Shown here piece after piece: positions 1-44,091 of a DNA stretch of 44,091 nt. This DNA is from Chloroflexota bacterium. Lineage in GTDB: Bacteria; Chloroflexota; Anaerolineae; Promineifilales; Promineifilaceae. The translations under genes and the position numbers were made by a program. The stretch spans positions 1-44,091 of the forward strand of contig JAGNBF010000065.1 in NCBI GenBank assembly GCA_018004935.1. Reading direction: 5' to 3'. Positions within the stretch are counted from its first letter, which is position 1, and each line of letters begins with the position of its first letter. A model generated the notes under the pieces. It ran no database searches, was not told where the DNA came from, and saw nothing but the letters and a program-made list of their open reading frames with translations.

Positions 1-2
1 TC

Positions 3-1388
3 CATGAACTGGTACGCCAATATGCCTTACACCAGACAGAGGCATCCCAGGCCGAGGTGCAACGCTACCATGCCGCCTATTTTGCTAACTTCCTGGCGGA
101 ACGAAAGCCTGAAGTGATGACAGCCCGGTTTTTCAACATACTGCCAGAGATTGAACAGGAACTAGATAACATCGCGGCCGCCTGGCAATGGGCCATCCGG
201 GTTCACGATCTTACCTTTTTTGAGCAGGCGACGGAGCCAGTTGTGGCGGTGATGCACCAATGCGGCCGCTTTGCCGAGACCATCCACTGGCTCAAAGCCG
301 CCCTGGAAATATGCCCACCGGACGCACAAGTGCGGCCGCACCTGCAAAATCGCCTCAACCATTTGTGGAGCGGGTCAGGGGTATCGCCGCATGAGCAGAT
401 GGCTTTGGGCCAATCGGCCTATGCCACAGCCATGTCCCATCACGATATCACCGAAGCCGTGTATGCTTACCGTCATCAGAGCACGGCCCTCTATTGCCAG
501 GGAGATTTTGCCGGGGCCTGGGCCAAATTGAAGGAAGGTTTACACCTGGCCGAACAGGGCGCGGCCGCGTGGATACGAGCCACCCTGGCTAACCGGCTGT
601 GTCTAAACGCTCCCCATGTTGCCCGTCTGGCAGAGGGAAAGCAATATGGCTTACTCGGTTTGCAATTAAGCCGGGAATTGGGAAACCCCGCCACTATCTG
701 GCAGGCAGAATATGGATTGGCGGTTTTAAATTGGCATGAGGGGAAAATGGAACTGGCCGGACAGCACGCGGCCGCGTCTCTGGAAATTTTGGGTACACAA
801 GGGTTTCCCCGCCACAGAGCTATCTCGAAACAGATGCAGGGTTATGTTTTGTACCGCCAACAACGGTGGGATGAAGCCTTAACACTTTTTGCCGCAGCCG
901 GAGAGTCGGCTCGTGCCACGGGTGATATGGATTTGTTGACCAACATGTTGAGTGTGGCCGGGCACATCGCCACGAAACAAGAACGCTGGGACGATGCGGT
1001 GCGTTATACCCGCGAAAGTGTGGCCCTGGCCCGGCAAATCCAGAACCGGTTGCAATTGGGGATTACGCTGTTTCCTCTGGGGTTGGCCTTACAACAGACG
1101 GGGATGGGACGGGAGGCGGCCGCGGCTTTGGCCGAAGGCATCCAGATTATGGATGAACTGCGTGAGCCGTACCTTTTCTTTGCCGGGTTATCCATTTTGC
1201 TGGAATGGTTGGTTTTGATCGGGCACAACGACTTAACCGGCCCGATTGTCGCTTATCTGCACCAACATCTCACCCTCCCCCCCGATCAACGAGCCGAACT
1301 GGAGAGCCTCTGCCAAAAATTAAATCTCGGCCCATCCCCCGCTGCCCCGGACTGGGATACCGTTCATGTGGCTCTGACCTCACTCTAA
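3..1388 (+). CDS. TPR-rich C-terminal part of a predicted ATPase/transcriptional regulator (5' truncated)
   Basis: The frame is open from base 3, so the true start lies before the window; the visible part begins HELVRQYAL, which resembles the end of the NTPase region in large STAND/SARP-type regulators (family knowledge). After that come about 430 residues of helical, Ala/Leu-rich sequence with repeated W-A-x-A, G-x-x-x-x-A and ALARQ-type helix pairs, as expected for tetratricopeptide repeats. Five of the octamer sites GCGGCCGC fall in the coding region before base 1000. A strong rho-independent terminator follows about 95 bases after the stop codon. The target and the effector domain cannot be told because the N-terminal part is missing. 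The call as a signalling or transcriptional ATPase is an inference from the repeat type and the HELVRQYA motif. Confidence 0.6.
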   Translation, partial: HELVRQYALHQTEASQAEVQRYHAAYFANFLAERKPEVMTARFFNILPEIEQELDNIAAAWQWAIRVHDLTFFEQATEPVVAVMHQCGRFAETIHWLKAALEICPPDAQVRPHLQNRLNHLWSGSGVSPHEQMALGQSAYATAMSHHDITEAVYAYRHQSTALYCQGDFAGAWAKLKEGLHLAEQGAAAWIRATLANRLCLNAPHVARLAEGKQYGLLGLQLSRELGNPATIWQAEYGLAVLNWHEGKMELAGQHAAASLEILGTQGFPRHRAISKQMQGYVLYRQQRWDEALTLFAAAGESARATGDMDLLTNMLSVAGHIATKQERWDDAVRYTRESVALARQIQNRLQLGITLFPLGLALQQTGMGREAAAALAEGIQIMDELREPYLFFAGLSILLEWLVLIGHNDLTGPIVAYLHQHLTLPPDQRAELESLCQKLNLGPSPAAPDWDTVHVALTSL

Positions 1389-1484
1389 AACTGTCATCAC
1401 GCCGGTACTGTTCTCAACAGTAGCCGCCCACTGGCAAAGTAAGAAGATACACGAAGGCCCCGAAAAACCCCGCCCAAAAAAGTT

Positions 1485-1508
1485 CCCCGCCCTTGGGGGC
1501 GGGGTTTT
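1485..1508 (+). terminator. Rho-independent terminator
   Basis: An 8-bp GC stem (CCCCGCCC with GGGCGGGG) closes a TTGG loop and is followed by TTTT. It lies downstream of the TPR regulator gene and should end its transcript. Confidence 0.85.
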
Positions 1509-1607
1509 CCAGCGACAAACCGAGGGTGATGCTGGTCATAAAAGCACCAGTCTGACTTTCGTAAAGCGGTACTCGTCTCCAGTCTCCTGTAAGTTATTTA
1601 CTCGGTT

Positions 1608-1806
1608 GTTGTGAATTTCTCAGCGGGCTTTTTAGACCTCTGTTTTAGGCATAAAACGCCTAATTCAATCAAGAATAACGCATTTTAAGCCTGCTTTGAG
1701 CTTATAGAAGTGTGAAACTCGTGCCGAAAAGTTGATTTTGACACGATCAAGCTAAATTTTGAGGGGCGTTTTAGTCGAGAAAATACTTGTGTCCGAAATT
1801 CACAAC
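1608..1806. repeat. MITE-like element with 12-bp terminal inverted repeats
   Basis: GTTGTGAATTTC at 1608-1619 is exactly inverted at 1795-1806 (GAAATTCACAAC), bounding 199 bp without coding potential. Inside is a small hairpin, TTAGGC with GCCTAA, near 1644-1662. The base composition is more AT-rich than the flanks and there is no GCGGCCGC site. I saw no clear target-site duplication, so mobility is inferred from the paired ends only. Confidence 0.4.
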
Positions 1807-2620
1807 AGTCGAGTTGTTTAATGAAGGGCTTAAACCACTGCCTGTGGCAGTGGAATAGGTAAAGGTTCTATCGTTGTAGTGAGTATTACAGGAGAATCGT
1901 GATCTCAATACCATCCGAGTTATGTTGTAGTTCCAATTCACAGCGCACCTGAAAGGGAGACTGGCTTTGCGATTCTTCGACAAATGGGGCCAACTGAGTA
2001 AAACGATACTGGGGACAACATCTGTGGTCGAGAGGTGACGCTGTCAGCAGAGTCGAATTGGATGAAGAACGCAGCAGAAAGTACGTCAAGTGACAGAACA
2101 AGCAAGATGAAGATACTGAAGCCACGCAAGATGACTTGTTTGACTAACTGAATAGCGTCGCATCTTCTAGGTGCAATCATCCAAGCCACCACCAGAGGGG
2201 GTGGTGGTCATTGACTCTCATTCCTAAGCGTAACTAATAACTTTCTACCTCGGAACTATGGGCGACCAAACAATGAACTTGGAGTGATAAATGTCATGGG
2301 AGAACCAGACATTTGTCATCTCACCGGCTTAGACGTCTTTTTAGCTCCTTTTGCCCCGCCTTCTTTGCGCCAGCGCAAAGACACCCCCCTCGTTCTCTGC
2401 GACACTAGCCATAGATTAGCTATTTACCTCTTATCTCATTGTGGAAGAGGAGCGTATGACCGGGTGGCATCGCTTTTTTTACAGGAGTTCCCCAGGAGTG
2501 GGGTGCTCACCAAGAGGAATGAAAATTTTTAACCACAGATTTCACCGATTTACACAGATTTTTTCTTAATCCGTGCCATCCGTGTTAATCCGTGTACCCA
2601 TTTTCTCAGGAGAAAAACCC
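1807..2620. other. Non-coding gap upstream of nosZ
   Basis: No convincing gene was found. Short open frames here lack good start contexts and have unlikely composition. The stretch holds a CCACCACC/GGTGGTGG hairpin at about 2191-2211, a CTTTGCG/CGCAAAG hairpin near 2363-2380, and at 2532-2597 an ACAGATT/AATCCGTG-type nomadic intergenic repeat immediately before the nosZ leader. The nosZ promoter must lie in this gap, but I could not choose a -35/-10 pair with confidence. Confidence 0.5.
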
Positions 2621-4627
2621 ATGAAACGATCCTTGTTTGTCTTATTGGTTTTGTTGTTGGTCGTGCTGGCGGGTTGTCAGAAAGATGAGAATACCAGCAA
2701 CAGTGGCGATAGCGGTGAGAGTGTAGCCGGTTTGCCAGCCGACGCGGCCGCGGTCGCCGCCGAGCGTGGTCTGACCGCCGATGATATCTATGCCGCCGTC
2801 AAAACCTACATGCCCACCGGCCAACTCGACCCGTACATCATGTTCGCCTCCGGCGGACAGTCGGGACAGGTGTTGGTCATCGGCGTGCCATCTATGCGTA
2901 TCCTCAAAATAATCGGTGTGTTTACCCCGGAATCGTGGCAAGGGTACGGCTTCGGCGGCAGTAGCGATGCCATTCTGGAAGAGGGTTTTGTGGATGAAGA
3001 CCATCCCCTCTACTGGGGCGACACCCATCACCCGGCCCTCTCTGAAACCAATGGCGAGTACAACGGCGAATATTTGTTTATCAACGACAAGGCCAATGCC
3101 CGCCTGGCCGTCATTGACCTGCGTGACTTCGAGACGAAACAGCTGATCAAGAACCCCAACGCCATCAATGATCACGGTGGTGCTTTTGTGACCCCTAACA
3201 CCGAATATGTCATAGAAGGTCCACAATACGCCGCTCCCATTGGCTGGGAATATGCTTCATTGGCTGATTACGAAACGGAGTACCGGGGGCTGATTACGTT
3301 TTGGTCGTTTGATAAGGCCATCGGCCGCGTAGACACCGCCAACTCCTTCCAGATTGAACTACCCCCCTACTGGCAAGATTTGTGTGATGCCGGTAAAGGG
3401 GTGAGCGAGGGCTGGATCTTCTGCAACTCCTTCAACACCGAAATGGCTACGGGCGGCATTGAGTTGGGTAATCCCCCCTTCGAGGCTGGTACCACCCAAA
3501 ACGATACCGATTACCTGCACATCTTCAACTGGAAAAAGGCGGAAGAAGTATTCAAGGCCGGTCAGTATGAGATGATCAACGGCATGGCGGTTATCCGGTT
3601 GGAAACGGCTATTGCCGAGGACATCCTCTATTTCACTCCCGAACCAAAAAGCCCGCATGGGGCTGATGTCACCCCTGGTGGTGAATATGTGGTCGTGGGG
3701 GGCAAGCTCGATCCCCATGTGACCATTTACTCCTTCACCAAAATCATGGCCGCCATCGCAGCGGGTGGTTTGCAGACTGACCAATATGGCGTGCCAGTGA
3801 TTCCGCTGGACGACAGTATGGAAGCCCAGGTGGAACTGGGGCTTGGCCCGCTCCACACCGTTTTTGATGACAAAGGGTATGCCTATACCTCGCTTTTCCT
3901 GGATTCGGCGGTGGCCCGTTGGACATTGGGTGGGCCGTATGATGATCTGAACCCGGAAGATGGTTGGACGCTGGTGCAAAAATTGCCGGTCCATTACAAC
4001 ATTGGGCATATCGCGGCCGCGGAAGGAGACACTGCCTCACCCGATGGTCAGTTTGTGGTAGCCCTCAACAAATGGAGCATTGACCGCTTCGCCAATGTGG
4101 GGCCGCTCCTGCCGCAAAACTTCCAACTGGTAGACGTGTCCCAGACCGGCGACCAGATGCAACTACTCTATGACATGCCCATCGGCATGGCCGAACCCCA
4201 TTACGTGCAGATCATCAAAGCCGACAAACTCAAGCCGTATGAGGTTTACCCCGAAATTGGCTGGAACCCGGAGACGATGAGCGTAGACCCCAACGCTATC
4301 ACCAGTGCCGAAGACGCTCGTGTGGAGCGTAATGGCAATCAGGTAGAAATCTGGATGACCGTTGTCCGCTCCCACTTCACCCCAGAACGGGTGGAGATCA
4401 AAGAGGGCGACCACGTTATCTGGCATCTCACCAACCTGGAACGCACCCGCGACGCCACCCACGGTTTTGCCCTCTCTGGTTACAACATTAACCTGAGCCT
4501 GGAGCCGGGCGAACACCAAACCATTGAGTTTGACGCCACCATGTCCGGCACATTTACCTACTACTGCACCGAATTCTGCTCCGCGCTACACCTGGAAATG
4601 ATTGGTTATTTCCTGGTCGAACCGTAG
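2621..4627 (+). CDS. nosZ: Nitrous oxide reductase, lipoprotein (Sec-type, clade II) NosZ
   Basis: NosZ reduces N2O to N2 using the CuA and CuZ copper centres on the outer side of the membrane. The 668-residue product starts at ATG 2621, preceded by AGGAG, and not at the upstream in-frame ATG. Residues 1-20 form a lipoprotein signal ending in LAGC; there is no twin-arginine motif, which fits clade II. The seven-bladed propeller carries GDTHHP (His136, His137), typical of CuZ ligands. The C-terminal cupredoxin domain keeps the CuA set: His614, Cys649, Cys653, His657 and Met660 in the CTEFCSALHLEM region. It heads a co-directional cluster with NosB-like, NosDF, NosY, NosL and cytochrome c genes, which supply copper maturation and electrons. 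The length and all visible ligands look intact, so it should be active. Confidence 0.97.
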   Translation: MKRSLFVLLVLLLVVLAGCQKDENTSNSGDSGESVAGLPADAAAVAAERGLTADDIYAAVKTYMPTGQLDPYIMFASGGQSGQVLVIGVPSMRILKIIGVFTPESWQGYGFGGSSDAILEEGFVDEDHPLYWGDTHHPALSETNGEYNGEYLFINDKANARLAVIDLRDFETKQLIKNPNAINDHGGAFVTPNTEYVIEGPQYAAPIGWEYASLADYETEYRGLITFWSFDKAIGRVDTANSFQIELPPYWQDLCDAGKGVSEGWIFCNSFNTEMATGGIELGNPPFEAGTTQNDTDYLHIFNWKKAEEVFKAGQYEMINGMAVIRLETAIAEDILYFTPEPKSPHGADVTPGGEYVVVGGKLDPHVTIYSFTKIMAAIAAGGLQTDQYGVPVIPLDDSMEAQVELGLGPLHTVFDDKGYAYTSLFLDSAVARWTLGGPYDDLNPEDGWTLVQKLPVHYNIGHIAAAEGDTASPDGQFVVALNKWSIDRFANVGPLLPQNFQLVDVSQTGDQMQLLYDMPIGMAEPHYVQIIKADKLKPYEVYPEIGWNPETMSVDPNAITSAEDARVERNGNQVEIWMTVVRSHFTPERVEIKEGDHVIWHLTNLERTRDATHGFALSGYNINLSLEPGEHQTIEFDATMSGTFTYYCTEFCSALHLEMIGYFLVEP

Positions 4628-4725
4628 GAGTGCTGAGTACTGAGTACTGAGTGCTGAGTGCTGAGTGCTGAGTGCTGAGATGGGTTTTACTCAGCACTCA
4701 GTACTGTCCACTCAGCACTTCCCAG
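4628..4725 (+). repeat. Intercistronic heptad repeat with inverted half
   Basis: Seven or eight units of GAGTGCT/GAGTACT (period 7) at about 4628-4680 are followed by the inverse words (ACTCAGC, ACTCAGT) at 4690-4722. A transcript would fold into a long hairpin between nosZ and the next cistron. The words differ from those in other gaps of the same operon. Confidence 0.8.
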
Positions 4726-4733
4726 AGGCCCCC

Positions 4734-5396
4734 ATGAACCCTCTCGCTACCGATGTCAAAGTTGTATTGCCCGATGGCAGTACGCGGCCGCTAATGACCT
4801 ACTTACTGCCCAGTGCCACCCTGATGCTGGCCGCCTTCTTGTTGATGCTGTCTATGTTCCTGCCTTACTGGAGCATGACCCTGTTTGCACCGCAATACCC
4901 CAAGGGGCTGAAGGTGGATGTGTTTGTCAACCAATTAGTGGGCGATGTACAGGAGATAGATGCGCTCAACCATTATCTGGGTATGCCGCCGCTGGACGAA
5001 GGCGGTCAGTTAGAACGTCAAATTTCGATGATTGGCATTGTGGTGTTGGGTTTCCTGCTCATTGCCGGGGTGTTTGTCCATAACAAGTGGGCGGCCGCGT
5101 TAGCCATTCCCGCCCTCACCTTCCCGTTCGTTTTCCTGGCTGACCTGTACTGGATTTTGTACCGCTACGGCCACAGCATTGATCCCAAATCGGCCCTGGG
5201 CGGGGCGATTGAGCCGTTTACACCCACGTTATTGGGTGAAGGGGCCATTGCCCAATTCCGCACCATCTCCCAGTTGGAACTGGGTTTCTGGCTGGCGCTT
5301 GCTTCCCTGCTCGTGGTGCTGATTGGCCTGTGGTTCCACCGAGCGGCGTATAAGCCGGTGGCGGAAGCCCGACAAAAGGTGGTAGCCAGTTTGTAG
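4734..5396 (+). CDS. NosB-like integral membrane protein of the nos cluster
   Basis: This 220-residue protein starts at ATG 4734, just after the heptad repeat; an upstream in-frame ATG would read the repeat as protein and is rejected. Four hydrophobic segments are visible: about residues 23-45 (LLPSATLMLAAFLLML), 97-118, 123-144 and 186-207. A soluble loop between the first two contains PQYPKGL and VNQLVGDVQEIDALNHY. Clade II nos clusters usually carry a polytopic protein, NosB, directly after nosZ, so the position supports that name; the sequence match is from memory only. Its exact role in maturation or electron delivery is not established. It is co-directional with nosZ and should be co-transcribed. 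Confidence 0.6.
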   Translation: MNPLATDVKVVLPDGSTRPLMTYLLPSATLMLAAFLLMLSMFLPYWSMTLFAPQYPKGLKVDVFVNQLVGDVQEIDALNHYLGMPPLDEGGQLERQISMIGIVVLGFLLIAGVFVHNKWAAALAIPALTFPFVFLADLYWILYRYGHSIDPKSALGGAIEPFTPTLLGEGAIAQFRTISQLELGFWLALASLLVVLIGLWFHRAAYKPVAEARQKVVASL

Positions 5397-5428
5397 TTTC
5401 GAGTTTTGAGTTTCGAGTTTTGAGTTGC
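5395..5428 (+). repeat. Heptad repeat AGTTTCG/AGTTTTG
   Basis: Four period-7 units alternating AGTTTCG and AGTTTTG fill most of the short gap between the NosB-like gene and nosDF. The same words recur at 38024-38063. Confidence 0.75.
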
Positions 5429-5436
5429 TTCTCACT

Positions 5437-7719
5437 ATGAAACGTATCATCTCATCCCTGTTCATCTTGTTGCTGGTCCTGATTGCGCCGAACGCGGCCG
5501 CGACCCCCACTCAGCCCTCAGCACTCAGCCCTCAGCACCTCATCGTCTCTCCGTCTGGCCCGTACACCACTCTGGTGGCGGCTCTGGCAGACGCTGAGGC
5601 TGGCGACACGATTGAGGTGCGAGGGGGCGTGCATCCGGCGCCACTGCTGGTGGATAAGGCAGTGACGTTGGTAGGGGTGGATTGGCCGGTGATTGACGGT
5701 GGGGGGTTGGGATCAGTGGTCACGCTCGCGGCCGCGGACATCATCTTTCGCGGTTTCATGGTGCGGGGCAGTGGCAACGAACCAGACCGCAACCATGCTG
5801 GCATCGCCGTGGTAGCCCCTAACGTCCTGGTGGAAAACAACCAGCTCGACGATGTGCTGTTTGGCATTTACGTGGCTGAAGGGGCAGGCACCATCCTGCG
5901 CGGCAACGACATCACCGGCAAAAGCCAGTACGACCTGGGACGCAAAGGGGACGGCGTCCGCATCTGGTACAGCCCCAATGTACTTATCGAACAAAATACC
6001 ATTCACGATACCCGCGACCTGGTGCTCTGGTATTCGCCAGGGGTCATCATTCACGACAACGAAATCCGTAACGGTCGTTATGGCGTTCACCTCATGTACA
6101 CCGACAACATCACCATCAGCAACAATCGTCTCCTAGACAACTCGGTGGGCATTTTTACCATGTATTCCCACCAGGTCGTTATCCAGGACAACCTGATTCG
6201 GGGGCATCGAGGGCCAAGCGGGTACGCGCTTGGGTTCAAAGATGCCGATGACGTGCATGTGTCGGGAAATGTTCTAGTAGACAACAGCGGCGGCATTTTT
6301 CTGGATGGCACGCCATTCAATCCCCAGGCCGTGAGCGAGTTCACCCATAATATCGTGGCCTTTAATGATGTGGCTGTCACCCTGCAACCAGCCGCTAAGG
6401 GCAATCTTTTTGCCCACAACACCTTTTGGGAAAACCTGGCCCAGATGACCCTACAGGGTGGTGGCACACCGGGCATCAACACCTGGCAAAACAACACCTG
6501 GAGCGATTACACCGGTTTCGATGCCGATGGTGATGCGGTGGGGGATGTGCCCTATCGCTCCGACCGCTTTTTTGAAAATTTGATGGATGAAGAAGCCCGG
6601 TTGCGGGTTCTGCTCTACAGCCCGGCGGTAGAAGCCATCGAAATGGCGGCCCGCTCCTTCCCGCTCATCCGCCCACAACCCAAATTTGTAGACGAAACGC
6701 CGCAGATGACCGCGGCCGCGATTCCCCCCTTTGCCCAATTACCCACCCAACCCACCGGGAAAATAGTCGGCGCGGCCGCGTTATTTCTCACCCTGGCTCT
6801 GGTAGGCACACACCTGGGCCGCCCTGAGGTAGCTATGAAGAAGCAGGAAGCGAGTCAGCCATCAACACCTAGTAGTCTCTCAATCTCTCAATCTCTCAGT
6901 CTCCCCTCTCCGGTCTCCAGTCTACAGTCTCCAGTCTCCATCACGAACCTCAGCAAACATTACAACTCCATCCCCGCCTTGCGTGCGGTCAGTTTTGCCG
7001 CACATACCGGCGAAGCCATCGCCTTGTGGGGTGAAAATGGGGCGGGCAAAAGCACCCTATTCAAAGCCATTTTGGGGCTGATTGAGTACCAGGGTGACAT
7101 TCGGGTGCAGGGCCAGGATGGGCGCAAAGCCGGTAAAGCGGCGCGCCGGGCCATTGGTTATGTACCTCAGGAAGTCCTTTTGTCCGATTGGCATGTGGAA
7201 GCCACATTGCACTTCTTTTGTCGCCTCAAAAAAGCAGACGCCAACCGGATTCCCGGCCTGTTACAAAAACTAGGCTTAACCGAACACGCCCAAAAATCCG
7301 TCCCGGCTCTCTCTGGGGGGTTGCGGCAACGGCTGGCCCTGGCACTGGCCCTGCTGGCCGATCCGCCCGTGCTGTTGTTAGACGAACCCACCGCCAATCT
7401 GGACACCCAGGCCCGCTGGGATTATCTGGCTCTGTTAGCCGAGTTACGAGCCGAGGGCAAAACCATTTTGTTCGCCTCGCACCGATTGGAAGAGGTGGAA
7501 GCCCTGGCCGACCGGGTGTTGCTGCTCCAGCAAGGGGAAATGATTGGGTTGATACCTGTGGATGAGTTGCGGCCGCGTATCCAGACGGAAATTCCGGGGG
7601 AGTTGCAGAGTCGCAAAGTGGCAGGGTTGCAGAGTGGTAATGGCGTGGCGAAACATAGTGTATGGCAACCCACGTTTGTGGCTCAACCATTAGAGACAGA
7701 AATGGTTAATAGCCAATAG
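5437..7719 (+). CDS. nosDF: NosD-NosF fusion: periplasmic copper-maturation beta-helix plus ABC ATPase
   Basis: One open frame of 760 residues joins two normally separate maturation proteins. Residues 1-22 are a signal peptide; about 35-400 form a parallel beta-helix with repeated N-x-I, G-I-x-V turns as in NosD. A hydrophobic segment at about 443-461 (VGAAALFLTLALVG) could return the chain to the cytoplasm, followed by a low-complexity Ser/Pro linker. The ABC ATPase begins near 503, with Walker A at 532-540 (GENGAGKST), LSGG at 625-628, Walker B ending in Asp649-Glu650, and the H-loop SHRLEE. NosD exports or matures sulfur/copper for CuZ together with NosF and NosY. The linker (DNA 6871-6941) is translated repeat. 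An in-frame ATG at 6835 has GAGG five bases upstream, so a separate NosF could also be made. Confidence 0.88.
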   Translation: MKRIISSLFILLLVLIAPNAAATPTQPSALSPQHLIVSPSGPYTTLVAALADAEAGDTIEVRGGVHPAPLLVDKAVTLVGVDWPVIDGGGLGSVVTLAAADIIFRGFMVRGSGNEPDRNHAGIAVVAPNVLVENNQLDDVLFGIYVAEGAGTILRGNDITGKSQYDLGRKGDGVRIWYSPNVLIEQNTIHDTRDLVLWYSPGVIIHDNEIRNGRYGVHLMYTDNITISNNRLLDNSVGIFTMYSHQVVIQDNLIRGHRGPSGYALGFKDADDVHVSGNVLVDNSGGIFLDGTPFNPQAVSEFTHNIVAFNDVAVTLQPAAKGNLFAHNTFWENLAQMTLQGGGTPGINTWQNNTWSDYTGFDADGDAVGDVPYRSDRFFENLMDEEARLRVLLYSPAVEAIEMAARSFPLIRPQPKFVDETPQMTAAAIPPFAQLPTQPTGKIVGAAALFLTLALVGTHLGRPEVAMKKQEASQPSTPSSLSISQSLSLPSPVSSLQSPVSITNLSKHYNSIPALRAVSFAAHTGEAIALWGENGAGKSTLFKAILGLIEYQGDIRVQGQDGRKAGKAARRAIGYVPQEVLLSDWHVEATLHFFCRLKKADANRIPGLLQKLGLTEHAQKSVPALSGGLRQRLALALALLADPPVLLLDEPTANLDTQARWDYLALLAELRAEGKTILFASHRLEEVEALADRVLLLQQGEMIGLIPVDELRPRIQTEIPGELQSRKVAGLQSGNGVAKHSVWQPTFVAQPLETEMVNSQ
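5508..5546 (+). repeat. Translated heptad repeat at the mature N-terminus of NosD
   Basis: Words CTCAGCC and CTCAGCA alternate with period 7 just after the signal peptide codons, encoding TQPSALSPQH. The tract resembles the intercistronic repeats yet lies inside the reading frame. Confidence 0.65.
6835..6837 (+). promoter_or_regulatory. Possible internal translation start for NosF
   Basis: ATG codon 467 of the fusion frame is preceded by GAGG at 6826-6829. It would release a free ABC subunit of about 294 residues, or be the relic of the original nosF start. Confidence 0.4.
6871..6941 (+). repeat. Translated CTCTCAAT / GTCTCCA repeat forming the NosD-NosF linker
   Basis: Units of 8 bases (TCTCAATC) and then of 7 bases (GTCTCCA, GTCTACA) encode the Ser/Leu/Pro-rich linker. 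It is of the same kind as the untranslated repeats between the other nos cistrons. Confidence 0.7.
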
Positions 7720-7885
7720 TCAGGGGAGTCGAATAATTAATTGGTGAATCGTTGAGCTATTGAATTGTTAATGAAGTGGCGGCCCATGCTCCCTCGTTAA
7801 TTATTCACCCATTCACAAATTCACGGATTAATTATTCTCTGCCCTTATTACTTCATTCGCGTCTGACTCATTACACGAGGCAATT
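7720..7885 (+). repeat. Intercistronic long inverted repeat before nosY
   Basis: The words at about 7728-7746 and 7828-7846 are inverted copies of each other with two mismatches (AATAATTAATTGGTGAAT type). They can form a long AT-rich hairpin between nosDF and nosY. Confidence 0.6.
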
Positions 7886-8713
7886 ATGGAACTCACACTC
7901 ATCTGGGTGATCGCCCAACGAGAATTACGGGAAGCATTGAAGAATAAGTGGCTTTGGCTGTATGCGCTGGGGTTTGCCGGATTGGCCCTGGCCTTGTCAC
8001 GAGCCGGGCTGGCCTCGGCGGGGTATGCCGGACTGGGCGGTTTTGGCCGAACCGCCGCCAGCCTGGTTAATGCGCTCTTACTCTTCGTACCCCTCATCGG
8101 CCTGAGCGTAGGGGCCAGTTCGATAGCCGGGGAGCGGGAACGGGGCACCCTGCTTTATTTGCTCAGCCAGCCCATCAACCGGGCGGAGTTATTCGCCGGT
8201 AAGGCGGTGGGGGCCAGTCTGGCGGTGATAACAGCACTGGCTTTGGGGTTTGGCTTGGCCGGTCTAGGGCTGGCAAGTTCTGGCGGGGGCGCAGCCGCGA
8301 TCTACCTCTCGTTGGGTGGATACACCTTTTTACTGGCCCTGGCTGCTCTGGGTTTAGGTTTCCTCATCAGTTCTGGGGCCAAAAAAGGCGCAACGGCCAG
8401 CGCGGCCGCGTTGTTGGTCTGGTTACTCCTAACCTTCCTGGGCGATCTGGGTTTCATTGGCCTGACCTTGAGCCTGCGCCCCACCCCAGCCGTTCTATTT
8501 GGCACCCTGCTCATCAACCCCCTGCAAATTTTCAAACTCGGGGCTATCAACAGCTTACAAGCCGGGCTAGATGTACTGGGGCCTGTGGGCCAATACGCCA
8601 CCTACCGCTTTGGCGACACATTGCCCTTGCTCCTGGTCGGTCTGCTCGTCGCCTGGATCGGGCTGAGTTTTGGCCTGGCTTTTGGACTGTTCCAGAGGCG
8701 GGGGGATTTGTAA
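7886..8713 (+). CDS. nosY: NosY ABC transporter permease
   Basis: This 275-residue polytopic membrane protein has hydrophobic segments near residues 22-45, 55-80, 105-130, 138-162, 170-195 and 245-268. ABC-2 features are visible, including the GERERGTLLYLLSQPINRAELFAGK-type region after the second segment, where the conserved ERE..G.L..LLS.P signature of NosY/ABC-2 permeases lies. ATG 7886 is preceded by ACGAGG at suitable distance. It should pair with the NosF ATPase domain to move a sulfur-containing substrate needed for CuZ assembly by NosD; that role is family knowledge. The gene is flanked by repeat-filled gaps on both sides. Confidence 0.9.
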   Translation: MELTLIWVIAQRELREALKNKWLWLYALGFAGLALALSRAGLASAGYAGLGGFGRTAASLVNALLLFVPLIGLSVGASSIAGERERGTLLYLLSQPINRAELFAGKAVGASLAVITALALGFGLAGLGLASSGGGAAAIYLSLGGYTFLLALAALGLGFLISSGAKKGATASAAALLVWLLLTFLGDLGFIGLTLSLRPTPAVLFGTLLINPLQIFKLGAINSLQAGLDVLGPVGQYATYRFGDTLPLLLVGLLVAWIGLSFGLAFGLFQRRGDL

Positions 8714-8776
8714 GGGAGGAGACTGAGAGACTAGGAGATTGAGAGATTAACCAGTCTCTCAGTCTCTCTGAGGTAC
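8714..8776 (+). repeat. Intercistronic GAGAGACT repeat with inverted half
   Basis: Period-7 words (AGACTGA, GAGACTA, GGAGATT) are followed by their inverse (CAGTCTCTCAGTCTCTC), giving a potential hairpin between nosY and nosL. It ends four bases before the nosL start. Confidence 0.7.
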
Positions 8777-8780
8777 TGCT

Positions 8781-9227
8781 ATGAAACGAACGATCTGGTT
8801 ATTGTTACTTTTCCTCATCGGCTGTCATGCCGGTGGCCCGACGGATGAGGCGCCGGAGATTGCCTATGGGCGGGATGTTTGTGACGCCTGTAACATGATC
8901 ATTGATGAGGCCCGCTTTGCCGCCTCGTATGTGACCACCACCGGTGAGGTACGGAAATTCGAGAGCATTGAAGATATGGTCAGTTATCACCACGACCACG
9001 AGGAAGCGGTGCATATCTTCTGGGTGCACGACTATGAATCAGAAGCTTGGGTGCGGGCGGACAAGGCCTTTTTTATCCAGAGTGAGGATATTCAATCGCC
9101 GATGGGGGGTGGGCTGTTCGCGGCCGCGGACGAAACTCACGCCCACCGCCTGGCCGATGTCTGGCACGGCTCTGTCCTCACCTTCACCGAGTTAATGGCT
9201 GGGGATGTAGCCCTACATAGCCACTAA
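8781..9227 (+). CDS. nosL: NosL copper chaperone lipoprotein
   Basis: The 148-residue product has a short lipoprotein signal ending LIGC (Cys15). The NosL copper motif CDACNM is at residues 34-39, followed by the family features DEARFAASYVT, KFESIEDM and a His-rich stretch SYHHDHEEAVH. NosL binds Cu(I) and delivers it to apo-NosZ on the outer side of the membrane. Context after nosY fits the standard cluster. The start at ATG 8781 is the first Met before the signal sequence and follows the repeat tract with AGGTACTGCT upstream. The C-terminus ends in ALHSH, a further possible metal-binding tail. Confidence 0.93.
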   Translation: MKRTIWLLLLFLIGCHAGGPTDEAPEIAYGRDVCDACNMIIDEARFAASYVTTTGEVRKFESIEDMVSYHHDHEEAVHIFWVHDYESEAWVRADKAFFIQSEDIQSPMGGGLFAAADETHAHRLADVWHGSVLTFTELMAGDVALHSH

Positions 9228-9293
9228 ACACACAGCGTGTGCCATTTATCAATAGGCTAAATGAGCCTTTATCATCATAATGGAGATAGAACG

Positions 9294-9686
9294 ATGAAAC
9301 GGTTTGGCATTACCTTACTAACTTTGATCTTGATGGGTTTGCTGGTTGCTTGCGGTGACAACGCGGCCGCGAACTCCAACAACGAAGACGCCGCCCCCGC
9401 GGTGGCCGGAGATGCGGTCGCTGGCGAACAGGCATTTATTGGTACGTGTTCCTCTTGCCATGGCCCGGACGCACTAGGTTTACCGGGTTTGGGCAAAGAC
9501 CTGACCACCAGCACCTTTTTTGAAGGGATGGATGAAGAGATGTTTATGGAATTCATCAAGGTGGGTCGTTCCACCAGTGATCCGGCTAACACCACCGGTG
9601 TAGATATGCCCCCGAAAGGTGGCAACCCGGCCCTAAGTGATGAAGACATTGTGAACATACGTGCCTTCATTTTTTCTTTGAAATAA
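9294..9686 (+). CDS. Lipoprotein c-type cytochrome (monohaem)
   Basis: The start is ATG 9294; upstream there is GGAGATAGAACG, a good ribosome site, and an earlier in-frame ATG is rejected. The 130-residue protein has a lipoprotein signal with LVAC (Cys20), a haem motif CSSCH at residues 52-56, and a candidate distal Met at 105 in DMPPKGG. This layout is that of small class I cytochromes c. As the last gene of the nos cluster it is a likely electron donor to the CuA centre of NosZ; that is an inference from position. A small GGCT/AGCC hairpin sits in the 66-base gap after nosL. Confidence 0.9.
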   Translation: MKRFGITLLTLILMGLLVACGDNAAANSNNEDAAPAVAGDAVAGEQAFIGTCSSCHGPDALGLPGLGKDLTTSTFFEGMDEEMFMEFIKVGRSTSDPANTTGVDMPPKGGNPALSDEDIVNIRAFIFSLK

Positions 9687-9715
9687 GGTAATTGCATTGA
9701 GAAACGAGAATTTAG

Positions 9716-9900
9716 CAGCAATTCTCAGTTTACCTGAGCCTCTAAAAATGTAGCAGCCGCCCGGCCGTAAAACGGGCCGGATATCGCTACGAAGGCCGTT
9801 GGCATCCTGTTTTAACCCGTAGGGCTTGGTATATTTAGCCCAGCGGTTTGACCGTCGGGCGGATTAACGAAACGCTTACCATTCACATTGAGAATTGCTG
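9716..9900. mobile_element. 185-bp non-autonomous element sharing IS ends, with a highly structured interior
   Basis: It starts with CAGCAATTCTCAGT and ends with ATTGAGAATTGCTG at 9887-9900, the same inverted ends as the adjacent IS110-family element. Both sides carry the core GAATTTAG (9708-9715 and 9901-9908). The interior has no reading frame but strong pairing potential: a closing stem CCGCCCG/CGGGCGG (about 9755 and 9855), CGGCC/GGCCG, GTAGC/GCTAC, and GGGCT/AGCCC hairpins. It could be a MITE or an element that keeps only a guide-type RNA; the latter is speculation. Confidence 0.5.
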
Positions 9901-9953
9901 GAATTTAGCAGCAATTCTCAATTTGAGGCTATACGTAGATTCTCTCATTGAAG

Positions 9954-10979
9954 TCAAGAGGGTTGAGCGGCTGAATTTCGAAAACGCGAAGCATCAAACG
10001 GCTCGTTGGTCCGAAAAATAGCCCAGCACCAAACCAATATCTTGCGTGCGGCTGCAACCAAGGCCAACTTAGGGGCTTTGCCTCGACCACGCAACTGTTG
10101 ATAGAAATCACGCAAGGGATTATGACCACGAACACCGCCCAAAGCGCCCAAATAGAGCAATCGGCGCCCAGCCCTGTCCCCCATGCGGGAAATAATAGGC
10201 CGTTCCCAGACAGACTTGCCACTGGAATAAGGCTGAGGGTCCAAACCCAGGAAAGCACACAAGCCCTTGCTAGTTCCCTGGCCTCTGGTGAGGGCTTGCC
10301 ACCGATAGAGCAGAACGAGGATAGGCAACACATTCTTGGGGCCAACACCGGGGATGGTACGCAGATGCCGCACCTGATTTTTCAGGTCAGGATGTTGTTG
10401 CAACAAGGCCTGAATCGCCTGTTCCAGAGCTTCCAGTTCTGCTTCCAGAGCGGCTATGACTCGTTTGACACTATCCAAGACAGTGGCCGGGATACCCGGT
10501 TGATGGGTCAAAGCGTGATAGCGATTGCGCTCACTCCGCAACAATTTCTCCACATCATCGCGGCGACGCAACAGGGTGTCCAGTTGACGAACTTCTGCGG
10601 GCAGGTGGTCTTGGGGCCAGGGTTTCTCTTTAGCCCCATATTCCGTCAGCAGACAGGCATCCTGTTTATCGGTCTTGGCTCGTTTACCCCGCCCTTCAGC
10701 CCAACGGCGCACCTGTTTGGGGTTAGGCAAACTGACCAACCAGCCACGAGCATAGGCCCAACCGACCAGGGCCAACTCATACCCTCCCGTCGGTTCGGCC
10801 ACCAGTTGGACTTCGCTGGCTCCTTGAGCCTGCTTTACCTCGTCTATCTGACGACCCAGGTGGACAAATCCCGGCGTATCGTTGGTCAATTGACCCAGGT
10901 AGATGGCCGTTTCTCCAGACCAATAAGCGACGGTGAAACTATCTTTGGCGACATCAATGCCCACGTACAAGGTTTTCAT
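9954..10979 (-). CDS. IS110-family transposase (DEDD, Transposase_20)
   Basis: The start ATG at 10979 is preceded by AGGAG, whereas a 13-codon upstream extension has no ribosome site. The 341-residue product opens with YVGIDVAKDSFTVAYW, the first acidic motif of the RuvC-like DEDD domain. It continues with EPTGGYEL and KTDKQDACLL-type motifs. The C-terminal Transposase_20 domain has TIPGVGPKN, CAFLGLDPQPYSSG with a candidate serine nucleophile, and RRLLYLGAL. These match IS110/IS1111 recombinases, which use a bridge RNA from the non-coding end of the element to choose donor and target. The gene looks complete, so the element may be active. Confidence 0.93.
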   Translation of the reverse strand: MKTLYVGIDVAKDSFTVAYWSGETAIYLGQLTNDTPGFVHLGRQIDEVKQAQGASEVQLVAEPTGGYELALVGWAYARGWLVSLPNPKQVRRWAEGRGKRAKTDKQDACLLTEYGAKEKPWPQDHLPAEVRQLDTLLRRRDDVEKLLRSERNRYHALTHQPGIPATVLDSVKRVIAALEAELEALEQAIQALLQQHPDLKNQVRHLRTIPGVGPKNVLPILVLLYRWQALTRGQGTSKGLCAFLGLDPQPYSSGKSVWERPIISRMGDRAGRRLLYLGALGGVRGHNPLRDFYQQLRGRGKAPKLALVAAARKILVWCWAIFRTNEPFDASRFRNSAAQPS

Positions 10980-11019
10980 CGTTTTTCTCCTGGTTCTCTC
11001 GGGTCTGTTTCCAGCCAAG

Positions 11020-11474
11020 AAAGCTTGAGGACCCCTGACGACCTAGTATGCGAGTTCGTTCACTCTAGTTTCTCTTCGTTATCTCAAGCTCAGGCCAACG
11101 CCTTTTTGAACCTGTCTACCAGCAAGCTCGCGGCTTGGGGGCGGCAATACGGTTTCTGGTTGGCTGGAAAAGGTTGGATAATTTCCTACTATTGTAATGA
11201 TGAAGTGAGGAAGCGACCTATCTACAAGCCAGGTTTGTTGACCTTGGGGCGGGACCGGTCTACTTCCTCATCTCGATTTCATGATACTAGGGGCGGGACA
11301 GGTGGGCCAGGATGTGACAGGAACGGAAAGCCTTGCTTCCCACCTGTCTCGCCCTCTTATGAACCGCAATGGTAAGAGGGCTAGACGACGCGGAAATATC
11401 GTGGCACGGTCATCCGCATTGAACCCACGTCGTCCCGCCCCTACCCTTGTTAGCTGTCAAATTGAGAATTGCTG
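11020..11474 (-). ncRNA. Candidate bridge-RNA region of the IS110-family element
   Basis: About 450 bp upstream of the transposase on the same strand is non-coding but strongly paired when read on the minus strand. Seen: GACGAC with GUCGUC enclosing GCGGA/UCCGC; CUCUUA with UAAGAG around a 13-base loop; ACAGGUGGG with CCCACCUGU around a GGAAGC/GCUUUCC hairpin. Stems with large internal loops next to the element end match the published bridge-RNA layout for this family. Exact ends cannot be set from sequence alone. Confidence 0.4.
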
Positions 11475-11558
11475 GAATTTAGTAAGTTATTTGACAATGG
11501 CGTTTTTTGTGCTGACCTCTGGATACTAAGGGTTCGTAAAAATACAACTTCCCGGTTT

Positions 11559-11592
11559 AGACTTGACAGGTTTCCGAAAACATGTCAAGTCT
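11559..11592. repeat. Nomadic inverted repeat AGACTTGACA
   Basis: AGACTTGACA (11559-11568) and TGTCAAGTCT (11583-11592) form a perfect 10-bp inverted repeat with a 14-base loop in non-coding DNA. No T-run follows on either strand. Confidence 0.6.
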
Positions 11593-11678
11593 TGGCGGAC
11601 CTTAATCTTAGCTCTTTGGGAATTCAGGGGGTTGACAGCTTTGACCTTCTTCAAAGCACACGCGGCCGCGCTTGTATA

Positions 11679-11710
11679 CTGGCTGTGGCCAGTCTCTGAC
11701 CGTGCCACCT
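11679..11710. repeat. CTGGCTGTGGCCAG intergenic repeat, copy 1
   Basis: A 32-bp unit with CTGGC/GCCAG pairing, then TGACCGTGCCAC. Related copies are at 13147-13178 and 13768-13800. All lie between genes of the same region. Confidence 0.6.
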
Positions 11711-11761
11711 AACAATTTGTGTTGATGCCTTATTCCTTTACCCATGTAACGACTAACGCTG

Positions 11762-11815
11762 TCGGGGCTGAGCTTGTCGAAGCCCGCCCATTGCCTTCGA
11801 CAAGCTCAGGCAACG
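11762..11815. repeat. GAGCTTGTCGAAG / CTTCGACAAGCTC nomadic palindrome
   Basis: A 15-bp inverted repeat around 11767-11810 with a short GC-rich loop. CTTCGACAAGCTCAGG is a word I know from many bacterial intergenic regions. It sits downstream of the converging minus-strand gene at 11839. Confidence 0.6.
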
Positions 11816-11838
11816 GGCCTGGTAGGTACCTATCTGTT

Positions 11839-13083
11839 CTAATCTGCGGCCGCGCTACTTTCTGACAAGGCAACATCACCATCCAGCTGAGCCAACCCCC
11901 CACGCACGATCTGCCACAGGTTCAGGGCAATGGGAACAAGCGAAAGCGTCCAGAAAAGATAAGCCATGCCGTGTAATGTCCCCTGATAATCGGTCAGAAA
12001 GATGCTGACCCACAAGAAAAACCCACCCAGGTTGACGGCAATCAGGCTAAACCAACTGCCGCCCAATTTAGCCGGTTCATGGGGTAGGAAGAAGCGGTAG
12101 AAAAAAAAGGGGATAAAGGCATAACCAAATTGTAGCACCCAACCGTAGATGAGGGCCTGGGGCGCGTTTTGCTCAATGCCTGCACCGGGAAAACCGGGCA
12201 CACCTAAAATGATTAACGGTGCTACCAGTACTGGAGCCAGAATCCAAAAGTAAGCCGTTACCAGATGCCAGAGACCCGGTTGTGACCAGGCCACCCTATC
12301 GCCCCACAGCGGTTTGATGACGTTGAGCAGGAGCCAGAAAGTCGCTGTCAGAAAGAGGATGATACCGGGTACGGAAAACCAATTGGACTTAACCCAGGGA
12401 CCAAGGACTAAGCCTAACGCACCAATGGTCAACATCCAGAAGATGGGCGTGATGCTCCGGGGCCAGGCCAATGGCCGTTTAGCCCACGTTGGGTACATAT
12501 CCACCAGCAATCCGGCAAACGTCAGGCTCAGGAAACCCCAATTGTTGGCATGGATATGCACTTCAATGGGCACTTTGATTTTTAGCCAGTCGCTCCAGCC
12601 CAGCCACAAGCCGGTGCCAACGATAATGCCCAGCAAAAAGTAGCTCAGACCGGCGATGTAGAATTTGCGGCCGCGACGGATACCACCCTCATCACGAGCA
12701 GGGCGTTCCGTCTGGGGGGCACGCAGCCCAACCAATTGCTTTAGCAGTAGCGTACTGGCCGTGAAAACCAACGTGCCGCCTACGAAAATGAGGGCCTGGT
12801 TGATGATAGGAATGCCCACCAGCAACGTCAGCAACCCTATATTCAGTGTCAACCAGATATCCCAACGGAATTGGGGTCGCGGCCGCGCCGCACGAAGAGC
12901 CACAATGGCGGGCAGTAGCCCAAAAAGCGTTTCGGTCATCGCTCCCAGGGTAATCAGATGCACCCGCAACCAGCGTAGCCCATTGAACCAGGGCAAAAGC
13001 GTAAAGCTGGTCAGCGTCGCATCTGCGGCCATCAAGGTCGCCAGCAAAACAAAAATTGCCGTCATTAACAAATAAAGATTCAT
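11839..13083 (-). CDS. Polytopic membrane protein with conserved His motifs (haem-copper-oxidase-subunit-I/NnrS-like)
   Basis: Starting at ATG 13083, the 414-residue protein has about 12 hydrophobic segments through its whole length. Two His motifs stand out: RVHLITLGAMTETLFGLLP near residue 40 and EVHIHANNWGFLSLTFAGLL near residue 180. Similar H-L-x-x-L-G and H-x-H-x-N-x-x-G-F patterns occur in membrane haem proteins related to oxidase subunit I and in NnrS of denitrifiers. The binding role of these His residues is inferred. The longer frame back to 13209 would read through an inverted repeat and is rejected. A ferritin-like gene lies upstream on the same strand. Placed 2 kb from the nos operon, it may deal with NO or respiratory electrons, but no partner is certain. 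Confidence 0.55.
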   Translation of the reverse strand: MNLYLLMTAIFVLLATLMAADATLTSFTLLPWFNGLRWLRVHLITLGAMTETLFGLLPAIVALRAARPRPQFRWDIWLTLNIGLLTLLVGIPIINQALIFVGGTLVFTASTLLLKQLVGLRAPQTERPARDEGGIRRGRKFYIAGLSYFLLGIIVGTGLWLGWSDWLKIKVPIEVHIHANNWGFLSLTFAGLLVDMYPTWAKRPLAWPRSITPIFWMLTIGALGLVLGPWVKSNWFSVPGIILFLTATFWLLLNVIKPLWGDRVAWSQPGLWHLVTAYFWILAPVLVAPLIILGVPGFPGAGIEQNAPQALIYGWVLQFGYAFIPFFFYRFFLPHEPAKLGGSWFSLIAVNLGGFFLWVSIFLTDYQGTLHGMAYLFWTLSLVPIALNLWQIVRGGLAQLDGDVALSESSAAAD

Positions 13084-13100
13084 TCGTTGTGTACCTGTTT

Positions 13101-13135
13101 TAGACAGGTTCAATCTTAGCAATTGAACCTGTCTA
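13101..13135. promoter_or_regulatory. 14-bp perfect inverted repeat upstream of the His-rich membrane protein gene
   Basis: TAGACAGGTTCAAT and ATTGAACCTGTCTA flank a 7-base loop, 18 bp before the ATG at 13083 on the minus strand. There is no T-run, so an operator or a leader hairpin is likelier than a terminator. The AGACAGGTT core resembles the repeat at 11559, so it could also be nomadic. Confidence 0.4.
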
Positions 13136-13146
13136 GCTATCATCCA

Positions 13147-13178
13147 CTGGCTGTGGCCAGTCCCTAACCGCGCCCCCT
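13147..13178. repeat. CTGGCTGTGGCCAG intergenic repeat, copy 2
   Basis: It matches copy 1 through CTGGCTGTGGCCAGTC and is followed by CTAACCGCGCC in place of TGACCGTGCC. Confidence 0.6.
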
Positions 13179-13196
13179 CACCTACAGACCCATGGC

Positions 13197-13628
13197 CTAA
13201 AGCGGCCAATCGCGCAGGATACGCTCCGTTTCTTCGGAATGCCCGCTCTCATCACGAACAATATCTTCCAAACTAACCGCTAACCCCTTCTCTCCTAACG
13301 CCTCCGCTTCACGAGCACGTTGGGTGTAATCGGCTGTGGCTTGTCGTTCTGCGGCCAACACTGCTTCCAACATTTCCCGGTTGGAATGAGCCACCGGTAC
13401 AGATCGCGGCATCGTTATGGGTTCACCACCCAAAGCCACGATTTTATTGGCCAGGAACTGGGCATGGATCTGCTCATCGGCCACTTCTGTCAGAAAGAAT
13501 TGGGACAACTGCGGTCGGTAAGGGCCAGTAACTTTGGCCGCATAAGTCAGATACTGAATGATGGCCCCCAATTCCCCAGCCAGGTCTTGATTCAAATTGT
13601 CAATTAACGTCTGCTTGTTCATCGTCAT
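13197..13628 (-). CDS. Ferritin-like (bacterioferritin/Dps-type) diiron protein
   Basis: The 143-residue product shows the four-helix ferritin pattern. The first helix is LAGELGAIIQYLTYA with a ligand Glu; the second has EVADEQIHAQFLA, the E-x-x-x-x-H diiron motif. The third is LEAVLAAERQATADY; the fourth has EDIVRDESGHSEETE with Glu and His. Bacterioferritin-like proteins of this size store iron or remove peroxide in the cytoplasm. No haem-binding Met was checked. Two ATG codons, at 13628 and 13622, are possible; the first is used here. The gene is minus strand, about 110 bp upstream of the polytopic His protein, so co-transcription is possible, although an inverted repeat lies in between. 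Confidence 0.8.
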   Translation of the reverse strand: MTMNKQTLIDNLNQDLAGELGAIIQYLTYAAKVTGPYRPQLSQFFLTEVADEQIHAQFLANKIVALGGEPITMPRSVPVAHSNREMLEAVLAAERQATADYTQRAREAEALGEKGLAVSLEDIVRDESGHSEETERILRDWPL

Positions 13629-13767
13629 TTTTTCCTTACTCGACTCTGGCGAATTTTCAGCCTACCTCTGGATGTAGAACGGCCTTTCCAGGCTGTTCGT
13701 CCTCTGGCAAACACAAAAAACGCCAATGTCGAATTCCTTATGATCAAGGATTAAACAACTTGTACAT

Positions 13768-13800
13768 TTGCTGTGGCCGGTCCCATGACCGTGCCACGCC
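13768..13800. repeat. CTGTGGCC intergenic repeat, copy 3
   Basis: A diverged copy with GCTGTGGCCGGTC and TGACCGTGCCACG. It shares the upstream ACTTGTACA context with ...CTTGTATAC at copy 1. Confidence 0.5.
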
Positions 13801-13829
13801 TGACGGTCAAGTTATTTAATTCCCATTCC

Positions 13830-14141
13830 TTAAGCGATCCGTATAGCCAGGAAGGCCAGACGGGTTTCTGCTTCCATACCTCGCACCGTACCATCGGGCA
13901 TCACGATGGTTGCACCAGGGCTGACAGGCCATCGTTCGCCATCAACAAACATCCAACCGCTACCTTCCAGAATGTGATACATCGCACTGTTTTCGGCGTG
14001 TTCAGGAATTTTCTGGCCCGGCTCTAATCCGGCTAAGAGAATCTTCACTTTGTCATTGACCAGTAAAATCTGTGGCTGAAGGCCTTCTGTTGAATAGATG
14101 ACTTTTTCTCGCCAGTTGGGAAATAGGGTTGCTTGCGTCAT
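13830..14141 (-). CDS. Small cupin-domain protein
   Basis: This 103-residue protein has one cupin barrel: KILLAGLEPGQKIPEHAENSAMYHILEGSGWMFVDGERWPVSPGATIVMPDGTVRGM. The first cupin motif G(X)5HXH is reduced to P-E-H-A-E, leaving a single clear His with nearby Glu; the second motif has P-D-G-T without the usual His. Metal binding is therefore uncertain. Its ATG overlaps the TGA stop of the upstream two-TM gene in the sequence ATGA, so the two are translationally coupled. Small cupins near redox regulators often act as metal or small-ligand binding proteins, but nothing here fixes a function. Confidence 0.7.
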   Translation of the reverse strand: MTQATLFPNWREKVIYSTEGLQPQILLVNDKVKILLAGLEPGQKIPEHAENSAMYHILEGSGWMFVDGERWPVSPGATIVMPDGTVRGMEAETRLAFLAIRIA

Positions 14142-14461
14142 TTTGCTACTCCTTTACTTTTTATCGGATTGGGTTCTATTGTCGAAATTTCTTTCGGGAA
14201 AACATCGCGCTGATCTGCCATTTTAGCCTTTGCCCGCCAGCCGCGTTGCCATTTGGCAATATAGGGAATCAGGTATAGGTAAGTTCCACTTATGACCAAC
14301 AGTAGCATCAAGATGGACTGGAACTGTTCTAATTGAGGTGGCAGATGTCCGGCCGTATCTCCGGTGAATTTTGTGATAACGGCAATAGGGATGATGATGA
14401 TCGTTGGTATCGCTATCCAGCGGTGAAATATGCGTGTCCATTTGTTAAAAAATTTCGTCAT
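14138..14461 (-). CDS. Small two-TM membrane protein (PepSY-TM-like)
   Basis: The 107 residues contain two hydrophobic segments, about 14-32 (RWIAIPTIIIIPIAVI) and 46-68 (FQSILMLLLVISGTYLYLIPYIA), then a basic tail with QRGWRAKAK. The WTRIFHRWIAIP opening is reminiscent of the PepSY-associated TM helix. It overlaps the cupin start by four bases, so both are made from one transcript. Upstream, at about 14493-14505, lies TTGATCAA, a compact palindrome close to the Crp/Fnr half-site TTGAT, which could link this unit to the regulator at 15441. No function can be named. Confidence 0.6.
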   Translation of the reverse strand: MTKFFNKWTRIFHRWIAIPTIIIIPIAVITKFTGDTAGHLPPQLEQFQSILMLLLVISGTYLYLIPYIAKWQRGWRAKAKMADQRDVFPKEISTIEPNPIKSKGVAK

Positions 14462-14533
14462 GTATGTCCTCTGGTTCTTGAATTGTGGATGATGTAATTG
14501 ATCAAGATTTCGCTTAGCGCGTTGATAGGTTTT

Positions 14534-14863
14534 TCAATCGTCTGGCTGGTAAAGGGGTAGAGTGGTTATCTGTTGAGGCGACAGGCACAGCCAGATACCC
14601 TCTCCCTCTAACCGATCTAATAAATCAAGGGAAATGAGACGGTAAGCGGCTGTTGGCGGGACCTGTCCCAACAAAAGGTGGGTGAAACCTAGGGGCGAGT
14701 CGGACTGCACCAGGGCGGCTACCACACCAACCCTATTGCCATCCTGAGTCAGTACCCGCATCCCGCGAGCCACCTCGCCTCTTACCTGCTCAATCCAGCC
14801 ACATACGACTAATCGAGACTGGTGTCCCGCCGTCTGTGTAGATGTAGTCATCTTACCTGCCAT
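14534..14863 (-). CDS. Small PRC-barrel-like hypothetical protein
   Basis: The 109-residue product is mostly beta: GEVARGMRVLTQDGNRVGVVAALV, THLLLGQVPPTAAYRLISLDLLDRLEGEGIWLCLS. This order (G-M-x-V-x-x-x-D-G-x-x-V-G-x-V, then H-L-L-L and a Pro-Leu end) resembles PRC-barrel or DUF2171 proteins. A second start at 14851 (MTTSTQ) has AGG at suitable spacing and is equally possible. It lies between the two-TM gene and a DUF6069-like gene on the same strand. PRC-barrel proteins can bind RNA or photosynthetic centres, but no role can be inferred here. Confidence 0.55.
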   Translation of the reverse strand: MAGKMTTSTQTAGHQSRLVVCGWIEQVRGEVARGMRVLTQDGNRVGVVAALVQSDSPLGFTHLLLGQVPPTAAYRLISLDLLDRLEGEGIWLCLSPQQITTLPLYQPDD

Positions 14864-14877
14864 ACACTTTCGATTTG

Positions 14878-15309
14878 TTAAGCGTGGGTCTGCCGCCGGT
14901 AGCCAGCCACTAGAGTGGATACAGTAACGATTGCGGCTACCACATGCAGAAAAGCTGTGACACTGCTGGCCAGGAAGGTTTTATGTTCTACTGGCAACAG
15001 GTAATCGGGGATGATGCTGAGGGTTAAAACGACGGCCGAAATTTTGAGGAAGTCAGTCACCGGGTTCGTTCTGCGGTGGGTCAGCCAGGCAAACAGGGCC
15101 GTGGCCCCTACCGCTGGTACCAGGGTGAAGAGAGCTGTGCGGATATAACTGTCTAATGGTTTAAAGAGGGCAATATCGGGCCAGATGGCTATCGCCACGG
15201 CCTGTACTATAAGAACCGTTATGATGCTGGTCAGGGCCGTTGCCATTCCGATTCTTGCCCACTGATTCTGGTTAACCTGTGTGTTTGCGGGCGTGTTTAT
15301 CATCGTCAT
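14878..15309 (-). CDS. Four-TM membrane protein (DUF6069-like)
   Basis: The start at ATG 15309 is preceded by AAGGAG eight bases away, so the longer frame from 15342 is rejected. The 143-residue protein has four hydrophobic segments: about 17-38, 52-72, 85-101 and 111-133. Charged loops contain HRRTNP and PVEHKT. Size and spacing fit the DUF6069 family, whose role is unknown. Its stop is 15 bp from the PRC-like gene start on the same strand, which suggests one operon with the genes to 13830. Confidence 0.6.
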   Translation of the reverse strand: MTMINTPANTQVNQNQWARIGMATALTSIITVLIVQAVAIAIWPDIALFKPLDSYIRTALFTLVPAVGATALFAWLTHRRTNPVTDFLKISAVVLTLSIIPDYLLPVEHKTFLASSVTAFLHVVAAIVTVSTLVAGYRRQTHA

Positions 15310-15440
15310 CTCGTCTACTCCTTGGTTGGGTTTTTGTCCCAAATAACAAATCGCTCACCGAATAACAACAGTGTATCCGGTGAGCGATCAGGAGTCGCCG
15401 ACTTTTGTCGGGTTTGGCGAGACGGGTTCTTTGGAACAGG

Positions 15441-16124
15441 TTACAGGACGATTTTTGTCAGGGCGGGCCGATCCAGAATATGAATTTGCTGACGATCTAC
15501 GGTGATCAGACCATCATTTTCCAGAGTGCGTAAGGCACGTTGGACAACATCGGGCACGGTTCCCAGGCGGGCCGCCAATTCGGTTTGGGTGTACCAACGC
15601 GGCCGCTCCAGGACATTCTCCACCGCATCCTGAAGCAATAACCGGGCCAGGCGGCCCATCACCGGGCGCAAGGAAAGGTCTGTTACCAATGAGACCAGAT
15701 ATAACATGCGCTCAGCCATTTTGGTGATAATCTGTTGGGCAAAGTCAGGTCGCTCCTGTAGCAGGCGCAGGAGTGCCGTGCGCGGTATGATCCAGACGCC
15801 AGCCGGTTCCAGGGCCACGGCGGTGGCCGGATTGGGATGATTAGCAAAAACACCAATTTCGTTGAAGGTATCGCCGGGTTCCAGAAAGCGCAAGATTTGT
15901 TCACGGCCAGCAGGGGATATTTTTACGACTTTGAGCCAGCCGTATTGCAGGTAATACAGGCCGGGTTGGGCTTCGCCTTCTAATACGACTATTTCACCCG
16001 TTTCATATTCGCGCCAGCGTGATGCCTGTGCCAGTTCATGCAACGATGGCTCATCTAGCTCGGCAAAGAGGGGTATATGGCTGATTTGCTGAATAATCTG
16101 GGCGAGTGTCGGGCGATGATTCAT
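15441..16124 (-). CDS. Crp/Fnr-family transcriptional regulator
   Basis: The 227-residue product starts at ATG 16124. Residues about 15-125 form the cyclic-nucleotide-binding-type barrel (PLFAELDEPSLHELAQ, GEIVVLEGEAQPGLYYLQYGWLKV, EQILRFLEPGDTFNEIGVF). A long dimer helix follows, then the winged helix with TELAARLGTVPDVVQRALRTLENDGLI, where the recognition helix lies. There is no N-terminal Cys cluster, so it is not an iron-sulfur Fnr; it may sense NO through haem (Dnr/NnrR type) or a small ligand. That choice is inference, supported only by the nearby nos operon. On the minus strand TATAAT at 16140-16135 lies only 10 bases before the ATG, suggesting leaderless translation. Confidence 0.9.
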   Translation of the reverse strand: MNHRPTLAQIIQQISHIPLFAELDEPSLHELAQASRWREYETGEIVVLEGEAQPGLYYLQYGWLKVVKISPAGREQILRFLEPGDTFNEIGVFANHPNPATAVALEPAGVWIIPRTALLRLLQERPDFAQQIITKMAERMLYLVSLVTDLSLRPVMGRLARLLLQDAVENVLERPRWYTQTELAARLGTVPDVVQRALRTLENDGLITVDRQQIHILDRPALTKIVL

Positions 16125-16134
16125 GGTGGATGAG

Positions 16135-16140
16135 ATTATA
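16135..16140 (-). promoter_or_regulatory. -10 box of the Crp/Fnr gene
   Basis: A perfect TATAAT read on the minus strand. The expected start of RNA falls within a few bases of the ATG at 16124. The -35 (TCGTCA) is weak, so an activator may be needed. Confidence 0.45.
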
Positions 16141-16299
16141 ACGGTCGTAACGCATCGTGACGACGAACACCAATAATGCACCAGGGAACCAGAACAATTC
16201 CAAGTTAGAATCACGGAATGAACAGTTCATCGTTTATCATGACTTTACTCATGCCGGGATTTAGGGTTACAGATAGCTTTTAAGACAAAGAATTTGACA

Positions 16300-16358
16300 G
16301 TAGGGGTACCCTTGTGGTTGCCCTCTCCTGAGGGGGCAGGCACAAGGCCGCTCCCTAC
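16300..16358. repeat. Nomadic hairpin repeat (GTAGGGG ... CACAAG ... CCCTAC)
   Basis: CTTGTG with CACAAG encloses TTGCCC/GGGGCA, and the unit is bounded by GTAGGGG and CTCCCTAC. The layout resembles dispersed REP-like hairpins common in Chloroflexota intergenic DNA. Confidence 0.55.
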
Positions 16359-16452
16359 CTCAAATCATTATCTTAAGGTCTATAGCCTGCTTCAGGTAGT
16401 TGGCGTGTTGGTTGCCATTCATGTTCCTTGACAATCTTTATTTATCATTTAG

Positions 16453-16474
16453 TATTCAATTGATCAATTGAATA
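16453..16474. promoter_or_regulatory. Perfect 22-bp palindrome, likely ArsR-family operator
   Basis: The half-site TATTCAATTGA is exactly inverted. The ArsR-rhodanese start lies 23 bp downstream. ArsR-family repressors usually bind an AT-rich palindrome of this kind in their own promoter, so autoregulation is the expected role. Confidence 0.7.
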
Positions 16475-16496
16475 TTGTATCAAGAGGCATCTAGGA

Positions 16497-17162
16497 ATGA
16501 ACACTCATCAACGGCACCAAAATAAAGAGCAGATTTATGCCCTGATCGCTCAAATCATGGCCGCCATTGCTAACCCCAAGCGGCTAGAACTGCTAGACCT
16601 CCTAGTGCAGGCGCCCCGTAATGTCGAAGAACTAGCCTCAGAAACAGGCATGAGCATCGCTAATACCTCCCAACATTTGCAAAAACTCAAACACGCCCGG
16701 ATGGTACTGACCCAACGACACGGAACGTATATTCGTTATCGTCTGGCCGACCCATCTATTGCCCATCTCTGGTTACAACTACGGACTGTCGCCGAAAAAC
16801 AGATGGTTGAAGTCGTGCGTGCCATTGATGCTTACCGTGATCAACGTTATGAGTTTGCGGGGATAACGGCAAACGAATTAATGGCGCGTCTCGAAACCGG
16901 TGATGTTATCTTACTAGATGCCCGGCCCACAGCTGAGTATGAAGCCGCTCATCTACCGGGGGCCGTTTCTATACCCTGGAATGAGATAGCCCACCGTCAG
17001 CAGGAGTTACCCAAAGATAAGCTCATTGTCGCTTATTGCCGGGGGCCGTATTGTGTTTATGCGGATGATGCTTTGGCAGTGTTGGCGGATGCCGGGTGGC
17101 AGGTGGCTCGCTTAGAAGAAGGGGTTCTTGAATGGCAAATGGCAGGATATGCGCTGAACTGA
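16497..17162 (+). CDS. ArsR-family repressor fused to a rhodanese domain
   Basis: Residues about 10-95 are an ArsR winged helix (IANPKRLELLDLLVQAPRNVEELA, then SIANTSQHLQKLKHARMVL as recognition helix). Residues about 120-221 are a rhodanese (VILLDARPTAEYEAAHLPGA, active-site loop CRGPYC, then GVLEWQMAG). The rhodanese loop has two Cys (C-R-G-P-Y-C), one being the sulfur-accepting Cys. Such fusions are known as persulfide or sulfane-sulfur sensing repressors of sulfur-oxidation genes. Downstream on the same strand are the DsrE-like and rhodanese-MBL genes, the likely targets. The upstream palindrome at 16453 supports autoregulation. The region is free of GCGGCCGC sites, unlike most of the window. 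Confidence 0.9.
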   Translation: MNTHQRHQNKEQIYALIAQIMAAIANPKRLELLDLLVQAPRNVEELASETGMSIANTSQHLQKLKHARMVLTQRHGTYIRYRLADPSIAHLWLQLRTVAEKQMVEVVRAIDAYRDQRYEFAGITANELMARLETGDVILLDARPTAEYEAAHLPGAVSIPWNEIAHRQQELPKDKLIVAYCRGPYCVYADDALAVLADAGWQVARLEEGVLEWQMAGYALN

Positions 17163-17237
17163 TGCCTGTGTTAATCAGAAAACACGCGTCAAAAATTGCC
17201 CGCTCATCGTGTAACAATCCACTACAGGAGAGTAAAA

Positions 17238-17603
17238 ATGATAGATAGTCATCCACGAAACATACTTTTTGTAATCAATGATGGCCCTTATGGGAATGAA
17301 CGGGCTTATAGTGCGCTTCGTCTGGCATTGAATCTCGTTAAACGACCAGAGGCAACAGTGCGTGTTTTTCTTACTGGTGATGGGGTGCAGTGTGCTCGTA
17401 AGGGGCAAAAAACGCCGGATGGTTATTACAATGTCGAGCGGATGGTTAAATCCCTGGCTCGACGAGGTGAAGTCGCCACTTGAGGCTCTTGCAGTGAGGC
17501 TCGCGGGATCGAGCCTGAATACATGATTGAAGATGTACTGGCGGGGAATATGGACTTGCTGGGTGACTGGACATTGGCGGCTGACCAGGTCATTGTCTTC
17601 TAA
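17238..17603 (+). CDS. DsrE-family sulfur-transfer protein with probable selenocysteine at UGA codon 82
   Basis: The start is ATG 17238 with AGGAG seven bases before it. The frame reaches a TGA at 17481-17483 and then continues for 39 sense codons to TAA at 17601. Residues on both sides fit DsrE: NILFVINDGPYGNERAYSALRLA, VFLTGDGVQCA, and after the TGA GSCSEARG, then MIEDVLAGNMDLL and LAADQVIVF. In the family the position of the TGA is normally Cys in a C-G-x-C-x-x-A-R-G motif, so the product would have U-G-S-C. Thirteen bases after the UGA begins a 7-bp hairpin (17497-17516) with a CGGGAU loop, as for a bacterial SECIS. A nonsense mutation is the alternative; without recoding only 81 residues would be made. 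It lies between ArsR-rhodanese and rhodanese-MBL genes. Confidence 0.75.
17484..17516 (+). promoter_or_regulatory. Putative bacterial SECIS element
   Basis: AGGCTCG (17497-17503) pairs with CGAGCCT (17510-17516) around the six-base loop CGGGAT, whose second base is G. The spacing of 13 bases from the UGA to the stem is close to that in known bacterial selenoprotein mRNAs. Confidence 0.6.
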
Positions 17604-17665
17604 CGTGGCAACCCTAGAACTATAGGCTTTGGCTAAATAGTTATTTACTGGGGAGAAAATGTACA

Positions 17666-18775
17666 ATGGCAAAACAAACGATTGATGTGAACACGCTGCT
17701 AACAATGCTGACTATGGGAGAGCCAGTTACAGTTTTGGATGTCCGCCATACTGAAGATTATCAGGAGTGGACCATTCCCGGTAGCACTCATATAGACGTG
17801 TACGATGCCTTAAAAACCCACGATCCACAAGCCCTTGGGGCGGTTCATTTGCAGCCTGACAAACTGATTATCACCGTTTGCGGCGCTGGTGTGGTTAGTC
17901 TGGAGGCCGCCAGGCAACTCCGCCAACGAGGGTACGAGGCACTTTCGCTTGTGGGAGGCATGAAAGCGTGGAGTCTAGCATGGAACAGCGCAACTGTGCC
18001 TACCGGCAATCCGGAAACCCACATCATTCAGATCCAGCGCACGGGCAAGGGGTGTCTTTCTTATCTGATTGGCTCTAGCGGGCAGGCTGCCGTGATTGAT
18101 GCCGCACTTGATCCAGGGATTTATCTTGAACTTGCTCAACAGAAGGGGTGGCAAATTACGCATGTGCTAGACACACATATTCACGCTGACCACCTCTCGC
18201 GTAGCCGGCGTCTGGCTAAGGTCAGCGGGGCCGCACTTTATTTGCCTGCACAGGGACGGCTGTCATATCCATTTACGACCCTACACCACCAGGACGTCTT
18301 GCAAGTTGGCTCAATCAAACTCACTGTTATTCATACCCCAGGGCATACAACAGAAAGTGTGTGCTACTACATCAATGATGAAGCACTGCTAACAGGGGAT
18401 ACGTTGTTCTTAGCCGCGGTTGGTCGTCCCGATTTGAAAGCAGATATGAATGAGACCCACCGTCGGGCATGTATGCTTTTTAGCTCGTTGCAGCAATTGT
18501 TGACTTTGCCGCCGCAAACGATCATCTTGCCTGGCCATACCAGTCATCCCGTGGCCTTTGATAGACAAGCCATCAGCGCATCTTTGGCACAGGTACAACG
18601 AGAAACGGCCGTGCTGTCACTCCCTGAAACTGAATTCATAGATACATTACTGCAACATCTGCCAGGTACACCGCCGAACCATCTCCGTATCGTGGCCCTA
18701 AATGAGGCAGGTGAACTGCCCGAAGGGGATGTCACGGACTTAGAAGCGGGAGCCAATCGCTGTGCCGTAGGTTAA
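17666..18775 (+). CDS. Rhodanese-metallo-beta-lactamase fusion (persulfide dioxygenase-like)
   Basis: Residues 1-110 are a rhodanese domain (VTVLDVRHTEDYQEWTIPGS, active-site VCGAGVVS with the single Cys, then GGMKAW). Residues about 120-330 are a metallo-beta-lactamase hydrolase with THIHADH, HTPGHT, GDTLF, VGRPDL and LPGHT motifs, the ETHE1/glyoxalase-II-like set. ETHE1-type enzymes oxidise glutathione persulfide to sulfite, and rhodanese fusions transfer sulfane sulfur first. GGGGAG ten bases before ATG 17666 sets the start. An extra region of about 50 residues after the MBL core is unassigned. It follows the DsrE candidate by 62 bp and likely belongs to one sulfane-sulfur operon with it. 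Confidence 0.88.
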   Translation: MAKQTIDVNTLLTMLTMGEPVTVLDVRHTEDYQEWTIPGSTHIDVYDALKTHDPQALGAVHLQPDKLIITVCGAGVVSLEAARQLRQRGYEALSLVGGMKAWSLAWNSATVPTGNPETHIIQIQRTGKGCLSYLIGSSGQAAVIDAALDPGIYLELAQQKGWQITHVLDTHIHADHLSRSRRLAKVSGAALYLPAQGRLSYPFTTLHHQDVLQVGSIKLTVIHTPGHTTESVCYYINDEALLTGDTLFLAAVGRPDLKADMNETHRRACMLFSSLQQLLTLPPQTIILPGHTSHPVAFDRQAISASLAQVQRETAVLSLPETEFIDTLLQHLPGTPPNHLRIVALNEAGELPEGDVTDLEAGANRCAVG

Positions 18776-18794
18776 ATGTGCCACAAAGTCAACC

Positions 18795-20042
18795 ATGAAC
18801 CATCAATCAATCACGCTTGGGCTAAGAGAAAATTGGCACCAGTTCACGCTTCTTGTCATCGTCAATGCTTTTGTAGGCGCAATGATTGGGTTGGAGCGCA
18901 CTATCCTGCCGCTGCTCGCCGAAGCAGATTTCGGCCTGATTTCCAAAACGGTCGTCCTTTCCTTTCTCATTAGCTTTGGCCTGGTGAAGGCATTGGCGAA
19001 CTTATTTGCCGGGCGGTTGGGGGATCGATATGGTCGCAAGCCTATTCTTATTCTTGGCTGGCTTATTGGTTTGCCGGTTCCGCTTATCATTATCTTGGCC
19101 CCGAGTTGGGGCTGGGTCGTTTTTGCCAATGTCTTGCTCGGAATTAATCAGGGGTTTTGTTGGTCTACGACGGTCATCATGAAGATTGATCTGGTGGGAC
19201 CAAAACAACGTGGGCTGGCCATGGGGTTGAATGAGTTTGCGGGTTATCTGGCGGTATCACTATCGGCATTGATGACCGGTTTTCTCGCGGCCGCGCACGG
19301 ATTTCGTCCCATCCCTTTTATCCCTGGCCTTCTCTTTGCCGCGTTGGGTCTGCTCTTTTCCCTCTTTTTCGTGCAAGAAACACGCGCTCATGTCCACCAT
19401 GAAGCAAGTCTGGTTCGGTTAGGTGGACATGATGATAGGGATCATCCCTCTTTCTCTACGATATTCATGCGTACCAGTTGGCAGGATAAAACGCTTTTTG
19501 CCGTTTGCCAGGCGGGGCTTGTGAACAACCTGAACGATGGCATGGTGTGGGGGCTGGTGCCGCTTTTGCTGGCTGGGTTTGGGGTGTCAGTGGCGCAGGT
19601 GGCATTGGTCGCGGCCGCATACCCGGCAGTATGGGGGTTGGGTCAACTATTCACCGGGGCACTCAGCGATCGCTGGGGACGTAAATGGCTCATTGCTACA
19701 GGCATGGGATTACAGGCTGTCGGCATTAGCTTTTTCGTGATGGGACGAACGATGACGGGTTGGTTAACCGCCGCTATTTTATTGGGGGTGGGTACGGCCA
19801 TGGTTTATCCCACATTGTTGGCGGCTATTTCTGATGTTGCCCACCCCACCTGGCGGGGTTCGGCCGTGGGTGTTTATCGCCTCTGGCGTGACTTGGGGTT
19901 TGCCATTGGCGGCATATTGGCTGGGTTGTTAGCTGATCTATTTAACATTCCAGTTGCTATTGCTGTGATTGGGGGTCTGACCCTGGTTTCAGGCATTGTC
20001 GTTGGGGTCGTCATGCGCGAAACACATTCGGCATACCGCTAG
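18795..20042 (+). CDS. MFS transporter
   Basis: The 415-residue protein has twelve hydrophobic segments in two six-helix halves. The cytoplasmic loop 2-3 motif is GRLGDRYGRKPIL near residue 70, and the mirrored motif in the second half is GALSDRWGRKWLI near residue 290. Both are the classic MFS motif A. The central loop is His-rich (ETRAHVHHEASLVRLGGHDDRDH), hinting at metal contact. The start is ATG 18795, 19 bp after the preceding stop, with only a weak ribosome site. The substrate is unknown; the neighbours make a sulfur compound or a drug/anion export role possible. Two GCGGCCGC sites lie in its second half, so the signature resumes here. Confidence 0.9.
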   Translation: MNHQSITLGLRENWHQFTLLVIVNAFVGAMIGLERTILPLLAEADFGLISKTVVLSFLISFGLVKALANLFAGRLGDRYGRKPILILGWLIGLPVPLIIILAPSWGWVVFANVLLGINQGFCWSTTVIMKIDLVGPKQRGLAMGLNEFAGYLAVSLSALMTGFLAAAHGFRPIPFIPGLLFAALGLLFSLFFVQETRAHVHHEASLVRLGGHDDRDHPSFSTIFMRTSWQDKTLFAVCQAGLVNNLNDGMVWGLVPLLLAGFGVSVAQVALVAAAYPAVWGLGQLFTGALSDRWGRKWLIATGMGLQAVGISFFVMGRTMTGWLTAAILLGVGTAMVYPTLLAAISDVAHPTWRGSAVGVYRLWRDLGFAIGGILAGLLADLFNIPVAIAVIGGLTLVSGIVVGVVMRETHSAYR

Positions 20043-20156
20043 CCAGTAGAAATACTCAAGGGCTTTTGATGTTTAGGGATCATGTGTCCGCAGCCTTGAA
20101 AAAACAACTTTATTTATCCCTAGAATGGGTGTAACTTATTGCCGCTCGTTCCGCAC

Positions 20157-21482
20157 TCAGCCATTACCCATCTGTTGCCACAACACAAACTGCCGCTTGC
20201 GCGTTCGCTGCTGTTGCCAGTACACATCGGACTCCTGTCCGCGGCCGCGACCGCGGCCTCGCCCGGCCTCTTTGCCATTGGGGTAATACCGTTTCTCCGG
20301 GTGCGTATCAGCCCTTTCCTCAACGTTCCCCGGCATCCCTTGCATAACCAGGTCTTTGAGTTCACGATTGATCCGCTTCTGCCGACCCTTTGGCCGGTGC
20401 TGGTGTTGCCCCAGATAACTATTGGGCAACTGCCAGGCCAGATAGGTTTCGCCCTTCCTGCCTTGTTGGCCACGATAATCTGTCAATTCAAATACCGCCT
20501 GACCCTGTACCCAGGCCCGATTCTCTCGATTCTCCTCTGTGGCGACTTCACCCACGGCAAAGTTCGCCTGCACCTTCAGCTTTGTTTGTTTCTCGTAAGC
20601 CCGCTGGCTGGATGCCCCCACCCCACTCAACCCGGCCAGGGTCACACGGGCAATAGGCATGGCCTGGCGGCCGCGGACTGATTCTTTGCTGCGGCCGCTG
20701 TGAAAGGCGGTGTACAGGTGGGCACGAAACGCACCAATGCCTGCCAACAAAGCGGTCACCGACAAGCCCACCGGTTGCCCGGTGAGCCGCTCCACCCCTA
20801 AAGCAAAAGCTACTTTGGCCACAGACTTCAGCCATATCTGCTCCCGGTCGCGGATCCAAAACACGCCATCCCCTTCGCGGAGCAGGTTGCGCCATTGTCG
20901 TTGGCCACATAACCGCAGCGGTGAAGATTCTTTTACCAGCAGTTCCTTGGCTCTTTCAATGGGAATGCTTCCCTGTCCTTCCTTATCTATGGCCCGCAAC
21001 ATGAGCCACAATCGCCCTGGCGCGGTCATCTCTCGGCGTAACATGCCGAGGCCGATATCCGGGTAGAGTTTGACCCAATCTCCGGATGCTAAGGTGTTTA
21101 GCAAATCGTTCGCATAGAGACTAACAACTTCTCTCTCACCCTGTCCCTCTAAATCATGATCATTGGTCTGGTCCGCGGCCGCGCCTTCCCCACTATTCCC
21201 CTCACGCCCACTCTCCCCAGCCACTGGTTTTGACTTCTGCTGTCCTCGACGGCGTAACAAGGCCGTCATGGGTGCACTGCCCCAGCCGAGATGATCAGGC
21301 AGAGTGGCAATGATCGCGGCCGCGGACTCCGGTTGCATTCGTGAGCGCACTTCGCCGAGAGATGAATGCTCCCCCTGCCACCCTTCTGCCTGCCGGGCAG
21401 ATCGCGCCTGGGCCTGTTGCTTCTGAAGTCGTCGGTTCGCCTCTATGAGAGCCAAGGAAGGCGCGGCAGTGGAAGCAGCCAT
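20157..21482 (-). CDS. Unrecognised 441-aa protein at the distal end of the secretion module
   Basis: I do not recognise a family. The N-terminal 130 residues are Gln/Ala/Arg-rich and likely disordered. Residues about 135-300 look folded and helical: SLYANDLLNTLASGDWVKLYPDIGLGML, RLWLMLRAIDKEG and IPIERAKELLV, followed by RQWRNLLREGDGVFWIRDREQIWLKSVAKVAFALG. This may be a winged-helix-like DNA-binding layout, as in some plasmid replication or regulatory proteins. The C-terminal 140 residues are basic, with NRELKDLV and a GRGRGRGRG tract partly coded by GCGGCCGC. No ribosome site precedes ATG 21482. The first small RNA promoter begins 53 bp upstream in the opposite direction, so the two share a control region. 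Confidence 0.6.
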   Translation of the reverse strand: MAASTAAPSLALIEANRRLQKQQAQARSARQAEGWQGEHSSLGEVRSRMQPESAAAIIATLPDHLGWGSAPMTALLRRRGQQKSKPVAGESGREGNSGEGAAADQTNDHDLEGQGEREVVSLYANDLLNTLASGDWVKLYPDIGLGMLRREMTAPGRLWLMLRAIDKEGQGSIPIERAKELLVKESSPLRLCGQRQWRNLLREGDGVFWIRDREQIWLKSVAKVAFALGVERLTGQPVGLSVTALLAGIGAFRAHLYTAFHSGRSKESVRGRQAMPIARVTLAGLSGVGASSQRAYEKQTKLKVQANFAVGEVATEENRENRAWVQGQAVFELTDYRGQQGRKGETYLAWQLPNSYLGQHQHRPKGRQKRINRELKDLVMQGMPGNVEERADTHPEKRYYPNGKEAGRGRGRGRGQESDVYWQQQRTRKRQFVLWQQMGNG

Positions 21483-21534
21483 TTAGTAAGCGCAGGTTTT
21501 TTTAGTGGTTAATGGCTATGCGAATGCAATTCCA

Positions 21535-21563
21535 TTGACACACAAATACGCCTGTGCTATCCT
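21535..21563 (+). promoter_or_regulatory. Promoter of small RNA 1
   Basis: TTGACA at 21535-21540, a 17-base spacer, and TATCCT at 21558-21563. The spacer ends in TGTGC, conserved in copies 1 and 2 and nearly so in copy 3. Confidence 0.85.
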
Positions 21564-21569
21564 CCTAAC

Positions 21570-21726
21570 AGGTTGACCGCATAGGGGAAACACACAAAAT
21601 CCCCCTCCCCAATAAAGGGGCCTCAAAAAAGCTTGGGTTGTCGCGCAACCAAACTTTTACGCTATGCGGTTAGTGAAAGAAATAATCTGACAAAAGAAGC
21701 CAGTGTTGACGCACAGGCTTTTTTGT
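21570..21726 (+). ncRNA. Small RNA 1 of a four-copy tandem family
   Basis: About 155 nt. The closing stem is UUGACCGCAUAG (21573-21584) with CUAUGCGGUUAG (21662-21673). Inside are hairpin P2 CCCC-AAUAAA-GGGG (21607-21620) and hairpin P3 GGUUG-UCGCG-CAACC (21636-21650). The terminator hairpin AAGCCAGUG-UUGACG-CACAGGCUU (21697-21720) is followed by TTTT. The conserved string around P2, CCCCUCCCCAAUAAAGGGGC, is shared with the other copies. Confidence 0.8.
21697..21724 (+). terminator. Terminator of small RNA 1
   Basis: A nine-pair stem with one A-A mismatch, loop TTGACG, ending in a run of six T including the last stem bases. Confidence 0.85.
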
Positions 21727-21749
21727 TTTCTGGGGCCGGAGCTACCAGA

Positions 21750-21781
21750 TCGTGGCCAGCAAGCCACCCTGCTCACCACGA
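21750..21781 (+). repeat. Hairpin downstream of small RNA 1
   Basis: TCGTGG..AGCA and TGCT..CCACGA pair around AGCCACCC. Equivalent hairpins follow copies 2 and 3. Confidence 0.5.
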
Positions 21782-22037
21782 GCTGACATCCCCTTCACCC
21801 TACAAGCATTCCTCAGTTCTTCATCCTTACACTCCGGATATGGGTCATGGACTGACATTCATCGTTATCCACTCTTGTTCTGAATCATCACCGCGAATGG
21901 CCGCTTATCTTGTGCACCCTCTACTACCCTAATCAGCCACATAGCAGGCCTTTCCTTGCCCACATATCCTCTGCCAGTGCCCTATTCTTGTATCTTTAGC
22001 CGTTGTCTGATCGCCTGTTTTCACTCTTGTGATCTCT

Positions 22038-22066
22038 TTGACACGGGAAGACCCCTGTGCTATTCT
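22038..22066 (+). promoter_or_regulatory. Promoter of small RNA 2
   Basis: TTGACA at 22038-22043, a 17-base spacer ending TGTGC, and TATTCT at 22061-22066. Confidence 0.85.
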
Positions 22067-22072
22067 CCTAAA

Positions 22073-22234
22073 CACATCAGGCTGCATTGAAGGTAAATAA
22101 ATACACCTTCCCCCTCCCCAATGAAGGGGCTTCAAAAAAGTTTAAGGCGGTGAGAGCCTAAAACCTTAGAAGTATGTGGCTAAACAAATCTATTACTGAC
22201 AAAAGAAGCCCGTGTTGACGCACTGGCTTTTTTG
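22073..22234 (+). ncRNA. Small RNA 2 of the tandem family
   Basis: The closing stem is CUGCAU (22082-22087) with AUGUGG (in 22174-22179), using two G-U pairs, extended by AG/CU past a bulge. P2 is CCCC-AAUGAA-GGGG (22116-22129). P3 is AGGC-GGUGAGA-GCCU (22145-22159). The terminator is AAGCCCGUG-UUGACG-CACUGGCUU then T-run (22206-22233). Confidence 0.78.
22206..22233 (+). terminator. Terminator of small RNA 2
   Basis: Stem AAGCC.GTG/CAC.GGCTT, loop TTGACG and six T. The loop is identical to that of copy 1. Confidence 0.85.
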
Positions 22235-22256
22235 TTTTCTGGGAGACTGAGCCACC

Positions 22257-22294
22257 AGCCAGTAGCGAGCAAGTCATCCTGCTCGCTACTGGCT
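22257..22294 (+). repeat. Perfect 15-bp hairpin downstream of small RNA 2
   Basis: AGCCAGTAGCGAGCA and its exact inverse enclose the loop AGTCATCC. No T-run follows. Confidence 0.6.
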
Positions 22295-22627
22295 GATTTC
22301 CCCGGTCCTTCACACCCTCAAGATCATCATCACCTCGCTATTCACCTGGTTTTTGGCCAAGCCTCTGTTCCCTCTGTAACCAGCTGATCTGATTTCCTTG
22401 CTTGCCAAACCATCTCCTGTACCACATCAAAACATACATTAACCACTCTTCCCCTCACCGCAGGCCGCATCCCTATCGAATTTCCCAAACGCGTTACTAC
22501 ACTTGCCGCCGCTACATGCCCTTTAAGGGTTATGTCCGTTTTGTAGGTGCGAGACGGCACTAGAAAAGAGCAATTACCGTTGTCAGCCAGCTACCCATTT
22601 GCCGCATACCCCTCTATTAGCAATTAG

Positions 22628-22656
22628 TTGACATAGGAATCGCCCCGTGCTATTCT
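22628..22656 (+). promoter_or_regulatory. Promoter of small RNA 3
   Basis: TTGACA at 22628-22633, a 17-base spacer ending CGTGC, and TATTCT at 22651-22656. Confidence 0.85.
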
Positions 22657-22662
22657 CTCAAT

Positions 22663-22828
22663 GAATCAGACTCATATGGGGATCAAACACAAATACCCCT
22701 TCCCCAATAAAGGGGCTTCACAATAAGGTTCAGGTGTTAGCGCACCAAAAACCTTCTGAGAGATGGGTCTGACCAACTGAACTACTTCTTAAGCGAAGAA
22801 AGCCCGTGTTAGCGCACTGGCTTTTTTG
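22663..22828 (+). ncRNA. Small RNA 3 of the tandem family
   Basis: The closing stem is UCAGACUCAU (22666-22675) with AUGGGUCUGA (22763-22772), ten pairs with one G-U. P2 is CCCC-AAUAAA-GGGG (22702-22715). P3 is GGUG-UUAGCG-CACC (22733-22746). The terminator is AAGCCCGUG-UUAGCG-CACUGGCUU plus T-run (22800-22827). The P3 and terminator loops are identical. Confidence 0.8.
22800..22827 (+). terminator. Terminator of small RNA 3
   Basis: The same stem type as copy 2 with loop TTAGCG and six T. Confidence 0.85.
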
Positions 22829-22852
22829 CTTTCTGGGAGACTGAGCCACCAG

Positions 22853-22889
22853 CCAATGGTGAGCAAGTTACTTTGCTCCTCATTAGTTG
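22853..22889 (+). repeat. Hairpin downstream of small RNA 3
   Basis: AATGGTGAGCA and TGCTCCTCATT pair with one mismatch around AGTTACTT, matching the position and loop pattern of the hairpins after copies 1 and 2. Confidence 0.5.
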
Positions 22890-23024
22890 ATCTCCCAATT
22901 CCCTTCCGTTGTTAAAACATCATTTTCTTCCCCCTTCACGCCTGGTTCAATGGTTGCAGTTACGTCCAATCAACCGCCTGATATTCATACCTGCCCGCCG
23001 TTCTTTTGCCTTTCCGATCTGTTT

Positions 23025-23053
23025 TTGACATTCCTCGTCATCAATGTTATTCT
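23025..23053 (+). promoter_or_regulatory. Promoter of small RNA 4
   Basis: TTGACA at 23025-23030, a 17-base spacer of unrelated sequence, and TATTCT at 23048-23053. Only the promoter boxes and spacing match the other copies. Confidence 0.8.
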
Positions 23054-23059
23054 TATGAC

Positions 23060-23206
23060 TAACAAAAACTGCTCTGGGGAATAATCCCCCCTCCCCATAA
23101 AAGGGGCCTCGAACTGATGGTGCTACGAACACCAAAGATTCAGCAGGCAATGCAGTTAATACCGGAATCATCAAAAGCCAGGTACTACGAATACCTGGCT
23201 TTTTCC
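23060..23206 (+). ncRNA. Small RNA 4 of the tandem family (most diverged)
   Basis: The closing stem is AACUGC (23067-23072) with GCAGUU (23152-23157). P2 is CCCC-AUAAAA-GGGG (23093-23106). P3 is GGUG-CUACGAA-CACC (23119-23133). The terminator is AGCCAGGUA with UACCUGGCU around CUACGAA, then U5 (23176-23204). P3 and terminator loops again agree with each other and differ from the other copies. Confidence 0.75.
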
Positions 23207-23740
23207 GTTATTGTCACAGTGGGAAATCCCACCTGTAAACAAACTTTTTGATTGTGGCACAAACTTATTAGAGGCAGGAGAACAAGCCTGACGAAGCAAC
23301 AACCCGTTGCCTGGAAGATCAATATTGAGATGAGGTTTATGACGGGGAGTGTATGAGGTCATCGCCAATCTCCATCGAATCTGATGCTGGCGATGAGGGG
23401 TAATTTGGGCTACTTGACCAATAGATAAGAATTGGTCATAATTATCACCATATCGCCAGCCCCTGCTGTAACTGTGCTCCGTCAAAAGTTCAGTTATCTG
23501 GGGCTTTTTCTTTGCCTGTTGCAAGTTTGCAACAATATTAATGGGATTATACCCAAGCCCCCAATAACTGTAAAGAAACTGAATCGCCCAGATGTTCTTA
23601 CTCCAACTCTGTGGCCCCCAGAGAACCAGACTTTTCACCCCCTTTGCCAGGATTGTTTTGCTCCCCCGTGGCCGCCGGTCATCGTTCTTCTGACTCATTA
23701 TCTTATTGCCCTTGGAATCGCTCGATAGGTTGCGTTTCAT
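23171..23740 (-). CDS. Hypothetical protein, last gene of the secretion operon; 3' end overlaps small RNA 4
   Basis: The 189-residue frame starts at ATG 23740, 6 bp after the preceding stop; a TTG at 23755 overlapping the upstream gene is an alternative. No family is recognised. Residues about 15-60 are basic then hydrophobic (KTILAKGVKSLVLWGPQSW, NIWAIQFLYSYWGLG). FLSIGQVAQITPHRQHQIRWRLAM near residue 105 could be a helix-turn-helix. The final residues SQVFVVPGF are read from the terminator hairpin of small RNA 4, so the C-terminus may be fortuitous or recently changed. There are no GCGGCCGC sites. Coding status is moderately supported by overlap with the upstream gene and length. Confidence 0.5.
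   Translation of the reverse strand: MKRNLSSDSKGNKIMSQKNDDRRPRGSKTILAKGVKSLVLWGPQSWSKNIWAIQFLYSYWGLGYNPINIVANLQQAKKKPQITELLTEHSYSRGWRYGDNYDQFLSIGQVAQITPHRQHQIRWRLAMTSYTPRHKPHLNIDLPGNGLLLRQACSPASNKFVPQSKSLFTGGISHCDNNGKSQVFVVPGF
23176..23204 (+). terminator. Bidirectional terminator of small RNA 4
   Basis: A nine-pair stem with T-runs on both strands. On the minus strand it lies at the very end of the 23740 frame and may stop the secretion operon. Confidence 0.8.
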
Positions 23741-23745
23741 CCCTT

Positions 23746-25368
23746 CTACCCCCAACTAACACTGATAGGTCCAGTGGTTGCCAACACCGCACCGGCACCA
23801 GAGGGAAGAAGCTCTATCACTTCCTGTAGCACCGCCGGAGATGGCTCCTGACCACACCATAACTGAGCTAACAAAGCCCCTATCTGCCCTGTCGGTGTGG
23901 TGGTGAGAACGGTTGTCGCCCCAGGCAGCCGCGGCCCATTGCCGATAAGGAGCGCCGTACCCGGCTCCTGAATATCCTCTGCTTGGATTTTCATACCACT
24001 GACAATCAAACGAGTCTGCCCACTGGCCTGCACCCCTAAGAACATGGCCTTCAGTAACTGTTCCCGCCCCCAATGATCAGCCGGGCAGGCAAAAAGAAGC
24101 GGTTTCGCGCCGAGGGTGGTAAAGAGATTGGTCGGCCATTCCAGCCAATCACGCACTGAGGCCCCTACCAACAGACGACGCAGAGCCGTTTGCAGATTAG
24201 CCAGACCGTTGCCTTCCGCCAGCAGACGGGTGGGCTGTTCCAACCAACGACGTAATTGGTTGATGTCCCTCACCCCTTCGGCGTAAGCCTCGACCAATAG
24301 TGCTCTGGCCTGTCCACCACAACCCATCCCGGCAAACCAGGTCTGCCAACGCTCTACCATCTGCGCTTCTGTTTCGCCTGGCACGGGAGCGAGTGGGTTA
24401 AAACCGGTGCGGCCGCCACTAGCCTCAGTCACGCTGGCCAGGGTAAGCTGTTTGCGGTTGAGTAAATCGGCCACCAGGCCATGCCGTTTCAAGCGCTGGG
24501 TCAAACCCCCGTGTCCGTCCATAATAACCAACCCCTCGGGTTGCAGGGCTAACGCCGCCAGGGTTGCCTGTTCTAACCAGAGCGTTACCGCCTCACGACT
24601 GCCATAGAGGTTCACCTGGGACGTGGGTGACTGTATCATCTGGTTGTCTGGGGCATACCCTAACAGCCAGTGATGACCCTCTTGGCCAGATACCTTCAGT
24701 TCATCGGGAACGGCCGCGGCCGCCAGGTGCGGTCGGGTAGTTAACCCCACAGGTGGAGTAACCGGCAATTGCCAGCTAGTACGAGGTTGACCCGGACGTA
24801 GCCCCGGCCAGAAAAGACCCTGGACCAGTTCTGCCTCATCGAGGTAGGTCAAAAACAGGTGTTCATTCACGAGATAAGCCAGAAAAGGGCGTTGCCAGTC
24901 TACTTTTGTGACAGAGGCTACCCGCCAAGCAGTCAGGCTCTCCGGCGTCTGGGCGGGGTGTAGGCTGGCCTCATAATCACGGACCACCCGTTGAGCCCAC
25001 TCTCCCTCAGCAACGGGAAAACCCAGAACCAGTTGGGGCAAAGGCAGGGGTTGGTAAAACAGGGCCACGCGGCCGCAACCCGTCGCCCCGGCTAAAACGG
25101 CCAACCCTTGCCCTGCCAGTTCGGCAGACCCATAACGCAGACGATACCAGGTCAGGCTCATCAACCACGCCTGGGCCTCGGTCTGACCCTGCCGGTTATC
25201 CTGCCAGATGTGCCAGCGGTCAGTCAGGCGATGGCTGGTCTGCCTATACCAGGCCGATCCTGTCTGCAAAGAGGACCAGAGTCGGTTCGGAATCAGCTTG
25301 CCCCAGGGCCGTGGGGGAGTAGTGGGGGCAGAGGGAAGCTGTTCGGGAAGCTCCTGCATATGGGCCAT
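23746..25368 (-). CDS. VirD4/TraG-like coupling protein homologue with degenerate P-loop
   Basis: The start ATG 25368 has AAGGAG spaced correctly; a longer frame from 25419 overlaps the upstream gene and is rejected. The 540-residue product shows a P-loop-NTPase-like order. QVNLYGSREAVTLWLEQATLAAL stands where the Walker A strand and helix would be, and GLVIMDGHGGLTQRL resembles the viiDpkG strand of coupling proteins. TGFNPLAPVPGETEAQMVERW then matches the N-P-L motif after it. The Gly-rich GKT/S core is absent, so ATP binding is doubtful. The C-terminal part (LIVSGMKIQAEDIQEPGTALLIGNGP and TTVLTTTPTGQ) fits the late strands. No N-terminal TM helices are clear. It follows VirB4 and a 69-aa gene in the operon. 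Assignment as a dead coupling protein is inference. Confidence 0.5.
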   Translation of the reverse strand: MAHMQELPEQLPSAPTTPPRPWGKLIPNRLWSSLQTGSAWYRQTSHRLTDRWHIWQDNRQGQTEAQAWLMSLTWYRLRYGSAELAGQGLAVLAGATGCGRVALFYQPLPLPQLVLGFPVAEGEWAQRVVRDYEASLHPAQTPESLTAWRVASVTKVDWQRPFLAYLVNEHLFLTYLDEAELVQGLFWPGLRPGQPRTSWQLPVTPPVGLTTRPHLAAAAVPDELKVSGQEGHHWLLGYAPDNQMIQSPTSQVNLYGSREAVTLWLEQATLAALALQPEGLVIMDGHGGLTQRLKRHGLVADLLNRKQLTLASVTEASGGRTGFNPLAPVPGETEAQMVERWQTWFAGMGCGGQARALLVEAYAEGVRDINQLRRWLEQPTRLLAEGNGLANLQTALRRLLVGASVRDWLEWPTNLFTTLGAKPLLFACPADHWGREQLLKAMFLGVQASGQTRLIVSGMKIQAEDIQEPGTALLIGNGPRLPGATTVLTTTPTGQIGALLAQLWCGQEPSPAVLQEVIELLPSGAGAVLATTGPISVSWG

Positions 25369-25396
25369 CGAGATTTCTCCTTCCTTCAAGAGGCGA

Positions 25397-25606
25397 TTAG
25401 TCAGATGTGACTTCACCACGCTGTTCCAGGTAGAGCAACATCTTCTCTAGCCCATCCTCTTCAACCGGCTGATTGCTCTGCATCAGGTTGGTTTCCATCT
25501 CGTCAATCATCTGGTCAATCATCGCCAGTGACCATTCATTGAAGGTCACGGCCTGGATCAGCAAGGCCTTTTCGGTTACTTTGAAACTGGTTATTTGATC
25601 ACTCAT
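25397..25606 (-). CDS. Small acidic protein between VirB4-like and VirD4-like genes
   Basis: The start at ATG 25606 (MSDQITSFKV) has GGAGAG upstream; the longer frame has no ribosome site. The 69-residue product is acidic and helical (EWSLAMIDQMIDEMETNLMQ, EDGLEKMLLYLEQRGEV), probably a coiled coil or a small adaptor. No family is recognised. It lies 28 bp upstream of the VirD4-like gene start. Confidence 0.65.
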   Translation of the reverse strand: MSDQITSFKVTEKALLIQAVTFNEWSLAMIDQMIDEMETNLMQSNQPVEEDGLEKMLLYLEQRGEVTSD

Positions 25607-25765
25607 GGGTCTCTCCTCAGGGGTTTCAAGTTTCAGGTCGTGCATTATGCTAGTGAAAGGAATGGGGGAGTCAGGATTTCTTCTGCCCTGATGCTGTTCC
25701 TTTGCTAATACCTGTTGCCCGAGCCTATTTCTCGATCCTTTTGCCATTCTTGATTATCTTGACAC

Positions 25766-25806
25766 TTCACTCTAGCTCTAGCTCTGCACTCTAGCTCTAT
25801 CCTAGC
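25766..25806. repeat. CTCTAG/CTCTAGCT short repeat
   Basis: Units of 6-7 bases (CTCTAG, CTCTGCA, CTCTAT) fill the gap after the VirB4-like stop. Confidence 0.6.
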
Positions 25807-27937
25807 TGCCAAACAAATACCGTTGCTCCAGCGGCCGCAGTTGGCAGTAAATCATGTCTGCCCGGCCGCCGTTGAGGATGACAGCCAACCCTTTGCCATG
25901 TTTATCGTCACTCCCAGCCAGGGCCACATACTCCACATGGGCGTCCCGGAACTCGGAAGGGAATATCCGTTGCAGGCGCAAGGCCTGGTCTCGATTTTTG
26001 CCAAAGGTAACTAACCAAGCCACGTTGTTCAGGATAAATATCCCCGCTTGGTGCGCCTCGGTCATGGCCCCTTCCACGCCAATAAACGCTTCTACGTCCT
26101 GGTCAATAGCGATGATGGCCGCGCCGTAAGTCCGCACGGTTTTGACCATATGAGCCAGGAAAGACATCAACGACCCTTCCTGGTTTAAGTAATGGACTTC
26201 ATCCACAAACACAGCCCGCTTACGGGGGTAATGCCTGATTTGCCTGTTTATCCCGGCCAGAATGGCGTAATAGAACAGCGGCCGCCGTCGCTCCGGCACA
26301 TCCTTAAAGTTGAAGAGGACGATGTTCTCCTTGAGCGATAAGTCAATGTTGGTGGGGACGTTAAACACCCCGGCATAATCCCCGGCTACATACAGGCTCT
26401 CGATTTCCTCAGCCAGGTTCGCGGCCGCATAAGACATCTGCTTTCCCCCACGGGTGCTACTCTTCTCATCAGCCACCTGCCACAGCTTGTGGCAGAAGAT
26501 GTCGAGGGTGGGTGTGAGGTAGCTCGAACGTAGAAGCTCCTCGTCCCAGTCGTAACCAGCGTAGGTGAGCGATAAAGCCTGGCGGATAGCCGCCACTTCG
26601 GGGTTGGTGAAACGCCGGGCCTGATGCCCCACCGGGTCAAGGAGCAGGGAGAGCAAGGTAATGACATGGTCATACTGGCTGGTCGGGTCGGCGTGAACCA
26701 CGTCCAGGACGTTGAGGCGGGTCTTCTCATACGAGATTTCGTTGTAGGAAACGCTCTGCCCCTGGGCTAAGGCCAGGTTGTAAAGCCGTTTGCTATGTCC
26801 TTGGGGTTCCAAAAAAATGGCTTGTACGTCCTGTTCAGCTAACCGCCAGGCCATGGCTTGAGACATCACGGTCTTGCCCTTGCCTGTTTTGCCCAAAATG
26901 ACCCCATGAAATGGGTCATTCCCCTGCCAATCCAGGTAGCTGACGTGGGGGGCCGTTTCGTCTACCGACAACCCCATGTAAAAGCCTTCGGTCTTTTGTT
27001 GCCGTCCTGTTCCCCACATTCCAGCAAAGATAGCTGGCCCACGGCTTAGCGTGTTGAAATGCCCAGCGGGCAAACCTTCAGGGCGAGGGTTTGGGGTAAA
27101 CATCTGGGCCGCGGCCGCTTGAAAGCCTAGGAGTCGGTCCAACTTCATATACTGAGTGCTGGTCTTGCGCAGGCTCTCGACTCGTTCTTTGAGACGAGCG
27201 GCGGTCTTATCCAAGACCATGAGCAGGACACGCACATGATGCACCGCTTCCATACGGGCGGACAAAGCCAATTGCGCTTCTTCATGAGCCAAATGGGCGT
27301 TGCGATCCTGGTTGTTCAAGACCATGCCTTGCCAGAAATCAGCGGAAGTGGCCACCCGCTCCGGATGAACCCGGCGAATATCTACACAAACAACCAGCGG
27401 ACCGTCGGCGGTGGTGAGTAGCTGGGCCAGGGGTTGCCGCCAATCCCAGGTGCGTGTCAATTGGTACGAAGCCAGGGTAGCATAGCGGAAACGGCTGTGG
27501 TCTTCGCGCCACTGCCCTTTATCCGGCAGCACAGGCACCATCTGGTCTACCTGTTCAGCATAATCACCCAGGACAGGCAGGCGGGGAATGGCTTCACTGG
27601 CTTCGATACGCCAGTGACCCAAATCCGAGGGTGTCAGGGTGTCGGCAAAATCCACCAGATAATGGGTGATGTGGCGCATTTCTCCCCTGCTGGCCCATTG
27701 GTTAATCATGCGGACCTCTTCCATGAGGCCCCGGCGTTGCCCTTCATCCTCGCGGCTTACGGCCAAGCGGCGGCGTTCTCGTTCCAGACGTTCGAGGCTG
27801 GCCGGAACCGATAAACTGAACAGTCGGCAGTGCTGGAGCGGCCCGGCAAAGAGGGAGACCATTTGCTCCAGGATGGCGGTCTGGTCGTGGTGGGCCATCT
27901 GGTAGAAGTAGGGGAGAGAGAGTTTAAAGGATTTCAT
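25802..27937 (-). CDS. VirB4/TrbE-type conjugation ATPase
   Basis: The 711-residue product (ATG 27937) has the two-part VirB4 layout. An N-terminal half of about 310 residues includes YATLASYQLTRTWDWRQPL and a long coiled region LMVLDKTAARLKERVESLRKT. It precedes a HerA/VirB4 ATPase domain. Walker A is GKTGKGKT at residues 349-356, then QAIFLEPQGHSKRL. Walker B is AVFVDEVHYL near residue 579, followed by GAAIIAIDQDVEAFIG and the Arg-finger-like region. The enzyme drives pilus assembly or substrate transfer at the inner face of the membrane. All catalytic motifs are present, so this is the live motor of the module. A TTG start at 27955 is possible but less likely. Confidence 0.92.
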   Translation of the reverse strand: MKSFKLSLPYFYQMAHHDQTAILEQMVSLFAGPLQHCRLFSLSVPASLERLERERRRLAVSREDEGQRRGLMEEVRMINQWASRGEMRHITHYLVDFADTLTPSDLGHWRIEASEAIPRLPVLGDYAEQVDQMVPVLPDKGQWREDHSRFRYATLASYQLTRTWDWRQPLAQLLTTADGPLVVCVDIRRVHPERVATSADFWQGMVLNNQDRNAHLAHEEAQLALSARMEAVHHVRVLLMVLDKTAARLKERVESLRKTSTQYMKLDRLLGFQAAAAQMFTPNPRPEGLPAGHFNTLSRGPAIFAGMWGTGRQQKTEGFYMGLSVDETAPHVSYLDWQGNDPFHGVILGKTGKGKTVMSQAMAWRLAEQDVQAIFLEPQGHSKRLYNLALAQGQSVSYNEISYEKTRLNVLDVVHADPTSQYDHVITLLSLLLDPVGHQARRFTNPEVAAIRQALSLTYAGYDWDEELLRSSYLTPTLDIFCHKLWQVADEKSSTRGGKQMSYAAANLAEEIESLYVAGDYAGVFNVPTNIDLSLKENIVLFNFKDVPERRRPLFYYAILAGINRQIRHYPRKRAVFVDEVHYLNQEGSLMSFLAHMVKTVRTYGAAIIAIDQDVEAFIGVEGAMTEAHQAGIFILNNVAWLVTFGKNRDQALRLQRIFPSEFRDAHVEYVALAGSDDKHGKGLAVILNGGRADMIYCQLRPLEQRYLFGS

Positions 27938-28231
27938 GGATGTGTTATGGAACAAGAAGCCAGGTCAGATCGGTTGGAGCTACGCACAGCTTTTTTCTGT
28001 CTCAGAGCTGATGGCTCTCTACTTTCGGGATACGTGTAAAAAAGACCCACTTTCTGGTTAACAGGGGCGAATACCTCACGCACAAGCGCAAAACTCGCCA
28101 GGTTTTCTTTGTAACTTCACGCCTTGTCGTGAATGGTAAGCTCGGTCATGCTTGTTCATGTCTAGCACCTTCATAGGAACCTCTCGCGGCCGCAACTGGA
28201 AACCTGAAACTTGAAACCTGAAACTCTCAAC
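27938..28231. other. Gap between PrgI-like and VirB4-like genes
   Basis: No gene seen. It contains one GCGGCCGC at about 28185 and, at 28196-28231, heptads AACCTGA/AACTTGA with period 7. Confidence 0.6.
28196..28231. repeat. Heptad repeat AACCTGA/AACTTGA
   Basis: Four units of period 7, directly after the stop of the PrgI-like gene on the minus strand. Confidence 0.7.
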
Positions 28232-28525
28232 TCACTCCCAACTGTTTTGCAGGTTGACGATACGCGGCCGACCGGTCAGTTCCCGCAAGCGGGTGGAGAG
28301 ATAAGCCAGCACCCGGCGGACCAGGATTTCGCCGTTGTGGGTGTAGCCAGCCAGATAACCGATGACAGCCAGGAACGGGGCTGACCAGAGAGGGAGACTG
28401 AATAGCCCGACCCCGACCACGCTGGCAATGATAATAAACATGAATTGGGTCATCGTGACCCGGCGCAGGATGGTGGCCTGGCCTTGTTGGATGAATTCGG
28501 TTCTAAAGTGAGTGATACTGAACAT
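28232..28525 (-). CDS. PrgI/VirB3-like small membrane protein
   Basis: The 97-residue product has two close hydrophobic segments at about 26-43 (FMFIIIASVVGVGLFSLPL) and 46-62. These are flanked by a polar N-terminus (TEFIQQGQATILRRVT) and a basic C-terminal helix (RRVLAYLSTRLRELTGRPR). This size and layout match PrgI-family proteins, which sit next to VirB4 in conjugation systems of monoderm and Chloroflexota-type bacteria and correspond to VirB3. GAGG precedes the ATG. It is immediately upstream of the VirB4-like gene, as expected. Confidence 0.72.
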   Translation of the reverse strand: MFSITHFRTEFIQQGQATILRRVTMTQFMFIIIASVVGVGLFSLPLWSAPFLAVIGYLAGYTHNGEILVRRVLAYLSTRLRELTGRPRIVNLQNSWE

Positions 28526-28559
28526 CGTTTAACCTCGCAGATTTTGGGTTAGCTGGAGC

Positions 28560-28620
28560 CACGGATAGAAAAAGCCACTGATTTTTCCCTTCTTATCCGT
28601 GTTTCTTCCATCCGTGGCTG
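28560..28620. repeat. ATCCGTGG-type nomadic inverted repeat
   Basis: CCACGGAT at the left end and ATCCGTGG at the right flank an AT-rich middle. It is similar in words to the repeat at 2532-2597 before nosZ. Confidence 0.55.
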
Positions 28621-28726
28621 ACATCTTATGTTTCACGTCCTACAACTGATTTCACGTCAGCACCCGATGGCAGGCGACCTGCCCACCATCGGATACTGCT
28701 CATTACTTAACAACAACGACGACTGA

Positions 28727-29128
28727 TTACAGACCGCAGAGGGTAAAGAGCGAATCAATCCCAAAGCCGGTCAGAATCTGGTTGCCGATGTCGGTACTGA
28801 AGGCCAGGAGAATCAATCCCAGAGCGATAGACCCGGCCACCGATCCCAACTGCACCGCTTGTGACGGCAGGATGGCGGTCAGATTTTTACGCAGACCCAG
28901 GATGGCCAGACCCAGGAGAACCATCCCCCCACCGGCAATCTGCGAGGTGTACAGCGAACGACTGAACGTATCACAGATAGCTGCGGGGGGTGTTTCACCC
29001 GGAGCACAGGCCGAGACAATCACGGCAAGCAAACCCATCACTACGAGCGGCATGAGACGGCGGGACGACTTCCAGCGATACCCATGCAGATGAGCAACTA
29101 AGAGTTGCAGATTATTAAGGGACGGCAT
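28727..29128 (-). CDS. Small membrane protein, VirB2/TrbC pilin-like
   Basis: The start at ATG 29128 has GGAATGAAG upstream; the longer frame would overlap the upstream gene's 3' end. The 133-residue product has a long basic leader, then a hydrophobic signal segment ending VSACAPG. A short loop holds CDTFSRSLYTSQIAGG, and two TM helices lie at about 68-85 and 100-118. It ends in LTGFGIDSLFTLCGL. Pilin precursors of the VirB2/TrbC type have such a leader plus two hydrophobic helices. The Cys after the signal could instead be a lipobox, and two further Cys could form a disulfide. Position between VirB3-like and accessory genes supports a pilin-like role, without proof. Confidence 0.5.
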   Translation of the reverse strand: MPSLNNLQLLVAHLHGYRWKSSRRLMPLVVMGLLAVIVSACAPGETPPAAICDTFSRSLYTSQIAGGGMVLLGLAILGLRKNLTAILPSQAVQLGSVAGSIALGLILLAFSTDIGNQILTGFGIDSLFTLCGL

Positions 29129-29189
29129 AAAATCTTCATTCCTTTCGAGGAAGCTGATTGGTGGCGGGCCACGAAACCTAACCCACCAA

Positions 29190-30896
29190 TCAGCCCCCCG
29201 CATACATAAGGCTTACACCCTGGTCAGGGGGAGCAAGACCTGACGTAACCGGGAACCCGGTTATCTCCCACTCACCCAAACCCATAAACAACTCAACCAC
29301 AGACTGCATCGGCACAAACGTCAGCCTGACCTGGACTGTTTCTGCCGGAGATAAGGTGAGAGGCAGGCGCGGTTCTACCTGCACGGGAATCTGGCGATAC
29401 TCTCCTCCATTGCTCTGCTCTCTCATCTGGAAGAAGTCGGGTGAGAGAATGACAGAACCTAAACCGGTATTGGTTACCGTTACCTGTACCACCCCCACCG
29501 CTTGGGTCACATCCCAGGTAGCGGTCAAAACAGCACCGACCTGTAGGAGTGATTGCGGTTGGGGTAATTCACCCATAGTGACAGCTTGATAACCGCCACC
29601 GGGAAGAATCCGTAATTCAAGAGTGAGTGGTTGGCCGAGAAACGCCTCACCGACGGTGAAGACGGTGATCTCGTGCAACCGCCCAGTCTGGGTAAAGCGG
29701 TGGGTCATGGCCAGCGTCTGATCAGCCGGGCCAGACAGGGAAAGAAGCCGTTGAGCCTGGTTAGAAAGGGGTGTGGTGATGGTTGTAGTCGTGCTGACCG
29801 TTATCTGAAACGACCCTTCGGCTACCTGGTCGTACCGCCAACCTTCTACTTGCATGGTCATATCCGCCAGGGTGAAGGTCTCCCCTACCCCCACACGGCT
29901 GGCACTGGTCGCTGTGGCTAACTGCGCCGAATAATCTGCCCAAACAACCATCACCTGGTCTTCGGCCGGAGCCGGCAACGAGAAAAGTGTCAGCCCCAGG
30001 CGATTTTGCGAGAGTAAGGTATTGGCCTCGTGGTGGGCGTGTGTGGTTGTGGTTGAAACGATGAAAGGCAGGGTCGCACCCGTGTTGGTATGCAGGCTGA
30101 GGCGGTCACCTGGTTGCAAGTTGCGGGCCAGACTGTCGGGGATGCCGATGGCATAGTTCACCACCGTTCCAGCCAGCCACACGGCTACGGGGTTGTCCGA
30201 GATCATCACCGTTTCGTTGAAGCGCAACTCCCCCTTGGGTGTCGTCTGGGCCGGGTCAATGGGCAGAGCCACCACTTCTTCGCTAGAGCGGTAATACAAT
30301 TCCAGGGAGGCCGGTCGGCCAATCGTCAAGGCCCCACCCAACCCACCAATCGTTTGCAAAGAATCATCGGCGCCGGTGACAGCCAGAATCTCTGGTGTAG
30401 GTGTGGCTGAACCAGCCAGAACCGTGGATTCAGGGGTGGGAGTCAAGGGCATATCTTGTTCGGCGCGGCCGCGAGAAATCAGCAGAAAGAAAACAACCGC
30501 AACCAGGGTCAGTCCACCCAACTTCAACATGAGGGTTCGTTTCTCACGGGCCTGTTCCATGGCTGACTGCCCCGTCTGCGGCCGCGTGATGCCCTGGGCG
30601 TGAAGTTCCTGACGGGTAAGCGGCAACTGCCCCAGTTTTCCGTTGGGGTCTATATATTGCCCCTGTTGAAACACCTCACGCCGGGTACGCAGGTAGGCCA
30701 GCATATCCTTATCGGTATGATCTGATTTGTTGTCCGTCATCTCCTGGCGAATGGTCTGCCGGAACATCTCTTGATATTCCATGGGGATACGCGCCAGGGG
30801 AGAGCCGGCTGTCGCGGCCGCGGTAGGCGATTCACTACCGCTCAGGGAACCCGGTCGTTGGGTTTGCCACCAGTTGGTTAAGTTACGGAGATTCAT
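29190..30896 (-). CDS. One-TM extracytoplasmic protein with possible degenerate sortase-like domain
   Basis: The 568-residue product starts at ATG 30896 behind GAGGA. Residues 1-120 are cytoplasmic and polar, with EYQEMFRQTIRQEM and a DMLAYLRTRREVFQQG helix. A TM helix at about 122-141 (LKLGGLTLVAVVFFLLI) is followed by a Thr/Pro linker and a large outer region. Within it, PVAVWLAGTVVNYAIGIPDSLA, LQPGDRLSLHTNTGATLPFIV and RLGLTLFSLP follow the order of sortase strands, but the catalytic His and the TLxTC Cys are missing. Two more beta domains run to the C-terminus (PLTLELRILPGGGYQ; RLPLTLSPAETVQVRLTF). Topology resembles VirB8/TcpC-type scaffolds, so a structural part of the secretion channel is likely. 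Confidence 0.5.
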   Translation of the reverse strand: MNLRNLTNWWQTQRPGSLSGSESPTAAATAGSPLARIPMEYQEMFRQTIRQEMTDNKSDHTDKDMLAYLRTRREVFQQGQYIDPNGKLGQLPLTRQELHAQGITRPQTGQSAMEQAREKRTLMLKLGGLTLVAVVFFLLISRGRAEQDMPLTPTPESTVLAGSATPTPEILAVTGADDSLQTIGGLGGALTIGRPASLELYYRSSEEVVALPIDPAQTTPKGELRFNETVMISDNPVAVWLAGTVVNYAIGIPDSLARNLQPGDRLSLHTNTGATLPFIVSTTTTHAHHEANTLLSQNRLGLTLFSLPAPAEDQVMVVWADYSAQLATATSASRVGVGETFTLADMTMQVEGWRYDQVAEGSFQITVSTTTTITTPLSNQAQRLLSLSGPADQTLAMTHRFTQTGRLHEITVFTVGEAFLGQPLTLELRILPGGGYQAVTMGELPQPQSLLQVGAVLTATWDVTQAVGVVQVTVTNTGLGSVILSPDFFQMREQSNGGEYRQIPVQVEPRLPLTLSPAETVQVRLTFVPMQSVVELFMGLGEWEITGFPVTSGLAPPDQGVSLMYAGG

Positions 30897-30912
30897 AAGA
30901 CCATCCTCGGAG

Positions 30913-31010
30913 AATTGACGATTGACGATTTGCGATTGTTTGTTATGAGCCAGGCGGCATTTCAGCCAGTCAGCTTGTCAGCATTTCAGCATTTTAGCCA
31001 ACAGCCAGCG
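30913..31010. repeat. ATTGACG heptads and TTTCAGC octads in the intergenic gap
   Basis: ATTGACG/ATTTGCG units (period 7) at 30913-30940 and TTTCAGC/TTGTCAGC words at about 30958-31010 occupy the gap after the PPC-domain gene. Confidence 0.6.
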
Positions 31011-31011
31011 T

Positions 31012-32481
31012 CTAGCGGCCCTCTTCAGCTACGCGATTCTGCACCGGCCAAAAGACCGGCAGGCGCACGGCGGGTAGGCCGAGAGTGAGTTCATTGGCCT
31101 GGGCCTGACGAATTTGGGTGCTCCAGCCGGGTACAAAGGGCACAACCAGCCGGGTAATCGTGGCGTCGGTGACGTTGAACACGGCTTCCCCCTGAAGATT
31201 GGTGAATACGGTCATCACCACCTGCCCCAACTTATCCGTCGCCAGCACCAGCACATTGGCAATCCCTTCACCCACACTGGCCTGTCGGTCGTTGTTGGCG
31301 TCGTAGTAAATGAGCAGGCGAATCGGGGTAACGGGTGTGGGCGTGGCCGGGTTGGCTGCTCCCACGTAACGGACAGCGAGGGTAATCGTTTGCGTCGCTG
31401 TCAGATGAAGGGTTCCGGTCAGCGTAGCCGTGGGCACAAACGTCGGAGACGGTGTGGCCGTGGCCTGGGCCATCGGTTGCGCTCCCCCACCAGCAGGTAA
31501 AGAACCCTGACCGGTCGCTACCTGGCACAGGTGTTGGTACAGCCCATAGCTCCCACCCCGCGCCGTGACTTCGATGAAGACGGTCTGCTCGCTGGCGTTG
31601 GTCCAAGAGGCGTGAGAATCAAGACGGCCGCTGGCCCGGTCATCATTGCTGACAATGATTCCGTTACTCCCATGAACAGTGAGCACCGTATCCACCTGAT
31701 TGGTGATGGTCTCGCAGGTGTAAGTTGTGCCCGCTTTGGCGATGAAAGTGAACCAATCGGCGTCGCCCGGAGCCAGGCTGAAATCGGCTTGTATGCCCGG
31801 CGTCACCGGCCAGGCGTACTCCGGGCTGTTGTTGGGTTCGGCCGGATCGGCCGGAACCAGTGGGATGGGTGATGGGGTTGGTGATGGGGTGGCACTGGGT
31901 GACGGTGTCGGGCTAGGCGTCAAGCTCGGTAAGAGCGTTGGTGTCACCGTTGGGGCAACGAGAGCCGTGGCCAGGTCATACACGCCGTCGTAAGCCGTCA
32001 TCTTTTCCACCACCAGCCGTACCCAACCATCACTCGCGGCCGCGTACACCACCTGCGAACCGACATTGGTGGCGTTTTGATCATCATTCTGGGCCACTAA
32101 AATCTCGCCCTGATAGAGGCTAATCCGGGTATCCAGACCCCCATAAACAGTGGTCGTAGCCTGGAATATCTGCCCGGCTTTGAGGTATACCTGGAACTGG
32201 TCTACATCCACACCAATGAGCGTCAGGCCTGCTTCGTTTTGGGTGGTGAGGAGCGGTGTCGCGGCCGCGCTGGTGTCATTGGGTTCAAAGCGGTCGGGTA
32301 ATAAGCCCGGCGTCCCCGATGACAGGGTTGGCGTCAGCGTAACCGTCGGCTCTCCCACTGGCGTCAGGGAGATGACAATGGGGGTCGGGTTGGCCTGGGC
32401 CTGACTGTTGTTACTCGATGCCAGCCAGAGAATAGGCAGGATGATAAAACTAAGTAAGAGGGTCTTGAGTCGTTTTCTCAT
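31012..32481 (-). CDS. Secreted protein with two PPC (pre-peptidase C-terminal) domains
   Basis: Signal peptide residues 1-29 end ...SNNSQAQA. The 489-residue product then has two PPC-type beta domains. The first is at about 62-170 (DRFEPNDTSAAATPL, ...DVDQFQVYLKAGQIFQATT, YDGVYDLATA). A Thr/Pro/Ser linker follows, then the second at about 212-318 (DPAEPNNSPEYAWPV, GDADWFTFIAKAGTTYTCETI). The final third has another Thr/Pro linker and a SdrD/CNA-B-like domain (YYDANNDRQASVGEGIANVLVLATDKLGQVVMTVFTNLQGEAVF). Such domains act in extracellular adhesion or stabilisation. The ATG overlaps the stop of the VirB6-like gene in ATGA, so it is coupled to the secretion machine and is a likely surface component. 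Confidence 0.82.
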   Translation of the reverse strand: MRKRLKTLLLSFIILPILWLASSNNSQAQANPTPIVISLTPVGEPTVTLTPTLSSGTPGLLPDRFEPNDTSAAATPLLTTQNEAGLTLIGVDVDQFQVYLKAGQIFQATTTVYGGLDTRISLYQGEILVAQNDDQNATNVGSQVVYAAASDGWVRLVVEKMTAYDGVYDLATALVAPTVTPTLLPSLTPSPTPSPSATPSPTPSPIPLVPADPAEPNNSPEYAWPVTPGIQADFSLAPGDADWFTFIAKAGTTYTCETITNQVDTVLTVHGSNGIIVSNDDRASGRLDSHASWTNASEQTVFIEVTARGGSYGLYQHLCQVATGQGSLPAGGGAQPMAQATATPSPTFVPTATLTGTLHLTATQTITLAVRYVGAANPATPTPVTPIRLLIYYDANNDRQASVGEGIANVLVLATDKLGQVVMTVFTNLQGEAVFNVTDATITRLVVPFVPGWSTQIRQAQANELTLGLPAVRLPVFWPVQNRVAEEGR

Positions 32482-35381
32482 TCGTTGTTTTCTCCACTGG
32501 CGCGACGCGGCCGCAAGGTGCGGGTTGTTTGAGGCACAAGAAGATTGGCGGGCAAGGCCGCAAGATTGCGCAGGAACGGGTTCACGTCGCCGGGTTCCAG
32601 GCCACGCGCCAGTAAATCGGTCTGGGCCACGAGGCTCCGTCCGGCTTCCAGATGGGTCACAATCTCGTGCAGGTCACTCTGGCTTAATTCGAGGGCTTGC
32701 ACCTGGGACAACAGTTCACGCACCAGACCTGTGTAAGAGGCAAAGCCGGTAGGAATGCCCAAATGACGCGCCAGGTCGGTATCGCGGCCGCGGCCCATCT
32801 CGGCCATCGCGCTCATCAATTCCTCGCGCCCTAACTCCCGTCGCGGCATCAAGACCAGGTCAGCCAGAGCTGTTTGTTGGGTTGAGGTCAAGGGCACACT
32901 CAGGTCAGTCAACGCAGTCCCCTGTTGGAAGTGGGTCAGAATATCGGCTTCACTGTGACCTTCGGTCCGATAGGTTGCCAACCGGTCAGCCAGGGTTTCA
33001 GCGGCTGTTTGTACCGCTTCAGCCCCATGTGTCTGCACTGCCTCGGCTACGGTCTGACTGTTGGCCTGGCCGATAAAAGCGGTTAAGGTAGCTTGTGTCC
33101 CTTGACCGCCGGCTGTATCAGGGGCAGCCAGGTGCGCCAGCGTCTGGTTGACCAGTGCCCGGCGGGCCGGGTCGGGGTTTTCCAGGTAAACCTGAGGAGC
33201 TTGGGGCGTCAGTTGCATCGGTGAATTCATCATTGCGTCTGCCTGTGTTATTCTTTCTGTCGCTGTTTGCTCAATGCGGCCGCGTTCAAGGGGAGCCGGG
33301 TTCGTTTCAGTCTCATGGGTGGCTGAGCCAGATAGAACGGTTTGACCATCGCGGCCGCGTCTGGCCTCTGTTTCATTTGTTGTTCCCTCAGATAAAGCCA
33401 ATTGCTCATCGCGGCCGCGTGCACTCCCTTCATCACCCGTTTCACCAGCCACCGATTCATCCGGTTCACTTGTTCCTGGCCGGGTGGCCGGTACCCGGAG
33501 TCGGCGCGGTTCGGCTTGCTTCTGTCGGGTGGCCTGACGAATTAAATCACTGGCCTCGCCCCGGGTGGTTGTCTCCGCGTAGGGCAGCCCTAGCTCATCC
33601 AGCCATTCCTGTTGCCCTACCGTCATGCCTGCCTCGCGCCAGCCGCTCCGTCTTCCCGATCCTTCCCCTTGACCCGATGGCGTCGGCCGCGCCGCACCCC
33701 GCCCTGCCCGTGGCGGTAATACATCCAGTCCGGTCTCATCTCCAGCCATTGCCGGACCAGGTGTTTGGTTATGGACACGAATGCGCCCTGGTCCCGCCTG
33801 CGGCCGCGTCCTCGTCGTTGTCCTTTCATCAACAGGTTCACCCCCTTCTTCATATTCAAAGGCATAAGTTGGCGCTTCATCTGAGCGACCCTGGCGTCTG
33901 CCCCCCATCTGGTCATAGGCCTGACGCAGGGACGGGGAGAGGCGCATGGCTAGCCAGGGGCTGGAACCGAAGCCAGACATGGAAGCCCCCACACGTAGAT
34001 AATCGAGGGCATCCGCTTCTTGTTCCCCCACTTCCCCATCACGGAAGATGCGCCCCATGGTGCGGAGTTCATGCGCTCCTTCAATCATGTGTCGGCCCGC
34101 GGGCGAACGGCCCAGGGCATACCCCGTGACGGCTTTCAGTTGGGCGATGCGGGCATCGGCTTTGCTGGGATCCGTGCCCAAGGCTTCTCCCCCCTGTTGT
34201 TGGTCGTAGCGCAGCGCGGCCGCGGTACCCAGAGCACCAGCGGTTAGAGCCAGGGATGCGCCGCCGGTGGCTAAAGCCATGCCCGTGCCTACGGCCATCT
34301 GTGTGCCCATATTCACCGCCGTCATCCCCCCTGCCCCACCGGTGAGTTGGGCTGCACCGAATAGATCAAAGGCACGGGTGGCTAATTTAAAGGCACTCTT
34401 GATGCGCCAGAGAACCACCACCAAGGTGATGAAGCTGGCCGCCAGATACAGCCCCAAACCGGCCACCGCTGTCACTTCCAGCAATCCCACCATGACGGTA
34501 ACAATCAAAACGCTCATGAAGGTCTCGATAAGTAGCCCCATAAACTGTTTGATGTAAGCCATCAGAAAGGCCTGGGTATAAATAAAGAAGGCAAAAAGAA
34601 AAGCGACGGGCAAACCCAGGTAGAGAATGACCGCGGTGCCAGTTAAGACCAGACGCAGGAAATGATCAACCACAGCTGTTGGCCCGGCGAAGAGGGCAAA
34701 GAGTTGTCGTTCAATGCCTTCAGCGGCCAGGGACTTGGCCAGTTCCTGGTCAGCCTCATCGCTTAAATCAATGCCAGCGGGATCGCCGAAAGGAAAATAG
34801 GTGGCTTCAAACTCGGCCGGAAACTCGCTGCTATCCACCTCGTTGATGTTGCTTACTAATAGGAAGGACCCGGCCAGATCAAAGCTGCCGACCCCTGGTT
34901 CCCCTGGCGGAAAAAGGCCATCGTTGACGACGCCGATGCCCGTGTCACTGCCATTCAAGTTATCCGTGAATATGTCACCGCTGGCCGAGGCCAGTAACGC
35001 CTGGTCAATGCCGCCATTGACGGCGGTACGAAGTTCCTCAAGCTGGTCAATCACCCAGACCGGTGCCGAGAAGAAGAGAAAGGCCATAAAGCTGTAAGTC
35101 ACCAGTTTCACCGGGTCTACCCAACGCTGGGTCGGCAAGACGTTGTTGAGCAAATACCAGACCCCCAAAGCGGATAACGCCAGGATGAAGAGACCCCCCA
35201 GAGGTGCAGACAAGGCGTTGGTCATCAGCTCCGCAAAGTACCCGGCGTTGTCCGTAAACCAGGTATTGACGTTCTCGGCGATGATAGCAATCGAGAGAAT
35301 CATCCGGTTTACGAACCAGAGCAGCCCGGCCAGGACGTATTGCAGAAAGTAAATCGCTTCGGCGATGGGTTGGTTAAACAT
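32478..35381 (-). CDS. VirB6/TrbL-like polytopic membrane protein with long cytoplasmic tail
   Basis: The 967-residue product (ATG 35381) begins with hydrophobic segments at about 8-30, 52-74 and 83-110. A soluble loop of about 120 residues follows, then five or six further TM helices at about 215-330 (LVLTGTAVILYLGLPVAFLFAFFIYT, ETFMSVLIVTVMVGLLEVTAVAGLGLYLAASFITLVVVLWRI). A Gly/Ala/Thr-rich stretch (MGTQMAVGTGMALATGGASLALTAG) comes next, like TrbL/VirB6. The C-terminal 550 residues are charged and repetitive, with SEGTTNETEARRGRDGQ and SGSATHETET as related units, then predicted helices. Several units are coded around GCGGCCGC. It should form the membrane channel; the tail may reach the cytoplasmic ATPases. 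Confidence 0.7.
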   Translation of the reverse strand: MFNQPIAEAIYFLQYVLAGLLWFVNRMILSIAIIAENVNTWFTDNAGYFAELMTNALSAPLGGLFILALSALGVWYLLNNVLPTQRWVDPVKLVTYSFMAFLFFSAPVWVIDQLEELRTAVNGGIDQALLASASGDIFTDNLNGSDTGIGVVNDGLFPPGEPGVGSFDLAGSFLLVSNINEVDSSEFPAEFEATYFPFGDPAGIDLSDEADQELAKSLAAEGIERQLFALFAGPTAVVDHFLRLVLTGTAVILYLGLPVAFLFAFFIYTQAFLMAYIKQFMGLLIETFMSVLIVTVMVGLLEVTAVAGLGLYLAASFITLVVVLWRIKSAFKLATRAFDLFGAAQLTGGAGGMTAVNMGTQMAVGTGMALATGGASLALTAGALGTAAALRYDQQQGGEALGTDPSKADARIAQLKAVTGYALGRSPAGRHMIEGAHELRTMGRIFRDGEVGEQEADALDYLRVGASMSGFGSSPWLAMRLSPSLRQAYDQMGGRRQGRSDEAPTYAFEYEEGGEPVDERTTTRTRPQAGPGRIRVHNQTPGPAMAGDETGLDVLPPRAGRGAARPTPSGQGEGSGRRSGWREAGMTVGQQEWLDELGLPYAETTTRGEASDLIRQATRQKQAEPRRLRVPATRPGTSEPDESVAGETGDEGSARGRDEQLALSEGTTNETEARRGRDGQTVLSGSATHETETNPAPLERGRIEQTATERITQADAMMNSPMQLTPQAPQVYLENPDPARRALVNQTLAHLAAPDTAGGQGTQATLTAFIGQANSQTVAEAVQTHGAEAVQTAAETLADRLATYRTEGHSEADILTHFQQGTALTDLSVPLTSTQQTALADLVLMPRRELGREELMSAMAEMGRGRDTDLARHLGIPTGFASYTGLVRELLSQVQALELSQSDLHEIVTHLEAGRSLVAQTDLLARGLEPGDVNPFLRNLAALPANLLVPQTTRTLRPRRASGENNE

Positions 35382-35409
35382 GCGTGTTTTTCTCGTTTTC
35401 GCTGGGACG

Positions 35410-35439
35410 CACCCGGAGCCACCCGGAGCCACCCGGTCG
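35410..35439. repeat. 10-bp tandem repeat CACCCGGAGC
   Basis: Three copies, the last ending CACCCGGTCG, just upstream of the VirB6-like gene on the minus strand. It may form part of its leader. Confidence 0.65.
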
Positions 35440-35513
35440 CCGCTTCCCCTGAGGCAGCCTATTCACCTACCTTGGCCTGCCTGGGTGTAACAGCTTGTGG
35501 CCCGTTCACCCGC

Positions 35514-36146
35514 TTACTGACTCAACGATTTCACAAAGAACACCGGGCTGTTGCTTTGGGCTTGCCCCGGTTCCAGAGTGTGCGGTCGCGGCCGCGGTTG
35601 CAGCACCCACACCGTACTCAGCCGCATAAAAGGGCTGTGAATGATTGATGGGGGTTGTTCATTCGCTAGAAAAGCCGTGAGCGGCTGATCAGCGGCCATG
35701 GCCTCAGCCATGAGCAAACCATCGGCTGCGGCTTGCGGCCGCGATGGGTGAGGTGGCATCATCAATTCATAGGTCTGGCGTTTCACGAAACGAACCGGTG
35801 TCGGACGTGGGGCTGCCGGGGTGGCGTCGTAAGCCAGATGATCATCATCCAGAACCAGGTGATAGGTAATCGCTTCCCCCTCAGCCACCATGCCGGGTAC
35901 GGCCAGACCACCCCCCCACATGACCAGAATGGGTAATGTCTTAAGCGTTCGGTCAGGCATACACAACTCGTGTAAGCCAGGATAGACGGGCCAGGTGCAT
36001 AACCCCACCTCGTCGGTCAATTGGTCAGGTACGGAGTAGGCTTCTTCCGCCAGGTGCTCCATCCACAGATATTCACCTATCGCGGGCTGACCGTTCGCTT
36101 GACGCAGACGAATGTGGACGATGAGAGAGGGCTTTTGTTCTAACAT
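35514..36146 (-). CDS. CnaB-like accessory protein without signal peptide (paralogue of the next gene upstream)
   Basis: AAGGAG precedes ATG 36146. The 210-residue product has an N-terminal beta domain: LIVHIRLRQANGQPAIGEYLWMEHL, VGLCTWPVYPGLHELCMPD, GEAITYHLVLDDDHLAYDATPAAPRPTPV. This aligns with residues 25-140 of the neighbour at 36232-36882 (LTIQLRASDGTPLVGAAVILEQL, GTCQWFVAPGLYQVRFPA, GEEAIRYAFTVQDDGHVYFDATPDAAAPTP). The two are clear paralogues by eye. This copy lacks a signal peptide and TM anchor and has a different C-terminal region with Pro/Arg-rich ends. It is probably cytoplasmic, while its partner is outside. Function unknown; both lie inside the secretion operon. Confidence 0.6.
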   Translation of the reverse strand: MLEQKPSLIVHIRLRQANGQPAIGEYLWMEHLAEEAYSVPDQLTDEVGLCTWPVYPGLHELCMPDRTLKTLPILVMWGGGLAVPGMVAEGEAITYHLVLDDDHLAYDATPAAPRPTPVRFVKRQTYELMMPPHPSRPQAAADGLLMAEAMAADQPLTAFLANEQPPSIIHSPFMRLSTVWVLQPRPRPHTLEPGQAQSNSPVFFVKSLSQ

Positions 36147-36165
36147 AGATTGTCTCCTTGGTGAA

Positions 36166-36237
36166 TGCCGCTAGCTGTTGGCCGCTGGCCGCTGGCTGGC
36201 TGACTGGCTGACAAGCTGACTGCTGACAAGTTCAAGC
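36166..36237. repeat. GGCCGCTG/GGCTGACT repeat tract
   Basis: Words GGCCGCT, GGCTGGCTGACT and GACAAGCTGACTGCT with period near 7 fill the gap between the paralogous pair. Confidence 0.6.
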
Positions 36238-36882
36238 CTTCTGGGTCGCAGGGGTCGTTAATACCCTACGGCGATAACGCGGGACCAACCAACCGATGAA
36301 ACCCAGGACAACACCGCCAGCCAACCACATCCACCAGGGTGGGATCAGGTTTTCCTTCTCCGGTTCAGGCAGAAGCATGACAGGGGTTGCGGTTTCCACT
36401 GGCTCGGTGGTCGGGCGTATAACCGGACTCACCACGACCCCACCCGATAAATCAGTCTCTGTCGGTAGACGGGGTGTCGGCGCGGCCGCGTCGGGGGTGG
36501 CGTCGAAGTAGACATGACCATCGTCCTGCACCGTAAAAGCGTAACGAATCGCTTCTTCGCCCACGGTGACTCCTAGCCCGCTTAACCCCCCTTCGGCCAG
36601 GGCCAGGGCGGAGAGGTCATCGAGGCTGTAAGCCGGAAAACGAACCTGATAGAGACCTGGGGCCACGAACCATTGGCAGGTGCCGTCGCTATGAGTCAAA
36701 CAATCGGGACTCATCGCGGCCGCGTCCGGTAGCTGTTCCAGAATGACAGCCGCACCCACGAGCGGTGTGCCGTCGCTGGCTCGGAGTTGGATGGTTAAGG
36801 CCACGCGGTCATCATCTTGGGCCTGCGCCATAGGCACGAGCCAGAGGAAACTCAGAAGAAGCAGATAAATACCGTTCATCAT
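36232..36882 (-). CDS. Secreted, C-terminally anchored CnaB-like protein
   Basis: The 216 residues comprise a signal peptide (1-22, ending MAQAQ) and a beta domain at about 25-140. A Thr/Pro-rich stalk follows, then a C-terminal TM helix at about 184-202 (WWMWLAGGVVLGFIGWLV) with a basic tail RYRRR. This is a surface-anchor topology. It is a paralogue of the 36146 gene. The first codon overlaps the stop of the gene upstream (ATGA), so expression is coupled. The anchored beta domain may present or cap the outer part of the apparatus; that is inference. Confidence 0.62.
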   Translation of the reverse strand: MMNGIYLLLLSFLWLVPMAQAQDDDRVALTIQLRASDGTPLVGAAVILEQLPDAAAMSPDCLTHSDGTCQWFVAPGLYQVRFPAYSLDDLSALALAEGGLSGLGVTVGEEAIRYAFTVQDDGHVYFDATPDAAAPTPRLPTETDLSGGVVVSPVIRPTTEPVETATPVMLLPEPEKENLIPPWWMWLAGGVVLGFIGWLVPRYRRRVLTTPATQKA

Positions 36883-37388
36883 CTCAAACCCCTGGGCGAG
36901 TTTTTCTGTTTGCCAGACAGGAACACCCTGGCTAACTCCCGCACAACAGCCGGGCGCAGACCAACTGCGGCCGCGTAAAGCGTCTGGCTCTTGCGTCCCT
37001 GTTTGTGTCGTTCGGGGCGAGGGTTTGTGTCGAACGCAAGAGCCTTGCGTAATAGCCGACGGAACTCGCCGACCAGCAGATTGCCCGCATCCTCATCATC
37101 CAGAGCCTGGTAGGCCTGATGAGATAACCGTTTCTTGTAATGGGGCAGAATGTCGCGCACCCGTTTGCCTTGATTAGGCCAGGTCAGAAAGGAGAGACAT
37201 TGTTGGCTCCGCGCCGTTTGCAGGTGGACCTGGTAGCCGTCGGCCTGAGCCTGGAGCACAATCTGTCCCTGTTCGGTATCATCAGGGCCAACGATGGTTA
37301 GGGTAATGATTTGCGGCCAGTCGGTTGACAGTTGTACAACCGAGGTCAGGCCATCATGGATAACAAACGCTTGGCTGTCGGGAATCAT
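36879..37388 (-). CDS. Cytoplasmic accessory protein A (paralogue of the 37999 gene)
   Basis: AAGGAAATAAC precedes ATG 37388. The 169-residue product has a beta N-terminal half (SVVQLSTDWPQIITLTIVGPDD, GQIVLQAQADGYQVHLQ) and a helical C-terminal half (KRVRDILPHYKKRLSHQAYQAL, GEFRRLLRKALAF, AVVRELARVFLSG). The same order and spacing is found in the next gene upstream (RLETILPQFRPVLPAGVVDLL, REFYHLLYQAAL, MIQALLRIFPV). No family is recognised. It ends in a basic tail and overlaps the anchored CnaB-like gene by four bases. Probably a small cytoplasmic partner of the machine. Confidence 0.6.
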   Translation of the reverse strand: MIPDSQAFVIHDGLTSVVQLSTDWPQIITLTIVGPDDTEQGQIVLQAQADGYQVHLQTARSQQCLSFLTWPNQGKRVRDILPHYKKRLSHQAYQALDDEDAGNLLVGEFRRLLRKALAFDTNPRPERHKQGRKSQTLYAAAVGLRPAVVRELARVFLSGKQKNSPRGLR

Positions 37389-37492
37389 GTTATTTCCTTC
37401 GTGTACGCCTTGAATGCACCGGTCATCATCTCGGACGAGAGACCCACCCCTGTGAGCGGGATGACCGTCACCCCTATCTCGCGGTGGCATCG

Positions 37493-37999
37493 TCAGGCGT
37501 CAATAATTTGGCGCGACCCGGCTTCTTCCACGGGAAAGATACGTAGCAACGCCTGGATCATCCGGGGCTGGATATGAATGCGACTGAGATCAAAGACCAG
37601 CCGCGGTTCTTTTTCCGGTCCGTTGTCCTTCTGATTACGGTTGGTCAAGGCGGCTTGATACAACAGGTGATAGAACTCACGCACCTGCAACGCCCCAATC
37701 ACCGGGTGGGTTAACAGGTCAACTACACCTGCTGGTAAAACCGGGCGGAATTGGGGCAAGATGGTTTCCAGTCGCTCCTGCCCTTCGGCCCAGATCACCA
37801 ACGGGTCCTTTCGGCTACCGCTCAGGTTGGGTAGAAGCAGCTGGTAGAAGCCGCCGATGGGTTGGATGGCTGCCCGGACACATTCCTTGCCGGTATCATC
37901 CAGCAGACACAAGTCAAGGCCGCCAAATTCAGGGGCGGCCACCTGGAGTGTCCAGGGCTGACCGTCTTGTCTGGTTAAAGTAATGTCTCGTACACACAT
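37493..37999 (-). CDS. Cytoplasmic accessory protein B (paralogue of the 37388 gene)
   Basis: CAGGAG lies 12 bases before ATG 37999. The 168-residue product begins with beta sequence (DITLTRQDGQPWTLQVAAPEFGGLDLCLLDDTGKECV) and continues with helices that match protein A. Identity is low but the layout is shared: a DIL/TIL-P motif, then a helix with E-F-x-x-L-L, then a C-terminal R-x-x-P-V helix. There is no signal peptide and no TM segment. The name is unknown; the two genes are adjacent and read in the same direction, which suggests an old duplication that now forms a heteromer. Confidence 0.58.
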   Translation of the reverse strand: MCVRDITLTRQDGQPWTLQVAAPEFGGLDLCLLDDTGKECVRAAIQPIGGFYQLLLPNLSGSRKDPLVIWAEGQERLETILPQFRPVLPAGVVDLLTHPVIGALQVREFYHLLYQAALTNRNQKDNGPEKEPRLVFDLSRIHIQPRMIQALLRIFPVEEAGSRQIIDA

Positions 38000-38023
38000 A
38001 GATTTCGTTGTCTCCTGCGGAAG

Positions 38024-38063
38024 AAGTTTCGAGTTCGAGTTCAGAGTTTCGAGTTTCCTGGTT
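38024..38063. repeat. Heptad repeat AGTTTCG (second locus)
   Basis: Words AGTTTCG, AGTTCG and AGTTCAG with period about 7 lie just upstream of the 37999 gene. They are the same words as those at 5395-5428. Confidence 0.65.
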
Positions 38064-38196
38064 TTCAGCCGTCTTCATACCCCTCAGCGTAGGGAGAACC
38101 CCTTTCAAGTTAGCCAAGGATGAGAGGGGGCACGTGCCGATGGAATGAAACGGTACCGTGTCACCATACCCTCTTGTCCGCGCGTCCCCCCATCCC

Positions 38197-39696
38197 CTAC
38201 GGCCCTGGCCCGACCCAGACAGCCGGATCAACCAGTTGGCCGTTCGAGTAAACGATCCAATGCAGATGGGAACCGGTGGAACAACCCGTACTGCCCATCT
38301 CGGCGATTCCTTGCGCGGCCGCGACCGGGCCGCCGGTGACAAAGAAGCCACTTAAGTGACCCAGGTAATGCAGGGTGTCGCTACCCTGGACGCGTTGGTA
38401 GAAACCCAGCCCGTTGTGGGGTGACTGGGAACCAGGAATGCTAGAGCAGTCAGGGCCGGTCGAGTTAGGACCAGCATAGACCACGCTACCATCAACCGGC
38501 GACCAGATGAGCGTGCCCTGGTCGTTGGCGATGTCCACACCGTTATGGAACCAGATGCGTTCCGGGGGACAGCCATACCCCGTGCCGTCAATGCCGGTGT
38601 AGCTGGCCGAACAGCCGAAACCCCGCGTAATAGTGCCAGTCGTGGGCCAGAGTCCCTGACCCCCACCAGGAAAGGGTGTGCCTGCTGGCAGTGTGCCGAT
38701 GGGGGGAACGCTCCCACTCCAGGCCAACGGATCATCCAGCACCGCCGGGGTGGGTGGTGGGGGTTGCACGGCGTCCACATAGGGGCCGGTCAAGTCATCG
38801 TGTAGAAACACCCAGATAGGCAGACCCCCCTCAACAGGCAGTTGCCAGTTGGTGATGAACCCCACTGCCTCGACTTCTCCATCCGGCAGGGTGAAGCCCA
38901 CAACCATCTCTCTTATCTCGCCAGCAGGCACAGGTGTCAGTTGTCCTATGTAGGGCGGCAGTTGCCGGGCAATAAGCGGCTCATTCTGAGGTGTCCAGCG
39001 AGCCATGATGGGAAGTTCAGCCGATGGATCGACCTGACGCACAAAGAGCCAATCAGAAAGGGGTAACGTCATCTCTGCCTGACTCAAGTTTTTCAGTTGC
39101 ACCGTCAAGTAGTGGTAGACCGCGCCAGGTTGGTTGGGGCTGGGTTGGGTTTCGTATCCCGTTACGCGGAGCACCGGCCCTTGCGGACTGCCCAAGTAAA
39201 TGTCGCTATTCATATAGAAGGTTCCCACCCGATAATAAGGTGTCTCCGTCGCCACTGGTGTCGTGTGGCCGATGAGCGGCAGTGCTGGCGTCGTCGTCCA
39301 GGGTGGCACAGGTGTCTCCGTGATAAATTCGGGTGTCGTCGTCACTTGCCCCGGTGTGGTGGTAATCCACAGAGGGGTGGCGGTGAAACCGAACGGCGTC
39401 GCGGTCGGTGGCAACCAGGGCGGTTCGGATGTGGCCGTGGCTGTCGTCCATTCTGGCACGGTAGTAATGACCTGCGGCGGCAGGGTCAGCACACCAGGGA
39501 TAGGCGTCGGTGGGAAAACCGGGGTCGTTGTGCCCAGGAAGACCGTGACGGTAGCCACCGGCGTCGCCGTCTGCGCCGTCCAGTAGGGCACACCGACGAG
39601 CGGAGCCGGGTTGGTAGCTACGCTGACTAACCCACAACCAAGCAGGGCCAGGAACGTGGTGCCGATAAAGAGAAAGGACTGGGCATGCGGCCGCAT
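38197..39696 (-). CDS. Lipoprotein with M23-type peptidase domain
   Basis: The 499-residue product has a lipoprotein-type signal with LALLGC near residue 21. A Thr/Pro-rich stalk of about 130 residues and a beta domain of about 170 residues follow. The C-terminal M23 (LytM) domain has the metal set FHNGVDIAN (H-x-x-x-D), GLGFYQRVQGSDTLHYLGHLS and GSHLHWIVYSNG (H-x-H). This looks catalytically complete. Such enzymes cut peptidoglycan cross-links and take the place of VirB1-type hydrolases in monoderm secretion systems. Its ATG overlaps the upstream stop as TAATG, so it is co-translated with the DUF11-like gene. A membrane-anchored wall hydrolase supports a channel that crosses a cell wall. Confidence 0.85.
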   Translation of the reverse strand: MRPHAQSFLFIGTTFLALLGCGLVSVATNPAPLVGVPYWTAQTATPVATVTVFLGTTTPVFPPTPIPGVLTLPPQVITTVPEWTTATATSEPPWLPPTATPFGFTATPLWITTTPGQVTTTPEFITETPVPPWTTTPALPLIGHTTPVATETPYYRVGTFYMNSDIYLGSPQGPVLRVTGYETQPSPNQPGAVYHYLTVQLKNLSQAEMTLPLSDWLFVRQVDPSAELPIMARWTPQNEPLIARQLPPYIGQLTPVPAGEIREMVVGFTLPDGEVEAVGFITNWQLPVEGGLPIWVFLHDDLTGPYVDAVQPPPPTPAVLDDPLAWSGSVPPIGTLPAGTPFPGGGQGLWPTTGTITRGFGCSASYTGIDGTGYGCPPERIWFHNGVDIANDQGTLIWSPVDGSVVYAGPNSTGPDCSSIPGSQSPHNGLGFYQRVQGSDTLHYLGHLSGFFVTGGPVAAAQGIAEMGSTGCSTGSHLHWIVYSNGQLVDPAVWVGPGP

Positions 39697-41096
39697 TATT
39701 GGTCACCCCCGGTTAAAAAAGGCAAGAACGTCAGGTGGCGCAGGTACAAGTAATGAGTAGACCAGCCATAGATGAGCGACGGGTCATCTGAGTTCGTGGT
39801 CACTTCGGCGGTGTTAGCAATGGTCTGCGGTATCTGCCCGCCTACCTGCACTGTGTAGGTAAAGGTGCGGCTGAAGTACTGGCCGTAAATAACTGGGCGC
39901 AGGTGCAGGGTCGTGCCCGGTGCAGGTGGGAATCCTTGAGGCGGCTGCGGGTCGCCACAGCAAGGAGCATAGGCATAAGTCGTGCCCCGTGAGCCAGGGT
40001 AATCTTCCACGCCGATGGTGTAACCAACCTGGGTCAGAGCCAGCGGGTCAGAGATGTTGTCGGTGATGAAGAAGACCTGACCAGACAGGGGACCATCACC
40101 CAGGATAAGCGCGGCCGCGTGCCGGGTGGTCAGGTTCGGTGCGGCCGCGTGGGGGGCATTGTGCCATTGCACATAGAGCACGTCGTAGCCGGTGATAAGT
40201 CCTTGCAATATGGCGACGTGCCAGCGGCCGCTGGTGGTCATGTCGGCGTCGTACCAGAGAGGGGCGATGAGCGCGCCGGGCGGGTTGGGATTGGGTAGCC
40301 ATTGGTTTTGGCTGGTAGGCGCGGTTGGGCGGGAGCCTGCCGCAGCGACTTGCCCTGGGTTTGGCAAATGGGTGGCGTCGGAAAGGGTCTGAACGGGGAA
40401 CCCAGAGACATACGATTCCTGTTCAAACCCCTTATCCCCCACAGTCCCTGTCGCGGCCGCACCAGCCAGGAGCAAACCATCTGGCGAGAGGGTGATACTC
40501 TGCCAGGTCTGCCCGTAGAAGGGATAGGTGTAGCCATTCACCCCCAGGTTAAGGGTGACGGTAGCCTCATCACAGTTGCCTTGGGTGGCTATTAGTTCGT
40601 CGCAGAGATTAGGCGCACCGAAGTCGGCCAGGTCAATGTAGGGGAGAGAGAGGCCGGACGGTTCGATGAGGTAATCGAGGTGGCCGGGCGCGATGTCGCC
40701 CTGCCAGGTCAACTGCCGGGTCACCGGGTTGTAACGTAACTCCCGGTTGGAGTTGGGTACAAAGGTAAGGGCCGCTGGCAGCGTGTCGGTCAGGGTGAAG
40801 GTGCGGGTCATGGCTTCGTAGTTGGCAAGGGTCAAAGCATAACTGGCTGTGCCACCGGGCTGAGCATAACTTGGTCCCGTCTGGCGAATGAACGCCCATG
40901 GGTTCTCCGGGTTGCTCCCCCCACCCTGCATAGGGTCGGGCAAGGCCAGGTCATAGGTGACGTTATAGACCGGCAACGCGGCCGCGGATTGGCTGAAGCT
41001 CGGCGGCGTCTGTCGGTACAGCATCCACCCTAAGAGCAAAGAAATGACCGCCAGCCAACAGGTGAAGAGGTCTTGTCGTTTTTGTGTATCAGTCAT
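39696..41096 (-). CDS. Secreted DUF11-like repeat protein
   Basis: An N-terminal signal/anchor at residues 10-27 (LFTCWLAVISLLLGWML) precedes a 430-residue outer region. One DUF11-type domain is visible at about 70-135 (PGGTASYALTLANYEAMTRTFTLTDTLPAALTFVPNSN, LTWQGDIAPG). A second related part at the end has TTLHLRPVIYGQYFSRTFTYTVQVG...QTIANTAEVTTNS. The middle is a larger beta domain with three Cys-containing loops. DUF11-type surface proteins are structural or adhesive. It ends LRHLTFLPFL, a sequence close to the common C-terminal tail YLP-h-hh of Chloroflexota surface proteins. It is coupled to the M23 gene. Confidence 0.65.
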   Translation of the reverse strand: MTDTQKRQDLFTCWLAVISLLLGWMLYRQTPPSFSQSAAALPVYNVTYDLALPDPMQGGGSNPENPWAFIRQTGPSYAQPGGTASYALTLANYEAMTRTFTLTDTLPAALTFVPNSNRELRYNPVTRQLTWQGDIAPGHLDYLIEPSGLSLPYIDLADFGAPNLCDELIATQGNCDEATVTLNLGVNGYTYPFYGQTWQSITLSPDGLLLAGAAATGTVGDKGFEQESYVSGFPVQTLSDATHLPNPGQVAAAGSRPTAPTSQNQWLPNPNPPGALIAPLWYDADMTTSGRWHVAILQGLITGYDVLYVQWHNAPHAAAPNLTTRHAAALILGDGPLSGQVFFITDNISDPLALTQVGYTIGVEDYPGSRGTTYAYAPCCGDPQPPQGFPPAPGTTLHLRPVIYGQYFSRTFTYTVQVGGQIPQTIANTAEVTTNSDDPSLIYGWSTHYLYLRHLTFLPFLTGGDQ

Positions 41097-41137
41097 AGTA
41101 AATAGTCCGTTACCTATGCGAATCGCATTCCAGTCTC

Positions 41138-43195
41138 TCAGCGTAAGGCCAGGTAAGTAGCCAGAATGTCGCGGGTGCGGTAATCCAGTTGCAGGCTATC
41201 CCAAACCATCACCGCCCGATCCGATGCCACCAGGTCACGGGTAACAAGGAGATGACCGGCTGGCCGCACCACCCCACGCGCTAAGAGTGGTGTACCGGGG
41301 CTGGCCGTGCAGATGTCTGTACCCAGTTCACATTGGGTGGTGTAAGGTCGGCCGAAGCGCCGAAGGTCGGTGTCTGGCGGCGGATCACCCGCTTCATAGA
41401 TGTAGGTATAGGTGACAGAAGCCGGGTAGGTGGTCAGGGAAATCAGAGGGTAGACCTCAGCTTGCAAGGCACCAGTGAGGCTGCCGCTGGCTTCGCGGTT
41501 TTCGGTCATGGCTGTCGGCGCAGACCAGGTTGTTCCCCCATCGGCTGACCAGGTGGCGTAAACGGTGTACCGGTCGCGGCCGCCTGGCAGGTTGTGACTG
41601 TCTTCGTAGTAGGCCGTCCAGCCGTCGGGTGTCGCCAGGGTACTTTGGGGAATGAACGCTCCCTCAAAATCACCATTGGTGAGCGTGCCATTGTCTGTCG
41701 CGGCCGCGTCCCAGATAGCCGTCGCCGGAACATCTGGCGTGTCGAGTTCGGCCGACAAAAAAACGGTCGCCTGGGAACTGCTGGTGGGAGCGGTCAGACT
41801 GAATGATTGGAAAGTGGTAGGGGTCACTGCGTCAGACCAGATAACGGTAGTTGCGGCCGCGTTTGTGCCCCCAGTGGCGTCGAGGCCGAGGCGTAAGGTA
41901 AAGTCGGCGGTCGCGGCCGCGTCGGCCAGACCATAAGCGGAAACGGTGAGTGGCTGTCCGGGATTGGCGACGGTGAAGGTCTGGTAGAGACCGGCCTGGA
42001 AGGGGGTTTGCTGGCTACCCCAGGTGGTGGCATTCAGGCCGGAGTAGATGTATTGCGGATTGGCAATAGCGTTGGGATAGAGGGGATTCGCGGCCGCGTA
42101 GATCGGTTGACTGTAAGGGGGCGTCGTGGGCTGAGCGGCGGGTTGAACTGTCACCCAAGAGGCATAAGCCCAGGCCGTGTCGCCTTGCTGTTGATAATCA
42201 AGATGGGCCGGGCCGGTGAGCGTTTCGCCAGGGATGGCAGGAATGGTGGTCAGGTGTTCCCAGGTAGGCGTCAGGAAACCGGTGGCTTCGTCTACCAGCC
42301 ACTGAGCCAGGGTTATCTGCCCAGATGTTTGATAAGAAACGAGATAACCGAAGGCGCGGCCGCGGATGGGGGTGGCGGTAAAGGCTGTACCCGGTGTCAC
42401 CGGGTTGATGTGCCAGACACCGGTTTGCACCTGGGCCGCGTGGTAGAGCAGGCCGTCTTGTTCGTAGGCGATGTGGGCGTAGTTGCGACGGTCTAAGAGG
42501 ATGTGGGGGTTGCGGCCGCTGGTGACGGGTTCGTTGGCTTGGTCGGCGGGATGGGCGCCCTGGTCGGCATAGCGGTAGTAAATCTCGTTGTTTTTCTCGT
42601 AAACGACATGCAGACGGTTGACCGGGCTGAACGCCAGGCTCATCGTTTCCCCTTTGTCCATTCGCCGTACCTGAAGGGCGTTGGCTCCGCGAGCCAGCGC
42701 CAGGTGTAAAGCCCCGTTTTGTCGCCAGGCCACGGCCAACATATCGTCGCCGGTTGCGGCCGCGAGGGGGGTTTGATCTTCTCGGTCGAGCGAGAGGTTG
42801 ACCAGTTGGGTCGTGACGAAGGCGGTGGGGGGTGTTGCGGCCGCGGGTGGTGTGGTGGTGGGACAATAGACGCGGCCATCACCCCCATCGTCAGGAGCCG
42901 ACGGGGGGATGGACAGGTCAGGATCAACAGCCAGGGTTGCAGTGGGGGCGATAACGATGCCACCGGGGGTGGTGCAATCGCCGGGAGTGCTGGCTGGTGA
43001 ACTGCAAGAGATGAGTACAAAAGCCAAAAGGAACAACGGCAGGACATAGAGCGGATCGTGGTAGTCGCGACCGTTGCGGTGCGTGGTGGTGTCCGAGGTG
43101 TACTTCTGGCTTTGAGGAACCAGAAGTGCAATCGCCAGGACAACCAGCAAGCAGGCGATGATGAAGAGGATGAGTAGAGCGGTCGTAGTGGTCAT
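41138..43195 (-). CDS. Large secreted lipoprotein-like surface protein, first gene of the secretion operon
   Basis: The start used is ATG 43195 (MTTTTALLILF); a TTG at 43246 would extend it by 17 residues. The 685-residue product has a TM segment at about 6-27 and a second hydrophobic segment at about 53-67 ending FVLISCSSP, which looks like a lipobox. The outer region contains repeats of a beta-propeller type (MLAVAWRQNGALHLALARG, HVVYEKNNEIYYRYAD, HIAYEQDGLLYHAAQ, GYLVSYQTSGQITLAQW). Later a jelly-roll-like part follows (FSLTAPTSSSQATVFLSAEL, ATAIWDAAATDNGTLTNGDFEG). The sialidase-like YATWSADGGTTWSAP box occurs near 560. The substrate is unknown. It carries at least nine GCGGCCGC sites, the densest run in the window. 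Confidence 0.6.
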   Translation of the reverse strand: MTTTTALLILFIIACLLVVLAIALLVPQSQKYTSDTTTHRNGRDYHDPLYVLPLFLLAFVLISCSSPASTPGDCTTPGGIVIAPTATLAVDPDLSIPPSAPDDGGDGRVYCPTTTPPAAATPPTAFVTTQLVNLSLDREDQTPLAAATGDDMLAVAWRQNGALHLALARGANALQVRRMDKGETMSLAFSPVNRLHVVYEKNNEIYYRYADQGAHPADQANEPVTSGRNPHILLDRRNYAHIAYEQDGLLYHAAQVQTGVWHINPVTPGTAFTATPIRGRAFGYLVSYQTSGQITLAQWLVDEATGFLTPTWEHLTTIPAIPGETLTGPAHLDYQQQGDTAWAYASWVTVQPAAQPTTPPYSQPIYAAANPLYPNAIANPQYIYSGLNATTWGSQQTPFQAGLYQTFTVANPGQPLTVSAYGLADAAATADFTLRLGLDATGGTNAAATTVIWSDAVTPTTFQSFSLTAPTSSSQATVFLSAELDTPDVPATAIWDAAATDNGTLTNGDFEGAFIPQSTLATPDGWTAYYEDSHNLPGGRDRYTVYATWSADGGTTWSAPTAMTENREASGSLTGALQAEVYPLISLTTYPASVTYTYIYEAGDPPPDTDLRRFGRPYTTQCELGTDICTASPGTPLLARGVVRPAGHLLVTRDLVASDRAVMVWDSLQLDYRTRDILATYLALR

Positions 43196-43782
43196 AGATA
43201 GCAGACAACACGAAGCTAAGCAGGGCTGTGCAATAAGCCTGCGCAAAAGAACAAGTAAGATTGAGAGTTTGGGAATTGGCTCCCCGTTTACAGATTTGTA
43301 TCAGTCAGTATGGGGTGTATTTTAGGGGTTACAAAAATTATGCCAACGGCCTTGAGACCTGTTTTTCAAAGATTTTGACGGGTCTTGAGACCTGTTTTTT
43401 GACGGCTCTGACAGGCCTATAGACCCGTGCAATGAGAATGGCATGCCTACTGATGTTCACTGACGGGCTGGGGGGTTGATCTACATCCGACGCGGCGACA
43501 AAGCGAGGGGACAATAGGGCGAAAAAACATCAGATGATGCCTGTCGCCATTATAATATGGGTACTGGGGGTTTCGCGGGGTAAAAGGTAGCCTTGTGGGT
43601 ACTTCAGCATAGGTAAGTATACGGCAATGTTACACTCTGAAACGCCTCAACGGCTCATTAATTCTGTATCCAATAAACGCTGCGAATAAAACAAGCCCAC
43701 CCTTCTAAGCAACGACCGTCTGTTCGTACAATAATGGGAGTGCTTACAAAATCCGCGAATGGGATCAGAAGAACTTTGTGGC
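43196..43782. other. Upstream region of the secretion operon
   Basis: No credible gene. It contains paired direct repeats CTTGAGACCTGTTTTT at 43351-43366 and 43384-43400, a related third half near 43408-43430, and a lone plus-strand TATAAT near 43553. GCGGCCGC is absent. Confidence 0.6.
43351..43400. promoter_or_regulatory. Direct repeats 33 bp apart, candidate operator of the secretion operon
   Basis: The 16-base word CTTGAGACCTGTTTTT occurs twice with starts 33 bp apart, three helical turns, about 155-205 bp upstream of the first gene at 43195. Same-face spacing fits cooperative binding of a regulator. Confidence 0.4.
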
Positions 43783-44091
43783 TCATGAATACATGATTTG
43801 AGGGAAAGATTGCGGTTCCAATGAAATTCCTGGGCTTGTCACAGGACATTGCAGCACCACCTTAAGCCCCGAAGGCTCGTTTGGCAACAAGCGTAGGTTT
43901 CCGTTAACATATTGTGCCCATTCATACATACCCACAAGACCCAAATGACCCTGACGCAATAGCTCCGTATATGAAAGGTCATTCACCGTAGTACCGAGAC
44001 CTTGGTCTGTGATAACAACGTTTATCAAGTTGCTGTCAGCTTTGTAAAACACTTCCAGAAATACTTCCAGACATTCGGCATGTTTAACTAC
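43783..44091 (-). CDS. Sensor histidine kinase, C-terminal HATPase part (5' end beyond window)
   Basis: The frame is open to the window edge on the minus strand, so the gene starts outside. The 102 visible residues cover the ATP-binding domain of NarX/DesK-type kinases. They include VVKHAEC (N-box end), VVITDQGLG (G1 box, D-x-G-x-G), LLRQGHLGLVGMYEWAQYVNG (G2 box) and GLKVVLQCPV. The usual GHxGLxGMxER has Trp for Arg, a small change. A short tail SPGISLEPQSFPQIMYS ends the protein. Partner response regulator is not in view. Confidence 0.75.
   Translation of the reverse strand, partial: VVKHAECLEVFLEVFYKADSNLINVVITDQGLGTTVNDLSYTELLRQGHLGLVGMYEWAQYVNGNLRLLPNEPSGLKVVLQCPVTSPGISLEPQSFPQIMYS

Follow-up and report, generated by a model that had tools for sequence, protein, structure and literature searches.

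The four tandem units at positions 21535-23206 of the window, the whole 44,091-nucleotide stretch of Chloroflexota DNA that was analysed, belong to a real family of structured RNAs that is absent from Rfam 15. It is moderately probable that they specify countertranscribed RNAs, antisense in cis, which control a plasmid-type replication initiator. Both the antisense pairing and the control of initiation are suggested by the predicted promoter positions and by analogy with plasmid copy-number control, and because an initiator-type neighbour is almost always present across the family, the RNA is probably an antisense brake on initiation and not an unconnected regulator.

Read directly, each of the four units carries a promoter of the form TTGACA-17-TATNCT, a closing stem P1, a CCCC-AAURAA-GGGG hairpin, a further hairpin P3 and a terminator (Table 1). 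This is the architecture that the initial annotation had described, and it is present where that annotation had placed it; the P1 pairing quoted for each copy also forms in all four minimum-energy folds, and the fold z-scores against dinucleotide shuffles are -3.4, -2.8, -3.9 and -4.9 for units 1 to 4, respectively. The set of hairpins was correct for P1, P2 and P3 but incomplete, as an additional hairpin, P2a (GGGG...CCCC, or GAAGGU...ACCUUC in unit 2), had been overlooked 5' of the C-rich hairpin (here P2b) in all four units. With P2a ahead of the C-rich hairpin in each copy, P1 thus closes a junction of three hairpins (P2a, P2b and P3). By reading, the apical loops UUGG or UUAG in P3 and UUGA in the terminators fit the U-turn loops of countertranscribed RNAs, not in every copy, and as far as sequence features go each unit resembles a countertranscript in being a short stem-loop RNA with a consensus promoter and its own terminator. 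Judged by its P1 and terminator sequences, unit 4 is the probable counterpart of the last RNA copy in locus L180.

Table 1. Positions of the RNA units and of the neighbouring features in the window
Feature	Positions	Strand	Description
Initiator-like gene ("LEFT"), 441 aa	20157-21482	-	Divergent from the RNA array; residues 126-362 form the predicted tandem winged-helix core
Putative long 5' leader of the initiator mRNA	21483-23540	-	Deduced from promoter positions; would be antisense to units 1-4 and the second element
RNA unit 1 promoter	21535-21563	+	TTGACA-17-TATCCT, read directly
RNA unit 1	21570-21727	+	P1, P2a, P2b, P3; model match 21576-21670; terminator 21697-21727
RNA unit 2 promoter	22038-22066	+	TTGACA-17-TATTCT, read directly
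RNA unit 2	22073-22236	+	Model match 22081-22180; terminator 22206-22236
RNA unit 3 promoter	22628-22656	+	TTGACA-17-TATTCT, read directly
RNA unit 3	22663-22830	+	Model match 22671-22767; terminator 22800-22830
RNA unit 4 promoter	23025-23053	+	TTGACA-17-TATTCT, read directly
RNA unit 4	23060-23205	+	Model match 23068-23156; terminator 23174-23205
Second small-RNA-like element, unrelated to the units	23414-23511	+	Promoter TTGACC-17-CATAAT (23414-23442) with dyad; hairpin GCCAGCCCC...GGGGCTTTTT
Candidate initiator mRNA promoter	23574-23546	-	TTTACA-17-TATAAT, 11/12 consensus bases; points back through all four units

The claim that no protein is encoded in these 1.7 kb holds for recognisable genes, but a 194-aa open reading frame on the minus strand (23171-23755) overlaps the last bases. 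This frame has no Pfam match and covers conserved promoters, and is therefore probably spurious. No tRNA was found in the window by ARAGORN. Imperfect to near-perfect inverted repeats, of which CAGCCAGTAGCGAGCA...TGCTCGCTACTGGCTG is an example, lie right behind the terminators of units 1 to 3 (21735-21775, 22245-22300 and 22840-22895). A further inverted repeat, TGC-ATTC-GCA with TTCGCATAG on the minus strand, lies at 21513-21535, in the gap that separates the initiator start from the first RNA promoter; variants of it occur in several array-type loci, and from its sequence it is a possible operator. Elsewhere in the window lie a nitrous-oxide-reductase-type cluster (nos propeller, NosD, ABC-2 permease and NosL; 2573-9227) and, at 16497-18775, a likely sulfur-handling operon with an ArsR-rhodanese fusion, a metallo-beta-lactamase-rhodanese protein and an MFS transporter.

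When only unit 1, minus its promoter, is used to build a covariance model, the model recovers the other three units at E values of 4e-9 to 4e-7 (53 kb searched) and also matches one copy in another genus and two of the three further copies in the window's genome, C57 and C112, the third being a diverged one on C108. A model of seven copies (the four window units, C57, C112 and the copy from another genus) detects the RNA in 42 of the 52 genomes of the home bacterial family at E<=1, covering 21 of 22 genera, and the copies are often arranged as tandem pairs or triplets. Among 89 RNA matches, in an alignment that was fitted to the structure, 88% of cells pair compared with 65% after shuffling, changes on both sides are seen in 24 of 28 pairs, and covariation scores 0.46, whereas the values are 0.125+-0.007 when shuffled and <=0.08 when slid. 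RNAalifold applied to an unfitted MAFFT alignment of 20 copies recovered P1, part of P2a, P2b and the top of P3. The promoter lies outside the search models, and an exact TTGACA is present in 77 of the 89 homologues, mostly with a spacer of 17 bases.

The initial annotation took the units for paralogous members of an apparently new structured RNA family in which the changes are compensatory. Strong covariation among homologues bears this out, and neither the covariation analysis nor the search of Rfam 15 for an already described family refuted it: no match at gathering score was found in the window or in 20 homologous loci, and a search of the window to E<=10 returned just unrelated weak matches, mostly to terminators. 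No account of this RNA was found in a literature search. Across the class, the pattern of promoter and C-rich box occurs in 23 of 396 genomes (21 of the home family and two of family f46; none with the reversed control), and an improved model adds one RNA in family f42. Most of the weak class-wide model matches were discarded as chance, being G+C-rich and without promoters.

Of the 74 RNA matches with E<1e-3, 71 divergently adjoin a homologue of the 441-aa gene, mostly 35-150 bp apart, as does the RNA in all 31 loci first examined. Gene and RNA are both missing from nine genomes of the home family; a further genome carries the gene alone, and another shows no more than a very weak RNA match. 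Copies of the initiator gene without detectable RNA exist; of those checked, two have a diverged RNA, several apparently have none, and others are fragments. Genome G025 stands out by the number of its pairs, having 14 initiator matches and about 10 RNA matches, with the initiator-RNA pairs on different contigs and with P1 and P3 diverged. The RNA had been linked to a secretion module, but its conserved partner is the divergent initiator-like gene, and conjugation/secretion-like genes are found beside array-type copies only.

The 441-aa protein has no Pfam (E<=0.001), PHROG or NCBIfam match at a meaningful score, and a homologue has no Pfam family at E<=1. Its core was modelled with AF2 from 73 homologues, at a pLDDT of 94.9. 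Structure comparison (VIA-align) places some forty RepE54 (mini-F) entries on top, with Z up to 8.9 over 168 residues and an rmsd of 4.2, followed by R6K Pi with Z 7.6 over 179 residues; the rows below Pi are unrelated, with a single winged helix and Z of 7.3 and below. RepE is also ranked first by Foldseek, at a modest E of 0.018. The modelled core has a tandem winged-helix fold like that of the plasmid initiators RepE and Pi; Z is moderate and identity to the structural matches is 6-9%, so this is a resemblance of fold and not proof of function. No iterons were found near the array (20000-23800 searched). The motif TGCCTG lies upstream of the initiator start in 16 of 60 loci, against a largest shuffle count of 11.

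Three RNAs in two other bacterial families (L268, which is G156:C689, L270 and L272) are divergent from a different initiator-like protein, which has no whole-protein Pfam match at any of the three loci. A DnaA_N-like C-terminal domain is found in the L268 protein (2e-8) and, slightly under the cutoff, in the L270 protein (2e-5), whereas the L272 protein was assigned as initiator-like via its sequence likeness to the L268 protein. The gene order of L270 is that of home-family single-copy loci, namely initiator, RNA, AAA_22 ATPase and small protein, with a metallo-beta-lactamase-fold gene nearby. The small protein of L270 matches CopG-like RHH_7 at E 0.056, below cutoff, and its L187 counterpart has no RHH match. 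The genes parA/parB adjoin the RNA locus in L268 and L270 and lie near the locus in two home-family genomes.

At single-copy loci, a conserved minus-strand promoter, TTGACA-17-TAGACT, lies 3' of the RNA terminator and is directed back through the RNA into the initiator gene. A minus-strand promoter with at least 10 of 12 consensus bases is found beyond the RNA in 26 of 26 single-copy loci compared with 10% of shuffles, a count that is descriptive and not blind because the loci were selected by the conserved block; between the RNA and the initiator gene, such a promoter is found in none of the 26. Just upstream of the -35 of this minus-strand promoter lies an operator-like palindrome, AATCTATA-N3-TATAGATT, which occurs once per genome, at that site only, and is absent from the window; its occurrence only once per genome led to its rejection as a multi-copy parS-like site. 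Beyond the last RNA and the second element, the window and the array loci related to it share a conserved promoter of the TTTACA/TTTGCA type; the second element is itself conserved in five other array-type loci. The window's copy of this promoter is the best minus-strand promoter in 21380-24400, and its position is kept in the related loci; L270 has TTGACT-17-TATAAT (11/12) at the corresponding place, and the candidate leader promoters of L268 and L272 are weak (9/12). The initiator gene is the only sizeable minus-strand gene ahead of the window's promoter, and we therefore infer a long leader that would be countertranscribed by the RNAs.

Under the antisense model, the divergent 441-aa tandem winged-helix protein would be the initiator and its mRNA would start at the promoter beyond the RNA gene or genes, so that its long leader would be complementary to the RNAs. 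The strong promoters would give rise to RNAs of about 150 nt, whose hairpin loops would initiate pairing with the leader, and the resulting duplex would stop initiator synthesis by premature termination or blocked translation. Replication would then be restrained in proportion to gene dosage, through one RNA at single-copy loci and a tandem array of four in the window. Weighing against the model are the length of the leader in the window (2 kb), the low identity and moderate Z of the structural matches, the lack of iterons near the array, and the weak leader promoters of L268 and L272. Counts of G-U versus A-C are mixed and single out neither strand. An attenuator-type alternative pairing of P1 with the leader was rejected, as cognate pairs are no better than non-cognate or shuffled ones. 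Incompatibility-driven divergence of co-resident copies was likewise set aside, as its significance rests on one genome and is lost when that genome is removed.

The conserved divergent pair, kept in almost all loci, and the RepE/Pi-like fold would also fit an RNA that, made divergently, acts on the initiator protein as a decoy or cofactor, or whose transcription gates an initiator-binding DNA site, for which rctA beside rctB at V. cholerae oriCII is a precedent (PMC3141006). Tandem copies would then increase the dose of sites or decoys, and it is the structure and the promoter, and no obvious target sequence, that are most strongly conserved. However, the array has no conserved repeats or iterons apart from the RNA units, the covariation indicates a folded RNA and not a DNA site, and the 26 single-copy loci have no good minus-strand promoter between the RNA and the gene, and we regard this explanation as fairly unlikely.

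It is improbable that the units encode a trans-acting small RNA whose C-rich box (CCCCYYCCCC) base-pairs with G-rich ribosome-binding sites in other mRNAs. In favour are the almost invariant sequence of the box, the separate promoter and terminator of the RNA, its paralogues, and the existence of known C-rich small RNAs that target Shine-Dalgarno sites; the box, however, is largely paired in P2a/P2b of the predicted folds, and a free regulator need not adjoin one gene family in nearly every case. Initiator leaders are seldom G-rich near the start (11 of 85), which also led to the rejection of the initiator's own ribosome-binding site as the target of the box. A duplex scan over whole leaders was set aside, as loci in which the RNA overlaps the assumed leader dominated its outcome. 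That the RNA is the 5' leader or attenuator of the downstream pair of AAA ATPase and small DNA-binding-like protein is very improbable and was rejected, because the AAA gene, although it follows the RNA on the same strand in 25 of 31 loci, has by reading its own TTGACA promoter 3' of the RNA terminator, and because the genes past the array run the opposite way in array-type loci, the window included.

The window array adjoins a TraG-like P-loop ATPase and an M23 peptidase, and this copy is therefore probably part of an integrated conjugative element or plasmid. For a neighbouring transporter, most of the nearest relatives come from Chloroflexota MAGs of Anaerolineae type. Metabolic genes surround the single-copy form, which is found on long contigs. 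GC skew in two genomes offers a lead, suggesting a role in chromosomal replication: in both of the two home-family contigs tested, cumulative GC skew reaches its minimum about 2 kb away from the locus (870.5 versus 872.6 kb in a 400-kb stretch, and 29.6 versus 27.6 kb on a 259-kb contig), and dnaA lies elsewhere in these genomes. Among all positions, however, the locus is only in the top 4-6% and 16-19% by skew contrast, whole-chromosome skew is weak, a third genome, of another family, has no skew switch, and practically no DnaA boxes were found near the locus. It is quite unlikely, on this evidence, that the home-family single-copy locus (initiator, RNA, palindrome, AAA ATPase, small protein and at times parAB) is a chromosomal origin, or part of one, away from dnaA; were it so, a plasmid-type initiator together with a countertranscribed RNA would govern replication of the chromosome. 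A plasmid-derived chromosome origin in some of these bacteria becomes directly testable.

An RNA family with very strong covariation is tied to unannotated initiator-like proteins in little-studied bacteria. If the antisense model is true, plasmid-style RNA control of initiation extends to loci in chromosome-like contigs, and the window provides a rare example of several countertranscripts arranged in tandem over a single leader.

Among known RNAs, Chloroflexi-1 (RF01698), named in the initial annotation, was likewise described from Chloroflexi, namely Chloroflexus aggregans (PMC2864571), but differs in that its covariance model has no match in the window, even at E<=10. The two-winged-helix core of the 441-aa protein aligns with RepE (mini-F) and Pi (R6K) over its whole length, but the protein differs from them in its 6-9% identity, in having no Pfam match and in its long extra N- and C-terminal parts. 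On chromosome II of V. cholerae, rctB, rctA and parAB2 are adjacent (PMC3141006), so that an initiator, a transcribed non-coding neighbour and par genes stand side by side, as in some of the loci described here. There, rctA adjoins rctB and is transcribed although apparently non-coding, and its transcription relieves rctA inhibition of RctB; it is described as a DNA site whose transcript was judged not to be trans-acting (PMC3141006), whereas in the window family it is RNA structure that is conserved. In pIP501, the antisense RNAIII, of 136 nt, attenuates the repR mRNA, and the repR promoter is preceded by CopR sites (PMC4981023). The RNA described here is of similar size and would likewise converge into a long initiator-mRNA leader, a candidate operator at single-copy loci lies just upstream of the -35 of the putative initiator promoter, as CopR sites do, and the step proposed to be controlled is again initiator synthesis. 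Unlike in pIP501, the initiator is RepE/Pi-like, up to four RNA copies are present per locus, and the system, known here from sequence, also occurs in chromosome-like contigs.
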